A DNA stretch of 54,051 nt, taken from positions 1 through 54,051 of IMG/VR virus record IMGVR_UViG_3300025137_000052; one strand, 5' to 3'. Shown here one piece after another: positions 1 to 54,051 of this stretch (position 1 is its first letter; each line of letters opens with the position of its first letter). This DNA is from a virus. Both the position numbers and the translations under genes were made by a program. Below the pieces are notes generated by a model. The model did no database searches. It had not been told where the DNA came from and saw nothing but the letters and a program-made list of their open reading frames with translations.

Positions 1-309
1 AGCTGTAATTGTCTGAATCATATCCGTTTCACTAGATAAATTATTCCAATGCCATATGTCTGCACCCAATGTAGATGACCACCCATATTGAATTTGGTCC
101 TCTGTTAAATACTCAGATAAACTTACATCTCTTTGTATGCTGTCGCCATGATGTGCTGCAACAATACTGTTGCCATGATTATGTGATGGATCATTACATG
201 TCCATGCATTGTGATTAGAGTTATTGTTAAAAAATTGTTGTGGTAATAAGTTATTAGTAGTTTCTGCAAACAAAGTAATAGGGAACAACAAAGGTATTAT
301 GTATTTCAT
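1..309 (-). CDS. Exported acidic protein, N-terminal part (runs off the left edge, continues at 54051..53122)
   Basis: An open frame of 103 codons starts at the ATG at 309 and has no stop before base 1. The first 15 residues form a signal peptide (MKYIIPLLFPITLFA, probable cleavage before ETT). The next stretch is rich in Asn, His and Trp and has one Cys. The frame ends exactly on base 1 as GCT, and the frame entering the other window edge begins GAA TTG CCT, so the two halves join without a stop into a protein of about 412 residues if the molecule is circular. The start overlaps the preceding gene by ATGA (306-309), which supports it. I do not recognise the family. Export from the host cytoplasm is predicted from the signal peptide; the function is unknown. 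Confidence 0.72.
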   Translation of the reverse strand, partial: MKYIIPLLFPITLFAETTNNLLPQQFFNNNSNHNAWTCNDPSHNHGNSIVAAHHGDSIQRDVSLSEYLTEDQIQYGWSSTLGADIWHWNNLSSETDMIQTITA

Positions 310-524
310 AACTTCAATACTCCTACAGTTGTTTTAGTTTTGTTTTCGTACCTATCCTTATACCATTGCTCAAACTCAGGTTGTAATCTTATATATTCTA
401 CTATTTGTTTGTCTTCTACCTGACCACTTCTTATGCAGATTGCAACTTCTATAAATTTATTTTCTAATTCTTTACTCATATATCTATCTTGTTCCATAAA
501 TTTATTTTCTAATTCTTTGTTCAT
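306..524 (-). CDS. Small hypothetical protein with an internal duplication (72 aa)
   Basis: A GGAG lies about 9 bases upstream of the ATG, and ATGA overlaps link it to the genes on both sides (521-524 and 306-309), so it sits within a coupled operon. The N-terminus carries a near-perfect repeat, KELENKFMEQDRYMS followed by KELENKFIE, and the whole protein is charged and probably helical. There is no signal peptide or membrane segment. The family is not recognised. Its position between a lipoprotein and an exported protein suggests an accessory role in the late envelope/lysis region, but this is inference only. Confidence 0.7.
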   Translation of the reverse strand: MNKELENKFMEQDRYMSKELENKFIEVAICIRSGQVEDKQIVEYIRLQPEFEQWYKDRYENKTKTTVGVLKL

Positions 525-598
525 AATACATACTCCATGACTGTGTGTAATATCAAAGCCGACAATAAAAATATGTTAAATATATCTAAGTCCATCAT
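521..598 (-). CDS. Tiny single-membrane-span peptide (25 aa)
   Basis: The frame MMDLDIFNIFLLSALILHTV is followed by five residues and a stop. It consists almost wholly of one hydrophobic helix (about residues 6-20) with an acidic N-terminus. It overlaps the upstream lipoprotein gene by 4 bases (595-598) and the downstream gene by ATGA (521-524), the coupling used by its neighbours. No clear ribosome binding site is visible, so translation would rely on coupling. It could be a small membrane effector in the lysis region, or only a spacer that happens to be open. Length and lack of homology keep confidence modest. Confidence 0.45.
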   Translation of the reverse strand: MMDLDIFNIFLLSALILHTVMEYVL

Positions 599-723
599 TC
601 ATATACTGGGGTTGGTACGCTTTGTTCATTACTGCCATATATTTGTATAGGTCTTAACTCTATACTTTTACTTGCACATGAAACAATAAAGCTAGTCATG
701 ATTATGATTACTATGGTCTTCAT
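595..723 (-). CDS. Small outer-membrane-type lipoprotein (42 aa), possible o-spanin
   Basis: The protein starts MKTIVIIIMTSFIVSCASKS: a basic N-terminus, a hydrophobic stretch and a textbook lipobox (IVSC) with Cys16 as the lipidation site. The mature part is only about 27 residues and has two prolines in VPTPVYE. An AGAGAG lies about 9 bases before the ATG. The first 32 bases overlap the end of the upstream gene in another frame. Small phage lipoproteins with short mature parts are often outer-membrane spanin subunits (Rz1-like). A membrane-anchored coiled-coil protein that could be the partner lies at 52908-53132, about 1.7 kb away across the joined ends. The lipoprotein call is strong; the spanin role is inference. 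Confidence 0.6.
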   Translation of the reverse strand: MKTIVIIIMTSFIVSCASKSIELRPIQIYGSNEQSVPTPVYE

Positions 724-1378
724 TCATACTCTCTTTGTATTTTCTGTATTGTTCCACTTTGTCATCAGTTTCTTTGCTTGGATTTCTTTTAACATAACTT
801 GTTCTTTTGGTTTGCTCATAGCCACCAAGTTCTTCCCATCTTGCTTTGGCTTTTTCACCAATCAATCCATCTATTGGGCATGGTGTACCCGCATCCATCA
901 TAGCTTGCCACACGTCAACGTCTTGACACATAAGTGATATTGCTGCTACTTTCATGCCTAGTTTAGCTAGAACTGATGTAGATTTTCTTCTTTCGCATTC
1001 TTTATCTACCATATAGCTACCAAATGAGCCTGAGAAGCCGATTACGGTTACTCCTGCTGCGAGTGGTATAACACAGCTATCTTGTCCATAAACGCTCATA
1101 CCAGGGGCTGAGGCCATGTTTACAGGTGTTCGACTTGCCGCATTTGAAGTTGAATTGTTAGTTGTAGCATTCGTAGTAGAACTACTACCAGATTGATAGG
1201 TAGTAGTCGTGTCAGAATTATAACCACCAGTTATCGCAGTCTGACTTCCTGAAGTAGAGGTTTGTGTATTTGTAGTTGCACCAGAACTCGTAACATCAGC
1301 AAGGGCATCAGTAAAGCCATAAGCTAATATCATTCCAAGTAAAAACCAACCAGCTAATTTTATTTTTTTCCACGACAT
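692..1378 (-). CDS. Exported Ser/Thr-rich phage protein with cysteines (228 aa)
   Basis: The start is taken at ATG 1378 (MSWKKIKLAGW), because GAGG lies 8 bases upstream of it; the ATG at 1384 is too close to that site. Residues 5-28 form a hydrophobic signal or anchor ending near ALA-DV. A low-complexity Ser/Thr/Asn/Gly segment of about 65 residues follows, then a Cys-containing domain with a second hydrophobic Gly/Ala segment (about 100-120) and the motif TPCPIDGLIG. The C-terminus is charged and His-rich. The family is not recognised by name, though the architecture suggests a secreted or membrane-tethered late protein. It overlaps the upstream gene by 19 bases. Confidence 0.68.
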   Translation of the reverse strand: MSWKKIKLAGWFLLGMILAYGFTDALADVTSSGATTNTQTSTSGSQTAITGGYNSDTTTTYQSGSSSTTNATTNNSTSNAASRTPVNMASAPGMSVYGQDSCVIPLAAGVTVIGFSGSFGSYMVDKECERRKSTSVLAKLGMKVAAISLMCQDVDVWQAMMDAGTPCPIDGLIGEKAKARWEELGGYEQTKRTSYVKRNPSKETDDKVEQYRKYKESMNEDHSNHNHD

Positions 1379-1614
1379 TTCCATTTCCTCAACGCTAACG
1401 CTTTTCTTGTTGGTCTACCTTTTGAATCTTTCATTGGTCCTTTAACACCAGACATTCTTGCACAAAAACTTGCTCGTCTTCCTGCCGCTTTAGAACCTTT
1501 AGGTGCTTTACCAGTTACAGGTGGTTTAAGATTAGATCCATCTTTTCGTTTAAAGTGAGCTCTACCTGCTGCGTTAAGACCTCCAGTTTTACTTTGGTAT
1601 TTCTTAAGGACCAT
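1360..1614 (-). CDS. DUF6321-like small basic phage protein (84 aa)
   Basis: This Lys/Arg/Gly-rich protein carries TGGLNAAGRAHFKRKDGSNL near the N-terminus and a conserved core, SFCARMSGVKGPMKD, then a basic ALRKWKC tail. The pattern is typical of DUF6321 proteins, which are widespread in marine and other tailed phages and have no established function. The ATG shares a base with the stop of the upstream gene (TAATG at 1614), so translation is probably coupled. It belongs to a set of very small basic proteins in the late region, for which nucleic-acid binding or virion location is plausible but not shown. Confidence 0.8.
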   Translation of the reverse strand: MVLKKYQSKTGGLNAAGRAHFKRKDGSNLKPPVTGKAPKGSKAAGRRASFCARMSGVKGPMKDSKGRPTRKALALRKWKCRGKK

Positions 1615-1784
1615 TAGCCTCTAGCCACCTTCTTTGCCTTTGCTGACAAATCTTTAAAATGTACTACGGGTTTAGAACTTGCAGTATGTGTTTTACCTGT
1701 GTGTATTTTACCACCTGGCATTTTATGAACAGCACCTTTAAATTCCTTACCTGTTTTAAAATAATGTTTGGTTCCTGCAGCCAT
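1614..1784 (-). CDS. Small basic Gly/Lys-rich protein (56 aa)
   Basis: The frame begins MAAGTKHYFKTGKEFKGA, contains the repeated motifs MPGGKIHTGKTHT and KPVVHFKDLSAKAKK, and is strongly basic. It is joined to both neighbours by TAATG overlaps (1784-1786 upstream and 1614-1616 downstream). I remember similar short proteins with HTGKTHT-type motifs from marine phages but cannot name the family. The tight coupling, coding-like composition and basic character support a real gene. No enzymatic role is suggested. Confidence 0.65.
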   Translation of the reverse strand: MAAGTKHYFKTGKEFKGAVHKMPGGKIHTGKTHTASSKPVVHFKDLSAKAKKVARG

Positions 1785-1957
1785 TATTTTTTCATGCCTT
1801 TGCAGCCGCCTTTAACCATGCCGCCTTTACCATATTTTGTAGAGCTAATTACTTTACCGCCCATGCCGTACATGAACTTCCCGTCTTTATTCTTTTTGCC
1901 GACCATTCCGCCGCTCATAAACATTTTTTTCTTATCCTTCTTCATTCCATATGTCAT
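1784..1957 (-). CDS. Small Lys/Gly/Met-rich protein (57 aa)
   Basis: The frame begins MTYGMKKDKKKMFMSGGMVG and continues with several GGxV/GKGG repeats and one late Cys. An AGGAGA lies about 7-9 bases before the ATG, the best ribosome binding site of this small-gene group, so it probably leads the TAATG-coupled trio 1957-1360. Short KKGGM-type proteins of this kind are common in the late regions of marine phages; their function is unknown. A role in the virion or DNA binding is inferred from charge only. Confidence 0.65.
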   Translation of the reverse strand: MTYGMKKDKKKMFMSGGMVGKKNKDGKFMYGMGGKVISSTKYGKGGMVKGGCKGMKK

Positions 1958-1967
1958 TATATTTCTC

Positions 1968-2183
1968 CTATAATAATTTTAATATGTCTGTAAACTTATC
2001 TGTAGTTAAAACAAAAATAACAATAACTGTCCAAACTATATATTTAAATTTAAAGACTTCTCGCTTTACATCTCTCAAATCTGCTTCAATATGAGTTAGA
2101 TGATTATGCTTAATATCGTGCACATCTTTTTTGATAAGCTCAACCTCAAGCGTTAATTCATTATTGTCTTTCATATCTTTCAT
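1968..2183 (-). CDS. Small coiled-coil plus C-terminal membrane-anchor protein (71 aa), XhlA-like shape
   Basis: Residues 8-45 form a charged amphipathic helix (ELIKKDVHDIKHNHLTHIEA), followed by a transmembrane segment at about 48-63 (FKYIVWTVIVIFVLTT) and a short tail. This is the layout of haemolysin XhlA-like phage proteins, which act with holins at the inner membrane. It overlaps the upstream gene by ATGA (2180-2183). The topology is clear; family membership is only a resemblance. The protein could equally be a tail-anchored virion or lysis accessory. Confidence 0.62.
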   Translation of the reverse strand: MKDMKDNNELTLEVELIKKDVHDIKHNHLTHIEADLRDVKREVFKFKYIVWTVIVIFVLTTDKFTDILKLL

Positions 2184-2338
2184 TTGCCTTCTGCTTTTCT
2201 AACAGCCTCAGTTTGGTCTATCACTTTAGCTGTTTCTTCTTCTAGCTCAGGCTCTTCTACTACTACACACCCTTCAACCATAGTATTGCTTCTAGCAAAG
2301 GTTCCGTTGGGGTACATAAGTAGTGGTGTTCTTTTCAT
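2180..2338 (-). CDS. Small acidic hypothetical protein (52 aa)
   Basis: The start ATG has GAGGG about 8 bases upstream, and the stop overlaps the next gene as ATGA. The protein begins MKRTPLLMYPNGTFARSNTM and ends in an acidic, probably helical segment (VEEPELEEETAKVIDQTE). It has no membrane segment and one Cys. I do not recognise a family. The neighbouring genes are the tail-fibre cassette upstream and a membrane protein downstream, so it is a late gene by position. Confidence 0.62.
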   Translation of the reverse strand: MKRTPLLMYPNGTFARSNTMVEGCVVVEEPELEEETAKVIDQTEAVRKAEGK

Positions 2339-2348
2339 GATTATCCCT

Positions 2349-2636
2349 CTAATATTTTTGTGTTAGTGCTTCGATTTCTGCATCAGTCAATCCCAATGCT
2401 TTTAATTTATTTGTACCATTTGTTTTATCAGTTGCTTTTTGTGTTTCTGCATCTTTAATTTCTTGTATCTTAGCGTTTACATCTGCTTCACTAGGCATTG
2501 TTGCTGAATCATTTGCAAGTTCTAAGTTGGCATATGCCATTCTTTCACTACCTGTATAATCTGTTTTCCATTTATACCACTGACCTTTATCTGTATTAAA
2601 ATAAGCTAATGATAGTTGTAGATAATCTTTTGCCAT
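2349..2636 (-). CDS. Putative tail-fibre-associated protein (95 aa)
   Basis: A mostly hydrophilic protein with a Trp/Tyr-containing N-terminus (KGQWYKWKTDYTGS) and a helical C-terminal half rich in Ala, Lys, Asp and Glu that ends KLKALGLTDAEIEALTQKY. It follows the fibre gene at 2636-3601 directly, sharing one base, which is a common position for a tail-fibre assembly protein or chaperone. The terminal LGLTDAEIEAL motif is common in small phage structural accessory proteins. Neither a domain name nor a specific activity can be assigned. Confidence 0.65.
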   Translation of the reverse strand: MAKDYLQLSLAYFNTDKGQWYKWKTDYTGSERMAYANLELANDSATMPSEADVNAKIQEIKDAETQKATDKTNGTNKLKALGLTDAEIEALTQKY

Positions 2637-3601
2637 TATGTATCCCCTAATCTAATAAAACTGACACAAGTATTATTTGCATTAGTATTGCCTGTTACAT
2701 TACCACCTGACGCTAATGATATGACTTGAAAGTAAACCTTATCATTGCTTGTGTTTGTTACATCAAGAATACATTGTGAAAAATTTGATGTGTTTCCGTC
2801 TGAACCTTGACACTCGGCTAATGTATCACTTGCTGATGATGAGCTGTTAAAATAATTAGTAATCCATATTGCGTTATCACTATCATTTGTAGGTGCAAAT
2901 AAAACCATAGATTGAATTAAATATATACCAGTTTCATTAAATGAAAAATAAGGAGTTGAAAAGTTTACACCATCACCTACTTTAGTTGTTGCAGCATCAT
3001 CTGCTCTTTCAAAAGCACTTACTCCACCTGTATCTGATGTTACATTTGTAGTCAATCTCCATATATCTGCTTGTGTTATTCCACCACCAAAACCATTAGC
3101 TGTACCACTATTTGTAATAGTTGCACCCGAATCTACTGTTAAAGTCGAGCCTGATAAAACATTGAAAGCATTAGCAGCAAATTTAAAGTCATCTGCACCT
3201 GCAATCTTAATATCTATTTGGTCATCTGTGTCAGCAGTAATACTAGTATCACCATCAGCATCTAATACTAACTCAGCACCATTGAGGTCTCGAGCCTCTG
3301 CTTGTATATCTTCAAAAAGTTTAGCTACAGGTCTAAGCTCAAACCTATCACCTGTACTAAATGCTCTAGCTGAAGTATTGTCTTGTGCTCTGACTACAGT
3401 TAAAGAATCAGTAGACCTAGCCGTAACCTTAACAATCTCAAGATTGTTTGAAGTATCTATAAGAGTTGCATAAAATACATCTGGACTTGATGGGTTAGGA
3501 AATCTAGCTCCTTCACCAGAAGCTAATGCAACAGTTGTAGCTGAGTTATTTATACCTGATGCTAATGTACTGAATCCGTTATTTGTAATTTTAACTGTCA
3601 T
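2636..3601 (-). CDS. Tail fibre protein A with C1q/TNF-like C-terminal domain (321 aa)
   Basis: The first ~95 residues (including STLASGINNSATTVALASG and the RAQDNTSARAFSTGDRFELR region) form a structural domain that closely matches the N-terminus of the fibre at 6092-7189, so the two probably attach at the same kind of site. A short shaft-like segment with DGDTSITADTDDQIDI follows. The C-terminal ~150 residues (WRLTTN..., then YFSFNETGIYLI and CVSFIRLGDT) look like a trimeric jelly roll of the C1q/TNF type, a usual receptor-binding tip. The tail-fibre role is well supported. The receptor is unknown. Confidence 0.75.
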   Translation of the reverse strand: MTVKITNNGFSTLASGINNSATTVALASGEGARFPNPSSPDVFYATLIDTSNNLEIVKVTARSTDSLTVVRAQDNTSARAFSTGDRFELRPVAKLFEDIQAEARDLNGAELVLDADGDTSITADTDDQIDIKIAGADDFKFAANAFNVLSGSTLTVDSGATITNSGTANGFGGGITQADIWRLTTNVTSDTGGVSAFERADDAATTKVGDGVNFSTPYFSFNETGIYLIQSMVLFAPTNDSDNAIWITNYFNSSSSASDTLAECQGSDGNTSNFSQCILDVTNTSNDKVYFQVISLASGGNVTGNTNANNTCVSFIRLGDT

Positions 3602-3610
3602 ATTGTTATT

Positions 3611-4363
3611 CTACCCCTTTAAAAATAATTTTTCTATAAACCATGCAGGTGGGTCTAACTCCCACCATTTATGCCCATGTCTGTAATCTTTTGATTTTGT
3701 GTGATGATAGTTATGCCAACCCTCACCCCAGCTAATCAATGATGTCAGTGGGCTGTTTACTGCTGTGCAGTGTGGCTTAGATTCTACTACTTTATATCCA
3801 AAATGTTTGCTATGTGGTATAACACCAAATGCTCCAGCAGTTATATAAATGCAAGCACATGGAAACGAAAATAAAAATAATCCTAGCATAGGGTTTATTG
3901 TGTACAAAATTAATACATATGTAAACAGTAAAGCCCAATAATTCCTAGTGATGAACATGTAATCTTTGTCTTTGAGTATATCTTTGACCATTACTTTAGG
4001 TACAGTTATATGATCATATAGCGTAAGCCATGCTCTCAGATAACCTATTCTTGCAGGTGATTGGTTGTCATCTGTCGGGTGTCCAGAGTATCTATGATGA
4101 TATCGGTGCTGTGCTGTCCATGATAGTGGACTACCGAATGCTGATATAATTGTAAGGTATTTAAGTATCTTAGCTTTAATAGGCGTAGTTTCAAACGCTC
4201 TATGGCTCATAAATCTATGTATAGCTATATTAGTTGAAAATATATTTACAAATCCCCAGCCTATTATCCCATAGACTATGTACTCAGGATATGTAACACA
4301 CGCCCAGATAGATATTAGTATATTAGTTAACGCTAATAATTGTATCTTGATAGCGTGATTCAT
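3611..4363 (-). CDS. Membrane fatty-acid desaturase 2 (250 aa)
   Basis: This is an integral-membrane di-iron desaturase of the acyl-CoA/acyl-lipid delta-9 type. The three diagnostic histidine boxes are present: HRFMSH (residues 49-54), HRYHH (86-90) and GEGWHNYHH (histidines 217-221). There are several hydrophobic segments between boxes and a PPAW motif near the C-terminus. The family introduces a cis double bond in fatty-acyl chains using O2 and an electron donor, which is not encoded nearby. The start is ATG 4363, overlapping the previous stop as ATGA; a GTG at 4369 is possible. It is coupled to a second desaturase, and both sit among tail-fibre genes. Length is slightly short for the family, but the boxes are intact, so it is probably active and may alter host membrane lipids. 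Confidence 0.88.
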   Translation of the reverse strand: MNHAIKIQLLALTNILISIWACVTYPEYIVYGIIGWGFVNIFSTNIAIHRFMSHRAFETTPIKAKILKYLTIISAFGSPLSWTAQHRYHHRYSGHPTDDNQSPARIGYLRAWLTLYDHITVPKVMVKDILKDKDYMFITRNYWALLFTYVLILYTINPMLGLFLFSFPCACIYITAGAFGVIPHSKHFGYKVVESKPHCTAVNSPLTSLISWGEGWHNYHHTKSKDYRHGHKWWELDPPAWFIEKLFLKG

Positions 4364-5043
4364 GTCCACCCCAATCTTTTAACTAACCATACACATGGGT
4401 CAAACCAGCAGTGTGTAAGGTTTGGTTTAATGTGGTGTTGTCTATGAAATGATTCAGAAAATGCAAATGGGTACATGTAAGGTACGTCTCTTACTTCATC
4501 TGTATGGCACATAATACCCGTAACTAACATTACCCAGAACGTAGTCATGGCTACCGCAGTAGCCCATGTAAGAAACCATACAGTTGGAAGGACTAAGAAA
4601 AGAATAGCATTCAACATGTAAACCAACATTGTCTCATATTTAGTTAAAAATAATTGCCACCTATTTCTTAGCCTGTCTGTTGCCAGACTTAAATCATAAT
4701 CTTGTTCATGTGTCCTAAATATTATATACAGCCACGAGCTGTGCTTTGGACTATGAGGATCTCTGTCTGTGTCTGAATGCTTATGATGGTTTCTGTGCCA
4801 TGCACTATAAGATATTGGTGTACCTATCATAGCTGTTAGTGATACTACACTCATTATGTTTTGAAACCATACTGGTGGATTCCAGAGATTGTGTGTAGCC
4901 CATCTATGAATAAACAAACTCATAGTAAATTCTAATAAAAAATAAAAGAGTATGTATGTGTATAAGAGTTGTAGCCAAGATAGTGCTACAAAAGAATATA
5001 AAGCTAATCCAAAGTAAATGACATATAAAATAGTAAGTGCCAC
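4360..5043 (-). CDS. Membrane fatty-acid desaturase 1 (227 aa)
   Basis: A second di-iron desaturase, translated just before the one at 3611-4363. The histidine boxes are HRWATH (46-51), HRNHH (83-87, followed by SDTDRDPHSPKHS, the classic SDxDxDPHSP motif) and HRQHH (200-204, SESFHRQHH in place of GEGxHNxHH). The first 45 residues hold two membrane segments, and two more lie around residues 130-175. The start is GTG at 5043, because the nearby ATG is out of frame. It differs enough from its neighbour that a recent tandem duplication is not obvious; two substrates or a heteromeric pair are possible. The electron donor is not in the window. Confidence 0.87.
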   Translation of the reverse strand: MALTILYVIYFGLALYSFVALSWLQLLYTYILFYFLLEFTMSLFIHRWATHNLWNPPVWFQNIMSVVSLTAMIGTPISYSAWHRNHHKHSDTDRDPHSPKHSSWLYIIFRTHEQDYDLSLATDRLRNRWQLFLTKYETMLVYMLNAILFLVLPTVWFLTWATAVAMTTFWVMLVTGIMCHTDEVRDVPYMYPFAFSESFHRQHHIKPNLTHCWFDPCVWLVKRLGWT

Positions 5044-5044
5044 A

Positions 5045-5539
5045 TTAGTATTCCCATGTCATTCTTTTCATAACAGTACCAAAATCTTCAGCAGTTAGAG
5101 AGCCTAAACAAATACCATCTGTTGTTGCTTGTGTAAAATAAGTATCTATCTCACTATTTTTTATACATTCTAATGCAAACTTACTGCCACCTATTGATTG
5201 AATCCATGTTTTATTAGCTTGATGAAACTCGCTGGTATATGTCCATGCTTTACTGTTGTTTATTTTACCTACTAATACATTTTGCCATACATAAGTATTA
5301 TCTTTAAACCAACCTTGCACCCACATACACACTTCACCATCTTTAGCTACTTCAACATTTTTCATACCACCATAATTATTGTTGCACATTAGTTCTATAA
5401 GAAAATTTTTCTTATCGTCATCTGTAGTTCGATTAGTAAAATCTACTGTTCCACTTTTTAAAGAATCGAGACTGTCTGCATACAATGAATCAAATGTAGA
5501 GCCTGTTGTGAATGTTTTTTCTGTAAATGTGTATGCCAT
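5045..5539 (-). CDS. Hypothetical protein of the tail-fibre cassette (164 aa)
   Basis: A soluble-looking protein with a Trp/Cys-containing core (VCMWVQGWFKDNTYVWQNVL, then TWIQSIGGSKFALECI). It lies between the fibre-like gene at 5548-6108 and the desaturase pair, and its stop nearly abuts the GTG start of the first desaturase (1-base gap). No signal peptide or membrane segment is visible. A loose resemblance to a small acetyltransferase-like fold is possible but not supported by a motif, so no function is given. Co-transcription with both fibres and desaturases is likely. Confidence 0.65.
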   Translation of the reverse strand: MAYTFTEKTFTTGSTFDSLYADSLDSLKSGTVDFTNRTTDDDKKNFLIELMCNNNYGGMKNVEVAKDGEVCMWVQGWFKDNTYVWQNVLVGKINNSKAWTYTSEFHQANKTWIQSIGGSKFALECIKNSEIDTYFTQATTDGICLGSLTAEDFGTVMKRMTWEY

Positions 5540-5547
5540 CGTTTATC

Positions 5548-6108
5548 CTATGCGTTAATTCTAAAAGTTATTGAGCCTGAAGCAGGTATAATTGAGTGAC
5601 CATTTCCGCCTAAAGTTATGGTATATAGTTTATTATTATCTGCTGCTGCCATACTTAATCTAGTAATAGTAGTATTATGAACAGTAAGAGAAGTCCAATT
5701 ATTTGCACCAGTTGACATCTCAAATTTAAATCTACATGCATGTAAAGGTGAATTTGTTTCATACACTGAATAAACAACTCCACCACCACTAATATTATTA
5801 TTAGCTATACTTCCGATTGTACTTGTTGTTCCATTAGCATTATCTTGTGTTGTACCTACAGTACGACCATTGCTACTTATAAATCCACGATTATGTATAT
5901 TAACTTTTAATGTTTGTTCACCACAAGTAATTGTAGTGTTAAGAGAAATATTATTTGATGTTCCATAAAAATCTGCTGCTAGTTGTATCTCACCACTAGC
6001 TGGTGCATTACCTTTGTCGTGATATTCAGATAAACTATGAGGTGCAGAGCCACCAAACTCAGCAGCTATCTCGCTTAGTTTTATTTGACCACTACTTTGT
6101 AAAGCCAT
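5548..6108 (-). CDS. Tail appendage protein with a phage adaptor motif (186 aa)
   Basis: The N-terminal ~50 residues contain SSGQIKLSEIAAEFGGSAPH and then ASGEIQLAADFYGTS. This short motif pair is common in marine phage tail proteins and is thought to be a structural attachment module. The rest is a Thr/Asn/Gly-rich beta-type domain (VHNTTITRLSM and then LGGNGHSIIPASGSITF). The start lies within the last 17 bases of the S74 fibre gene. The protein is probably a distal tail or receptor-binding component; the domain fold is inferred from composition. Confidence 0.7.
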   Translation of the reverse strand: MALQSSGQIKLSEIAAEFGGSAPHSLSEYHDKGNAPASGEIQLAADFYGTSNNISLNTTITCGEQTLKVNIHNRGFISSNGRTVGTTQDNANGTTSTIGSIANNNISGGGVVYSVYETNSPLHACRFKFEMSTGANNWTSLTVHNTTITRLSMAAADNNKLYTITLGGNGHSIIPASGSITFRINA

Positions 6109-7189
6109 CTTTCAATTCCTTAATTTGTTCTTTTAACTCTTTTATACAGTTAATTAAAAGTCCATGAATTGCGTCATACTCTACTGTTTTATAGGTTTTG
6201 CCGTCTACAAGTGCAAGGGTTTTTTCCCTGACTGCTTCTGGTAAAACCTTTTCTAATTCCTGTGCAATAATACCAGCAGACTTCTGTCCATTGTGTCTTG
6301 TAAATGTAACGCCTCTGACTTCATCAATCTTATCTAGTGCGTTAGGTATCATTTGTATATCAGACTTTAATGCAACATCTGATACTGTAGTTGAGAAAGC
6401 AATAACATCTCCATCTACATGGAGGTCGCCATCATTTTCTAATCTCATTTCTTCAGCGGCACCTGTTGAAAATCTCATAGTGTTATCTGAATGAACATAA
6501 GATATTTGTCCTACATCGCCATCATCGGCGTCTCCTAAATTAATAAAAGCTGTTCCTGAATTTGCAGCTATAAGATTTACCCCACAGTTTCCACTCGTTT
6601 TAGTAACAGTTAAATCTCCTGATACTGTGCCACCATTGGCTGTAGTTTCTATTTTTTTAGCGTTATTGTGATAAAGTTCTACTGCTGCATCTGGAATAGC
6701 TACTATACTTGCCTCACCAGATTTTGCTCTAAGGTTTAAGTTTCCTGTACCGTTTTCTAAAAATGCTCCTGAACCATCATGTTTAATTACAAAATCGGTA
6801 TCGCTTCCAAAGTTTGCTTTATTTCCATCAGCAAAATTTATATCATTACCATTAGTACCTAGGTCTGACCCTAGTGCAGTTATTTGAGTTGAAACATCTA
6901 ATAAAGATTGTGCAGTAATTCTAAGTTCTATTCTGTCGCCAGTAGCAAATGCTCTAGCTGAAGTGCTTTCTTGTGCACGAGTAACAGTTAATACATCAGA
7001 TGATCTTGCAGTACATTTAGCAATCTCTAAATTATTTGATGCGTCTATGAGAGTTACAAAAAAATACTCACTGCCTGTTAAAGATGGGAATAAAGCTCCG
7101 TTCCCAGATGCTACAGTTATACTAGTAGCAGAGTTATTTATACCTGAAGCTAGTGTAGATACTGCGTTATTCGCAAATTTTACTGGCAT
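6092..7189 (-). CDS. Tail fibre protein B with C-terminal S74 intramolecular chaperone (365 aa)
   Basis: The N-terminal ~95 residues match those of the fibre at 2636-3601 (STLASGINNSATSITVASG; RAQESTSARAFATGDRIELR). The middle is a shaft rich in Asp/Gly/Asn. The C-terminal ~100 residues are a peptidase S74 chaperone: VSDVALKSDI with the probable catalytic Ser-Asp, then GVTFTRHNG, AGIIAQELEKVLPEAV and a final helical VEYDAIHGLLINCIKELKEQ. Such domains help fibre trimers fold and are usually cut off by self-cleavage, so mature fibre B should be shorter. Two fibre genes sharing one anchor suggest alternative or stacked fibres. Confidence 0.85.
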   Translation of the reverse strand: MPVKFANNAVSTLASGINNSATSITVASGNGALFPSLTGSEYFFVTLIDASNNLEIAKCTARSSDVLTVTRAQESTSARAFATGDRIELRITAQSLLDVSTQITALGSDLGTNGNDINFADGNKANFGSDTDFVIKHDGSGAFLENGTGNLNLRAKSGEASIVAIPDAAVELYHNNAKKIETTANGGTVSGDLTVTKTSGNCGVNLIAANSGTAFINLGDADDGDVGQISYVHSDNTMRFSTGAAEEMRLENDGDLHVDGDVIAFSTTVSDVALKSDIQMIPNALDKIDEVRGVTFTRHNGQKSAGIIAQELEKVLPEAVREKTLALVDGKTYKTVEYDAIHGLLINCIKELKEQIKELKDGFTK

Positions 7190-7201
7190 TTATATCTCCT
7201 C

Positions 7202-7639
7202 TTAACTTATAGTTACAGTCCATGTAATACCTAATGTATCGTTTGCACCTTTGTTTATAACAGAGAATACAGTTCTACATAAGAGGGTACCATTTGAACT
7301 AGCATTTAAAAGCCCAGCTTCTGTAATTGCACCTGTGCCTGTGCCAGCACCAAATGAGCCGACATATGCCACAGCATTGTCAGTTACAGTACTAGATGTT
7401 AGAGCTACACGTCCAGCTTCACTGCCTAATGCAGTATTGCCAGCTGCAGCCGCAGTGCTTCCAGTTCCTATTGCCATGTGAGACATAACAGTAGTGTTGT
7501 TTTTTAGTCGGTCAGCAATAAAATTTTTACCTGCTGTTACAACTAAATTAGGTACGATAACCTCGTGTTTTACATTTCCTTGTGGACTAGTAAGGGTAAG
7601 TTTTAACTCACCTTTTACTTCAATTAAATCATTAATCAT
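7202..7639 (-). CDS. Tail structural protein (145 aa)
   Basis: A beta-rich, Ala/Gly/Thr-rich protein with MSHMAIGTGSTAAAAGNTAL followed by GSEAGR, a motif repeatedly seen in phage tail-fibre or baseplate proteins. The N-terminus (GELKLTLTSPQGNVKHE) and C-terminus (LGITWTVTIS) both look like beta strands. It sits between the Ser-Asp repeat protein and the S74 fibre. The assignment as a virion tail component rests on this motif and position. Which part of the tail it builds is unknown. Confidence 0.7.
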   Translation of the reverse strand: MINDLIEVKGELKLTLTSPQGNVKHEVIVPNLVVTAGKNFIADRLKNNTTVMSHMAIGTGSTAAAAGNTALGSEAGRVALTSSTVTDNAVAYVGSFGAGTGTGAITEAGLLNASSNGTLLCRTVFSVINKGANDTLGITWTVTIS

Positions 7640-7652
7640 TTATCCATCTCCT

Positions 7653-8717
7653 TTAAGTCTTAGCTCCAGCTGATAGTGGAGTAGCGTTACACATGTGTCC
7701 ACCCAACGAACTGTCATCAACTTCAGTATATATGTAATTAATAACAAGTCCAGCGTTCGATGAATCACCCTCAGTTATTCTATCATCATTCATTATAACC
7801 TGACCAATGTTACCTGGCCCACCAATTACACCTGTAGCGGTCTCATTTCTAGTAAATATAAAGCCGACTGTACCATCAGAAACATTTACAGTATCTGGGT
7901 ATAGAGGTGTAAGAGTTCCTAGTGTAAGTAGTGTGCTTATACTTTCAGAAGCACTGGCACTATCACTAGGTGCTGTGCTTACAGTTATTGAATTTACAGC
8001 ATCTGATGGTGTAGAACTATCAGCCTTAACTATACTTGGCTGTAATACTGGTGCATCAGAGACTGATATAGAATCTGTTTTCCCTTGCGGGGTAATTGTT
8101 TTAGCGTCAGACTCGGAAGCAGACGCAGAATCCGTTTTAACTATACTAGCACTTTTAACATCTACCTCAGATACAGACGCTGAATCACTAGGATTAGTAC
8201 CTATAGCTTTTGTGTTAACCGATTCAGATGGCGTTACACTATCACTTTGAGGTATATTAGGCTGTAATGATGGTGAATCAGAAGCTGATGCAGAATCTGT
8301 CCTACTTGTAGTAAATGTTTTAGCATCAGATTCAGACACATTTATAGGATCTGGGTCTATATCATCATCACTTATATCAAAATCAACAGAAGAATTTATT
8401 ATCTTATTAGGAGTATCTGACACAGATACTGAGTCAGACTTGACAATACTAATACTAAATACCTGAGTCCCGTCAGCTGGTGTAACATTATCAAACTTAC
8501 CTAACTCTGGCACGACATTAGGTGAATCACTTACACCTATTGAATCTACATGCTTGCGAGTAGGTATTAATTCAAATGCTTTTATACCTAATTGAGACGT
8601 ATTTACTGTAGCCGATATCTTATTGCTATCACTAACTACAGAACTAACACTATTAACACTAACGCTAAAAGATATAGCCGTTGCGGCAATAGCAGATACA
8701 AGTCTGATGTTAGCCAT
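7653..8717 (-). CDS. Repetitive Ser-Asp-rich tail protein (354 aa)
   Basis: After a hydrophobic, signal-like N-terminus (IRLVSAIAATAISFSVSV) the protein carries at least eight imperfect repeats of the form [S/T/A]DSxSxS[D/E], for example SDSVSVSD, TDSASASD, SDSASVSE and TDSISVSD. They sit within larger blocks in which LQPNIPQSDSVTPSESVN recurs as LQPSIVKADSSTPSDAVN. The last ~85 residues are non-repetitive. The late tail position suggests a fibrous or spacer component. The repeats should tolerate length variation by recombination. It overlaps the upstream gene by one base. Confidence 0.65.
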   Translation of the reverse strand: MANIRLVSAIAATAISFSVSVNSVSSVVSDSNKISATVNTSQLGIKAFELIPTRKHVDSIGVSDSPNVVPELGKFDNVTPADGTQVFSISIVKSDSVSVSDTPNKIINSSVDFDISDDDIDPDPINVSESDAKTFTTSRTDSASASDSPSLQPNIPQSDSVTPSESVNTKAIGTNPSDSASVSEVDVKSASIVKTDSASASESDAKTITPQGKTDSISVSDAPVLQPSIVKADSSTPSDAVNSITVSTAPSDSASASESISTLLTLGTLTPLYPDTVNVSDGTVGFIFTRNETATGVIGGPGNIGQVIMNDDRITEGDSSNAGLVINYIYTEVDDSSLGGHMCNATPLSAGAKT

Positions 8718-9049
8718 TAGAAATTACTTCTTACTCTAAATTTTAATAAATCATAGACAGTATGAATACTGCCATCAAAACTAACTACTATCTCACCTTC
8801 ATATGAGCCTTCATCAACATCTAAGACACTACTAGCAAAGTTAAATTGAATTTTACCATCAGAACCATCTGTTGTTTTACCACAAGTTATTGTAGATAAA
8901 ACTGTTGTAGTGCCTGTAGCTCTAAACTTTACAGATACCGAAGTAGTACTTGCTGATAAATCTAATGCAGTATTAGCTACATCATCATTTAACGTTAGTT
9001 GAATAAGCGGTAGCTCATCTCCTTTTACTAATCTAATTACATCTGCCAT
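8717..9049 (-). CDS. BppU-N-like baseplate/tail protein (110 aa)
   Basis: The protein begins MADVIRLVKGDELPLIQLTL and continues with alternating strands, then YEGEIVVSFDGSIHTVYDLL. This layout (a ligand-like GDxxPLIxLTL strand and a later EGEIVV strand) resembles the N-terminal domain of BppU-type baseplate proteins, an immunoglobulin-like fold that attaches receptor-binding parts to the tail. It lies between the adaptor genes and the repetitive tail protein, consistent with that role. The resemblance was judged by eye, so the family name is tentative. Confidence 0.65.
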   Translation of the reverse strand: MADVIRLVKGDELPLIQLTLNDDVANTALDLSASTTSVSVKFRATGTTTVLSTITCGKTTDGSDGKIQFNFASSVLDVDEGSYEGEIVVSFDGSIHTVYDLLKFRVRSNF

Positions 9050-9054
9050 ATCTA

Positions 9055-9708
9055 TTACCCAAATGGTTGCCCTTGAACTCTCATAGATGCTCTTCCCGCA
9101 CCTAAGTTAGCTCTAGCTCTACGCTCCGATAATTTAAAAGCAAACTGCTTTGCATGATACGAAGCTAATTCTCTATCACTCCAACTATTATCAGGTAATA
9201 CTAATAAATGTTGTAGTGCTCCATGCATAATAACATTTTCTAATTCATCTAAAACTGTTTTATCCATACTCGTTGCCGTTCTTAGCGGCTTTAAACACAC
9301 AATCATACGTACATCATACGCTGTACTACTATCAGGTACGGGTGCTACAGAAAAATGATCTGGATCTAACTGTGTTATATACCTAGGTTTAGCTCTATTT
9401 TCAGTAGGTTGGTTAGGCCATTTAGGATATAAATCATATATTTTATCTAATGTAACAGGCACTAATGTCTCATCATTAACCGTAGCTGTAATAAATGCGT
9501 GTACTTCAGATTGAGTTGGGCATTCATATTCATAATCATGACTCCCTACAACTAAACGTATTCGTGGTTGTTCGTACCGCCACGCAAGAGTACGTTCACA
9601 CGCCTCTATTGCTGCATCACGTACATAGTTTTCTACTACAGGAGTAGGACAACCTGGTACGCTAGGTAATAATCTATTAACAATATCTGAAAAATTCCTT
9701 GTAGCCAT
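9055..9708 (-). CDS. Head-tail connector / tail adaptor protein 2 (217 aa)
   Basis: A mixed helical/beta protein with DAAIEACERTLAWRYEQPRI near the N-terminus, a beta region with PRYITQLDPDHFSVAPVPD, and a basic helical C-terminus. Its place directly after the portal-scaffold-coat-adaptor group, sharing one base with the adaptor at 9708-10373, fits a head completion or tail-tube adaptor of a short-tailed phage. It resembles phage proteins that form rings under the portal. No catalytic motif is present. Confidence 0.72.
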   Translation of the reverse strand: MATRNFSDIVNRLLPSVPGCPTPVVENYVRDAAIEACERTLAWRYEQPRIRLVVGSHDYEYECPTQSEVHAFITATVNDETLVPVTLDKIYDLYPKWPNQPTENRAKPRYITQLDPDHFSVAPVPDSSTAYDVRMIVCLKPLRTATSMDKTVLDELENVIMHGALQHLLVLPDNSWSDRELASYHAKQFAFKLSERRARANLGAGRASMRVQGQPFG

Positions 9709-10373
9709 TATGTGAGGTCCTCCTCAATCTTTTGTTTATTTACTGGCTGTAAACCTCCAGCTTCTGTATCTGTAAATATTCTATTAGAAGCTGAAACACC
9801 TAGTGCTTGAGTAAATGATTTTAAAAACAATTCAGCTCTACCTGAATTAACATGTTCATTATCAACAGATTCTGCTAAATATACCGTACCATCTACAATA
9901 GCTGGTAAAAAAGCATCAGGTAGTAAAGCTACTGCTGTTGTTCCATCATACACTGGTGGGGACTGTGAATACTCTACAACTAATGTTTGATTAGCTGGAG
10001 CTTTTGGGTATATAAAAAATTTGTTGGGGTTTCTAGTATGCCTCATAAAATTTCTACAGGCACCTGCTGTATCATTAATCCATTGTGGATATGATTGATC
10101 TAGTATCTCTCTATTAGTTTCTGTAATTCCATCTCCACCTTGTACAGAAAATACTTCTATTAATCTTATAGAATCAGTAGGTGTAGATTGTAGTACTGCA
10201 TTTTCGGTACACGCAACTGTACCCATAAAAGCAAATAAATCTGGTCTTAATACCGAAGTTCGTTTAAGAGCTTGGTTTGCAAACCCTAGTAGTACTGTAT
10301 CAGAATATCGCTGAGGAGCATTCTCATCCTGCAGCAATCTTCTAACTTCAGTAATGACATCATTTAAAATCAT
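9708..10373 (-). CDS. Head-tail adaptor protein 1 (221 aa)
   Basis: The N-terminal helices (MILNDVITEVRRLLQDENAP, then RYSDTVLLGFANQALKR) are typical of phage adaptor proteins such as the P22 gp4 / gp6-like group and DUF6682-type proteins. A central beta region with FMRHTRNPNKFFIYPKAP and VVEYSQSPPVY, characteristic of that family, follows. The product would bind under the portal and link it to the tail. It starts within the last 4 bases of the small protein at 10370-10618. Adaptor function is well supported by order and sequence; the exact family is by eye. Confidence 0.75.
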   Translation of the reverse strand: MILNDVITEVRRLLQDENAPQRYSDTVLLGFANQALKRTSVLRPDLFAFMGTVACTENAVLQSTPTDSIRLIEVFSVQGGDGITETNREILDQSYPQWINDTAGACRNFMRHTRNPNKFFIYPKAPANQTLVVEYSQSPPVYDGTTAVALLPDAFLPAIVDGTVYLAESVDNEHVNSGRAELFLKSFTQALGVSASNRIFTDTEAGGLQPVNKQKIEEDLT

Positions 10374-10618
10374 TTCGGTGTGTCTATCCCTTTAGTTGCT
10401 TCTTCAGCTAACTCTATGTTAACAGCTTTTTCATCTTCAGGAATCACTTCTGTCTTTAAATTAACTTTAGTTTTTCTCCCTTTTTGTTTCTTAGGTAAAA
10501 ATTTTTCTGGAAAAGCCTGTTCTTCAGTCACTTCTTCAGTTAGTGGATTCTCAGCTAGTATCTCGTTCCAGCCATATATCTCACCATCTTTTATATTTCT
10601 TAACCATTTTCCCGCCAT
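10370..10618 (-). CDS. Small hypothetical protein near the coat gene (82 aa)
   Basis: The start is taken as ATG 10618 (MAGKWLRNIKDGEIYGWNEI), because GGAGAG lies 5 bases upstream. An upstream ATG at 10630 would place this site inside the gene. The N-terminal ~30 residues contain a W-x-x-N-x-x-DGxIYGWNE pattern of a small folded motif, and the rest is charged and probably disordered. It may be a minor capsid or assembly protein, judging from its position between the decoration and adaptor genes. No domain family is recognised. Confidence 0.68.
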   Translation of the reverse strand: MAGKWLRNIKDGEIYGWNEILAENPLTEEVTEEQAFPEKFLPKKQKGRKTKVNLKTEVIPEDEKAVNIELAEEATKGIDTPK

Positions 10619-10638
10619 TTTTCTCTCCATTTAGACAA

Positions 10639-10663
10639 TCGGGGGGTTAAAGTTACCCCCCGA
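10639..10663 (-). terminator. G6/C6 hairpin downstream of the coat-decoration genes
   Basis: The sequence TCGGGGGGT, a 7-base loop and ACCCCCCGA form a perfect 9-bp stem in the 60-base gap after the decoration gene. On the minus strand it is followed by TTGTCTAAATGG, which is not a strong T run. It may therefore act as a partial terminator or as an RNA-stabilising end that gives high coat expression relative to the genes downstream. Confidence 0.5.
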
Positions 10664-10678
10664 CCTTACTATTTTATA

Positions 10679-11146
10679 TTATGAACAATCAGCGATAACT
10701 GCCCAAACTTTGATTTTAGCCAAATCAGTTACAGCACCTGATACGCCGATAAGCATATCAATAGTATCTGCAGCCGCAAAATAATGGCTGTTATTATCTC
10801 CGTTTAAAAGTGCACCGTTTGATGATGTAGTTCCTGCTGCATTAGCATTCCCTCCATCAATAAACCCATCAACATCACCACCAGTTAAACCGATGTCAAA
10901 TGTAGATGCTGCACCTTCAGCAGTCATAGTTGTTGCCCCAACAGCCATCACTACTGTGTTAGCTGGTATAGAAAGTACTTGGAGAGAATCACCAGTTGCA
11001 AGTGCTGTTGCACCCGCTGTGACTCTAGCTGCCGTAATTTCAGCGAAGTCTAAAGTAACTTCAATATAGCCGACTCTGTTAATTCCTTTAGCAGGGTGTG
11101 CTGCAGAACCTTTATCAAAGCCATGCGTATCTGTATATGCCGCCAT
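10679..11146 (-). CDS. Capsid decoration / head protein (155 aa)
   Basis: An Ala/Gly/Thr-rich, beta-type protein with long strands such as GYIEVTLDFAEITAARVTAG and ALATGDSLQVLSIPANTVVM, and a Gly/Asn-rich loop. It lies immediately downstream of the major coat gene (12-base gap) and upstream of a hairpin, the usual position and expression level for a capsid decoration or head-fibre protein. Similar TGDSLQVLSIPANTVV segments occur in marine phage head proteins. The decoration role is inferred from order and composition. Confidence 0.7.
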   Translation of the reverse strand: MAAYTDTHGFDKGSAAHPAKGINRVGYIEVTLDFAEITAARVTAGATALATGDSLQVLSIPANTVVMAVGATTMTAEGAASTFDIGLTGGDVDGFIDGGNANAAGTTSSNGALLNGDNNSHYFAAADTIDMLIGVSGAVTDLAKIKVWAVIADCS

Positions 11147-11158
11147 GTTAGCCTCCTA

Positions 11159-12064
11159 TTAAACAGTAACAATCATTGTAGCAAGAGCTTCAGGTTTAAC
11201 GACTTTATAACCGTAAACTTGAAGACCACGAATGATGTTCCCGAAAGTTGTTTCTGAACGGATTGTTTCCATATTTGTCATTTGTGACGCAAATGTAAAC
11301 CCCATTGTGTGTCCACCGATTACGCTGAACTCACTTCCGCTCTTAAGTAGGTTATGACTTACATATACTGTAAATCTATCAATCATACCTAGACGACCAT
11401 TTCTTAATGGTGAGTTTCCATCACCAGTAATAGATGCATCTTTAAGATCTGATTGCTTGATTAAGCCCGCCATCTTAGCAGGTATTACAAGAAAACGCCC
11501 TGACTCAGGACAGTTAGCTTCATCAAGAACTGTACCGATATCTACAATCTTACCAATTACGTTTGAAGTAGTAAGTGCTTCTGGGGTACCTGCTACACCA
11601 AGGTCGATATCACCAGAGATTGCTCCAGCTGATGTTCCTTTGTTACTAGCATGTACATCAGGTAACAAATCAGTCAATACTCTTTGATCAATTTTAATCT
11701 TCATACGCTCTGAAGCGTCTTTAGACCACTGATCCATCATACCGATATCTGATTGTACTTCATCTACATCGTCTTCAACACAAGCGAAGTATTCGCCTTT
11801 GTCGATTAGCAATTGTAATTTTGCTTTGTTTGGATTTTCAACTGCTAAAGTTTGACCTTTAACATATGTTTTAATTGTTATTTCAGGTGTTGTGCGGATG
11901 TTAACCGTATCACCCATGTTACGAATTTCACCTTCGTAGTCAGTGTTTGAGATTGCTGATAATACTGTCGCATCATAGAAATTCTCAATCAACTTGCCAG
12001 ACCATATTTCAGGTATAAAGTTACCTGTATACGTAGGATGACCTGGTGATGTTGCAAAAGCCAT
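11159..12064 (-). CDS. Major capsid protein (301 aa)
   Basis: Length, position (scaffold upstream, decoration downstream) and sequence fit a phage coat protein of the HK97 fold, closest in style to P22-coat-like proteins. Features include an N-terminal arm with NFIPEIWSGKLIENFYDATV, an EFxDTVNIRTTPEITIKTY-like beta segment (here GDTVNIRTTPEITIKTYVKG), an ASERMKIKIDQRVLTDLLPD spine helix and an A-domain containing FLVIPAKMAGLIKQSDLKD. The C-terminal strands carry GLQVYGYKVVKPEAL. No N-terminal delta domain for self-chaperoning is evident, which agrees with a separate scaffold gene. Confidence 0.88.
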   Translation of the reverse strand: MAFATSPGHPTYTGNFIPEIWSGKLIENFYDATVLSAISNTDYEGEIRNMGDTVNIRTTPEITIKTYVKGQTLAVENPNKAKLQLLIDKGEYFACVEDDVDEVQSDIGMMDQWSKDASERMKIKIDQRVLTDLLPDVHASNKGTSAGAISGDIDLGVAGTPEALTTSNVIGKIVDIGTVLDEANCPESGRFLVIPAKMAGLIKQSDLKDASITGDGNSPLRNGRLGMIDRFTVYVSHNLLKSGSEFSVIGGHTMGFTFASQMTNMETIRSETTFGNIIRGLQVYGYKVVKPEALATMIVTV

Positions 12065-12084
12065 AATAGTCTCCTTTTTTGCTA

Positions 12085-13113
12085 TTAATTAACTATGCGA
12101 TTTTCTCGCTGTGCAGCGAAAATATCACGTTCTTTTCTACTACGTTCATCTTCCCTACCTTTATATTTACCCGTTCTAACATCTTTGAAAAATTTCTCAA
12201 TGTCTTGCGGCGTATATGTTTTGGCATCATTAGACACAGGTTGTCCAGAACGTCCTCGCCCTGGGGAAACTTGTTTTTCTAATTCAGATTTAGTAGCCCT
12301 TTTATCACGAGCACTATCATCGTTACCACTATTTCCTACAAAAGCTTTAAAGAATTGTATTACCCTACCTGATTCTAGTTTACGCTGTGCGTCTTCTAGA
12401 TAAGTTTGGCGTGCTATACCTGTTAGAGGATCTATCTCTAGGAGCCATGATTGAAAATCTGGATCACTATTTACTTCGTTCCAATTAGGTACTTCATGGT
12501 TTAAAGCGTCCCAGAACTGTTTTTCAGAGTTAGACTTTTGTTGTTGTTGGACTTGTTGTACTTGTGGTACAACTCCTCTCAACTTAGCTATCTCTTGTTC
12601 CAGTTGAGCTACACGACCCATTTGTCCTGATAACTCTTCCTTTGCTGCTTTACGCATGATTTCAATAGAATCACCATACTCTTCAATGTCGCTGTCAGTT
12701 ATTAACTTATCAGCTACTACTGGTTCTGCAGGTTTTTCTTGTTTATTCATGGTGCCTAGCAAAGATTCTAACTGAGATACACGGCTGTTTAACTCTCTGT
12801 TCTGTGCATTTAAACTTGGAACTTCCTTGTTATACATACCCTGTAGTGTTCTATACTTTTGTTGCCACGATTCTTTTTTAACTTCTGTGCCTGGTTCACT
12901 GTGCTCTTCAGTTTCAGACTTGGTTACCTGCTCATCTACACTGTCGGTCTGCGACTCAGCAGCTACTTCAGGGGAAGCCTCAACTTGTTTTTCTTCAGGT
13001 GTATTCTCTCCTGAATCTAAACCAGCGTTAGATTCTACTGTTTCGTTATTGAGTTCTTTATACAATGCTTGTACATCCTCAGACTGTTTTTGAACTTGTT
13101 TTGGTAATGACAT
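12085..13113 (-). CDS. Scaffolding protein (342 aa)
   Basis: A highly charged Glu/Gln/Lys-rich protein with predicted coiled coils (around LNAQNRELNSRVSQLESLLG and GQMGRVAQLEQEIAKLRGVV), a central NxEVPNWNEVNSDPDFQSWL-like segment and a basic C-terminal part (DIEKFFKDVRTGKYKG). These are the hallmarks of a capsid scaffold, which shapes the procapsid and leaves before or during DNA packaging. The basic helix at the end may bind the coat. It lies immediately before the coat gene, as expected. Confidence 0.82.
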   Translation of the reverse strand: MSLPKQVQKQSEDVQALYKELNNETVESNAGLDSGENTPEEKQVEASPEVAAESQTDSVDEQVTKSETEEHSEPGTEVKKESWQQKYRTLQGMYNKEVPSLNAQNRELNSRVSQLESLLGTMNKQEKPAEPVVADKLITDSDIEEYGDSIEIMRKAAKEELSGQMGRVAQLEQEIAKLRGVVPQVQQVQQQQKSNSEKQFWDALNHEVPNWNEVNSDPDFQSWLLEIDPLTGIARQTYLEDAQRKLESGRVIQFFKAFVGNSGNDDSARDKRATKSELEKQVSPGRGRSGQPVSNDAKTYTPQDIEKFFKDVRTGKYKGREDERSRKERDIFAAQRENRIVN

Positions 13114-13155
13114 AATGTTTCGCTCCTATCGGTGTGCGTTAATCAACAGCTGTCC

Positions 13156-13371
13156 TCATGACTTTGCTGCAGTTTCAGGGGACTCTTTTATTAAGGTGTA
13201 AATTTCTTTCAGAACCTGACACCGCCCCTGTGCAAGTGAAACGTTCTGAGTAACATTAGGTAGCTGCTTTAACTCATGGTCTAACCATCCCTCTAACCAA
13301 TCCAATGCTTGAGGGTGTTGGCGTGCCAATACGGCTAAAGCCTTAATAACTTCTGGCTCTGGTCTAATCAA
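13156..13371 (-). CDS. Small protein between portal and scaffold genes (71 aa)
   Basis: A mostly helical protein (PEVIKALAVLARQHPQALDW, then LEGWLDHELKQLPNV) ending in KEIYTLIKESPETAAKS. It overlaps the portal gene end by 4 bases. Small helical proteins with a motif of this type occur at the same place in many podovirus genomes and may be minor head or scaffold-associated parts, but no function is established. The sequence is coding-like and the overlap supports it. Confidence 0.7.
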   Translation of the reverse strand: MIRPEPEVIKALAVLARQHPQALDWLEGWLDHELKQLPNVTQNVSLAQGRCQVLKEIYTLIKESPETAAKS

Positions 13372-15401
13372 GACTTACCTCCAGTGTTACGGTTACTAAC
13401 TGTGTTTGCTTCCATTCCTCCTTTAGGGGAACCATCTGGCTGGGTTGGTGTTGGAGATTGCTGTGCTTGTTCAGCCGCAAACTCTTTAGCCATCCTAGTC
13501 TGGTAACTTCCTTTCTCCCTTGATGGAATGATATCATCCACAGGCATCTGCAAACTTTTAGCCACTTCTCGAAGTATCGAGGCACGACCTTCCTTACCAA
13601 CAATGCTCATATCAACTTCGTTGGCGGTTGCGTTAAGAAATTCTATACGGCGAAGGTTAACAGTTTCTTTAACTGCGAGATTAACTGCACCTTTCGGTAG
13701 TATCTCAACATCGCCTTTAATTGATTCATCTTCATCATATCGCATATTGTATACAAATTGTCTATGTACAATAGGCTTTATGACATCAGAATCTATATGC
13801 ATAACTACTTGACGTATACCTTTCCCTGCTGAACCCATCAACATAGAAAGTCCTGATGCTGTACGACCAGCACCTTTTACATTCAAATCGCCATATACAT
13901 ACGACGGTATACCTGAATGATCGTCAGCTAGTTTACTAAATCTTTCGTACACACCCATTAGTGTGTTTGCATTATCATTTGGTTGGTTAAACCTAACAGC
14001 AGGAGCACTTGATCCTAGTGGGTCATTAGTTACTTGCCATATTTTCCATGGGTGCATTTGTGTAATGTCTTCGTTAGGTGGAATCCTTTCTAGGTTAACT
14101 TCAACTTGCGGCCCACTTGATATAGCCATGTTATTAACTAAAGCACGAGCTGCTGCATTACATATGTTTTGTAAATCTTCTATAATTTCTGGTATGCCTT
14201 TACCCCAGAATGCTCCTGGGCATTTAATAAATGAAGTTTTAGCATACGGTTTTTCACCTAGTGGGTCGTAGTTTAGTACAGCTTTGATAACATAATTACC
14301 TACCATCCATACATTTGTATCATACTCACGAGCTTCATCAGGTACGTCTTCTTCAGTTAAACCCCATTCGATTAGCATTTTACCACTAACCTTACCCCAA
14401 AATTCTATTGCGTCGTAAACTTCTGTAGGTCTGTCAAATGAATGAAACTTTCTTTCTTCATCATCTTTAGCTAGCTCTACATCTTCTGATATCCACGAAC
14501 TACCATTACCATACTCTAATACTTTTCTAATTGCATCGTCGTCATATCCTGGTACACCTATTAAATCTGCTAATTCTGTACGACTAAGTGGGTGATGCTC
14601 AAACAAATACCCATCATTGATATGAGTAATTCCAGGTTCTGGGTATATTCTAAATGGATCAACACGCTCAAACTCTGGTGCAATTATCTCATCAGCTTCT
14701 ACTGTTGTATTACCCATCTCATCTTTTATATAACTTAGTTTTCTTTGTCTGCGAACTATAGGTCCTTTGACAAAAGCACATGGGTAAGTTACTAAATCTG
14801 TAATAAAATCATTAAACGACTCTGCCCAACCTCCTTGTGCAAACTGATCAGATATCTTTGTCTTCATAGAATTAGCTCTATTTTCAGCTGCCTGTAATAA
14901 TTTAAATCTAAATTGTTGAGCTACCATTTCTCTAAGCTCTTCCATCTTAGATGGATCTGGTGCTTGACCTTCAAGCTCTACTATCTTTACAACTTCAGCT
15001 GCAAAACTATTTTCTATTTCTTGTAAGTGACTAGGTTCTAAATCAGGTATAGGAGTTGACTGTAAATCCCATGGTGGTGTACCAGTCTCTAATAGAATAT
15101 CACGAAGCCAGCTTTCTGCTGCTCTACACTTGACTTCAGTAATCATCATGTAAACATCAGAGCCGCCTTGCTGTTTAATTTGATTAAGCTTATCTGCTTC
15201 ATACTCTCCGTTTCTTTGACGAAGTCCTCGAAGCATAATATTTTCTATGGGTTTTTTAGCACGTTTAGCTGCATCCCAGCACTCACGCAAGTGAGAAGCC
15301 AAGCCCAAGATCAAAGGTTCATTCTGTCGTTCTTCTAAATCTTTGTCTGTCTGAGCTTTCTCTTGTTTACGAAGAGCCTCATTATCCATTATCTGTAGCA
15401 T
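13368..15401 (-). CDS. Portal protein (677 aa)
   Basis: A large portal of the P22-like type, which forms the dodecameric DNA channel at one capsid vertex. Visible features are an N-terminal helical region, a long wing segment with HYL-type motifs such as EFERVDPFRIYPEPG and LFEHHPLSRTELADLIGVP, and a core with TSFIKCPGAFWGKGIPEIIE, then QNICNAAARALVNNMAIS. A segment with GIPSYVYGDLNVKGAGRTAS follows, the usual portal signature for this group. The C-terminal barrel region is Gln/Pro-rich. Length and gene order (TerL, small gene, portal, scaffold, coat) agree. Confidence 0.87.
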   Translation of the reverse strand: MLQIMDNEALRKQEKAQTDKDLEERQNEPLILGLASHLRECWDAAKRAKKPIENIMLRGLRQRNGEYEADKLNQIKQQGGSDVYMMITEVKCRAAESWLRDILLETGTPPWDLQSTPIPDLEPSHLQEIENSFAAEVVKIVELEGQAPDPSKMEELREMVAQQFRFKLLQAAENRANSMKTKISDQFAQGGWAESFNDFITDLVTYPCAFVKGPIVRRQRKLSYIKDEMGNTTVEADEIIAPEFERVDPFRIYPEPGITHINDGYLFEHHPLSRTELADLIGVPGYDDDAIRKVLEYGNGSSWISEDVELAKDDEERKFHSFDRPTEVYDAIEFWGKVSGKMLIEWGLTEEDVPDEAREYDTNVWMVGNYVIKAVLNYDPLGEKPYAKTSFIKCPGAFWGKGIPEIIEDLQNICNAAARALVNNMAISSGPQVEVNLERIPPNEDITQMHPWKIWQVTNDPLGSSAPAVRFNQPNDNANTLMGVYERFSKLADDHSGIPSYVYGDLNVKGAGRTASGLSMLMGSAGKGIRQVVMHIDSDVIKPIVHRQFVYNMRYDEDESIKGDVEILPKGAVNLAVKETVNLRRIEFLNATANEVDMSIVGKEGRASILREVAKSLQMPVDDIIPSREKGSYQTRMAKEFAAEQAQQSPTPTQPDGSPKGGMEANTVSNRNTGGKS

Positions 15402-15404
15402 AAT

Positions 15405-15689
15405 TTATTTTGGTTTTGCTTTATCTTTTGTAGGGTTCAAACCTAAGTGTGGTTCTGTATCACTTAATTTTTTATAGTCCATACCTAAAACCCTTTTAAG
15501 AACATTCCTAGTACCACCAAGTGTTACGGGAGCAATTGGGTTATCAACTGTAGTCCTATTACCAGCCATAAAAGTTTCACCATAAGACTCTTCTTTTTTA
15601 GTAACAGTCTTACCGTCTTTATATTCTTTTGTTTCTACAAGACCACCTTTCTCGTATTTTTTAATGGTATAATTTTTATGTCCTTTCAT
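15405..15689 (-). CDS. Small basic hypothetical protein (94 aa)
   Basis: The start is ATG 15689 (MKGHKNYTIKKYEKGGLV), with GGAGG 5-6 bases upstream; the longer reading begins with a TTG that would put this site inside the gene. The protein is Lys-rich with GNRTTVDNPIAPVTLGGTRN in the middle and a basic C-terminus. It lies between TerL and portal, with a possible promoter and a hairpin just upstream. Small basic proteins here may assist head assembly or packaging, but the family is not recognised. Confidence 0.65.
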   Translation of the reverse strand: MKGHKNYTIKKYEKGGLVETKEYKDGKTVTKKEESYGETFMAGNRTTVDNPIAPVTLGGTRNVLKRVLGMDYKKLSDTEPHLGLNPTKDKAKPK

Positions 15690-15710
15690 AACCACCTCCA
15701 ATTATCTTCG

Positions 15711-15740
15711 AGTATATACTTAATTGTCATGTTTATACAA
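15711..15740 (-). promoter_or_regulatory. Possible sigma70-type promoter before the portal group
   Basis: On the minus strand, TTGTAT (15740-15735) and TATACT (15716-15711) are 18 bases apart. They lie just after a strong hairpin at 15751-15781 and 22-28 bases before ATG 15689. This would allow portal, scaffold and coat to be transcribed apart from the terminase genes. The call rests on consensus similarity alone. Confidence 0.35.
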
Positions 15741-15750
15741 CTAAAATAGG

Positions 15751-15781
15751 ACTCCTGCTCGGGAGTAAATCAAGCAGGAGT
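15751..15781 (-). terminator. Hairpin after TerL (terminator or attenuator)
   Basis: ACTCCTGCT and AGCAGGAGT form a 9-bp perfect stem with a 13-base loop in the 164-base gap between TerL and the next gene. On the minus strand, TCCTATTTTAG follows, a weak T run. The 5-base ACTCC can instead pair with GGAGT at 15762-15766, so two structures exclude each other. Confidence 0.45.
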
Positions 15782-15853
15782 TGAGTGAAAGATAATTATG
15801 AGAGGAAAAATTCATAATTATAGCCGCAAATATGAAAGCTTGTTTCTAGCATA

Positions 15854-17230
15854 TCAAGTCCAACCGCCTGCTGCAATAGGTTTTATATCTCTTTTCTTAG
15901 TTATTATTCCATCGGACACACTATTTACATGTAGCATTAAGTACTGTAAGCCTTCAGCTACGTGTGAATGTTTATTCTTTTCTATGTTTCCGTTCTTCTT
16001 ATGAAACCTGTATCCACCCATCATTGCAGCTTTTAGTCTTGTACATCTCGGATCTAATAGAAATGCTGAGTCACCATCTACTTGACGCATAAGGAAATCA
16101 TCTACCGCTGATAGTCTAGCCGATACATTATTAGTTCTAGCTGGCATAACTCTAAGTCCTTCAGCTTTAATTATATCTACAGCCGAACGCTCATCAGTCT
16201 GAGCTCGTTGTATACCTGCAGGATCTGATATAACAAGTATTGGTGCTCCTGAAAATCTTTCTGTAAGCAATGGCTTTAGTACAGTTCTTATAAATCGTTG
16301 TATACCCATATCAAAGCTTACAGCTTCGTCTAGTATAAGAACTCTACCTCGTGGGTCTTGCTGTCCTATAACAGCTGCAGGTGTTAGCCCTAAATCCATT
16401 CCGATAATAATTGGTCTAACGCCATTCATTATAGGTTGTAAAGTTTCGTTCGCCATATGATAGTCAGGTCTGAAATACTTATACACTGGTTGCCCAGCTG
16501 TGCTTAACCCATATTCCCCATCAATGTAAACTCTTACATATTCATCTGATCTACCTTGTGTATCGTAGTAACCTTCAGGTAGGTTCTCTGTATTTTCTGC
16601 ATCAACGCTTCTACCTGATGGTTGCTTGAATACGTCCCACCCATTATCGTTCGGACTGACTCCATCTGTGGAGTCAAGATGTTCCATTTGATAATACCAC
16701 CACGTATCCATAGTGGGAGGGTTAGTATCCCCCCACATCCCGAACCAAGAAGGACCACCATCTTTAGCAGATGGGAAACGACCAATACGTTTTGACATAG
16801 CATCTACAATGTCTGGGTTTATATCCCGACACTCATTAAACCATGCAAATGTTAATTCTAGCGAGTTCAGGTTTGCTACATCATCTGAATCATCGAGTGC
16901 CCTGAACATAATCTCACACTCAACATCTCCTACTCTTAAGAAGTAAGTTTTAGTTGTTCTCATGTATTCGCCACATACACCAGGTGGGAACCAATCATGA
17001 AATGTTTTTATTGTTGTATCTTGTAGTTGCCTAGCTGTCTCACGAACTATGGCTACCCTTGATTTTCTTATACCTTGCTTGTTGGGTTTTTGCATAGACG
17101 CTCGTCTGACCACTTCAAAACAACTGGCTACTGATTTACCAGAACCTACAGGCCCCATCAGTACACGCATCTTACTGTCAGATACCATAAAGTTTTTACA
17201 AACTCTAGTGGGTGTATAGTCTATTTCCAT
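15854..17230 (-). CDS. terL: Terminase large subunit (458 aa)
   Basis: The DNA-packaging motor ATPase and nuclease. The ATPase half has a Walker A motif, GPVGSGKSV (about residues 26-34), and a Walker B/acidic segment, LTFAWFNECRD (about 126-136), containing the glutamate. The nuclease half has IIIGMDLGLTPAA (about 270) with the first metal-binding Asp and ILVISDPAG (about 330) with the second. Length is typical. It is preceded by the small subunit and a short overlapping gene, and followed by the portal operon. The ATG lies next to the stop of the gene at 17231-17437. Confidence 0.93.
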   Translation of the reverse strand: MEIDYTPTRVCKNFMVSDSKMRVLMGPVGSGKSVASCFEVVRRASMQKPNKQGIRKSRVAIVRETARQLQDTTIKTFHDWFPPGVCGEYMRTTKTYFLRVGDVECEIMFRALDDSDDVANLNSLELTFAWFNECRDINPDIVDAMSKRIGRFPSAKDGGPSWFGMWGDTNPPTMDTWWYYQMEHLDSTDGVSPNDNGWDVFKQPSGRSVDAENTENLPEGYYDTQGRSDEYVRVYIDGEYGLSTAGQPVYKYFRPDYHMANETLQPIMNGVRPIIIGMDLGLTPAAVIGQQDPRGRVLILDEAVSFDMGIQRFIRTVLKPLLTERFSGAPILVISDPAGIQRAQTDERSAVDIIKAEGLRVMPARTNNVSARLSAVDDFLMRQVDGDSAFLLDPRCTRLKAAMMGGYRFHKKNGNIEKNKHSHVAEGLQYLMLHVNSVSDGIITKKRDIKPIAAGGWT

Positions 17231-17437
17231 TTAGCCCTCGTAGTTTTCTAACAAAATAACAAAATACTCTGTCGGTTTTTTCTTATGCCTAACTATCTTT
17301 GTATCGTATGAGATCGACAGCTGCATTAGTTCTGCTGTAAATTTATTATACTCATGTAACGTATATATTCTTCTTGCCAATTTACCTTTATGTATAGTAT
17401 CAAAGGGCTCGCTCAGCCTCGATAAGTTCATGTTCAT
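17231..17437 (-). CDS. Small hypothetical protein between TerS and TerL (68 aa)
   Basis: The start chosen is ATG 17437 (MNMNLSRLSEPFDTIHKG), which gives an overlap of only 38 bases with TerS; a longer frame to 17515 would overlap far more. The protein has a basic, mixed sequence with RRIYTLHEYNKFTAELMQLS and a Lys-rich segment near the end. It abuts the TerL start. Its conserved place between the terminase subunits suggests a packaging accessory. No family is recognised. Confidence 0.55.
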   Translation of the reverse strand: MNMNLSRLSEPFDTIHKGKLARRIYTLHEYNKFTAELMQLSISYDTKIVRHKKKPTEYFVILLENYEG

Positions 17438-17885
17438 CTGGGCTTTCTTCAGTGTTGACAACTCTTGTTGTGTGTTCTTGCCCCCCGAGATTAATTGTAA
17501 TTTTAACTCCTCCACTACTTTCCTCCATGGTTGTATTCTTTGCTTCTAGCCCACCCCATTTTACTGTGGACTTTATAAGATCTGCTTTAACAGCTGATGA
17601 TGTTTCTGGACTGTGGATTAGTGTCCATGATGTTGTTAGTAATTCTTCTGCTTGTGCTCTAGCTTTAAGCTTAAAGGTCATACCTTTTTCTTGAATCTCA
17701 CTGCGGTACGACGATACTTTTTTTAAAAAGACTTTATCTTTATTGAATCCGATTAGATCATCTGCAGTTATGTTATGGCGTGTACGTACTTCATCTAAAG
17801 TCTCACCACTACCTTCTAACATCAAAGCTATATCAAATGCTAAACGATCAGACCACTTGGTATGTTTTAACGGGAGCGTATCCAT
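17400..17885 (-). CDS. Probable terminase small subunit (161 aa)
   Basis: An N-terminal helix-turn-helix-like segment (LAFDIALMLEGSGETLDEVR, then THNI-type HNITADDL) is followed by a long helical oligomerisation region (KARAQAEELLTTSWTLIHSP) and a flexible acidic end. This is the layout of phage TerS proteins, which recognise the packaging site and activate TerL. It is the first gene of the leftward operon. ATG 17885 is preferred over an upstream TTG at 17909. No good ribosome binding site is visible, so a very short leader or leaderless start is possible. Confidence 0.72.
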   Translation of the reverse strand: MDTLPLKHTKWSDRLAFDIALMLEGSGETLDEVRTRHNITADDLIGFNKDKVFLKKVSSYRSEIQEKGMTFKLKARAQAEELLTTSWTLIHSPETSSAVKADLIKSTVKWGGLEAKNTTMEESSGGVKITINLGGQEHTTRVVNTEESPDEHELIEAERAL

Positions 17886-17983
17886 AATGGAATGATTAAG
17901 TAAAATCAACAGGTTGTCAACTAAAAGTCTGAAACTTTACACGTTGGTTTTTTGGGTCTTGTTATGAGAGGTTTACTTATATG

Positions 17984-18019
17984 GGGGGGTGGCTATGTTT
18001 CGCAGTCCGACTACCCCCC
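17984..18019 (-). promoter_or_regulatory. G6/C6 hairpin in the leader of the late operon
   Basis: GGGGGGT (17984-17990) pairs with ACCCCCC (18013-18019) around a 22-base loop. It lies between the leftward promoter at 18061-18088 and TerS. It would form in the transcribed leader of the late operon and resembles the hairpin at 10639-10663. An attenuator or RNA-stabilising role is possible. Confidence 0.4.
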
Positions 18020-18060
18020 TTGCCTAATCTTCTTATATTTAATCTATGGCTACGCTACAG

Positions 18061-18088
18061 CCTATATAATACGTAGTTATTTTGTCAA
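18061..18088 (-). promoter_or_regulatory. Leftward sigma70-like promoter (late operon)
   Basis: On the minus strand, a perfect TTGACA (18088-18083) is followed after 16 bases by TATAGG (18066-18061). It faces TerS, which starts about 175 bases further on. The -35 box is only 3 bases away from the -35 box of the rightward promoter, giving a nearly symmetric TGTCAAAACTTGACA core. The box match is good; activity is not demonstrated. Confidence 0.55.
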
Positions 18089-18091
18089 AAC

Positions 18092-18120
18092 TTGACAGCT
18101 TTGTATAGTTATGACATAGT
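18092..18120 (+). promoter_or_regulatory. Rightward sigma70-like promoter (early operon)
   Basis: TTGACA (18092-18097) and CATAGT (18115-18120) are 17 bases apart, and the first early gene has its ATG 46 bases downstream, preceded by GGAGG. A 6-bp stem (18127-18142) lies at the expected transcript start. With the leftward promoter it forms a divergent switch between the early and late blocks. Confidence 0.6.
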
Positions 18121-18126
18121 GTAATC

Positions 18127-18142
18127 AACCTCAAATGAGGTT
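18127..18142 (+). promoter_or_regulatory. Small inverted repeat at the early promoter
   Basis: AACCTC-AAAT-GAGGTT is a perfect 6-bp inverted repeat just after the -10 box of the rightward promoter. It overlaps the likely transcription start, so it could be an operator or a 5' hairpin. Confidence 0.35.
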
Positions 18143-18165
18143 ATTAACTAATGGAGGACATACAT

Positions 18166-18474
18166 ATGTCATACAAAAAAACGTTCGAGGGTAAGTGTTC
18201 AATATACATGAACACTGTAGGAAAGGTAGTACTAAAGGCTGACCCTGAGGGTAAGTGGGAGGCAAAGGATGCTGATAAGTTAGCTAAGAAGATGGTTGAC
18301 CTAGCAAAAACGAATAAAGCTAAGGTAGGCTTTTTCGAACCAGAGCAACCATACGGCACTAAGGGATATAGTGCGGCAATACTACACAAGGGAGGCAGTC
18401 CATATATGGCAATATTGGCTGACACTAACAAACCTAGTCCACAATCTAGAAGTAGAATTGTAAAACTAGGATAA
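18166..18474 (+). CDS. First early protein, unknown function (102 aa)
   Basis: The start is ATG 18166 (MSYKKTFEGKCSIYMNTV) with GGAGG at 18153-18157, 8 bases upstream; the ATG at 18151 would overlap that site. It is a small, soluble, Lys-rich protein with GFFEPEQPYGTKGYSAAILH and YMAILADTNK near the end. It is the first gene of the early block, so it may be a host-takeover or replication accessory protein. A weak likeness to the protein at 19254-19601 (shared YMxxLxD segment and similar length) suggests possible paralogy. The family is not recognised. Confidence 0.72.
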   Translation: MSYKKTFEGKCSIYMNTVGKVVLKADPEGKWEAKDADKLAKKMVDLAKTNKAKVGFFEPEQPYGTKGYSAAILHKGGSPYMAILADTNKPSPQSRSRIVKLG

Positions 18475-18485
18475 CTAACACAAAG

Positions 18486-18503
18486 CTCCCCCGAAAGGGG
18501 GAG
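18486..18503 (+). promoter_or_regulatory. GNRA-tetraloop hairpin between early genes
   Basis: CTCCCCC-GAAA-GGGGGAG forms a very stable 7-bp stem with a GAAA loop just after the first early gene. It is not followed by a T run, so an RNA-end stabiliser or processing element is more likely than a terminator. The gene at 18517 has GGGAG right after it. Confidence 0.5.
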
Positions 18504-18516
18504 TGGGAGAAAACAA

Positions 18517-18657
18517 ATGACAAAGATATATAAGAAGAGAAATGTATTAGAGTATGTAAAGAGTGGTCAGATAATACTAAAAGCATTTGATAACTACTAT
18601 GATAGGAAGAAGTGGATAAAAGATAATAAACATAGATACATGATCATCAACCCTTAA
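18517..18657 (+). CDS. Small basic protein (46 aa)
   Basis: The frame starts MTKIYKKRNVLEYVKSGQII and continues with FDNYYDRKKWIKDNKHRYM. It has a GGGAG ribosome binding site about 8 bases before the ATG and follows the first early gene after the tetraloop hairpin. It is rich in Lys, Tyr and Arg, compatible with a small nucleic-acid-binding protein. No family is known. The good ribosome binding site supports it. Confidence 0.55.
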   Translation: MTKIYKKRNVLEYVKSGQIILKAFDNYYDRKKWIKDNKHRYMIINP

Positions 18658-18814
18658 CCAACAGACCTGAACAAGTCTTTAAACTGTTCATTCTTTTTAT
18701 TTATTTTTTAAAAAACTATATATATCTACCATGGCTCGGGGGGTTACGGCTCCCTTATACAATCCTATATCGCTATCTCATAAGGAATTGTGTAAGGTTT
18801 TACCTAAAGTTGAC

Positions 18815-18832
18815 ACTATCTACACTATCTAG
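18815..18832 (+). repeat. Iteron site A: two direct 9-bp units
   Basis: ACTATCTAC followed directly by ACTATCTAG. The unit and the tandem pairing recur at sites B, C and D, so it is likely a protein-binding array rather than chance. Confidence 0.65.
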
Positions 18833-18936
18833 TGGTTACCTTACGCAGTCTTTAGGGTTTTATATACACAAACCTTACACCCATATGGTACCAACACGTT
18901 GTAACGTAAGGCTTACAGCCATGCATGTATAGTTAT

Positions 18937-18963
18937 ACTATCTAAACTATCTAGATTATCTAT
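18937..18963 (+). repeat. Iteron site B: three direct 9-bp units
   Basis: ACTATCTAA, ACTATCTAG and ATTATCTAT are contiguous. The third unit has one change in the core. Three units in phase (27 bp, under three helical turns) suit cooperative binding on about one face of the helix. Confidence 0.65.
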
Positions 18964-19045
18964 GTAAAGTAATGTCTTTGATACTATTTGCATTAGCTAT
19001 AGGGATATATAGGTTTTCGGGTAGCCCTACATAACCTTAAGGAAA

Positions 19046-19063
19046 CTAGATAGTACAGATAGT
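19046..19063 (-). repeat. Iteron site C: two units in inverse orientation
   Basis: CTAGATAGT and ACAGATAGT read on the minus strand as ACTATCTGT then ACTATCTAG, the same tandem pair as site A but inverted. Sites A/B and C therefore face each other across the A+T-rich centre. Confidence 0.6.
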
Positions 19064-19095
19064 TAAGGCTATCTTATTGATATATATAAGTTCTT

Positions 19096-19113
19096 ACTAT
19101 CTAAATCTAGATA
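19096..19113 (+). repeat. Iteron site D: one full unit plus one partial unit
   Basis: ACTATCTAA is followed by ATCTAGATA, which keeps the TCTAGAT core of the paired units but is offset. It lies 50 bases after site C. Confidence 0.5.
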
Positions 19114-19126
19114 CACATAGGTGCCC

Positions 19127-19140
19127 CATATCTAGATATG
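19127..19140. repeat. 14-bp perfect palindrome
   Basis: CATATCTAGATATG is a perfect palindrome that contains the TATCTAG core of the iterons in both directions. It may be a dimer-binding operator. It lies 10 bases before a TTGACA. Confidence 0.5.
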
Positions 19141-19184
19141 CCCTGAAACTTGACAAAAATTTTTTGAAATGACAGGGTTTGACC

Positions 19185-19212
19185 ATGCCCAGAGCCACTC
19201 GCTCTAGGGCAT
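19185..19212 (+). promoter_or_regulatory. Stem-loop in the leader of the gene at 19254
   Basis: ATGCCCAGAGC pairs with GCTCT-A-GGGCAT around a CACTC loop (11 bp, one bulged A). It is followed by an A/T stretch and then GTAGGAG before ATG 19254. It could be a leader structure or an incomplete terminator for upstream transcripts. Confidence 0.45.
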
Positions 19213-19253
19213 AATATATAACTATACATACCCTGAGAGGGTAGGAGTAACAA

Positions 19254-19601
19254 ATGAGTGAAATAAAAGTAGATAAAGATAACTTCTATGTGTGCATTAA
19301 ACCAACTAACCATAAGGGTGAAGATGCCTTAAAGATAGATGTATGTGGCGAAGATGAAGAGAATAAATACCATGTCTCTGAGTCTAAGAAGTGTCATGAT
19401 GACATGGTAGCCATGAGTAACCACCTTAAATGTGGTATGGTTACATGGTCACCTAAGAATGCTATGGGATTCATACCTAGCATATCTCTCAACAAGTTTG
19501 GGAAAGCATACATGAAACTATCTGACGGTAAGAAGTCTACTGGTGGTAAAGCACCAGCTAGAGCGTTAAGTATCAAAGATGTATTGGCTATAAAAATATA
19601 G
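19254..19601 (+). CDS. Early hypothetical protein (115 aa)
   Basis: AGGAG lies about 7 bases before the ATG. The protein is mixed beta/helical with Cys in FYVCIKPTN, DVCGED, KKCHDD and LKCGMV (four Cys spread over ~60 residues) and a C-terminal AYMKLSDGKKSTGGKAPARA segment. It has no signal or membrane part. The cysteines might bind a metal but no classical zinc motif is seen. Position just after the iteron region suggests a replication or regulatory role, not shown. Confidence 0.7.
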   Translation: MSEIKVDKDNFYVCIKPTNHKGEDALKIDVCGEDEENKYHVSESKKCHDDMVAMSNHLKCGMVTWSPKNAMGFIPSISLNKFGKAYMKLSDGKKSTGGKAPARALSIKDVLAIKI

Positions 19602-19620
19602 ACAATGTGTCCTCCAAGAG

Positions 19621-19645
19621 TAGGCAACTAGACTGTAGTTGCCTA
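19621..19645 (+). terminator. Strong 10-bp hairpin after the gene at 19254
   Basis: TAGGCAACTA-GACTG-TAGTTGCCTA is a perfect stem, followed by TTCGCTTAAT, a weak T-rich tail. It lies 20 bases after the stop codon. A partial terminator or RNA-stabilising element is likely. Confidence 0.55.
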
Positions 19646-19681
19646 TTCGCTTAATAAAAACAACATAAGAGGTGATATACC

Positions 19682-19822
19682 ATGAATAAATATGGCAAGA
19701 AGTATTGGAAAGTAGAAATTGCATACACTCTCTCAAGAGATATACCTAGGAAAGTAGTTGGTGTAGAGATGAGTTGTGGTAACAGTAGCCTACGTGTAAA
19801 CAAAGTATTGAGGGTTAGATGA
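19682..19822 (+). CDS. Small basic protein (46 aa)
   Basis: The frame MNKYGKKYWKVEIAYTLSRD continues to VNKVLRVR and stops in a TGATGAG that overlaps the next gene's ATGATG. AGAGGTGA lies about 8 bases before the ATG. It is basic, with probable beta strands. The overlap with a supported gene and the ribosome binding site argue for a real gene, but the family is unknown. Confidence 0.55.
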   Translation: MNKYGKKYWKVEIAYTLSRDIPRKVVGVEMSCGNSSLRVNKVLRVR

Positions 19823-20022
19823 TGAGTAAATGTGCTTTATGTAATGATGATATAAACCCTAAGAGAGTAGCCTTAGGTTACGATACATGCCTTAGGTGTG
19901 GTGAGGTAGAGGCTCGTAAGGTTAAGCATACAGTCGTACCATTACATAAATCTAATTACATAGTAGTGAGTAATAAAGAAGACTTGAAAGGAATTAATAA
20001 CAAAGGTGGTAAGCATGGATAA
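19819..20022 (+). CDS. Small four-cysteine zinc-finger protein (67 aa)
   Basis: CALC and CLRC are separated by 17 residues (CxxC-x17-CxxC) in the N-terminal half, with the preceding DDINPKRVALGYDT sequence resembling the DksA/TraR zinc-finger type. The C-terminus is basic. The first of two consecutive ATGs overlaps the previous stop. Such phage proteins may bind host RNA polymerase or nucleic acid; that role is inference from the finger type. The zinc-binding prediction is the solid part. Confidence 0.68.
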   Translation: MMSKCALCNDDINPKRVALGYDTCLRCGEVEARKVKHTVVPLHKSNYIVVSNKEDLKGINNKGGKHG

Positions 20023-20146
20023 ACATGATCGTAAGGTTAGTGTTACCATGTTTTATTGTGTAGGTTTATATGGCTATGTTCCTACACGTGGGATAGGTGG
20101 ATATGATGACATTAAACTGAGCTTGGAAACAGCCACCTATCCTTAA
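20015..20146 (+). CDS. Small hypothetical protein (43 aa)
   Basis: The frame MDKHDRKVSVTMFYCVGLYG runs to YP and a TAA, overlapping the zinc-finger gene by 8 bases. AAGGTGG lies about 5 bases before the ATG. One Cys, several Tyr and Gly. No family or function can be proposed. It is kept because of the ribosome binding site and overlap. Confidence 0.45.
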   Translation: MDKHDRKVSVTMFYCVGLYGYVPTRGIGGYDDIKLSLETATYP

Positions 20147-20173
20147 TGAATTACTAGCATGGGGCTAGTACAA

Positions 20174-20201
20174 GAGCCTATGTACGAGATGACATAGGCT
20201 C
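20174..20201 (+). terminator. 10-bp hairpin before the MoxR-like gene
   Basis: GAGCCTATGT pairs perfectly with ACATAGGCTC across an 8-base loop, 23 bases before the ATG at 20224. A smaller CTAGC/GCTAG stem lies just upstream. With no T run it is more like an attenuator or processing site separating the small-gene group from the MoxR group. Confidence 0.45.
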
Positions 20202-20223
20202 ACCAACACATAGGAGTAAAACT

Positions 20224-21237
20224 ATGAGAGCAAGTGAACTGATAACTACTATCAAGGCATTGTTTCCGATAAAGAGAACATTGTGTATTGAGGGTAGTCC
20301 AGGTGGTGGTAAGACCACCATAGTGAGAGATGTTGCTAAAGAGTTGGGTGTTGGATACACAGAGCTACATCTACCGACCATGTTGGTAGAAGACTTTGGT
20401 GTACCATATCCTAAGGCTGACGGTAGCACACTAGAGTACAAGCTACCTGACTGGTTTCCAGCTAAGGGCAGAACAGATATACCTGATGAGGGTATCTTAT
20501 GCTTTGATGATAGAAACCAAGCTAATGCTGAGATTCAAAAGGTCTTAGCTAACGTATGTCAAGCAAGGACATTGCATGGTGTTGACCTTAAAGATGGTTG
20601 GCATGTGATATCTACAGGCAACAGGCAGAAAGATAGAGCTGGTGCTAACAGGGTGCTATCACATCTTCGTAACCGTGAGACTGTAGTTGACCTTGAGACA
20701 ACGCTTGATGACTGGATTAAGTGGGCTACTAGGAATGATGTATCACACATGGTGATGTCCTTTCTAAACTTTAGACCTGACCTGTTGCATGACTTTGACC
20801 CACAAAGGGAACAGAATCCTACACCACGGTCATGGGTTGATGGGGTGTCTGATATTCTAGGGGTTATACCCAATGAGATAGCAGAGCAACAAGCAATCAT
20901 GGGTGCTATTGGTGAGGGTGCAGGTGCAGAGTTTGTTGCATACTTGAAGATATGCAAGTCTATACCTGATCCTGATAAGGTCATTGATAGTCCTAACACA
21001 GCACCAATACCTGAAGAGGCAAGTACATTGTATGCCTTATGTGGTGCTATCGCTGATAGGGCTGATAGGAATATAGACAATGTTATCAAGTATTGTCGCA
21101 GACTATCTAGTGATACCGTTGGTAAGGCAGAGTTTTCCATACTGACAATGAAGATTGCTGTGAACAAGTTCGGTACCAAGCTACAAGGTAAAGAGTTTGT
21201 CCAATGGTGCCAAGATAACAAAGAGTATCTGTACTAA
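20224..21237 (+). CDS. MoxR/CobS-like AAA+ ATPase (337 aa)
   Basis: An AAA+ ATPase with Walker A GSPGGGKTT (residues 24-32), Walker B ILCFDD (91-96, with a second Asp in place of the usual Glu) and sensor-1 region ISTGNRQKDRAGANRV (129-144), as in the MoxR/CobS/GvpN group. The C-terminal half is helical. Family members remodel partner proteins together with VWA-domain proteins. A VWA protein is encoded two genes downstream. Related genes in cyanophages are often annotated cobS, but no cobalamin gene is present here. AGGAG lies about 7 bases before the ATG. Confidence 0.82.
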   Translation: MRASELITTIKALFPIKRTLCIEGSPGGGKTTIVRDVAKELGVGYTELHLPTMLVEDFGVPYPKADGSTLEYKLPDWFPAKGRTDIPDEGILCFDDRNQANAEIQKVLANVCQARTLHGVDLKDGWHVISTGNRQKDRAGANRVLSHLRNRETVVDLETTLDDWIKWATRNDVSHMVMSFLNFRPDLLHDFDPQREQNPTPRSWVDGVSDILGVIPNEIAEQQAIMGAIGEGAGAEFVAYLKICKSIPDPDKVIDSPNTAPIPEEASTLYALCGAIADRADRNIDNVIKYCRRLSSDTVGKAEFSILTMKIAVNKFGTKLQGKEFVQWCQDNKEYLY

Positions 21238-21698
21238 TGGGATATCGTAGCTCAGTCTTGTGTGCTGTAGGGTTTAGTTCTTTAGATAAACTTACTGAGT
21301 ACATGACATTGCATAAGCTCAAAGACTATCCGTCTGATACTAGGTGGATTATTGATGAGTTTCTTTCTAAGGCTAAAATATATACTACATCTGGAGAGGC
21401 AACTGATGTTCACATAGCATTTCATATGTTTGATGATATCAAGTGGTATGAAAACTTTGAAGACATACAGTTTATGTCACGCTTTGTTTCAGGTGCGTGT
21501 GAGTTTGATGAGTCAGCAGTAGGTAGGATAGTAAGATGTGGTGAAGAAACAGATGATATTGAGCATACTGATTATAATAATGATGATGGTGAAGACAATA
21601 TTGATACGTTGCAGAGTTTGTTTTACCCAGTATCGCTAATAGAAATTGATATACCACATGATAAATTTAAAAAACTTAAAACAATAGGAGAGAAGTAA
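21237..21698 (+). CDS. Hypothetical protein in the MoxR group (153 aa)
   Basis: The ATG shares its A with the previous stop (TAATG), so it is coupled to the MoxR-like gene. It begins MGYRSSVLCAVGFSSLDKLT, a pattern seen in small phage proteins of unknown function, and contains a Trp/Phe-rich core (FHMFDDIKWYENFEDIQFMS) and an acidic segment near residue 115. It might be a partner of the ATPase group by position only. Confidence 0.68.
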   Translation: MGYRSSVLCAVGFSSLDKLTEYMTLHKLKDYPSDTRWIIDEFLSKAKIYTTSGEATDVHIAFHMFDDIKWYENFEDIQFMSRFVSGACEFDESAVGRIVRCGEETDDIEHTDYNNDDGEDNIDTLQSLFYPVSLIEIDIPHDKFKKLKTIGEK

Positions 21699-22552
21699 TG
21701 GCAAAGTTAAATGAAAGTGCATTGCTAGTACAACTTAATGTATCACAGTGGACAGCTCGTAAGCTAGACAGGAAAGCTACTGACCAAGTAGCCCTTGCTA
21801 ACAACACAGGCAACCATGCTGGTAGATACAACAAGTCGCTACTACCAATGAATGAATACCTAGACAATGTGAAGAAGAAAACCACATTGATTAGGCAAGA
21901 GTATTATGACAACACACTACCATGGGGTATTGATGGGACAATGATACTACCATCAGCTAACTATCTAAACTTCATGAGTAAGTTTAGGCAGTACAAGTCT
22001 GAATGGGTTGAGCTAGTGGACAAGTTTATACTAGCGTATCCACAGTTGCAGTTGAATGCACAAAGGTATCTAGGGGATTTGTATAACCCCAATGACTACC
22101 CAAGTGTGAATGACATAAGCAGTAAATTCAGTATGGAAATGACTGTGCTACCAGTACCATCTGATGACTTCAGAGTTGGTATTGATGAACAAGAACTTGC
22201 AGAGATACAGCAACAAGTTGAGGTAAGAGTACAACAGTCTACTCAAGTTGCTATGCAAGAGGCATGGAAGAGATTGTACGACAAGGTAAAGCACATGGCT
22301 GAGAAATTGTCGGACACTAAGGGTGTGTTTAGGGACACTATGATTGATAACATCAAAGACATATGTGATGTATTGAAAAGACTTAATGTAACTAATGACC
22401 AAAACTTAGAGGGCATACGTCAACAAGTTGAGGACACACTAGCAAACAACAACCCTGAAAGTTTGCGATTAGACTTAGACTTAAGGCAACGTAAGTCAAG
22501 TGAGGCTAAGGATATCATGAACAAGATGGGTGCATTTATGGGAAACAAATGA
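21698..22552 (+). CDS. DUF3150-like protein of the MoxR group (284 aa)
   Basis: A mostly helical protein with LLVQLNVSQWTARKLDRKAT at the start, PWGIDGTMILPSANYLNFMS in the middle and long helices around residues 155-245. In plasmids and phages, DUF3150 proteins commonly lie with a MoxR-type ATPase and a VWA protein, and the layout LNxSxWxARKLD... then ...ILPxxNY fits. The family name is by recall and position. It overlaps the next gene by 4 bases. It probably works with the ATPase and VWA protein. Confidence 0.65.
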   Translation: MAKLNESALLVQLNVSQWTARKLDRKATDQVALANNTGNHAGRYNKSLLPMNEYLDNVKKKTTLIRQEYYDNTLPWGIDGTMILPSANYLNFMSKFRQYKSEWVELVDKFILAYPQLQLNAQRYLGDLYNPNDYPSVNDISSKFSMEMTVLPVPSDDFRVGIDEQELAEIQQQVEVRVQQSTQVAMQEAWKRLYDKVKHMAEKLSDTKGVFRDTMIDNIKDICDVLKRLNVTNDQNLEGIRQQVEDTLANNNPESLRLDLDLRQRKSSEAKDIMNKMGAFMGNK

Positions 22553-23685
22553 TGAATAAAGATAAACGGCTAAGTAAAGCTAAGTCACAACTGATACTCA
22601 CCTACCCATTTATAGGTAGTATTGCTTTCGGTTTACCAGTTATATGGGATGAGAATGTACCGACAGCATGTACCAATGGTGAAGACATTAGATTCAACCC
22701 CAAGTGGGTAGATGAAATGGATGATGATGAGCTTAAGTTTGTACTAGCACATGAGTGTCTACACCCTATGTTTGAGCATTGCTTTCGCAGAGGTAAGAGA
22801 GACCCATACAAGTGGAACATGGCTGGTGATTATGTAATCAATCAGCTATTGATCGAGGATGGTGTAGGTAAAATGCCTAAGTGTGGTGGTCTGCATGACA
22901 GACAGCTACATGAGAAAGGTGGTGGTACTACTGAGGGTATCTACAATATCCTACCTGATGTGCCTAAAGAAGAACAAGGGCAAGGTGGTGAAGGTATGCC
23001 ACTAGATGAGTGTGGTGATGGTGGTGTTAGCGAATCAGACAAAGCAAGGAAACAAGCTGAGTGGAAAGTTAAAGTATCACAATCAGCTCAGGCTACTAAG
23101 ATGATGGGTAAGATGACAGCTGGTTTGGAAAGAATAGTTGGTGCTATGCTTAAACCTATTGTGGATTGGCGAGAAGTCTTACATAGATTTGTTGTCAAGG
23201 CTAGAACTGATGAGAGAACATATGCTAGACCGAACAGAAGATTTCTACCACAAGGATTGTACTTGCCTAGTGTATCAGGTGAGGCAATGGGTGAGCTAGT
23301 GTTTGCTGTAGATTGCTCAGGCTCTATTGGTCAAGATGAACTAGACCAGTTTGCTAGTGAGATAACTACTGTATGGCAAGACCAATCACCAACAAGTGTA
23401 CATGTAATCTACTTCGACAGTAGCGTGTGCCACTATGACAGATTCGACAAAGGAAGTGATGAGCCTATCATCAAGCCACATGGTGGTGGTGGTACAGCAT
23501 TCAGTCCTGTGTTTGAGTACATGGATAAGAATGACATATGCCCTGTGGCGTGTGTGTTTCTTACAGACCTCTACTGTGATGACTTCGGTACAGAGCCAGC
23601 GTGTCCTGTATTGTGGGTGTCAACAGCTAGAGAGAAACAAGATGTGCCTTTTGGCGAGGTAGTCAAAATGCATGATGAAAGATAA
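22549..23685 (+). CDS. VWA-type putative metallopeptidase (378 aa)
   Basis: The N-terminal domain has an HExxH zinc motif, AHECLHPMFEH (H68, E69, H72, and H77), as in VWA-linked metallopeptidase families such as DUF2201. The C-terminal half is a VWA domain with a complete MIDAS start FAVDCSGSIGQDE (about residue 250, DxSxS) and a GGGGTAFSP turn. Gly/Glu-rich linker sequences join them. This pairing of VWA and MoxR-type ATPase is a known functional set for metal-dependent protein remodelling. The target in the phage is unknown. It may act on a host protein early in infection. Confidence 0.8.
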   Translation: MMNKDKRLSKAKSQLILTYPFIGSIAFGLPVIWDENVPTACTNGEDIRFNPKWVDEMDDDELKFVLAHECLHPMFEHCFRRGKRDPYKWNMAGDYVINQLLIEDGVGKMPKCGGLHDRQLHEKGGGTTEGIYNILPDVPKEEQGQGGEGMPLDECGDGGVSESDKARKQAEWKVKVSQSAQATKMMGKMTAGLERIVGAMLKPIVDWREVLHRFVVKARTDERTYARPNRRFLPQGLYLPSVSGEAMGELVFAVDCSGSIGQDELDQFASEITTVWQDQSPTSVHVIYFDSSVCHYDRFDKGSDEPIIKPHGGGGTAFSPVFEYMDKNDICPVACVFLTDLYCDDFGTEPACPVLWVSTAREKQDVPFGEVVKMHDER

Positions 23686-23705
23686 CTATAACCAAGGAGT
23701 AAATT

Positions 23706-24443
23706 ATGGCAACAGTTAGACTAAGTGAGAGTCTTAAATCAGAAATTCTTAGAAACGCTAGAGATGTGCATGCTAAGAGGATAAGAAAACTAAAAGAAGA
23801 TAACCCTAGACCTGAGAGTTGGGGACAGAGAATCTATGACACTCTTGTACCACAAGAGCTGAAGAATAAACTAAATCAAGTACCATCAGACTGGTTTCAA
23901 AATACAGTAGGTGTATCTATGGAGGGTTGGCAATCAAGAGATAGTTCAGAAGTAAATCAGGCTATAGTAGATAGTCTAACAATAACACGAGATGAGCAAC
24001 TTGGTGATTACCCATATGATGTAGAAGACAATGATTATTTCTACAATCATTTGAAGTGGGATATAGCCAGTCAAGTCAGACCTGTTAAAGGAGAGAACTC
24101 AGGGCTCATAGGTGGTGGGTATGATTACAAGATAGACATAGATGACAGTAGGTTTGCTTGGCTACGCAAAGAGTATGCTGAGTGGGTAAAGCCTTTCAAA
24201 GAACTACTCAATGAGAGAAAAGTGTACATGGATAATGTCAGAGCATTGCTAGAATCACACAAGACACTAGCACCAATGCTTAAGAAGTGGGATGGCTTAT
24301 GGGAACTTGTACCTGAAACTACTAAGACAAGACACAAAGAAGTGTATGAAAGACCTACACCTGAACAGCTAGATGATAAGACTAAAGACATAGACTTTGA
24401 TTCTCTGACAGCAACAACAACAATTAACAAACTAATGGAGTAA
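23706..24443 (+). CDS. Hypothetical protein, possibly Nmad5-like (245 aa)
   Basis: It begins MATVRLSESLKSEILRNARD and contains a long helical C-terminal part (FKELLNERKVYMDNVRALLE). The opening segment recalls phage proteins assigned to a nucleotide-modification-associated family (Nmad5), but the match is weak and no catalytic residues can be named. A 20-base gap with an AAGGAG site precedes it. It has no membrane segment. The rest of the group is not enzymatic in any obvious way. Confidence 0.65.
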   Translation: MATVRLSESLKSEILRNARDVHAKRIRKLKEDNPRPESWGQRIYDTLVPQELKNKLNQVPSDWFQNTVGVSMEGWQSRDSSEVNQAIVDSLTITRDEQLGDYPYDVEDNDYFYNHLKWDIASQVRPVKGENSGLIGGGYDYKIDIDDSRFAWLRKEYAEWVKPFKELLNERKVYMDNVRALLESHKTLAPMLKKWDGLWELVPETTKTRHKEVYERPTPEQLDDKTKDIDFDSLTATTTINKLME

Positions 24444-24446
24444 GTA

Positions 24447-25526
24447 ATGAGTATATTTGGAAGTACATATTTTGATGATGATAAGAAAATAATGAGCACT
24501 AACTTTAAGAATGCTAATGATTATTACATTAACAATGAATGTAAGTATCCCAGTATGGACTGGAACAGTCTAAATGGGATCTTAAATACATGTAGAAACA
24601 GACAAAAAGGTAAGCCTATTAGCTCATGGGGTAGACTCAAAGAAGATGACAATGGAGATATATATCTAGCACTATCGTATTATGGTGAAAGTGAGTATCG
24701 AGCATGGAGTGTATCTAAAAATAACATAGTTACATTTCACCAAGAGTCTAGTAGAACAGGTGGTCAAACACTTGTAAGCTCTATGCCTAGATTCTTTCCT
24801 GTATCTTTTCACAGGCAAGCAACGAATGACTATAGAGTTTACTTTGGTTGGGATTTATATATACATAAGAAAAGACTAGCAATACACAAGATAAATACTG
24901 AGCGTGTAGCTACAGATAACTGGGACTTAGAGTCTCATATGAGTAAATCTTTCTATGGAAAAGCCCCTTATGTGTACAAAGGATTGCAGTACGACTTAAA
25001 CACAAACGAGTTTATCAATGCTAAACCTATGAGCAAGTCCGAAGAGTACCCTGAGAAACGAAAAGAATGGAGAGCCATGCTGACTAATCACAAACGAGTA
25101 CTCAAATCTATGATAAGTATTGGTATGCTAGATAAACTTATGAGTGAAATAGATGATGAGAAAATGTCAGAACTTACTAAGGTTTTCAACTGGTATGGAA
25201 TACCTTGGAACAGGAAAGATATAGTCAAGTACGTGACAACATGTATGGCTAAAGATGATATACCTCAGGAGTTACTAGGCATGTATGCATTTCACTTCGC
25301 TGTTTCACACAACTGGCGTAGGCGAGCAGTGAATCCCAATACCGTAGATGGTTTCTTTCAAGACTATGGATTTGCATTTAAACAATACCTAGGAGTATTT
25401 AAAACCCTTGGGTATAAGCACAGTAGCCCAACAAGAGTTCATCTAAATTCGGATATAAGAGAGAAAGACCATACACTAGATGAAATATTAAACCTATTTA
25501 AAACAAAGGAGAAAGACAATGAGTAG
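24447..25526 (+). CDS. Hypothetical early protein (359 aa)
   Basis: A large soluble protein, no signal peptide or membrane segments, with many aromatic residues in the first half (YYINNECKYPSMDWNSLNGI; YFGWDLYIHKKRLAIHK) and helices in the second half. It starts 3 bases after the previous stop and overlaps the next by 8 bases. No known family was recognised. It is among the larger uncharacterised early proteins of the window. Confidence 0.72.
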   Translation: MSIFGSTYFDDDKKIMSTNFKNANDYYINNECKYPSMDWNSLNGILNTCRNRQKGKPISSWGRLKEDDNGDIYLALSYYGESEYRAWSVSKNNIVTFHQESSRTGGQTLVSSMPRFFPVSFHRQATNDYRVYFGWDLYIHKKRLAIHKINTERVATDNWDLESHMSKSFYGKAPYVYKGLQYDLNTNEFINAKPMSKSEEYPEKRKEWRAMLTNHKRVLKSMISIGMLDKLMSEIDDEKMSELTKVFNWYGIPWNRKDIVKYVTTCMAKDDIPQELLGMYAFHFAVSHNWRRRAVNPNTVDGFFQDYGFAFKQYLGVFKTLGYKHSSPTRVHLNSDIREKDHTLDEILNLFKTKEKDNE

Positions 25527-25704
25527 TGAAAAAGATGTGGACAAAGTAAACATAGCAGTGTGTGATTGTACTAATGGAGAGGTAACTCTCTATTGGAAAA
25601 TACAATTAATACTAGGTAAAGAAGAGGAGTGGGTAAGTGAAAGGCACAACATAAGTAATTGTTCGTGGGCTACATTTACATCAGTTAGAGAGGTAATACT
25701 ATGA
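25519..25704 (+). CDS. Small early protein (61 aa)
   Basis: MSSEKDVDKVNIAVCDCTNG opens the protein, with a CDC pair and a Trp-rich middle (LYWKIQLILG, then EWVSERHNISNCSW). It overlaps the neighbours on both sides (8 and 4 bases), consistent with coupled translation. Three Cys, no membrane segment. Function unknown. Confidence 0.62.
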   Translation: MSSEKDVDKVNIAVCDCTNGEVTLYWKIQLILGKEEEWVSERHNISNCSWATFTSVREVIL

Positions 25705-25886
25705 CAGCGTATAACATGATAGCAGAAGAGGATATGTGCAAATCAAACATACTTCAAATCGCTATCAGAAGAAGAGTACTGATAGACACAGTTAAAGTAA
25801 TCTTAACAGACAGCATATCAAAAGGTGAAAGCATAGAGCCTAACCGTTTGTATGAAACAATAATAAAAATGGAGAAGAAAGTATGA
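25701..25886 (+). CDS. Small helical early protein (61 aa)
   Basis: A helical protein beginning MTAYNMIAEEDMCKSNILQI, followed by RRRVLIDTVKVILTDSISKG. The ATGA overlaps with the genes before (25701-25704) and after (25883-25886) show tight coupling. It may be a small regulator or adaptor. No family was recognised. Confidence 0.62.
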   Translation: MTAYNMIAEEDMCKSNILQIAIRRRVLIDTVKVILTDSISKGESIEPNRLYETIIKMEKKV

Positions 25887-26110
25887 GTAGTATGACAGGC
25901 GAGTGGTGTTGCACTGAGTGTGGCTCGTACAATGCGTACCAAGAAACATTTAGTGATGATGAGGTAGGACACATTATGGGCTGTAATGATTGTGGTTACT
26001 ATGATGTATACAGAGAGAACGCAGATACAGGGGATATAATAGAAGAGTATCAAGGGCATGGACATTACTATGCCCAAGAGGATAAAGATAATAAGGAGAA
26101 AGACAAATGA
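25883..26110 (+). CDS. Zinc-ribbon-like protein (75 aa)
   Basis: Residues 9-40 carry CCTECGSYN and CNDCGYYDVY, a CxxC-x20-CxxC zinc-ribbon layout. The remainder is acidic and His-containing (EEYQGHGHYYAQEDKD). A zinc-stabilised fold is predicted. The partner and target are unknown. It is coupled by ATGA to both neighbours. Confidence 0.68.
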   Translation: MSSMTGEWCCTECGSYNAYQETFSDDEVGHIMGCNDCGYYDVYRENADTGDIIEEYQGHGHYYAQEDKDNKEKDK

Positions 26111-26574
26111 CAATAGTAGTATGGGACGGGCAGATATTAGCTACTGATAGACAAGCTAACGATGGCTCACAGAAATGGGAAACAGATAAAGCATGGTATG
26201 TGGTTAAAGATAACAAACCATATATAGTATCAGGCGTTGGTGTACTTCAAGATATAATTCTTTTACGAGAATGGTTTACTAATGGGGCTAAGAAAGATGA
26301 GTTCCCTATATCGTCTCGATCTAATCGAATGTCATACACAGCACAACTTGTTGTTGTGAGTAAGAACGAGGGGCTGATACTGTATGAGGGTACACCACAC
26401 CCAGTAGTCCATGGGTTTACACCATGTGCATTCGGAGATGGTAAAGACTTTTCATTAGGTGCATTATCAATGGGTGCTACATCTACTGAGGCAGTAGGAG
26501 TAGCTAATGAACATTCTTTACATTGTGGTAAAGGTATTACAGAATTAACTTTGAATGAAAGCAAAGCACATTAA
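26107..26574 (+). CDS. HslV/proteasome-like Ntn hydrolase (155 aa)
   Basis: The protein starts MTIVVWDGQILATDRQANDG, the pattern of phage-encoded HslV-like proteins in which Thr2 becomes the N-terminal nucleophile after Met removal. KAWYVVKDNKPYIVSGVG and FSLGALSMGATSTEAVGVAN provide the expected strands and helix of the Ntn fold. Short length is normal for this phage group. No HslU-type unfoldase is encoded here, though the MoxR-like ATPase lies upstream. It may degrade peptides or have lost activity; the substrate is unknown. Confidence 0.7.
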   Translation: MTIVVWDGQILATDRQANDGSQKWETDKAWYVVKDNKPYIVSGVGVLQDIILLREWFTNGAKKDEFPISSRSNRMSYTAQLVVVSKNEGLILYEGTPHPVVHGFTPCAFGDGKDFSLGALSMGATSTEAVGVANEHSLHCGKGITELTLNESKAH

Positions 26575-26584
26575 GGGGTAATCA

Positions 26585-26767
26585 ATGACTAAGTACAAAA
26601 AAACAGGTTGGGTTAAGGTTAAAGATAAACTTTCTTGTTCGGCAGATGAACTACTAGAAAGTATTATGGAGGCTACAGCTGATATGGGTGTAGTAATATA
26701 TAACGATGAAGATACAGCAGAAAAAGATGGTGTAGATTTACATATAGTAATAGAAAGAGAGGAGTAA
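26585..26767 (+). CDS. Small acidic protein (60 aa)
   Basis: MTKYKKTGWVKVKDKLSCSA opens the protein, and an acidic region (YNDEDTAEKDGVDLHIVIER) closes it. An AAGGGGTAATC site is close to the ATG. It abuts the DUF3310 gene. No family known. Coding-like, weak evidence otherwise. Confidence 0.6.
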   Translation: MTKYKKTGWVKVKDKLSCSADELLESIMEATADMGVVIYNDEDTAEKDGVDLHIVIEREE

Positions 26768-26998
26768 ATGATAGTTAAAAGCAATGACAAGGTAGAGAAA
26801 CCTGAACACTATGCAAGGTATAAGATAGAGCCAATAACATTTATTGTTGAGAACGATATACCATATTGCGAATCAAACGTAATCAAGTATGTCTGTAGGT
26901 GGCAACACAAACACCCAACTAAACAAGGACAGATAGAGGACTTGAAGAAAGCTAAGCAATACTTAGATATATTAATTAACAAAGCAGAGAGAGGGTAG
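26768..26998 (+). CDS. DUF3310-family protein (76 aa)
   Basis: Matches the DUF3310 (SaV-like) pattern: KPEHYARYKIEPITFIVEND, then CESNVIKYVCRWQHKHPTKQ and IEDLKKAKQYLDILI. These proteins are frequent in phage replication regions, where they are thought to be nucleotide-metabolism related; no activity is proven. It is followed directly by the DNA polymerase gene, whose GTG overlaps its TAG stop (TAGTG). Confidence 0.82.
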   Translation: MIVKSNDKVEKPEHYARYKIEPITFIVENDIPYCESNVIKYVCRWQHKHPTKQGQIEDLKKAKQYLDILINKAERG

Positions 26999-28860
26999 TG
27001 GATATAGTAACCATAGATTTTGAAACCTATTATGATAGGGACTACTCTCTATCTAAAATGACAACTGAATCTTATATAAGAGACAAGAGGTTTCAGGTCA
27101 TAGGCGTAGCAGTCAAAGTAAACAACAACAAAACTGAATGGTATAGTGGAGATGATGTCGGTAGTTTTCTCGACTCACTCATGCTATCAGACAAGTATCT
27201 ACTAGCACACCATTCGGCTTTCGATGGTGCCATACTATCGTGGCACTATAATATAAAGCCTAAGTTTTGGTTTGACACTATGTCTATGGCTAGACCCAAG
27301 CACAGTATGACAATAGGTTGTTCATTGAATGCACTGTCATCTTGTTACAAGATAGGACAGAAAGGAACTGAAGTACTTAATGCACTAGGTAAAAGGTTGG
27401 AAGACTTTACTTCGGAGGAACTGAAGTCTTATGCTGGCTACTGTATTAACGATGTTGAGCTTACATATAAACTGTTTAAGGTTTTAGCTAAAGGGTTTCC
27501 ACAATCAGAGCTCAAGGTTATAGACCAAACAATTAGAATGTATACTGAGCCTGAGCTTGAGATAGATGAGGCACTACTCACGGATCACCTATCGACGATA
27601 ACAACAAACAAACAGAAACTTGTTGACACGTTAACGACTAAGACTTCTGGATCGCAGGTCAAAAAGGTTTTGATGTCTAATAATATGTTCGCCGAAATTT
27701 TGAAAAAAGTTGGGGTCGCACCACCGACGAAAGTATCTATAAGAACAGGCGAGAAAACTTTTGCCTTCGCCAAGACCGACAAACAATTTACATCTTTGAT
27801 GGAACACCCCAAGCCAATCGTACAACAACTCGTATCAGCAAGGCTAGGTGTTAAGTCAACTATAGAAGAGACAAGAACAGAGAACTTAATTAATGTAAAG
27901 CAAAGAGGTAAGTTACCTATCATGCTTAATTATTATGGAGCACACACAGGTAGGTTTAGTGGTGGAGATAAACTTAACTTACAGAACTTGCCTAGGAATG
28001 GAGTCATACGCAAAGCATTGACAGTACCACAGGATAAAATGTTAATAGCATGCGACTCATCACAGATTGAGGCACGCATGGTTGCATATATAAGTGGGCA
28101 AAAAGATTTGGTCGAGGCTTTCAGACAAGGTAGAGATGTATATAGTGAGTTTGCCAGTGAAGTATATGGTAGAAAAGTAACTAAGAAAGACAAGCTTGAG
28201 AGGTTTGTAGGTAAGACATGCATACTAGGACTAGGTTATGGTATGGGTGCAGAGAAGTTTAGAAATACCTTAGCTTTAGGGCAAGGTGGTATGTCAGTAG
28301 ACATTGACATCAATGAGGCACAAAGAATTGTTAACTTATATAGACAGAAAAACCACAGGATAGTTTCCTTTTGGGGTGTATGTGACTATGCACTGAGAGG
28401 AATACTTCATGGTAGAGAAGACTCTATATGTGATGACATGTTGGAGTATGATTCCAAAGGGATTGTATTACCAAACAATCTTCGTATCAGATACCCTATG
28501 TTACGAAGAAGTAGAGATGGATTTGAGTACATATCCAACGCAAGGACTTACAGGAAGTTAAAGACTACAGGTAAGATCGAGGACAAGGAGTGGACTAAAA
28601 TCTATGGGGGAAAAGTAACAGAGAATATCGTACAGGCTTTAGCTAGGATAGTTATATCAGAGCAAATGGTTGAGTTAGGTAAACAGTACAGAGTTTTATT
28701 TCAGGTACATGATGAGCTAATTTTACTGGTTGATGCTAAAAAGGTATCGCAAGTACGAGAACATGTTGAGACAACAATGTCGACACCACCTATATGGGCA
28801 GGGGACTTACCCGTCGCATGTGAAAGTGGTATTGGCTACAACTACGGAGACGCAAAATGA
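26998..28860 (+). CDS. Family A DNA polymerase with 3'-5' exonuclease (620 aa)
   Basis: The replicative polymerase. The 3'-5' exonuclease domain has TIDFETYYD (residues 5-13), HHSAFDGAIL and YCINDVELTYKL (about 147-158, YCxxDVxxT). The polymerase domain has motif A DSSQIEARMVAYISG (about 350), motif B region KTCILGLGYGMGAEKFRNTL (about 405-425) and motif C QVHDELILLV (about 570). The start is a GTG overlapping the previous stop. Unlike HMO-2011, where a DnaJ-like cysteine motif was reported inside the polymerase, no CxxCxGxG is visible. 620 residues is a normal size for phage family A enzymes. Confidence 0.93.
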   Translation: MDIVTIDFETYYDRDYSLSKMTTESYIRDKRFQVIGVAVKVNNNKTEWYSGDDVGSFLDSLMLSDKYLLAHHSAFDGAILSWHYNIKPKFWFDTMSMARPKHSMTIGCSLNALSSCYKIGQKGTEVLNALGKRLEDFTSEELKSYAGYCINDVELTYKLFKVLAKGFPQSELKVIDQTIRMYTEPELEIDEALLTDHLSTITTNKQKLVDTLTTKTSGSQVKKVLMSNNMFAEILKKVGVAPPTKVSIRTGEKTFAFAKTDKQFTSLMEHPKPIVQQLVSARLGVKSTIEETRTENLINVKQRGKLPIMLNYYGAHTGRFSGGDKLNLQNLPRNGVIRKALTVPQDKMLIACDSSQIEARMVAYISGQKDLVEAFRQGRDVYSEFASEVYGRKVTKKDKLERFVGKTCILGLGYGMGAEKFRNTLALGQGGMSVDIDINEAQRIVNLYRQKNHRIVSFWGVCDYALRGILHGREDSICDDMLEYDSKGIVLPNNLRIRYPMLRRSRDGFEYISNARTYRKLKTTGKIEDKEWTKIYGGKVTENIVQALARIVISEQMVELGKQYRVLFQVHDELILLVDAKKVSQVREHVETTMSTPPIWAGDLPVACESGIGYNYGDAK

Positions 28861-29111
28861 CAGACATAATAGGAACAGATGGTAAAGAAATAAAATCAGA
28901 GAGTGAACTTAGGAAAGAACAGGTACTCAAAGTACTTAAAGAAACAATGGACGTAGCAAAAACTAGTGATGATGTCACTCAAGTATTTGTACTTGTCAAG
29001 GTAGGCAAGACATACATAAGACATTCCACTCATGTAGATGATACAGTTAGTGAGCTAGGTAGGATAGACTTACTGAAACATGATATACTTATGAGAGCAA
29101 ACTCAAAATGA
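28857..29111 (+). CDS. Small protein after the polymerase (84 aa)
   Basis: A charged, mainly helical protein (KEIKSESELRKEQVLKVLKE, then DVTQVFVLVKVGKTYIRHST) coupled to the polymerase by ATGA (28857-28860) and to the nuclease gene by the same pattern. It may be a polymerase accessory, by position only. No family was recognised. Confidence 0.65.
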   Translation: MTDIIGTDGKEIKSESELRKEQVLKVLKETMDVAKTSDDVTQVFVLVKVGKTYIRHSTHVDDTVSELGRIDLLKHDILMRANSK

Positions 29112-29773
29112 CCGAACAACTATCACATAGTTATTCATCTATTAAGATGTACGAACAATGCCCAAAGAGGTACCTACATCAGCGTATAAACAAAGAGGTT
29201 GAAGATAAAGGTAGTGACGCTACTATCTATGGCGAGAGAGTACACAAACAATTAGAAGACAGACTAAAGATTGGTACGCAGCTACCTGAAGAGTCGGTCA
29301 AACACGAACAAGTTTGCACAACAATCGAATCACTTACTAAAAATTCAGAGTTATACCTCGAGCAGAAGCTGTGCTTAAATGCAAACCTTACACCAACAGG
29401 TTGGTACGACAACGACGCATGGCTCAGATCCATCCTTGATGTGTTAGTTATAAAAGATAAGGTAGCTATAGTTATGGATTGGAAGACAGGTAAAAGGAGA
29501 CCTGACTTTACACAACTAGAACTGTTTGCCCTTCAGGTTTTTGTACACTACCCACAGATAGAAGAAGTGAAGACCAGTTTCATATGGTTAAAGGAGGGCA
29601 AGACAGACTCAGAAACATTTAGATTAATAGACACCAAGCTTATGTGGGGGGAGTTACTATCAAGGATAGAGAGAATCAACCAGTCATATAAGTCCAACAA
29701 CTTTCCAGCAAGACCTAGTGGTTTATGTAGGTATTGCCCAGCAAATAAAATGTGCGAGTATGCTAGAACTTAA
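29108..29773 (+). CDS. PD-(D/E)XK (RecB/Cas4-like) exonuclease with probable Fe-S cluster (221 aa)
   Basis: The N-terminal LSHSYSSIKMYEQCPKRY motif is the classical entrance of RecB/Cas4-like nucleases. The active site is RSILDVLV followed by MDWKTGKRRPD and QLELFALQVF (D, DxK, QL). The C-terminus has CRYCPANKMC, which with the Cys in the first motif gives four cysteines for a 4Fe-4S cluster, as in Cas4 and AddB. It probably trims DNA ends in recombination-linked replication. It lies between polymerase and the VRR-NUC/helicase pair. Confidence 0.82.
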   Translation: MTEQLSHSYSSIKMYEQCPKRYLHQRINKEVEDKGSDATIYGERVHKQLEDRLKIGTQLPEESVKHEQVCTTIESLTKNSELYLEQKLCLNANLTPTGWYDNDAWLRSILDVLVIKDKVAIVMDWKTGKRRPDFTQLELFALQVFVHYPQIEEVKTSFIWLKEGKTDSETFRLIDTKLMWGELLSRIERINQSYKSNNFPARPSGLCRYCPANKMCEYART

Positions 29774-29776
29774 TAC

Positions 29777-29804
29777 TTGACATATATGTAAATCTATATA
29801 ATAT
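29777..29804 (+). promoter_or_regulatory. Possible internal promoter overlapping the VRR-NUC start
   Basis: TTGACA (29777-29782) is followed by TAATAT after 16 bases (29799-29804), or by TATAAT after 14. The -10 element overlaps the ATG at 29803, so transcripts begun here would not include this start and could serve the helicase downstream. Confidence 0.35.
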
Positions 29805-30144
29805 GGCTAATACACCTGAGGGTAAAATTAAAAAGAAACTTGACACCATGTTAAAGTCTTTAGATGTGTGGTTTTATAGTCCACAATCAGGCATATATGG
29901 TAAGTCAGGGATACCTGATCGAATCGCTGTAGCAAATGGTAGATTCATAGGTATTGAATGTAAAGCAGATAGAACTAGGAAACCTACAGCTTTACAGATT
30001 AGGTGTATGGAAGATATTGAAAGAGCTAATGGTAAATGTTTTGTAGTTTATGATGACGATACCATTAATGAAGTGAAAGATTATATAGAGAGTATTGAAT
30101 ATGATAGTAGTAAAACAAGCGAAGGCACTAGCACTAAACCCTGA
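29803..30144 (+). CDS. VRR-NUC-type Holliday-junction-like nuclease (113 aa)
   Basis: A stand-alone VRR-NUC domain: PQSGIYGKSGIPDRIAVANG (with the PD), GIECKADRTRKPT (ExK) and a final helical segment. Stand-alone phage VRR-NUC proteins are nucleases that may resolve junctions. The domain fills almost all of the protein. The last ~44 bases overlap the helicase gene. A promoter-like sequence straddles the start. Confidence 0.85.
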   Translation: MANTPEGKIKKKLDTMLKSLDVWFYSPQSGIYGKSGIPDRIAVANGRFIGIECKADRTRKPTALQIRCMEDIERANGKCFVVYDDDTINEVKDYIESIEYDSSKTSEGTSTKP

Positions 30145-31651
30145 GCACCCAAACCAAATACTACACACAGTACCAGAGTCCAGGCGACTAAAGCATAACA
30201 ACCGAGAACTTGTTGTCACACCTCATACCGTTAAGTCGGTTCAAATTTTGAAGAAGGTAGGTATCAGGGCACCAAGTCCTATCTTATATTACTACGATTG
30301 GGTTGGAGACTTTACACCATACCACCATCAGAAAATGACATCAGCATTTTTAACTATACATGACAAGGCGTTGGTGCTTAATGAAATTGGAACAGGTAAA
30401 ACTCAATCAGCTTTATGGGCATGTGACTACCTGATGGACATAGGTGAGATTCGTAAGGTTTTAGTTATATCACCACTGTCTACTCTTGAAAGGGTATGGG
30501 GTGATAGTATATTTAAAAGCTTTCCACATAGACAAGCAGTTACTTTACATGGTACTAGTGCTAGAAGAAAGCAGTTACTTAAAACAGACGCAGATTTTTA
30601 TATCATAAATCATGATGGCTTTCCTATTATAACGGAAGAGTCTATGGGTATGTTTGATTTAATCATAGTTGATGAGGCGGCTGTCTTACGTAACCCATCT
30701 ACCAACAGGTTTAAGATACTTCGTAAATATATAGCTAAGCATGACAAGATTAAACTTTGGTTAATGACTGGTACACCTACACCTAATGACCCAACAGACG
30801 CATGGGCTTTAGCTAGACTTGTTGATAGTCCGTATAATTCTAAAACTTATACAGCTTTTAAAGAGTCAGTGATGATGAAGATAAGTCAATGGAAGTGGAT
30901 ACCACGACCTGAATCAATAGATACAGTTAAACATGTACTACATCCTGCTGTCAGGTACACAAGAGATGAGTGCTTTGACCTACCTGAAACTGTATTCCAA
31001 ACACGTAAGGTTGAACTTACAACAGAGCAGAAGAAACATCACAATAAAATGCTCAAACATTTTGTTACAGAACTAGAAGAAGAAGGAACTATAACTGCTG
31101 TTAATGAGGCAGTTAAACTACAGAAACTTGTACAGATAAGTTGCGGTGTTGTATACGGTGATGATGGTGATCATATAGAAGTAGATTGCACACCACGAGT
31201 CAATGTTGTTAAAGAAGTATTAGAACAAGTTGACGGTAAGGTAATAGTATTTGTACCACTAACAGGTACGTTAAGAATGTTGGAGAGGATTCTCTCTAAA
31301 CAATGGAGCGTTGCGGTAGTTAATGGAGAAGTATCAGCTACAAAAAGAAACAAGATATTCTATGACTTTCAAAATGCTAAAGACCCTCGTGTCCTTATTG
31401 CCCACCCTGCCACTATGGCACATGGGCTTACGTTGACAGCGGCTAGCACAATCATATGGTATGGACCAGTGACTAGTAATGAGCAATACATTCAGGCGAA
31501 TGGAAGGATAGAGAGGATAGGGAAGAAACACGTATCAAACATTATACATATAGAGGCGACCGAACTTGAATATAAAATGTATGAACGTCTTAAATGTAAA
31601 CAAAAACTACAAGGTTTATTACTAGACCTTATTAAAAATGAGAGGAAATAA
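30101..31651 (+). CDS. SNF2/DEAD-like DNA helicase (516 aa)
   Basis: Superfamily 2 ATPase motor. Motif I is EIGTGKTQSAL (about residue 92), II IIVDEAAVLRN (about 190), III LMTGTPTP, and VI QANGRIERIGKK, with the GR..R pattern of SNF2-type proteins. ATG 30101 is preferred over a TTG at 30095, as GAGAG lies upstream. It overlaps VRR-NUC by 44 bases. The pairing of this helicase and VRR-NUC is common in phages and probably serves fork or recombination processing. Confidence 0.86.
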   Translation: MIVVKQAKALALNPEHPNQILHTVPESRRLKHNNRELVVTPHTVKSVQILKKVGIRAPSPILYYYDWVGDFTPYHHQKMTSAFLTIHDKALVLNEIGTGKTQSALWACDYLMDIGEIRKVLVISPLSTLERVWGDSIFKSFPHRQAVTLHGTSARRKQLLKTDADFYIINHDGFPIITEESMGMFDLIIVDEAAVLRNPSTNRFKILRKYIAKHDKIKLWLMTGTPTPNDPTDAWALARLVDSPYNSKTYTAFKESVMMKISQWKWIPRPESIDTVKHVLHPAVRYTRDECFDLPETVFQTRKVELTTEQKKHHNKMLKHFVTELEEEGTITAVNEAVKLQKLVQISCGVVYGDDGDHIEVDCTPRVNVVKEVLEQVDGKVIVFVPLTGTLRMLERILSKQWSVAVVNGEVSATKRNKIFYDFQNAKDPRVLIAHPATMAHGLTLTAASTIIWYGPVTSNEQYIQANGRIERIGKKHVSNIIHIEATELEYKMYERLKCKQKLQGLLLDLIKNERK

Positions 31652-31652
31652 T

Positions 31653-32054
31653 ATGTTGACTGTAAATAAAGTTATAGAGGCATACCTTAAACTAAGAAGT
31701 CAGAAAGAATCTATTGAGTCTGAGGCTAAGGAAAAAGTTATGGGTATCAAAGAGCAAATGATTAAGCTTGAGGCTTGGATTAAAAACAGAGCTGACGAAG
31801 AGGGAGTTGATTCGTTTAAGACAGCTAAAGGTACAGCATTCTTAACCACTAGTGACTACGCACAGGTAGCTGATTGGGACGCAGTACTTGAGTTTATAAA
31901 AGATAATGAGGCTTATGATTTACTAGAGAAACGAGTTAGTAAGCGAGCAGTAAAAGGATATATTGAAGAAGAGAAAGTTGTGCCATCAGGAGTAAATTAT
32001 GGTACACGAATAGATATTAATGTAAGGAAACCAGCTAATAAAGTGGAAGACTAA
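31653..32054 (+). CDS. Coiled-coil early protein, Gam-like type (133 aa)
   Basis: The start is ATG 31653, with GAGAGGA about 7 bases upstream; an ATG at 31638 lies inside the helicase gene. An N-terminal helix (KVIEAYLKLRSQKESIESEA, then KEKVMGIKEQMIKLEAWI) is followed by SFKTAKGTAFLTTSDYAQVA, a segment shared by many phage early proteins of a Gam-like shape (coiled coil plus small domain). The exact role is unknown; protection of DNA ends has been proposed for true Gam proteins, but that is not shown here. Confidence 0.7.
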   Translation: MLTVNKVIEAYLKLRSQKESIESEAKEKVMGIKEQMIKLEAWIKNRADEEGVDSFKTAKGTAFLTTSDYAQVADWDAVLEFIKDNEAYDLLEKRVSKRAVKGYIEEEKVVPSGVNYGTRIDINVRKPANKVED

Positions 32055-32731
32055 TGAACAGGTCTAAGCTTTCTATAAAAAATTCTACTTTCAGCGTGAT
32101 CACGGACGGTGAATGCGACACTCTATCTGATACAAGTTTAGAGGTGGTGTTCGTGGGTGCAAACCCTGACGTGTCTAAGATGTGGTATGAAAGTGAATGG
32201 TCAGATGATAGAGATTCGACATCACCTGATTGTTTTTCTCTTGATGGTAAGACACCTAATAAGAATAGTGTGTCACCTCAGAACGATATCTGTGTATTAT
32301 GTCCACGTAATGCATGGGGTTCTAGGATAACACCATCAGGATTCAAGGTTAAAGATTGCTCTGATATAAAAAGAGTAGCCGTTATCCTTGTGGACAAACC
32401 AAGGCGAGGTGTGTGTCTGTTACATATAACACCTTCGTCATTAAAGAACTTGAATGCGTATCATAAAACATTATCTATGAGAGGTATTGTTCCTGAAATA
32501 TGTAGGACGATACTATCTTTTGATGAGAACGTTAACTACCCAAGACTTACTTTTAAGTTTGGTGGGTTCTTACCTGAGGATACTCAGAAATATGTTGATA
32601 CATATACAGGTACTGACGAAGTAAAGTATGTTACAGGAGAACTTGCAACGCTTAGTGGACAATCAGCTACCGCAGAGGACTTCGGTTTCTCTGTTGAGGT
32701 AGGTTATATAACTAATATTGAGGAAAAATAA
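32054..32731 (+). CDS. Hypothetical protein linked to the SSB gene (225 aa)
   Basis: Contains SLEVVFVGANPDVSKMWYES, then QNDICVLCPRNAWGSRITPS, and CSDIKRVAVILVDKPRRGVC. The CxxC and later Cys may bind metal. It shares one base with the gene before and is adjacent to the ssDNA-binding protein, an arrangement seen repeatedly in phages, where its function is not known. It could act with the SSB in recombination or replication. Confidence 0.72.
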   Translation: MNRSKLSIKNSTFSVITDGECDTLSDTSLEVVFVGANPDVSKMWYESEWSDDRDSTSPDCFSLDGKTPNKNSVSPQNDICVLCPRNAWGSRITPSGFKVKDCSDIKRVAVILVDKPRRGVCLLHITPSSLKNLNAYHKTLSMRGIVPEICRTILSFDENVNYPRLTFKFGGFLPEDTQKYVDTYTGTDEVKYVTGELATLSGQSATAEDFGFSVEVGYITNIEEK

Positions 32732-33466
32732 ATGGCTAATAAAACATTTACAACCCCAGTGGGTGTCGCAAATTACCCTTACATAAGTAAACCCGACACT
32801 CAATTTGACGCAGAAGGAGTATATAAAGTTACTCTTGCTGTACCTGAAGAGGAGGCTAAGCCTATAGTTGATCTTATCAATGCTGAATTACTAGCAGGGA
32901 TAAAAGCTTTGAAAGAGGCTAAGCCTAAAACTAAATTTAAGAGTGCACCGTTACCTTATTCTAAAGAAGAAGATGATGATGGTAATGAAACAGGTAACAT
33001 TCTAATTAAGTTTAAATCTAAAGCGGCGTACAAACCATCTGTCTTTGACGCAAAGAACAACCCTATGGTTAACCATAACATATGGGGTGGTTCAGAACTT
33101 AAAGTCAATGGTGCTATAGCTTTCTATAGCTCACCATCTATTGGTCAAGGTGTTACTCTAAGACTTAGAGCAGTACAAGTTATCCAATATGTTGAGGGGT
33201 CTGATGGAGCAGGCAAGTTTAACTTTGAGGAAGAAGATGGATACGTATCGGCAGCCAGTGATTCAGTAGAGTCTGACACAGAAGAACAAGTTGACATAAG
33301 TGTGAACGTTCCTGCAGCTGCTGCGGAGGAAGACAAACCAGTAAAGCCTGTAGCTAAAGCTAAACCTAAAGCTAAACCAGTACCAGTTGAAGAGCCTGAA
33401 GATGTACCAGTTGTGTCATCTGACGACGACTTAGCTGCTGAGATAGCTAAGCTTGTTGGGGAGTAA
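32732..33466 (+). CDS. Single-stranded DNA-binding protein (244 aa)
   Basis: Fits the phage ssDNA-binding/DUF2815-like type: an OB-fold-like body (TPVGVANYPYISKPDTQFDA, VYKVTLAVPEEEA, then NPMVNHNIWGGSELKVNGAI and GQGVTLRLRAVQVIQYVEG), followed by a Lys/Pro-rich linker and an acidic tail ending SDDDLAAEIAKLVGE. The acidic tail is typical of T7 gp2.5-like partners that recruit polymerase and helicase. Size and position next to the polymerase module agree. Confidence 0.8.
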   Translation: MANKTFTTPVGVANYPYISKPDTQFDAEGVYKVTLAVPEEEAKPIVDLINAELLAGIKALKEAKPKTKFKSAPLPYSKEEDDDGNETGNILIKFKSKAAYKPSVFDAKNNPMVNHNIWGGSELKVNGAIAFYSSPSIGQGVTLRLRAVQVIQYVEGSDGAGKFNFEEEDGYVSAASDSVESDTEEQVDISVNVPAAAAEEDKPVKPVAKAKPKAKPVPVEEPEDVPVVSSDDDLAAEIAKLVGE

Positions 33467-33469
33467 CCA

Positions 33470-33751
33470 ATGGCTAAGTTACCTCTAGACTTTAAGAAAG
33501 TAGAAGCTCTTAGGAAACATATGTTACTTACTACTAGTAACATGGCTGAGCTTTTAGAGGTATCTCGCATGACTTATTACGGATGGGTTAAAGGTAAGCC
33601 TGTCCGTAAAAAGAATGATGAGAGAGTTAGAGATATGCTTAGGCAACTACTAGCTATTATGGGTGATGGGTGGCCAATGCCTAGGATTATAGCTATAGAG
33701 CAGAAGGATAGGTTCAAGAGCCTTCTTGAGGTTTTAGAGAAAAAGGAATAA
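33470..33751 (+). CDS. HTH DNA-binding protein (93 aa)
   Basis: An N-terminal helix-turn-helix of the XRE/Cro-like kind is visible in RKHMLLTTSNMAELLEVSRM followed by TYYGWVKGKPVRKKND. The rest is helical. It is probably a transcriptional regulator of the phage, possibly controlling the early block or the late switch. The operator is unknown; the 9-bp iterons are one candidate. The gap to the SSB is 3 bases. Confidence 0.72.
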   Translation: MAKLPLDFKKVEALRKHMLLTTSNMAELLEVSRMTYYGWVKGKPVRKKNDERVRDMLRQLLAIMGDGWPMPRIIAIEQKDRFKSLLEVLEKKE

Positions 33752-33761
33752 TATAACAAAT

Positions 33762-33787
33762 GGTGGTTAGATAAAGGTCTAGCCACC
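33762..33787 (+). terminator. 10-bp hairpin before the primase gene
   Basis: GGTGGTTAGA pairs with TCTAGCCACC (one G-U) across a 6-base loop, in the 56-base gap after the HTH gene. No T run follows, so a partial terminator or leader structure for the primase gene is the best guess. Confidence 0.4.
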
Positions 33788-33807
33788 GTAATAAAGGTAA
33801 AGCAAAT

Positions 33808-36657
33808 ATGAATATGTTGGAATTTCTCCAGCAAGTTTTACCAGCTGAGGGGTTTTATGTAACTACTGTCATCAATCCTGACGGTAGACGGCAGGGATTC
33901 TTTAAGTCTGTGGACGAACTTGCACAAGTATGTGAAAGACTTGACAAAACTAATAACAATACTTACTTCGCAATATCTGCGTTTAAGCAAAAGGGTAACA
34001 GGAAACAAGATAACGTAAGAGCTACTAAGGTAGTAGCTATAGATATAGATTGCGGTGGTAATAAACCGTACCCTTCATGGAAAGAAGGACTAGTAGCACT
34101 AGGTAAATTTGTATCTGACCTGAAGTTACCCAAGCCTATGATAGTACATTCAGGTAATGGACTGCATGTATACTGGGTACTAGATGAAGAGCTACCACCT
34201 GAGCAGTGGAAACCATTAGCTGAGGCTATGAAACAAGCCGCTATACAAAAAGAATTTAAGATAGACGCAGGACTTACAGCAAATAGTGCACTAGTACTAC
34301 GACCTGTGGGCACTCACAATCCAAAGAATGGTAATAAAGTTAAGGTATTAGTAGAGTCTGAGGCAACTAGCCCTGAGATTTTAAAGCAACGCTTATCATA
34401 CTACTACGTAGCGGGTGATCACCAAAAGAGCAGCACACATGACAACTCGTTGCTGGATAACCTAGCTACTAAGAATGAATACCAACCAGCTGTAGGCTCA
34501 GTGGTCGCTAAGAAATGTAAACAGATAGAGTGGGCTATAGACAATCAAGATAAGGTAGATGAGCCGTTATGGTACAGTTTAATAGGGGTAGCCGCTTTCT
34601 GCCAAGACCCTGAAACAACAGCAATAGAGTGGTCTAAGGGGCATACTGGATATAGTGAAAGGTCAACTAAGCAGAAGTTAAATCAATGGAAAGAGTCTGC
34701 GTCAGGCCCCACTACCTGTGCTAAGTTTGAATCTAGTAGACCTACAGGCTGTAGGGGTTGTAAATACAAGGGAAAGATAGGCTCACCAGCTAGACTAGGT
34801 GTGCAATATCAAGAAGCTCCCATAATAAAGCAGGCTCCTGACAAAGTAGCTAACGCTGTACCCATGCCTAAACCATTTAAAAGAACTAAAGATGGTATCA
34901 AAGTAACCATTGATGACACAGATATTGATGTATGTAAGTTTGATATATACCCCGTAGGCTATGGTCTTGATGAATCACTAGGCTATGAAACAGTTAGATT
35001 TCATTGGGATAGACCACACATGGGGTGGCAAGAACTGAATTTAAGACAAGCGTACCTTACTGATGGGGCTAGAGAGTTTCCTAGTGCTATAGCAGATCAA
35101 GGTATTGTACTTTACAATAAGAAACAAACGGAGTATTTTCAACTTATGTTAAGGACTTACATGGATGAGCTGAGACAGATTCGCACAATGACGAATCTAT
35201 ACTCAACTATGGGGTGGAAAGAAAAGAATAAATCTTTCTTACTAGGTAACACATTAATCAAGCGTAAGCCTGACGGCTCTGTAGTAGAAGAGACTATAAG
35301 CTTAGCGTCTATAATACAAAGACAAGGTGCGGACTTATATAATACTAAAGGTTCATTAGAACAATGGGTAAACCTCACGTCTATAATGGAGAAAGCCCAT
35401 TTAAAATCACACATGTTTGCATTAGGTGTAGGATTCTCAGCACCACTATATAATTTTACAGGGCTCAAAGGACTAACGATATCTTTGTATGGTCCAACAG
35501 GTGGTGGTAAAACATTAGCTCAGTACTGGGCTCAGTCTATATACGGAGATCCTGAGAAGCTACACTTTGCAGCTAAGTATACTCAGATGGCTTTGTTCTC
35601 ACGTCTTGGTACGTATGGTAATCTACCTCTTACAATAGATGAAGTAACCATGATGAGTGATAAAGAGGTCGGAGACTTCTGCTACTGGGTATCACAAGGG
35701 CGTGACAAGGCAAGGCTTAATAGAAATGCTGAAGAAAGGGACGCTAAGACTTGGGCTACACCTGTACTGGTATCTACCAACAAGTCTTTACAAAGTAAAC
35801 TTATAGCTTCTGGTCTTGATACTGACGCACAGATGGCTAGATTATTAGAATTAACAGTACCTCAGACTGATGTATTTACAAGGAACAGTGATGTAGGTAA
35901 GAAGATATACCAAGCTATCCATACAAACTATGGACATGCAGGCAAAATATTTATAAAGAACTTAGTAGAGATGGGTGAAGAAGGTATTCAATCTATCATA
36001 GCTGAAGCTTCAGATAACTTTGCTAAGAAATATAGATGTAACTTTGGTGGTCAAGAAAGATACTGGGAGCAATCTATTATACTTGCTGACCTATCTATGA
36101 GCCTAGCTAAAGAGTGGGGTCTTATTGATTATGACTATGAGCAGTCTACTGAATGGGTACTAGCACAAATAGGTGCGATACGCAGGTCAGTACAAGAGAA
36201 TCAAGTAGACGCATTCGATCTTGTTGCAGAGTACATGGCTGATTCAGCTGATACATCCGTTACTATCATGCATACAACAGGGCAGAAAGCACAACCTGAT
36301 TTCTCTAGAATACCAAGAGGTGATATAAGAATAAGACTTGATGTGTTTAGGAAATCTGCAGCTGAGCCATTTGATAAAGGAACTATGATGATTGATAGAA
36401 CACATTTTAGGAAGTGGTTATCCATACGTGGTGCTGACTATAAAACATTTAAGCAAGAACTTATGGATGAGAATGTAGTTGCAACTCCTAAATCTGAGAA
36501 GGCTTCACTAGGTAAAGATACTCCTGTTAAATTAGCACAGACATACGTTGTAGGATTTAACTTAACACATCCTAGATTCCAGAGCTTGCTTGATAATGCA
36601 GATGTAGAAGCTGATGATTTATCATACGGTCAGCTACAAGTATTAGATAAGGATTAG
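33808..36657 (+). CDS. Primase-helicase: AEP-like primase with DUF927-type helicase (949 aa)
   Basis: The N-terminal part has AIDIDCGGNKPYP (about residue 80, catalytic Asp pair), HSGNGLHVYWVLDE (about 113, with the His) and LRPVGTHNPKNG (about 165), the motifs of RepB/AEP-like primases. A Cys cluster CAKFESSRPTGCRGCKYKG follows near 305-320. The C-terminal part has Walker A YGPTGGGKTLAQYW (about 560) and LTIDEVTMM (Walker B), as in DUF927-type helicases. It is the last gene of the early block; its TAG overlaps the stop of the late gene on the other strand. It probably makes primers and unwinds DNA. Confidence 0.85.
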   Translation: MNMLEFLQQVLPAEGFYVTTVINPDGRRQGFFKSVDELAQVCERLDKTNNNTYFAISAFKQKGNRKQDNVRATKVVAIDIDCGGNKPYPSWKEGLVALGKFVSDLKLPKPMIVHSGNGLHVYWVLDEELPPEQWKPLAEAMKQAAIQKEFKIDAGLTANSALVLRPVGTHNPKNGNKVKVLVESEATSPEILKQRLSYYYVAGDHQKSSTHDNSLLDNLATKNEYQPAVGSVVAKKCKQIEWAIDNQDKVDEPLWYSLIGVAAFCQDPETTAIEWSKGHTGYSERSTKQKLNQWKESASGPTTCAKFESSRPTGCRGCKYKGKIGSPARLGVQYQEAPIIKQAPDKVANAVPMPKPFKRTKDGIKVTIDDTDIDVCKFDIYPVGYGLDESLGYETVRFHWDRPHMGWQELNLRQAYLTDGAREFPSAIADQGIVLYNKKQTEYFQLMLRTYMDELRQIRTMTNLYSTMGWKEKNKSFLLGNTLIKRKPDGSVVEETISLASIIQRQGADLYNTKGSLEQWVNLTSIMEKAHLKSHMFALGVGFSAPLYNFTGLKGLTISLYGPTGGGKTLAQYWAQSIYGDPEKLHFAAKYTQMALFSRLGTYGNLPLTIDEVTMMSDKEVGDFCYWVSQGRDKARLNRNAEERDAKTWATPVLVSTNKSLQSKLIASGLDTDAQMARLLELTVPQTDVFTRNSDVGKKIYQAIHTNYGHAGKIFIKNLVEMGEEGIQSIIAEASDNFAKKYRCNFGGQERYWEQSIILADLSMSLAKEWGLIDYDYEQSTEWVLAQIGAIRRSVQENQVDAFDLVAEYMADSADTSVTIMHTTGQKAQPDFSRIPRGDIRIRLDVFRKSAAEPFDKGTMMIDRTHFRKWLSIRGADYKTFKQELMDENVVATPKSEKASLGKDTPVKLAQTYVVGFNLTHPRFQSLLDNADVEADDLSYGQLQVLDKD

Positions 36658-39600
36658 TGGTCGTTGATAGCTTGTTCGTAAGCGTCCATTAAAAATTGTG
36701 TTTCAGGTCTAATGTTTTTAGGTGCAAACTTCTTATACCTTTCAGCAGCTGGCATTGACCAAGCTCTAAATGCTCTTTGTGCTGAAGGTAACCAGCGTTT
36801 TAACTCAAACTCAGTTCCTCTGTGGTCTTGGTTATGTTCTTTAACTTCTCTTTCTATTTGTCTCATAGTCTTTCTATCTTTATTTATCTTAGCTTTTACC
36901 CAAGCGTCAGTGTATGATTTTTTAATTGCTTTAGCAAAGCCGTCAGTTTGTTTACTCATTCTTATTATATCGTTTTGATAAGTAGCCCCAGCTGGATAGA
37001 AGTTTAAGAATCTAAATACAGTCTGCAATGTAGACACATCATCCATTATTACTTTGCCTTCTTTATTTGTAACCTGTCCGCTAGTTGCATAATCTATTCC
37101 ATCTGTTACGCCTCTTAGTGCACCGAATGGTTGGTTCTTTAGAACATCAGTCCAAGTGGTTGTATCAGATTTTAAACCAATAGCCTCTGCACCTTGTGCT
37201 GCAACTAGACTCAACGTGCCTGCTGTCTGCTCACCAGCTGACCATACAGGCCCTAAAAAGTTTTTTGCTTCTTGCCAAGGATCTGCACCTGCTTTACCTA
37301 CACCTGTCAGAGGTATTAAATCACCGAAGCCTAGTCTTGTAGACACGGTAGCTCCAAGAAAATAATCTAAGAAACCTCTCATGGCTACTGGAGATGCACC
37401 AGGAGCTATCTCTTCTATAAAATCAACAACATTTTTTTCTACGGTTGCAGTTTTGAAACCAAACTTCTGCGTTAAAGTATCAATTAAATCTGTAATGTCA
37501 TCAGCAAATGGTAGTCCTTTTAGACCTGACATTAAAACAAGTAGTGTTAGCATAGCTAATTGTTCTTTCCGACCTAAGTTTTTCATAAGCTCCACAGTAA
37601 TAATTACAAATTGTTTATACATAAAGATGTATTGAAGAACATTACCACGAGCCATAGCAGGTCTATTAAACATTCCATACTCACCCTGAGATGTATTGAC
37701 AGCTCTTATCGCAAACTCTTCTGCAGATTTCTGTATCTCATCTTGTTTTAAATCTCCAGCTTTTTGTAGCTTATCTCTTTGTAATCTATAAGCTGCTAAG
37801 AAAGTTGTTCTTCTATTTAATTGCTCTGTATAAGAGAACACTTTCATCCACCCTCTAACTACACCAGCCAAATTTTTATTAGCCATTAAGCCACCTCTAG
37901 CTGTACCAACAAGAGCATTAAACTGTGCGGCTTGAAGTACACCTTGTTCAGTAGCTTCAAGTAATACTTGAGCTTCGTCTTGAGTTATACCGTACTTATC
38001 TTGTAATGATGTATCTTTAACTAGTTCTTGCATGTGAGTTAGTGTCTCTAACTTAAAATTCTTCATATGTCTTAGTGCTCTAGTCATAGCACCAGCAGAT
38101 TTAGTTAAGCCAAACCCACCACCGTAACCAGTCTTAGCATTATATGTAGATAGGTATGGAATACTATGGCTTACCATTGATATAGTATTAACAAAACCTG
38201 TAGCAACAGATCCACCAAGTTGAGAAGTTACTGTTAGTAGTTTTATAAATGAGCCTGCCTCACCTGATAACAGGTCTTCTGTAGATACATCTATATTTCC
38301 TGCTTTACCATAAAAATCTAATAACCCGCCAGCAACAGACCTATATCTTTTACCTTGACCTTCAGTTTTTACTTGTACTGCTTCTCTATTTTTACCACTA
38401 CCTTTATAAACTGTTATTGTTCTGTCTGTTAATCCAGCTGAGTATCTATACTGGTTAGCATAACTATCGTATTGCTGTTGTGCTATTTTAATTTGCTCAT
38501 CGCTACCTGTAGCTTCAACTTTCTCCATTCTTTCTTTAAGTCTATTAAGTTTATCTCTATTTCCAGCCCAAAGCTTTTCGTCTGTAGTGTATTTGTTAAG
38601 CTTATGTGAGTAAAAAGTTTTACCAGCTGCATGTGACATAGTCTCTAAATGTTCTGATACACTTCTTACTACGTCTGCATTCCAACCAGCAGTACCTGAA
38701 CGTTGTAAACTTTTTCTTGCTCTTTCTGATTGTTTAGTTAAAGCAGTAGTTACTTTTTTCATTTGCTCTGGTTTAAGATTTACATTTAACCTTACAAGAA
38801 TACTTGTAAACTCATTTAAATTCATAGCAGAGGATAGTGGTGCACTAGAACTAACTTCACTGGTTTCTGGTTTTAAATTAACTTCTACATCCTGTAGGTT
38901 TTTATCTTTAAATTTATATTTGGTATCTTTAAAATCATCTTTAAGACTATCAAAAAGCTCTCTTGCATCTTGTTTAGAATCAACTTGGTAATACGGTAGT
39001 ACATTTTTGGTGTGGGAATCTAATTCTATTTCGTTATCATTATCATCAAATGCTCTTAATGTAACTTGATAGTTACCACGTCTAGTAAATGGTACATACC
39101 CACCGAGTATTGTACGCTTAGCATTGAACTCATTGTTTACATTTTTTAAATCTAACAGTAATAAATTTTCTATTGTTTTAGTAACTTGGTCAGCACCTGA
39201 TCTTTCACCACTATATACTTCATGAAGTTGTTGCAAACTATTTACTACATCAGTAAAGTCTTCAGTACCTTTTACTTTAAATATGTCAACTTCTGTAGCG
39301 TCACCAGCAATCCAATCATTAAGTTTGTTTTCATCACCTTTTTTCCATAAAGCACGGTTGACATCTCTTAGAAATAACTCAGCATTTTTCTGAGACTCAG
39401 GGTCATAAGTTATACCTACACCTTCTAGTTTCGCATTTTCAGAATATAGCTCTTGGTATTTTTTTACTATTACTGTAGCCGCAGCTTGATCTTGAGCACT
39501 AGCACCTATACCCCTTTTATTTTCTGCAAAGTCTTTTACGATACTTAGTATGTCTTGTCTTTCTGATATAGTTGCTTCTAAGTTTGACTCTAGTAAATCT

Positions 39601-42600
39601 TTTGCTGCTTCGTTTACAGCATTTCTATTCTCTTCAAATATTTTATAGATTCTATCAGTCACTACAAAGTTAGGTTTGTAGTTTAGCTTATCACCATTAA
39701 CATTTTCTGTGCCGTCTTGTAATATATCTAAAGTAACTTCAAAACCTGCTGCTAATTCTTCTTTAGTCATCATACCTTCAGCTTTCATTCTTTCAAATGC
39801 TGCTTCATTTATAACATTTTCACCTATAGAGTTAGTTGTAATTAAAGACTCAGCATTGTTAATTGCATTTTCATTTCTTGTTGCAGGAACGTTGCTTCTA
39901 TATAAAGCAAAGTAAGCTAATAGTTCCCCAGCCTGAATCAGTTCTTGTTGAGTTGGTCCATCAGTGATGCCTAGTTTATTTAGCACAGAGTTATCTAGAC
40001 TGTGAGTAAACTTAGTCATGTTCGCATATATCTGTTGAAACTTTCTTGTTCTAGCTGTTTGCCCTTGGAACAAACTAAATATTTTGGACAGGCCCTCACT
40101 ACGCAATGCTATGTTATCTAATGTTTGAAATTCTTCTAGTACTTTACCAAACCAACTTGATGCATCACCTTCAGTTAATTGTTTACCTGTTCTTTTAGCT
40201 GAGTTCCACCAAGACTTATATCCAAGAAGACCGCCAGGCTCTCCTCGAAGTGTTATTATTTGATTAGTTAAACTTTTATAAGCCGCAGCCGAACTAGACT
40301 CTGCATTGTAACGACCATATGTACTTTCATTTTTTAATCTTTCTAAATTCTTAACCATCTGATATACCGATACAACACCACTACCACCCGTGCGTAGATT
40401 ATTACGAGATTGAAATACTAAGTACCTTGTCATGTCATCTTGATACTCTCTACCAAAAACATCACGCATAAAGTTTTTAACTGCATTCCAAAATCTTGCG
40501 AGTATGTGAGAGTCTACATGCGAAGCATAGTCAGCTAGTACTTCTTCTATAGCTTCATATCTTTCCTCACCGTTACCTATACGCTGGTCAGACAAAGCTC
40601 TTATCGCTGGATCACTTTGATATATATCATCAAGTATTAATTTTAATTTTGCTCTTGGTACAAACGCACTAAAACCAAAATGTCCTAATGCTTCATGACC
40701 TACAATACTTCGTAGCGTTTGCTCATCTTTAACAAAGTCTGTAAATATTATTATCTGATCGCCAACAGAATAGCCTGAAGCTTTTACAGTTTCAAAGTCG
40801 TCTCTAGCTGCAGCTGCTCTTTCATATAGTTTAGGATTAGTTTCTCGCAGCTCTTGTTTGTTTCTAACTACAGTTACTGTTGGTTTTGTTTTGAATTTTT
40901 TTAATATCTGTTTAACTATTAGTTCTGCTTTACCTTTAGGTACTGGGTTTTTTATTTCTTGTCCACTATCATACCTATAGTTTCTACCTGTATTAGAATC
41001 AGCCTCATCTATTATCTCTTGAGTAGTAGGGCCTGCATCTTTGTCTATCGGTTTAGGTACAAATCTTTCACGACCATCTATATTTGATTTACCTAAATTT
41101 AAGTTACCATCTTTGTCAAAGAAATCTCCTAGTGTTAATCCTTTGGATACAATAAAGCCTGGGTCTGAACCAGCAAATAAATTTTCTAGCTCAACAATTT
41201 TAGAATTTTTAGCTCCTTTATTCTGACCACTAGTAACAGTTAAGTTTGTAATTGAAGTAGTCTTACCATTAATATGTTCAGTTATTAAATCAACTAATCT
41301 ATTAGAAGCCACTTCTTCATTTAGATTTGTAGCACTTTGGTCGTCTTGACCAACTTTATCTGTAGCTGGTCCTTGGTCTGCTTGGTATTTAGCAGGTTTG
41401 TTTCTAACTCTACTACCCATTTGATTTAAAATTGCATCCATAGCATCTAGTCTCTCAGCTATGCCAACCCATTGAGACGGTACTCCTTTTGTTTGCATAC
41501 TTAGATTATCTTTTAGCATAGCCGCAGCTATAAACTCTTCTCTTATAATGTCTAGCTGCTGGTCGGTAAACTGTGTATTTAATAAGAAGTCGGTAACAAA
41601 CTGACGCTCTGATTTATTATTTAATAAAACTCTATTCGCATTTGGATTAGCATTATCACCAAAGTATCCAATCGTAACTAACTCTGCTATAGCATCTCTA
41701 AGTTTATCTACGTCTGACGTAGTCTCACCTTGTAAGCCTTCTATTTCAGCTTGTGCATCTATTATAATCTCAGCATTTGATAATCCTTCTTTCTGCTCAT
41801 CAAACTCTTTTAATGCGAGCTGGCTGTATTTACTTTGTAGTCTAGCCTTATTTATTTCAGGCTTTGTAAATGATGGGTCACTTTCAAACTGTTGTTTAAG
41901 TTCTGGTGATACAGCATCGTAACTTAAAACTGTACCTAAAGATGCCCACACAGTAGCTGGATCTTTAGTAGGCTTAGGCGTTGCTACACGATTTTCCCTC
42001 GACCTATTGGTTGATTCAGCAACTTGTTCTTTGCGATCTTGCCTACCCCTTTTAAGCTGTTCTGCTTTCGATTCTTGTCTCGTAGTCGTGCTTCCATCTT
42101 CAGCTTGTCCTTGGTCTTCTTGACTTTCTGCGGTAACTTGAGCCTCTGGTTCTTGCTGGTTTCTCTCAGCAACTCCTCCGCTATCTGTGGTCGATTCTTC
42201 TGCAGCCACTTCAGCTGGGCTTTGCTCTTGATTGGCATCTTGTGCACCTCCTTTTTCTGGCATTGTTCTTATAGTGAAATCACTCATGGCTTCTACGGCA
42301 TCATCACCAAACGATACTATTAAACCACCAGCATCTTGTACAAATCTTTCGTGTTGTTCTTTTGTACCTTGAAGTTGTACAAAGTTAACTCCGCCAGAAG
42401 GCATAGGTGTAAATGATTCTGTAAGTTCTGCGTTATCTATTTCAGCTTGAACATCTACACTGTTAAAACTTTCACTTAATTCATAGAGAACTCTTCCGCC
42501 TACAATTCCACGGGAAGCTGTTTCAACTGTTCCTGTACTTGTTGCAGTAGGTCTTTCTGCAGCAGCTGTTGCTTCAGCTTCACGTCTTTTAGTCTCTGCT

Positions 42601-44960
42601 TGAGCTTGTTTTACTTGCTCTTTTCTTAATAAGGCTTGTTGTTTTTCTTCTGCTTTCTTACGTTTAGCTTCATTTCTTTCAGCTTGTTTTAAAATTTTTG
42701 CATTTTGTTTATCTAATTTATCTTTTTGTTTTTGCTCATTAACAATTTGTTGCAGTCTATTATCTTGTTCTGCTGTTGTAGTCATATTAGCTTCACGCCT
42801 ACTGATAGCAGCTGTAACAGCTTGAAGGTCTTTGTCTTCTCTAGGAGTTAATTTTTTCTTACCTATTAGTCTATCTCTTTGAGCTATTAACTCTTGTTGG
42901 TCAAGAGTACTTAAAGTTCTACCTGTGTTTAATTTATATAAATCATTGTTTATATCTGTCTCTGGTTTAACTTCAGGCTGAGCAGGAGTTGTTTGAGTAT
43001 TGTCGAGTGTAGGGGTCCCCTGCCCAGCTTGAACTGTTTGTAAAATCGGATTAGGTGCAGGTATAGGTGCATTCACAGTATCAGCAATATTTAAATTAGA
43101 TACAGGCACAGGTGCTGCAGCTGCTACAGGAGTAGGCTGTTGCCTTCTTGTATTTCTAGCACGACCTGTTGGTGTAAGTAAACTTTCTTGTCCTGTTGGT
43201 ATAGGTTGTTGTCCAGCTAAATCTAATTCTAATTGGTCTGGAGATACCTCTGGTTGTGTGGGAACAGGTTGTGGTGCAACTGGATTATCATCAAATAAAT
43301 CTAATTGTTGAGGAGGAACTGGAGGTACAGGTGGAGTAGGTTCTGGAACTCCTGTTGGATTTCTCCTAATGTCTCTAGTTCTTGAAGTTACTTCAGGACC
43401 AAATAATTCACCTTGTGTGCCTACAGGTGGCTCTGGTTCTGTTTTAGGTTTAGTTGGCTCTGGTTTTTTATTACCTTCTGGATTTAATATATCAGCAGTC
43501 TTATCTGTTTTAAGATTTGCAATACCACCGATAGGACCACCAATTGCAAAGCCTGCTGCAAACGCATTGAGTAATCTTCTGTAAGTACCAGCATCTCCTA
43601 GCTGGTCTGTGCCACCTAGTAGTATACTTTCTTGTGCTAATTCAGTAGCACCTTCTAGTGCACCACCAACTGCAATACCTTCACCAGCTCTTCTAAAAAT
43701 ATTTTTAGGACCACGTTTTAATACATCAGCACCTGTCTTCATCTTAGCTGGATTTAAACCTAGTACTTTACCTGCTAAGAAAAACTCAGGTATAACTTCA
43801 GCTGCAGCATAAGGAAACGAACCTAGAAAAGCTGTACCTCTATCACCAACACCAGTCTCTAATACTTCACCATATATATCAGCTTGACCTAATTGTTGAG
43901 CTCCAAGTATAGATGCACCCGCTGCACCACCTATACGACCTTGTGCTCTACCAGCTTTTTCTGCAAATTTAAACCCAGCATATTCTAAAGCATCATCTCT
44001 ATCAGCTCTATTCTTTTTACCTGTAAATGGATTGTTATACTTAACATCGTTTTTAACTTTTGTTGCACCAGCCATACCTGATACTTCACGAAGAAGTTTT
44101 TTCTCGCCATCAGTCATTGATTGATTTAAAGAATATTTTTTAGCAGCAGCTAATACACCTTGCTTAAATGATTCTTTACCCATCAATGCTGATACAGTCC
44201 CACCAAATGCTGTAAATGGGTTTGCACCCCCACCAGCTAGTCCACCTGCTACACCACCAGCTAAAGCTACAGCTATAGACTCTAAGATCATAGGGCCTTG
44301 TTGTGCTAAGTTTGCTACAAACCAGTCGACTAAACCGTTAGATACAAACTCACCTGTTTCGTTTTGAAATTCTCTTTGGAATGGTTGGTTTTTATATAAA
44401 TCTGCTAGTGCTTCGTCAACCCACTCTTTACCTGTCTCTTCTTTACCGTAGAATTGTAAGCCTCTACCAGCAAGTAGCTTTAAATTATCAACACCAATCC
44501 CAAAGTTTCTAGCCATTAGATTACTTGTAGTAGGATTCTTTATACTTTGTATATAAGTAGTAAAACTTTCAGGACTTACTTTAATCCAGTCTTGTGCTAC
44601 ATCCATCGGAGCTGAAGCTGCAGGTCTATTTAAATATTCTTTTGAATCAAGTGCTGACTGATAGTCATCAACGTCCATAGTAGCACCGTTGATAAATAAT
44701 TTTTTAGTTGATGGACTAAATAATACTTGAGGGCCTAAGTCTACTTGCTCAGGTTCTTCAAATTGTGACGGGTCTGTGACTACGTCTTGAAGTCTATTTA
44801 AGTTACTTATTTCTTGGTCTATAAGACCAGCTGAATCTCTAACAACAAAAGGATTCCCTGGTACATCTATCTGTTGTGCTTCACCAATGCTACCACTATT
44901 AAGTGGCTCTAAATCTCCTAGGCCTAATCTTGTACTTGTTGTTCTAGTAGAATCAACCAT
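36654..44960 (-). CDS. Large polyvalent virion protein with zincin and PLxRFG-like regions (2768 aa)
   Basis: Fifteen percent of the window. The N-terminal ~480 residues hold Ala/Gly-rich hydrophobic segments (VALAGGVAGGLAGGGANPF) that could form a membrane channel. A long disordered and coiled-coil region rich in Gln/Glu/Lys follows. Near residue 1420 lies a zincin-type metallopeptidase motif, GHEALGHFGF, with EEVLADYASH about 60 residues later. Near 1955, GYVPFTRRGNYQVTL resembles a PLxRFG region of large polyvalent proteins. Such proteins are packaged internal proteins that may enter the host with DNA. GGGAGAG lies close to the ATG. Confidence 0.8.
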   Translation of the reverse strand: MVDSTRTTSTRLGLGDLEPLNSGSIGEAQQIDVPGNPFVVRDSAGLIDQEISNLNRLQDVVTDPSQFEEPEQVDLGPQVLFSPSTKKLFINGATMDVDDYQSALDSKEYLNRPAASAPMDVAQDWIKVSPESFTTYIQSIKNPTTSNLMARNFGIGVDNLKLLAGRGLQFYGKEETGKEWVDEALADLYKNQPFQREFQNETGEFVSNGLVDWFVANLAQQGPMILESIAVALAGGVAGGLAGGGANPFTAFGGTVSALMGKESFKQGVLAAAKKYSLNQSMTDGEKKLLREVSGMAGATKVKNDVKYNNPFTGKKNRADRDDALEYAGFKFAEKAGRAQGRIGGAAGASILGAQQLGQADIYGEVLETGVGDRGTAFLGSFPYAAAEVIPEFFLAGKVLGLNPAKMKTGADVLKRGPKNIFRRAGEGIAVGGALEGATELAQESILLGGTDQLGDAGTYRRLLNAFAAGFAIGGPIGGIANLKTDKTADILNPEGNKKPEPTKPKTEPEPPVGTQGELFGPEVTSRTRDIRRNPTGVPEPTPPVPPVPPQQLDLFDDNPVAPQPVPTQPEVSPDQLELDLAGQQPIPTGQESLLTPTGRARNTRRQQPTPVAAAAPVPVSNLNIADTVNAPIPAPNPILQTVQAGQGTPTLDNTQTTPAQPEVKPETDINNDLYKLNTGRTLSTLDQQELIAQRDRLIGKKKLTPREDKDLQAVTAAISRREANMTTTAEQDNRLQQIVNEQKQKDKLDKQNAKILKQAERNEAKRKKAEEKQQALLRKEQVKQAQAETKRREAEATAAAERPTATSTGTVETASRGIVGGRVLYELSESFNSVDVQAEIDNAELTESFTPMPSGGVNFVQLQGTKEQHERFVQDAGGLIVSFGDDAVEAMSDFTIRTMPEKGGAQDANQEQSPAEVAAEESTTDSGGVAERNQQEPEAQVTAESQEDQGQAEDGSTTTRQESKAEQLKRGRQDRKEQVAESTNRSRENRVATPKPTKDPATVWASLGTVLSYDAVSPELKQQFESDPSFTKPEINKARLQSKYSQLALKEFDEQKEGLSNAEIIIDAQAEIEGLQGETTSDVDKLRDAIAELVTIGYFGDNANPNANRVLLNNKSERQFVTDFLLNTQFTDQQLDIIREEFIAAAMLKDNLSMQTKGVPSQWVGIAERLDAMDAILNQMGSRVRNKPAKYQADQGPATDKVGQDDQSATNLNEEVASNRLVDLITEHINGKTTSITNLTVTSGQNKGAKNSKIVELENLFAGSDPGFIVSKGLTLGDFFDKDGNLNLGKSNIDGRERFVPKPIDKDAGPTTQEIIDEADSNTGRNYRYDSGQEIKNPVPKGKAELIVKQILKKFKTKPTVTVVRNKQELRETNPKLYERAAAARDDFETVKASGYSVGDQIIIFTDFVKDEQTLRSIVGHEALGHFGFSAFVPRAKLKLILDDIYQSDPAIRALSDQRIGNGEERYEAIEEVLADYASHVDSHILARFWNAVKNFMRDVFGREYQDDMTRYLVFQSRNNLRTGGSGVVSVYQMVKNLERLKNESTYGRYNAESSSAAAYKSLTNQIITLRGEPGGLLGYKSWWNSAKRTGKQLTEGDASSWFGKVLEEFQTLDNIALRSEGLSKIFSLFQGQTARTRKFQQIYANMTKFTHSLDNSVLNKLGITDGPTQQELIQAGELLAYFALYRSNVPATRNENAINNAESLITTNSIGENVINEAAFERMKAEGMMTKEELAAGFEVTLDILQDGTENVNGDKLNYKPNFVVTDRIYKIFEENRNAVNEAAKDLLESNLEATISERQDILSIVKDFAENKRGIGASAQDQAAATVIVKKYQELYSENAKLEGVGITYDPESQKNAELFLRDVNRALWKKGDENKLNDWIAGDATEVDIFKVKGTEDFTDVVNSLQQLHEVYSGERSGADQVTKTIENLLLLDLKNVNNEFNAKRTILGGYVPFTRRGNYQVTLRAFDDNDNEIELDSHTKNVLPYYQVDSKQDARELFDSLKDDFKDTKYKFKDKNLQDVEVNLKPETSEVSSSAPLSSAMNLNEFTSILVRLNVNLKPEQMKKVTTALTKQSERARKSLQRSGTAGWNADVVRSVSEHLETMSHAAGKTFYSHKLNKYTTDEKLWAGNRDKLNRLKERMEKVEATGSDEQIKIAQQQYDSYANQYRYSAGLTDRTITVYKGSGKNREAVQVKTEGQGKRYRSVAGGLLDFYGKAGNIDVSTEDLLSGEAGSFIKLLTVTSQLGGSVATGFVNTISMVSHSIPYLSTYNAKTGYGGGFGLTKSAGAMTRALRHMKNFKLETLTHMQELVKDTSLQDKYGITQDEAQVLLEATEQGVLQAAQFNALVGTARGGLMANKNLAGVVRGWMKVFSYTEQLNRRTTFLAAYRLQRDKLQKAGDLKQDEIQKSAEEFAIRAVNTSQGEYGMFNRPAMARGNVLQYIFMYKQFVIITVELMKNLGRKEQLAMLTLLVLMSGLKGLPFADDITDLIDTLTQKFGFKTATVEKNVVDFIEEIAPGASPVAMRGFLDYFLGATVSTRLGFGDLIPLTGVGKAGADPWQEAKNFLGPVWSAGEQTAGTLSLVAAQGAEAIGLKSDTTTWTDVLKNQPFGALRGVTDGIDYATSGQVTNKEGKVIMDDVSTLQTVFRFLNFYPAGATYQNDIIRMSKQTDGFAKAIKKSYTDAWVKAKINKDRKTMRQIEREVKEHNQDHRGTEFELKRWLPSAQRAFRAWSMPAAERYKKFAPKNIRPETQFLMDAYEQAINDH
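41984..42238 (-). CDS. Overlapping-frame gene candidate inside the giant gene (84 aa)
   Basis: In the +1 frame of the giant gene, AAAGGAGGT (GGAGGT at 42251-42246) sits 8 bases before ATG 42238, a near-perfect ribosome binding site. The protein is Lys-rich and starts MPIKSKAQLKWLQKNRPQIA, resembling a small KSKAQ...Pxia-type phage/bacterial protein motif, and continues with LRETSKNQRLKLPQKVKK. It lies where the giant protein is an acidic, disordered Gln/Glu-rich linker, so overprinting is structurally easy. The long frame could also be chance. The ribosome binding site and motif are direct observations; the family likeness is from memory. Confidence 0.5.
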   Translation of the reverse strand: MPIKSKAQLKWLQKNRPQIAEELLRETSKNQRLKLPQKVKKTKDKLKMEARLRDKNRKQNSLKGVGKIAKNKLLNQPIGRGKIV

Positions 44961-44968
44961 GACTCTCC

Positions 44969-46729
44969 CTACTGAGTAGTACTATATGCTCGTTCATATC
45001 CTGTAGACCCTGGTGTTAATGATTCTTCTACAAGTCGTGTTTCTGGTTTTCCATTTAAATTTAGGTACTCTACTTCTTTTATTATTGATAACGCTTCACC
45101 TCTTTTAACAAATACTTTACCGTCAAATGTACTAAATTCAAGCTTTGGATCAGCCCTCTTCATATCGTCTAATAGTGCGTCATATCTTTTTAACATAGCT
45201 TCTTTCTTAGTTTCAGCTAAAATCTTGCTTAATTCTTCTTTTGTTTTTAATTGGCTCTTAAATGCTAATTTAGCATTTTCAATATTTGCTTGAGTTAATG
45301 CACTTCTGTGCTTGCTATCAAATAAAAGTCTTAATGTTTTAGATACATTATCAAGACTTAAAGCAGCTTCTATAGTTGTAGGTAATCCATCATCACCCAT
45401 CTGAACTATATCAAACTTATCGTCATCTCTTTTAATTATTTGTGTATCTACGCCGTTATAAAGACTAGCAACTTTAGAAGCACGCCCCGTTCTCCCTTGT
45501 TTTAATTCGTTTAATGATTGCATACCTTCAAGATAAACTATCTGGTCATCTGTTTTCTTTAAAACACTTTTATATGCCTCTGCAATCTCCATATTTTTTC
45601 TGTAATCTTCTACACCGCCAGTGTTTAAAGCTACTTGTGCTAAAGCATAGTACTGCTGAGCACTAAAGGCTAAGTCTCTTCTGTCTTCTAAAACATCTTT
45701 TACTTCTTTTCCAACGTCAGCTGCTTTTTTAAAGTAATTATCATTAAGTATTTTTTCATTAGTTGCTTTTCTTATTGCTTGCTCTAATTCAATACCAGAT
45801 GCTAGCGACTCTCTTTCAAACAAAAGTAGACTATCAGCTCTTCTCCTACCAATTTCTACACCAGTAGACTCACCTTCGGAATCAGCTTTCGTAACTCTAC
45901 CTGTATTATCTATTGTTACTTGAGTTTTTTCTTGAAAATCTTTTAGCTTTCGTTCGTATTCTCTTTTTGCTCTGTTCTCATTTTCATACAAAATACCTGC
46001 TCTATCAGCAATACCTTGTTCTATAGCTCCCGTTCTAAGTTCAGGAGATATTAAGTTATCCATTCTTTTGTAATTTCTACCATCTAGTGTATTTCTATTA
46101 ATAGTTGAATCTGCTCCAGAAGGCACAGACTTTGGGTTAACAGGATTAAAACCAACTTCAGGTGCATAATCTGTTGAAAATTGTTGACTAGCAGCTCCCG
46201 CACCTGGAGTAAAATACCCTCCTCGTGTTTGATCAAAAGGTTGCTGACCTCCACCTAAAAAACTAGGTGCATAGTAATCATACATAGAGATAGCATCGCC
46301 ATCTTTAGTCCTTAAAAATTTAGATGGGTCTTGTCCTGGAAAAGCAAAGTCACCAAATACTCCAGAAAATTTTAAACCTGCTCTTTCTTTTTCCGCTTGA
46401 ATTGGGTTATCTGCTGTTTTAATAGCAGCTACAGAAGCTGTAGGTGCTTTTGGTTCAAATTCAGGAGCTTTAATTTCACTAGCGTCTGTACCATAACTAC
46501 CGTCAACATTTCTATCCATCATCCTTCGCAAGCCTGCTGAGTCAGGAGCAGATAAATCTGGAGCTTGGTTTACAAAATCACCTCGTTTGGCTTCAGTTCT
46601 TTCAAGAACTTCTGTAGCATCTATACGTCTTTGATTAGCGTCTTGTAATGCTCTTAAATCAGTTGCAGACTTAGCACCTCTTAGATAAGCATCTGGGCTT
46701 AATGTTAAGCCTGTTTTAAATATACTCAT
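44969..46729 (-). CDS. Internal virion protein, unknown domain (586 aa)
   Basis: A largely helical, hydrophilic protein with GLTLSPDAYLRGAKSATDLR at the start and, at about 265-480, long coiled-coil-like helices (RADSLLLFERESLASGIELE, then AFSAQQYYALAQVALNTG). It lies between the giant polyvalent protein and the hydrophobic internal protein, overlapping the latter by ATGA. Position and composition fit an ejected internal core protein of short-tailed phages. No catalytic motif is visible. Confidence 0.68.
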   Translation of the reverse strand: MSIFKTGLTLSPDAYLRGAKSATDLRALQDANQRRIDATEVLERTEAKRGDFVNQAPDLSAPDSAGLRRMMDRNVDGSYGTDASEIKAPEFEPKAPTASVAAIKTADNPIQAEKERAGLKFSGVFGDFAFPGQDPSKFLRTKDGDAISMYDYYAPSFLGGGQQPFDQTRGGYFTPGAGAASQQFSTDYAPEVGFNPVNPKSVPSGADSTINRNTLDGRNYKRMDNLISPELRTGAIEQGIADRAGILYENENRAKREYERKLKDFQEKTQVTIDNTGRVTKADSEGESTGVEIGRRRADSLLLFERESLASGIELEQAIRKATNEKILNDNYFKKAADVGKEVKDVLEDRRDLAFSAQQYYALAQVALNTGGVEDYRKNMEIAEAYKSVLKKTDDQIVYLEGMQSLNELKQGRTGRASKVASLYNGVDTQIIKRDDDKFDIVQMGDDGLPTTIEAALSLDNVSKTLRLLFDSKHRSALTQANIENAKLAFKSQLKTKEELSKILAETKKEAMLKRYDALLDDMKRADPKLEFSTFDGKVFVKRGEALSIIKEVEYLNLNGKPETRLVEESLTPGSTGYERAYSTTQ

Positions 46730-48087
46730 GTGTTTCTAATAAGTCCTGCGTTATATTGATTAGTACCTAGCAACGGTCTTATGTTTTCGTCTGCATCATT
46801 TATCATAGTTTGTGACTGACGACCTACCATTGCAATCTCATCATCTATTTTTTTCTGTTCTTCTTCATCTCTACCTGTTGTAGTATTTAAACCAGCTAGG
46901 TTTTCATAAATAAGAGTCCTGTCTTTATCTCCTTCTTGTCTAGCTGTCTCAAAAGTATTCTGTAATCCTACTAAACCAGCTGCGTAATTAGGATTGCTAG
47001 TTGGTAGTGCAGTGCTTGACGCATTTAGGTATTGGTTTTGTAAACCTACACCTTGTAAAAACCCTGTATCAAAAGCTTCTTGTCTTGCTTTTTGTCTAGC
47101 TATATCTAATCTAGATTGATCACCAGCGGTTCTGCCGTCTCCTAGAGGGTCAAAAGCATCTCTTGCCCTTTGCTCTCTATCCTGACGAGCACCTAAAACT
47201 AGTGACCTATTAGCACTTTGTAATGCGTAGTAGTTAGGATCTACAAAACCAGCTTGAGTTAGATATCGTTTAGATAATTCTATCTGCTGGTTGTATTTCT
47301 CAATATCTCTAGTTTTTAATTCTTCTAGTTCTTGTCTTCTAGCTTCTACTAATTCTTGTTCTTCAGGTGAAAACCCTGGAAGCCCTGCTTCAGGCACCAT
47401 AGCTGATGCAGCAAGTTGACCTACAGCTTGCAGTGTTGCTGATGCTAAAACTTCTGGAGTAGTTACTTTATCATAAATTTTTTCACCCGTACTTTTTATT
47501 ACCTCTGTTAAAGTTTTACCAGTTGCTTCTGCTGCTGCACTTCTTTGAACTGCGGTTTGTACTCCTGGTGTACCTAAACTTGATGGAACTCCAAGATCTG
47601 CTGTTGTTAACCCACCTGGACCAGTGCTTGTTGGGAATATCTGTTCTGCTGGTGTAGCAGCAGTTGGATTTACATTTGGTCCTGCTGATACTACCTGCTC
47701 TCCTGTAGTAGTTGTAGTAAGCGACCCTGGATTCATATATTCTTGTATACCACCAGCTAAACCAGCTGTTAAACCACCTGTTAAAGCACCTCTGGATATT
47801 GATTGACCTGTAACAGCCGCCGATATAGCACCCATAGCCGCACCTGTAATTGCACTACCAATTCCTGTAGTAATAGCCCCAGCCGCAATTCCTGTTGCAG
47901 TGGACACAGCCGCAGACACACCTAGTGACGCAGCAATTGTAGGAGCAAAGACGGGTATTGCTATTGCTGCTACTACCCCAATGACTCTACCTACGCTTCC
48001 ACCATGCATTGTCGGATGCAATGGATGTATAGTGTGTTGACTGTAATTTTTAATTGAAACTGCTAATGGATTTAATTCTGTAGACAT
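46726..48087 (-). CDS. Hydrophobic internal virion protein (453 aa)
   Basis: A long Ala/Gly/Thr-rich hydrophobic stretch (residues ~35-110, such as VIGVVAAIAIPVFAPTIAAS and ISAAVTGQSISRGALTGGLT) that could insert into the host membrane, followed by Gln/Glu-rich helical segments (EEQELVEARRQELEELKTRD). Ejected pore-forming internal proteins of T7-like phages have this composition. It shares ATGA with the gene downstream and is adjacent to the GNAT-like gene upstream. A role in the channel for DNA entry is inferred. Confidence 0.7.
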   Translation of the reverse strand: MSTELNPLAVSIKNYSQHTIHPLHPTMHGGSVGRVIGVVAAIAIPVFAPTIAASLGVSAAVSTATGIAAGAITTGIGSAITGAAMGAISAAVTGQSISRGALTGGLTAGLAGGIQEYMNPGSLTTTTTGEQVVSAGPNVNPTAATPAEQIFPTSTGPGGLTTADLGVPSSLGTPGVQTAVQRSAAAEATGKTLTEVIKSTGEKIYDKVTTPEVLASATLQAVGQLAASAMVPEAGLPGFSPEEQELVEARRQELEELKTRDIEKYNQQIELSKRYLTQAGFVDPNYYALQSANRSLVLGARQDREQRARDAFDPLGDGRTAGDQSRLDIARQKARQEAFDTGFLQGVGLQNQYLNASSTALPTSNPNYAAGLVGLQNTFETARQEGDKDRTLIYENLAGLNTTTGRDEEEQKKIDDEIAMVGRQSQTMINDADENIRPLLGTNQYNAGLIRNT

Positions 48088-48558
48088 TTAACCCTCCGAT
48101 AAATCTTGCTTTAGTTTAATGTATTGTTGCTTAAACCCAACATTTTCTAGAACTCTTTGCATTGCTGGATGTACAGAACACTCCATCTTTTTTATTCCGC
48201 AAATCTTTGCCCAACCACAAACATGTTTCCAGAACATGCTAATCATATTTTTTAAATCTTTACCGCCTAAGGCTGCTACATTCATAGCTGTATACTTTGG
48301 ATAATATACTAATTCTAATGCCAAAGCTAACTTTACGTCAGGTATTTCAGTGCTATCATTCTTAACTGCTATAATAAACATTTCACCTTTTAAAGCTTTA
48401 GAGTATATATCTTCTATGCCTAGCTCTCCGTCCATTTGTTTATCAATACATTTTTGAAATAGTGGTGTGCATTGACCCCAGTATTTATCCAATAGCTCTT
48501 TTGATGATAGTAATTGAGGTTCGTATTTAAGTTCTTCTTTTTTTACCTCATGTAACAT
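48088..48558 (-). CDS. Acetyltransferase-like internal protein (156 aa)
   Basis: The start is ATG 48558 (MLHEVKKEELKYEPQLLS), with GAGG about 9 bases upstream; an ATG at 48573 lacks a site. The C-terminal half (MNVAALGGKDLKNMISMFWK, then CGIKKMECSVHPAMQRVLEN and VGFKQQYIKLKQDL) looks like a GNAT-type fold, similar to small phage proteins encoded beside internal virion proteins. The acetyl-CoA loop is not clear, so it may be a structural relative. It overlaps the previous gene by 11 bases. Confidence 0.65.
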   Translation of the reverse strand: MLHEVKKEELKYEPQLLSSKELLDKYWGQCTPLFQKCIDKQMDGELGIEDIYSKALKGEMFIIAVKNDSTEIPDVKLALALELVYYPKYTAMNVAALGGKDLKNMISMFWKHVCGWAKICGIKKMECSVHPAMQRVLENVGFKQQYIKLKQDLSEG

Positions 48559-49351
48559 CTGGCTTATCCTCATAGTTAGCTAGCATCTTATCAAAAAATT
48601 CTGTGCCTTTAGCCATAACAACTTTCTTAGGTATAATATATTCATCGCCTTCAAGTTCAACTTTTTGTCTACCATCTACAACAGCTGGTATACCACCTTG
48701 GTTGTGCGATGGCCCTTTAAGCATACCGCCATCTTGCATGTAGCCCATTTTATTTCTTACGCTCTCAGGTAATTTAGATAGACCCATATTACCTTGAGGT
48801 ATCTCTTCTAGTTGTCCGCCATCTTTCATTTGTTGAGTTGGCTGAAACTGTACATCAGCGTCCATTGCTTTTCCTGCTGTAATTAATGCAATAACTAAAC
48901 CTTCATCATACTCAACAGGTAAGTCTTGTTCTGTAGCTAAACCTTTTTGTATAGCAAACTGTCTAATCTGTGGATACATAGCAGGGTTTTGTAGTACAAC
49001 TTTTGCTAACTCAACTGCCATGTTCAGTTCTTCCATGTTTAGTTCACCTGTTTGTAAACCTGCTTCTATACCTGCTCTAATTCTAGCTATAACTTCTGGA
49101 TTCTGTGATGCCATTTGATTAATTTCTGCATCAATAACTCTATTATCCCTTGGGCCTTGTTGTTGCATTTGTATACCAGCTGGTTGTACCATACCACCTT
49201 CTTGATATGTAGCTGTTTGATTTTGTGGTAGATCAAAGTTTCCTTGTTCAGGCATGTCTACTAAAGCTTGTATCTGAGGGGGTAAGTCTAAAGAAGGAGA
49301 AGCTGAAGTATCAATACTTTCCATAGGAGTTTTAAATTCGTTGTTGTCCAT
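48548..49351 (-). CDS. Virion-associated protein with GPSHxxGGI motif (267 aa)
   Basis: Gln/Pro-rich and partly disordered. A folded helical part lies at residues 80-155 (INQMASQNPEVIARIRAGIE, then MEELNMAVELAKVVLQNPAM). The C-terminal motif GGMLKGPSHNQGGIPAVVDG, then VELEGDEYIIPKKVV, recurs in phage virion proteins that are thought to be minor capsid or tail parts. The role is not established. It overlaps the acetyltransferase-like gene. Confidence 0.72.
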   Translation of the reverse strand: MDNNEFKTPMESIDTSASPSLDLPPQIQALVDMPEQGNFDLPQNQTATYQEGGMVQPAGIQMQQQGPRDNRVIDAEINQMASQNPEVIARIRAGIEAGLQTGELNMEELNMAVELAKVVLQNPAMYPQIRQFAIQKGLATEQDLPVEYDEGLVIALITAGKAMDADVQFQPTQQMKDGGQLEEIPQGNMGLSKLPESVRNKMGYMQDGGMLKGPSHNQGGIPAVVDGRQKVELEGDEYIIPKKVVMAKGTEFFDKMLANYEDKPDVT

Positions 49352-49354
49352 ATA

Positions 49355-49702
49355 TTATCCCTTTATCTGTTCTATTAAAGCATTTAATACAGCTCTTGTA
49401 AAAGCTAAATCATTTGCTAATGTTTGTACATCTGTCAATAGTTTACCATAATCTTCTAAGCTAACAACATCTTGACCACTTATTGTAAAGCCTTCTCCCT
49501 TAGCTGAAGTCTGTCGTAAATTCTGTAAAGGTTGACTGTTTACAGTAATGTCACCTTTTGTAACAGCTTTACTTTGCAAATCTGCTTCGTCTCTTAGACC
49601 AGCTAAAAGCTCTACATTCTGTTTAATAGCAGTAATTAATATACTTTGAGCATCACTAAGTCCTTCTTCTGGTAATCCAGGTACTGCTACAAATCTAGCC
49701 AT
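49355..49702 (-). CDS. Small helical structural protein (115 aa)
   Basis: A helical protein with AQSILITAIKQNVELLAGLR near the start and DVQTLANDLAFTRAVLNALI near the end. It lies between the hub/nozzle gene, which it overlaps by one base, and the virion protein at 48548. It is likely a minor tail or internal component by position. No family was recognised. Confidence 0.65.
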   Translation of the reverse strand: MARFVAVPGLPEEGLSDAQSILITAIKQNVELLAGLRDEADLQSKAVTKGDITVNSQPLQNLRQTSAKGEGFTISGQDVVSLEDYGKLLTDVQTLANDLAFTRAVLNALIEQIKG

Positions 49703-52095
49703 TATATTGTATTTAATCCCTTAGGTGTTTCACCTAGATGTATTGACCTAATTCTAGCTGATCCTGATACTGCGACTTCAAACGTGTCTGAGCGATAACC
49801 AGAAGGTAATCTAAATATATCACTTGACTGTATAGTTCCTTGAAATACTATTTCTTTATCTATAAATAGCTTAAACGTAACAGGTAATGCTCCTGATAAA
49901 ACTTTTAAGGTTTGTGTTTGACCATCTCCATTTACTGGAAAAGCGTTTAGAGTTCCTATATTTACTTCTCTATTACCGCTGACAGTATAGTCTGTAGGCC
50001 CATTCAAACAACCTAATTGTTGGCTCTTTGCCCACACTGCCGCATTGAACGTAGGCACAGCATTATTATATGATGTTTCGTTTATGTTCTCATCAGTTAT
50101 ATCTGTATAATCTGCAACAACTCTAGCAGCACCCATGTTCATATAGTTTTTTGTAACTATAGTTTTAGACTTCCACTCTAGAGGAGAAAAAATTTCCCCT
50201 TCATTGTCCCATTCTTTTATACTAGTTAAAATATCACTAGACGTATTATCTGTAAAATACATAGTACCTGCTATGCTGTCTGTAAACGCAGATGTAAACG
50301 TATATTGAGAAGTAGTTAAGTAAGGTACTTTATCTCCTCGTTCAAATATAAATGATCCTGTAGAGTGTGACCCAAAATATTTTCCATTATAGTAGTGACC
50401 TACTATTGTTGTAGGGTCTAAATTTTCTGACCATGTATCCCAATCATGAACACTTCCTGTTAATAAAGCTATACCAGCTCCTGGTTTATATGCTGCTAAA
50501 CCACCATGTGTAGCCCAGACAACACCATAACCCATATTGACTACAGATTTTTTGTTAATACACGGATATTCAGTATCAATCCTTTGTGAAGTCATAACTT
50601 CTGGAGTACTACCTGTAACTATATATGGATATTTTTCTGTTAAAACTAATATGTAAGAATCTGTAGACGCTACAGCAACAATGTTTTCATCAAATGTTAG
50701 CCTAAATTTTATAGGCCAAGCATGTGGTTTATCAGGAAATGAGAAGCATAGTTGGTTATCAAAGAAACCTGCCAACATATTGTTGTTTACGTTTGTTAAA
50801 CCTTTCATAGTAGATTTTGGTTTATCATAATCTTCGGACTCTATTATTGTGGATAATCCTGATACTAAAAAATCGTCTGTAAAATTATAAGACCCGTCAC
50901 CCCAGTACCTAGCTGTAAGAGATAACAACTCTGCAACATCGTGAAACAAAGTTCCATTAGCATCTGCTGTAGATGATATATCTCCACCTGTATTACTATA
51001 AGTAAATGTTAATCTATCAACAACACTAAGTACTATCCCACCAGTTACATTAAAATTTCCGCTATCAGTTGTAGTTCCTGATAATTTAAATCTGTCACCA
51101 GCTATCATATTATGAGGAAAAGCTAATTTAACTGTAGCTATATTAGTAGACCCGACACGTGACAACGTAGCTGTCGCTGTTGGAAACCATAAAGTATCAA
51201 GTAGAAAAAAATCTGATGCAGCAGCAGATGTAACACTGCGATATAAATTTATACCCCTTACAAAATTAGCACCACTCGGTTTAGTTTGTGGTATGTTAGA
51301 TACAGTCACTGTTTGACCTTCTTTTATAAACAATTCATTAGATACAGAAGACGGTATAGATTCCTCACCCCAAGGTGTAATGTGTGTATATATGTAAGTT
51401 CTTATCTGTGTATTGCCAGCCATATCAGCTCTACCAGTAGTGTTAGATGTTTTTGATACTGTATCTCCTGGGCTAAAGTATTGAAAATCTGTAGCATTAA
51501 CAACTGTTACTTCAACATTTGTACCGTTAAAAGACTTTGCTTCGTCCGAAGTACCGAAATCTCTTATAGTTACTACATTCCCTGATCTTAAATTATGGTT
51601 GCCAGACCCATAAAAAGTAGCTGTGTTACCAGAATCTCTTTCGTAATGCGTAGCACTTACTACAGAAAAAGATGTTGCTGTGCCTGTTACTGTGGTTGTT
51701 GGTACATCTAAACCTAAATCATAATAACCGCTTGATACAGGATATGGTTCTGAACCTGTTGTAGCTAAATCATAATTACTAACTTTAGGTACTCCATCAC
51801 CTGTAAAATAAAATCTTTGCTCGTTATCTGACGAGTCCGAAGCTTGTAACACATCAACGTCAATAGGCCAACTAAGCCATACTAATGCATTAGTACTTGG
51901 ATCCTTTAGAGCATATATAGTTTCTACTGTACCTAACCTTTCAGTGCTATCTATAATTTTAGGTATCCTATATGGTATAAGGTCTCCAGAATACAGCTTC
52001 ACATTATAAGCTAGTTGTGCTGCAGTAGTGGGTAACAACTCCGAAGAAAATTTTGGAGACTCACCTAAAAAATTTGTTACTTTAATTGATGCCAT
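49702..52095 (-). CDS. Tail hub/nozzle-like structural protein (797 aa)
   Basis: A large beta-rich protein, beginning MASIKVTNFLGESPKFSSEL, then TAAQLAYNVKLYSGDLIPYR, as in phage hub proteins. Repeated segments such as LSWPIDVDVLQASDSSDNEQ, MTSQRIDTEYPCINKKSVVN and GYGVVWATHGGLAAYKPGAG, the last two typical of P22 gp10 / T7 gp12-type propeller nozzle proteins, fill the middle. It is probably the central part of the short tail. Position between the small basic proteins and the internal virion proteins agrees. The exact family is by eye. Confidence 0.78.
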   Translation of the reverse strand: MASIKVTNFLGESPKFSSELLPTTAAQLAYNVKLYSGDLIPYRIPKIIDSTERLGTVETIYALKDPSTNALVWLSWPIDVDVLQASDSSDNEQRFYFTGDGVPKVSNYDLATTGSEPYPVSSGYYDLGLDVPTTTVTGTATSFSVVSATHYERDSGNTATFYGSGNHNLRSGNVVTIRDFGTSDEAKSFNGTNVEVTVVNATDFQYFSPGDTVSKTSNTTGRADMAGNTQIRTYIYTHITPWGEESIPSSVSNELFIKEGQTVTVSNIPQTKPSGANFVRGINLYRSVTSAAASDFFLLDTLWFPTATATLSRVGSTNIATVKLAFPHNMIAGDRFKLSGTTTDSGNFNVTGGIVLSVVDRLTFTYSNTGGDISSTADANGTLFHDVAELLSLTARYWGDGSYNFTDDFLVSGLSTIIESEDYDKPKSTMKGLTNVNNNMLAGFFDNQLCFSFPDKPHAWPIKFRLTFDENIVAVASTDSYILVLTEKYPYIVTGSTPEVMTSQRIDTEYPCINKKSVVNMGYGVVWATHGGLAAYKPGAGIALLTGSVHDWDTWSENLDPTTIVGHYYNGKYFGSHSTGSFIFERGDKVPYLTTSQYTFTSAFTDSIAGTMYFTDNTSSDILTSIKEWDNEGEIFSPLEWKSKTIVTKNYMNMGAARVVADYTDITDENINETSYNNAVPTFNAAVWAKSQQLGCLNGPTDYTVSGNREVNIGTLNAFPVNGDGQTQTLKVLSGALPVTFKLFIDKEIVFQGTIQSSDIFRLPSGYRSDTFEVAVSGSARIRSIHLGETPKGLNTI

Positions 52096-52337
52096 TATGT
52101 TCTTGCGTACCCAGGTTTACCCTTAGATGAATTGTCTTTTGATTGTTTACGTTTAACTGCTGCACGTTTCTTACCCGCAGACATACTTCTTGCTTTAGCA
52201 GAAGGCACACACTTGGGGTACTTACCTCTTTTCTCTCCTTTACTTCTACCGCATGGAGGAAATGAGCCATCAGATCTTGGGTTAGCTATGTCTACCCACT
52301 TCTCACCTACCCACTTTTTTAGCCCTTTTTGTGCCAC
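52095..52337 (-). CDS. Small basic Cys-containing phage protein (80 aa)
   Basis: The start is GTG 52337, with GGAGGT about 7 bases upstream inside the previous gene. MAQKGLKKWVGEKWVDIANP and CGRSKGEKRGKYPKCVPSAK, then a basic RAAVKRKQSK, are typical of small Lys/Arg-rich marine phage proteins with the YPKCVPSAKA motif; a name is not certain. Together with 52303-52464 and the trio at 1360-1957 it forms a set of small basic late proteins. Function unknown. Confidence 0.7.
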   Translation of the reverse strand: MAQKGLKKWVGEKWVDIANPRSDGSFPPCGRSKGEKRGKYPKCVPSAKARSMSAGKKRAAVKRKQSKDNSSKGKPGYART

Positions 52338-52464
52338 TTTTTTTACCTCCAGGTTTTATTCTGCCTGAGCATACGCCTGATGCGTACATGTTTGCATAAG
52401 CTGATGGATACTTTTTAAATTTTCTTTTAGCTGCTGCTTTACCTTTTGCACATAACTTTGCCAT
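52303..52464 (-). CDS. Small basic protein of KLCAKGKAAAKRKF type (53 aa)
   Basis: The frame is MAKLCAKGKAAAKRKFKKYP followed by SAYANMYASGVCSGRIKPGG and a basic tail. The KxCAxGKAAAKRKFxxYPSAYANxYAxxVC motif is common in marine phages and is strongly conserved by memory. It overlaps the next gene by 35 bases, including that gene's ribosome binding site. Two conserved Cys may bind metal. Function is unknown, with DNA binding a guess. Confidence 0.72.
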   Translation of the reverse strand: MAKLCAKGKAAAKRKFKKYPSAYANMYASGVCSGRIKPGGKKSGTKRAKKVGR

Positions 52465-52465
52465 A

Positions 52466-52903
52466 TTATTTCCTCGTTAATGAACCACCAAAATATAATC
52501 CAATGATAGAAAATATAGTGTGTGATTGTAGGTTAGTTATATAAACTGTGTTGCCTGCTTCAAAGTATGATGTCTCATATACCTCACCAAATATCCACCA
52601 ACCACTATCTGCTTCAGTCATTATCTGATAAGCAACATTAACATCAGTAAAGATTGGTGCAACGATTGGCACTACAATAATGCTAAATACGCACATCAAT
52701 GCTATCCAACGTCTAGTGTGCTTGGTGTGTGGGTCAGATACTTCTCTTGCTTTGTCTGTTTGTTGAGCTGCAAATTCTGCACGTTGCATTAACATTTTCT
52801 CACGCTCTGCTTGAGCTTGACCTTTCTGTGCTTGAATAGACATAATTCCCCCAAGTACCGTACTTGCGAGCATACTCAATAATTCCATTGGCATTCCAAA
52901 CAT
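52466..52903 (-). CDS. Holin-like membrane protein (145 aa)
   Basis: Three hydrophobic segments at about residues 7-24, 66-88 and 124-141 are separated by a charged helix (KGQAQAEREKMLMQRAEFAA) and an aromatic loop. The layout resembles three-TM holins of the GTA/marine phage type, which open the inner membrane at lysis. It lies next to a TM-coiled-coil protein and upstream of exported proteins, so a lysis role is plausible. A virion membrane protein is the alternative. The gap to its upstream neighbour is 4 bases. Confidence 0.62.
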   Translation of the reverse strand: MFGMPMELLSMLASTVLGGIMSIQAQKGQAQAEREKMLMQRAEFAAQQTDKAREVSDPHTKHTRRWIALMCVFSIIVVPIVAPIFTDVNVAYQIMTEADSGWWIFGEVYETSYFEAGNTVYITNLQSHTIFSIIGLYFGGSLTRK

Positions 52904-52907
52904 ATCG

Positions 52908-53132
52908 TTACCTCAACGGGTTGTCTGATCTAGCTTTTATCTCATCTACTTTTGCTTTGAGTACAGCTATTTCAGCTTTGTTAATTGCTATGTCTTGTTC
53001 TAGTGGTTTTATGTTTACTGCCTTTTGAGCTTCAAGAACATCAACCCTTGTAATTAATTGCCCTTGGTAAACAAAAAGTCCTGCTATGGTTATGACTAGT
53101 CCTATGCCAGTCGCTATGGTTTTAATATCCAC
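52908..53132 (-). CDS. N-terminal membrane anchor plus coiled coil (74 aa), i-spanin-like
   Basis: A single transmembrane helix (KTIATGIGLVITIAGLFVYQ, about residues 4-23) is followed by a long helical coil (LEQDIAINKAEIAVLKAKVD). This is the topology of inner-membrane spanins (Rz-like): short cytoplasmic tip, anchor and periplasmic coil. A small lipoprotein that could pair with it lies at 595-723, about 1.7 kb away across the joined ends. It overlaps the acidic protein by 11 bases. The coil is shorter than in typical Rz, so the assignment is tentative. Confidence 0.58.
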   Translation of the reverse strand: MDIKTIATGIGLVITIAGLFVYQGQLITRVDVLEAQKAVNIKPLEQDIAINKAEIAVLKAKVDEIKARSDNPLR

Positions 53133-54051
53133 GAATCCTCCTTAAGTGTTCTTCTGCTCTAATTCTTTCGTCTACTTTATCCTGAACATTCTTTTGGTAC
53201 TGTGCAACAGGGTCACCATAAACATTCTGATTCTCAGCATATAAATTTCTAACATCAATATATTGTCTTGTTTCAAAGTAATCACCTCCATCTATATTCG
53301 GTTGATTAAGTATATCTTTGTTTACTTTACCATAATTGTCTACAGAAAAAGAACTTTGCATAGCTTTTGCTACTATAACAGACGTAGCTACTAATCTTTG
53401 GTCTATTCTTTTTACAAGCTCGTTTACTTTTTTCTCAACATTTTCTACTGTAATAGTTTGATTATCTCTTGGAGAAACTCTTTCATTCCTGCTTTCTTCC
53501 ACCTCTTGATTTCCGCTTTCGATATCTTCTTCTGCTCTAGCATTAGTTTCATCTCCAGCATCTCCATTTCCACCTGCTCTTGTTTCTCCTTCTCTGTCAA
53601 TTTCATCTTCTCCAGCAACCCCCGTAGATTCATTAGTTATTTCTTCACTAGCAACAACTGTATCTTCTGTTTGAGGTTCGTTAGAAATAGTTTCACTTTC
53701 GTTATCAATCTGTTCAGGTTGCTCTTGAGCGATTGTTTCTTCATTTGCACTGACTTCTTGCTCATCTGGTCCTCCCATTGTTGGTCGTTCTGCTCCTTCA
53801 TTTGTTGCGACAATCTCTTCATCAACTGGTCTTGGTTCATCGACGCTTTCAAAGTCTGCGGGACTTTCGTTTTGAGCGATTGGCTCTTCTGCAAAGAAAC
53901 TTTCGATTTCTTGAATTCCTTCAACTGGTCCCTGGTTGTCATAACTTTCTCCTGCTTCAAAGAAGCTTTCTTCGATTTGGATTTCTGTTGCGACTTCCGA
54001 GAAGTTCTCTTGACTGTCATATCTTATCTCCTCACCTATAGTAGGCAATTC
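53122..54051 (-). CDS. Exported acidic protein, C-terminal part (starts off the right edge; joins 1..309)
   Basis: The frame is open from the window edge (GAA TTG CCT ACT) and ends at 53122. A TTG at 54048 could be called a start, but it has no need to be one if the ends join in frame with 309..1. The first ~170 residues are very acidic and low-complexity (Glu/Asn/Gln/Asp-rich, e.g. NEETIAQEQPEQIDNESETI), and the last ~110 form a folded domain (VENVEKKVNELVKRIDQRLV, then RIRAEEHLRRIRGY). A second, +1 frame is also nearly open here. The function is unknown. Confidence 0.68.
   Translation of the reverse strand, partial: ELPTIGEEIRYDSQENFSEVATEIQIEESFFEAGESYDNQGPVEGIQEIESFFAEEPIAQNESPADFESVDEPRPVDEEIVATNEGAERPTMGGPDEQEVSANEETIAQEQPEQIDNESETISNEPQTEDTVVASEEITNESTGVAGEDEIDREGETRAGGNGDAGDETNARAEEDIESGNQEVEESRNERVSPRDNQTITVENVEKKVNELVKRIDQRLVATSVIVAKAMQSSFSVDNYGKVNKDILNQPNIDGGDYFETRQYIDVRNLYAENQNVYGDPVAQYQKNVQDKVDERIRAEEHLRRIRGY

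What the first reader, a model, noticed from the sequence alone, without database searches (positions are those of the whole stretch)
3611..5043. Two adjacent intact fatty-acid desaturases inside the tail-fibre cassette
Both proteins keep all three histidine boxes (HRFMSH/HRYHH/HNYHH and HRWATH/HRNHH/HRQHH), and their genes are coupled by an ATGA overlap. They sit between fibre genes and are transcribed with the late block. Desaturases act on acyl chains in membranes, so late expression could change host membrane fluidity at lysis or assembly, or modify lipids linked to adsorption. The two are clearly different in sequence, so a duplicate with diverged substrate or a heteromeric enzyme is possible. 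No electron donor is encoded.
Basis: partly seen in the sequence, partly recalled or inferred. Interest (0 to 1): 0.85.

Follow-up and report, generated by a model that had tools for sequence, protein, structure and literature searches.

The report
Paired fatty-acid desaturases in marine phages
A marine bacterial virus carries two side-by-side genes for enzymes that put double bonds into membrane fats, and dozens of other marine viruses, some of quite different build, carry the same inseparable pair, so viral editing of host lipids in the sea appears to rely on a conserved enzyme team.

Summary
Confirmed. Window 3611-5043 (minus strand) encodes two intact, ATGA-coupled membrane desaturases: D1 (252 aa) and D2 (227 aa), 24% identical. 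Both pass Pfam's FA_desaturase cut-off, and all nine putative iron-ligand histidines are invariant in relatives. A confident D2 model matches only solved stearoyl-CoA desaturase (SCD1) structures.

In 73 of 73 IMG/VR contigs where it could be checked, D1 directly follows another desaturase. Twelve contigs have three in tandem and ten have four. The pair occurs in phages of different build, including T4-like phages related to pelagiphage Mosig, where it is not beside fibre genes. dN/dS is 0.11-0.15. In the window's lineage, fibre, GNAT-fold protein, D2 and D1 form an accessory insert: a close relative has the flanks without it.

Most likely the pair desaturates host membrane acyl chains late in infection, using the host's electron donor; sequential, parallel or heteromeric action is untested. 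Phage desaturases are known (cyanophages, Arctic viruses with five copies, Mosig). New here are the strict pairing, its spread and the linked GNAT-fold gene. I found no earlier report of this pair in the open papers searched. New variant of a known kind.

The parts
3611..4363 (-). D1: SCD/DesC-type membrane fatty-acid desaturase (conserved ATG start at 4363; ORF extends to GTG 4369)
   Evidence: PF00487 54.9 bits; phmmer to SCD1 4ymk 1.5e-10; boxes HRFMSH/HRYHH/HNYHH; nine His invariant; dN/dS median 0.11
4360..5043 (-). D2: second, divergent membrane fatty-acid desaturase (GTG start)
   Evidence: PF00487 36.6 bits; profile to SCD1 6.9e-6; AF2 model pLDDT 95.6, pTM 0.91; Foldseek: the only four hits under 0.001 are SCD1 entries, TM about 0.76 by query length
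4360..4363 (-). ATGA stop/start overlap coupling D2 to D1
   Evidence: sequence; the close spacing is kept in the 52 distinct pairs: overlap in most, 2-3 nt after the D2 codons in the T4-like and L064-L069 types
5045..5539 (-). c2: GNAT-fold protein, 1 nt upstream of D2; part of the same cassette in podovirus-type contigs
   Evidence: AF2 pLDDT 90.2; Foldseek PDB GNAT acetyltransferases E about 5e-6; followed by a desaturase in 125 loci against 2 remote exceptions; no R/QxxGxG/A motif visible in alignment A3
5548..6108 (-). c3: fibre-like protein with conserved N-terminus (MALQSSGQIKLSEIAAEFGG...), first gene of the accessory cassette
   Evidence: conserved upstream neighbour of c2 in the gene maps; variable C-terminus
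3603..6857 (-). Accessory segment absent from the close relative L277 (holds c3, c2, D2, D1 and the diverged end of fibre gene 6092-7189)
   Evidence: nucleotide homology to L277 stops at 6858 (85.8%) and resumes at 3602 (93.9%); L277 gene map lacks c3-c2-D2-D1
6092..7189 (-). Upstream flanking tail-fibre gene with S74 chaperone domain
   Evidence: PF13884 4.8e-13; PHROG tail fibre families
2636..3601 (-). Downstream flanking tail-fibre gene
   Evidence: phrog_8469 2.6e-31; 93.9% nt identity to L277 from 3602

Best explanation
D2 and D1 are two SCD-like (Delta-9 type by their motifs) di-iron membrane desaturases that phages keep and exchange as one translationally coupled unit. They are probably made late, insert into the host inner membrane, take electrons from a host donor, and raise the unsaturation of host membrane acyl chains, D1 and D2 acting on different chains or positions of the same lipid pool. 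Shown by computation: family, catalytic histidines, fold of D2, coupling, strict pairing, purifying selection, transfer between phage types and an empty site. Inferred: late expression (strand and neighbours), membrane location, acyl-lipid substrate, regiochemistry, host electron donor and benefit to the phage.
For: Pfam above cut-off for both. Nine His invariant in 132 distinct sequences and in a 48-row set with bacterial homologues. D1 aligns over 225 residues with SCD1 including box III GEGxHNYHH; the D2 model matches only SCD1. D1 always preceded by a desaturase (73 of 73 contigs) and D2 always followed by one (84 of 84 loci). Median dN/dS 0.11 and 0.15. Same pair at 74-79% identity in T4-like contigs whose gp55 is 76% identical to pelagiphage Mosig. 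Empty site in L277. Prior work, from my own knowledge of the abstract: Roitman et al. 2018 (ISME J 12:343) showed Delta-9 desaturation by cyanophage enzymes; cited in PMC11480375 and PMC7300359.
Against: No activity, expression or lipid data. The host is unknown. D2 is only weakly like characterised desaturases. No electron donor was found, so activity depends on the host. Strict pairing would also fit a heteromer or a pathway for one special lipid.
Confidence: 0.6

Rival explanations
1. D1 and D2 form one heteromeric desaturase; neither works alone.
For: Strict adjacency and fixed close spacing in all contigs checked; D1/D2 identities correlate across contigs (Spearman 0.54).
Against: Each protein keeps all nine histidines, so neither looks like a dead subunit. 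The partner can differ: in L072-L074 a third type (D5) takes the place of D2, and in L070 D5 lies between D2 and D1. Some contigs show mismatched divergence (L009: D1 93%, D2 67%). No complex was modelled.
Confidence: 0.15
2. The desaturases serve a pathway for one special lipid or lipid-linked surface molecule (altered receptor, superinfection block), not bulk fluidity.
For: A GNAT-fold gene directly precedes D2 in podovirus-type contigs. L072 has D5-D1 among at least five radical-SAM genes. Mosig's single desaturase lies beside an aminotransferase and several annotated redox and radical-SAM type genes. A Bacteriovoracaceae contig has an ATG-coupled desaturase pair beside two radical-SAM-like ORFs and an aminotransferase-like ORF, and its second desaturase is 56% identical to Mosig's.
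Against: The GNAT-fold protein lacks a recognisable CoA-binding motif and could be a virion or fibre-linked protein (its viral structural matches include T7-like internal virion protein A). Gene partners differ between phage types, so no single pathway is shared.
Confidence: 0.15
3. FA_desaturase-superfamily enzymes with other chemistry (hydroxylase, ketolase, epoxidase).
For: The superfamily includes such activities (general knowledge); D2 scores weakly to desaturases by sequence.
Against: Box spacing HX4H/HX2HH/HX2HH and SCD1 as the only significant structural match; the hydroxylase scs7p scores E 1.3 and AlkB E 6.2.
Confidence: 0.07
4. Passenger genes: neutral cargo of a fibre-exchange cassette.
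For: Accessory, present in a minority of the structural relatives sampled, inside a recombining fibre region.
Against: Strong purifying selection, no broken copies in 92 loci, and retention as a pair in phages where it is not near fibre genes.
Confidence: 0.03

Closest known systems
Cyanophage-encoded lipid desaturases (vFAD; Roitman et al. 2018, ISME J 12:343; text not held here, known from citations and memory)
   Same: Phage-encoded membrane desaturases in marine phages; Delta-9 activity shown for them
   Different: Described as single desaturase genes in cyanophages (from memory). A tblastn with D1 or D2 at E 1e-3 met no cyanophage record in the 50,697-record collection.
Arctic cryopeg and sea-ice vFADs (PMC7300359, PMC10405475)
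   Same: Several FAD genes per virus (five copies each in two viruses), three histidine motifs, purifying selection
   Different: Those five-copy viruses exceed 220 kb and are predicted to infect Pseudomonas (PMC10405475). The paper does not describe a fixed coupled pair shared across phage types; sequences were not compared here.
Pelagibacter phage Mosig EXVC030M FA_desaturase gene (MT647606, Mosig_00080)
   Same: Marine T4-like phage desaturase, 28% identical to D2, 26% to D1
   Different: Single gene, among aminotransferase, nitroreductase and hydroxylase-like genes; nearest to a Bacteriovoracaceae desaturase (56%)
Freshwater pelagimyophage stearoyl-CoA desaturase (PMC7029224) and pelagiphage scaffold with desaturase and tetrapyrrole genes (PMC11480375)
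   Same: Desaturase genes in SAR11-type myophages
   Different: No pairing is reported in the passages read
SCD1 / acyl-CoA desaturase (PDB 4ymk, 4zyo, 6wf2)
   Same: Fold, three histidine boxes, ninth histidine
   Different: 15-17% identity, about 90-100 residues longer; cellular animal enzyme

Membership tests
Membrane fatty-acid desaturase (Pfam PF00487, SCD-like) | Profile match above the curated cut-off | tested here: met
   54.9 and 36.6 bits against 29.7
Membrane fatty-acid desaturase (Pfam PF00487, SCD-like) | Three histidine boxes and ninth histidine ligand | tested here: met
   Invariant in 132 viral-set sequences and in the 48-row set with cellular homologues
Membrane fatty-acid desaturase (Pfam PF00487, SCD-like) | Helical membrane fold of SCD1 | tested here: met
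   D2 model: SCD1 entries are the only hits under E 0.001. D1 was not folded; it aligns with SCD1 by sequence
Membrane fatty-acid desaturase (Pfam PF00487, SCD-like) | Di-iron geometry in the model | not tested
Membrane fatty-acid desaturase (Pfam PF00487, SCD-like) | Desaturation of an acyl chain | not testable with these tools
   Needs expression and lipid analysis
NCBIfam DesA family desaturase NF049918 | Score above the equivalog cut-off of 400 bits | tested here: not met
   49.7 and 19.2 bits
Phage auxiliary metabolic gene | Host-type metabolic enzyme kept under selection in a phage genome | tested here: met
   Flanked by phage genes; dN/dS 0.11-0.15
Phage auxiliary metabolic gene | Close host homologue showing the donor | tested here: not met
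   Best cellular matches to D1 at most 35% identity; the scan used D1 patterns only and was limited to 80 loci
GNAT superfamily (c2) | GNAT fold | tested here: met
   Foldseek E about 5e-6, probability 1.00; moderate TM of about 0.5
GNAT superfamily (c2) | R/QxxGxG/A acyl-CoA binding motif | tested here: not met
   Not seen in the 15-row alignment A3, by eye

The most novel reading that the evidence does not exclude
Marine phages share a mobile lipid-editing module in which two to four distinct desaturases work as one enzyme team (a heteromer or an ordered multi-step desaturation), with a GNAT-fold acyltransferase-like partner in podoviruses, to make a lipid the host cannot make alone.
Probability: 0.15. 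Interest if true: 0.8.

Novelty: new variant of a known kind. Interest (0 to 1): 0.52.

Why it matters
Phage desaturases have been reported as isolated or multi-copy auxiliary genes. A pair that is never separated, is exchanged between phages of different build, and grows to four tandem paralogues in phages related to SAR11 phages makes a testable case that membrane-lipid editing is a real infection strategy in abundant ocean phages and that it needs more than one desaturase.

Tried and rejected
Chance or decayed ORFs: rejected by profile scores, invariant histidines and dN/dS. One partner a dead enzyme: no support, since both keep all nine histidines. Recent tandem duplication in this phage: 24% identity and separate fully supported clades argue against a recent one, but an ancient one is not excluded (AU p = 0.29 for D1+D2, 0.26 for all viral paralogues). 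Acinetobacter 'phage' MD-2021a as a close phage relative: its record reads as bacterial DNA (trp, btuB, baeRS). Encoded electron donor: none found by motif; the rubredoxin-pattern hit at 25856-26107 looks like a zinc ribbon. c2 by sequence: no Pfam or PDB match; only the fold showed GNAT. Downstream c4 as a known holin: no Pfam support. A local promoter for the pair: promoter-like hits are fewer than in shuffles (48 against 71), so uninformative. RNA elements: none at gathering thresholds. Class-wide searches with D2 found only distant homologues apart from one Bacteriovoracaceae pair. The text of Roitman 2018 was not held.

Full report
What is there. The window is one whole IMG/VR virus record of 54,051 bases. 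On the minus strand, 3611-4369 and 4360-5043 encode two proteins of 252 and 227 residues. I call them D1 and D2; D2 is read first. The conserved D1 start is the ATG at 4363, which overlaps the D2 stop as ATGA.

Family and fold. Both pass the Pfam FA_desaturase cut-off (54.9 and 36.6 bits against 29.7). D1 aligns with animal SCD1 (E 1.5e-10); a D2 profile does too (6.9e-6). An AlphaFold2 model of D2 from a 48-sequence alignment has mean pLDDT 95.6 and pTM 0.91. Its only PDB matches under E 0.001 are four SCD1 chains, with TM about 0.76 over the query. In 132 distinct full-length relatives all eight box histidines and one further histidine (D2 H180) are invariant, and they stay invariant when bacterial homologues are added. 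D1 was not folded. Metal geometry was not measured.

The pair is a unit. Scans of IMG/VR found 80 loci for D1 (the cap) and 68 for D2. In all 73 contigs with enough upstream sequence D1 is directly preceded by a desaturase; in all 84 loci with enough downstream sequence D2 is followed by one. Ten contigs carry four desaturases in a row and twelve carry three (counted after removing duplicate loci). The spacing of D2 and D1 is fixed: overlapping in most, 2-3 bases apart in the T4-like and L064-L069 types. Median dN/dS is 0.11 (D1) and 0.15 (D2). In three contigs (L072-L074) another paralogue, D5, takes the place of D2, and in L070 it lies between them.

Different phages. The window's phage has a portal related at 25-34% to those of Rhizobium phage RHph_TM, pelagiphage HTVC103P and HMO-2011 type podoviruses and a terminase of PHROG 2. 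Other carriers have a terminase of PHROG 38 (L045), or T4-like head-tail genes (L070). L015-L028 carry the array between a UvsW helicase with a small Sm-like gene and the late sigma factor gp55, followed by SbcD and SbcC; that gp55 is 75.6% identical to the one of Pelagibacter phage Mosig. D1 and D2 there are 74-79% identical to the window's. So the pair has moved between phage types. An alphaproteobacterial, perhaps SAR11, host is an inference.

An accessory cassette. In podovirus-type contigs the order is c3 (fibre-like), c2, D2, D1. A relative, L277, matches the window at 86% up to 6858 and at 94% from 3602, and lacks c3, c2, D2 and D1. With L001 and L285 the homology over the pair begins at 5056, the border of c2 and D2, so D2-D1 also recombine as a block.

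The upstream partner. c2 (5045-5539) has no Pfam, PHROG or PDB match by sequence. Its model (pLDDT 90.2) has the GNAT fold (E about 5e-6 to many acetyltransferases), without a visible R/QxxGxG/A motif. It is followed by a desaturase in 125 loci; the two exceptions are remote, at 26% identity. These loci include repeat pulls of the same contigs and were partly found through the desaturases, so the figure is not an unbiased rate. Its viral structural matches include T7-like internal virion protein A, so it may be a virion protein and not an acyltransferase.

Origins. A careful tree puts D1 to D5 in separate fully supported clades with long stems. AU tests reject neither D1+D2 as one clade (p = 0.29) nor all viral paralogues as one (p = 0.26). 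Cellular homologues of D1 are at most 35% identical. A Bacteriovoracaceae contig has its own coupled pair beside two radical-SAM-like ORFs and an aminotransferase-like ORF, its second member 56% identical to Mosig's desaturase.

Mechanism. Most likely both proteins insert into the host inner membrane, take electrons from a host donor (none is recognisable in the phage), and add double bonds to host acyl chains; the HX4H/HX2HH/HX2HH boxes and SCD1 fold suggest Delta-9 type chemistry. Late expression rests on strand and neighbours only. Whether the two act in sequence, in parallel or as a heteromer is open. Alternatives, including a special surface lipid, are listed as rivals.

Known and new. 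Phage desaturases are known: cyanophage enzymes (Roitman 2018, not held), Arctic viruses with up to five copies (PMC7300359), freshwater pelagimyophages (PMC7029224), a pelagiphage scaffold (PMC11480375) and Mosig. The strict pair, its spread over phage types, the four-gene arrays in T4-like phages, the GNAT-fold neighbour and the empty site are what this work adds. The literature search covers open-licence papers only.

Noticed in passing
window 1-309 and 53122-54051: The two window ends continue one reading frame (gene c8 of L001) with about 135 codons missing, so the record is probably a near-complete, circularly permuted genome lacking about 400 bases.
   Followed up: partly
window 52466-52903; L003 6911-7348: c4, a small protein with hydrophobic stretches of unknown family (phrog_38283), directly follows the desaturases in 47 loci; holin-like in size but without Pfam support. 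In the window it lies further downstream.
   Followed up: partly
L128 3866-5304: A Bacteriovoracaceae MAG contig has an ATG-coupled desaturase pair beside two radical-SAM-like ORFs and an aminotransferase-like ORF; the second desaturase is 56% identical to that of pelagiphage Mosig.
   Followed up: partly
L072 194-12115: A viral contig with at least five radical-SAM genes around a D5-D1 desaturase pair: an unusual biosynthetic-looking cluster in a phage-type contig.
   Followed up: partly
L122 (CAKLQH020000002.1): The record named Acinetobacter phage MD-2021a looks like bacterial chromosome DNA (trpB/trpC, btuB, baeRS) in this stretch, probably mislabelled.
   Followed up: no
window 36654-44960: A 2768-residue ORF whose last 520 residues match PHROGs of unknown function; function not resolved.
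   Followed up: no
window 25883-26107: Short ORF with two CxxCG pairs, zinc-ribbon-like; the only candidate found when looking for a rubredoxin.
   Followed up: partly
window 1360-1614: DUF6321 protein (Pfam PF19846, 96 bits), a small conserved phage protein of unknown function that recurs in several carriers of the pair.
   Followed up: no
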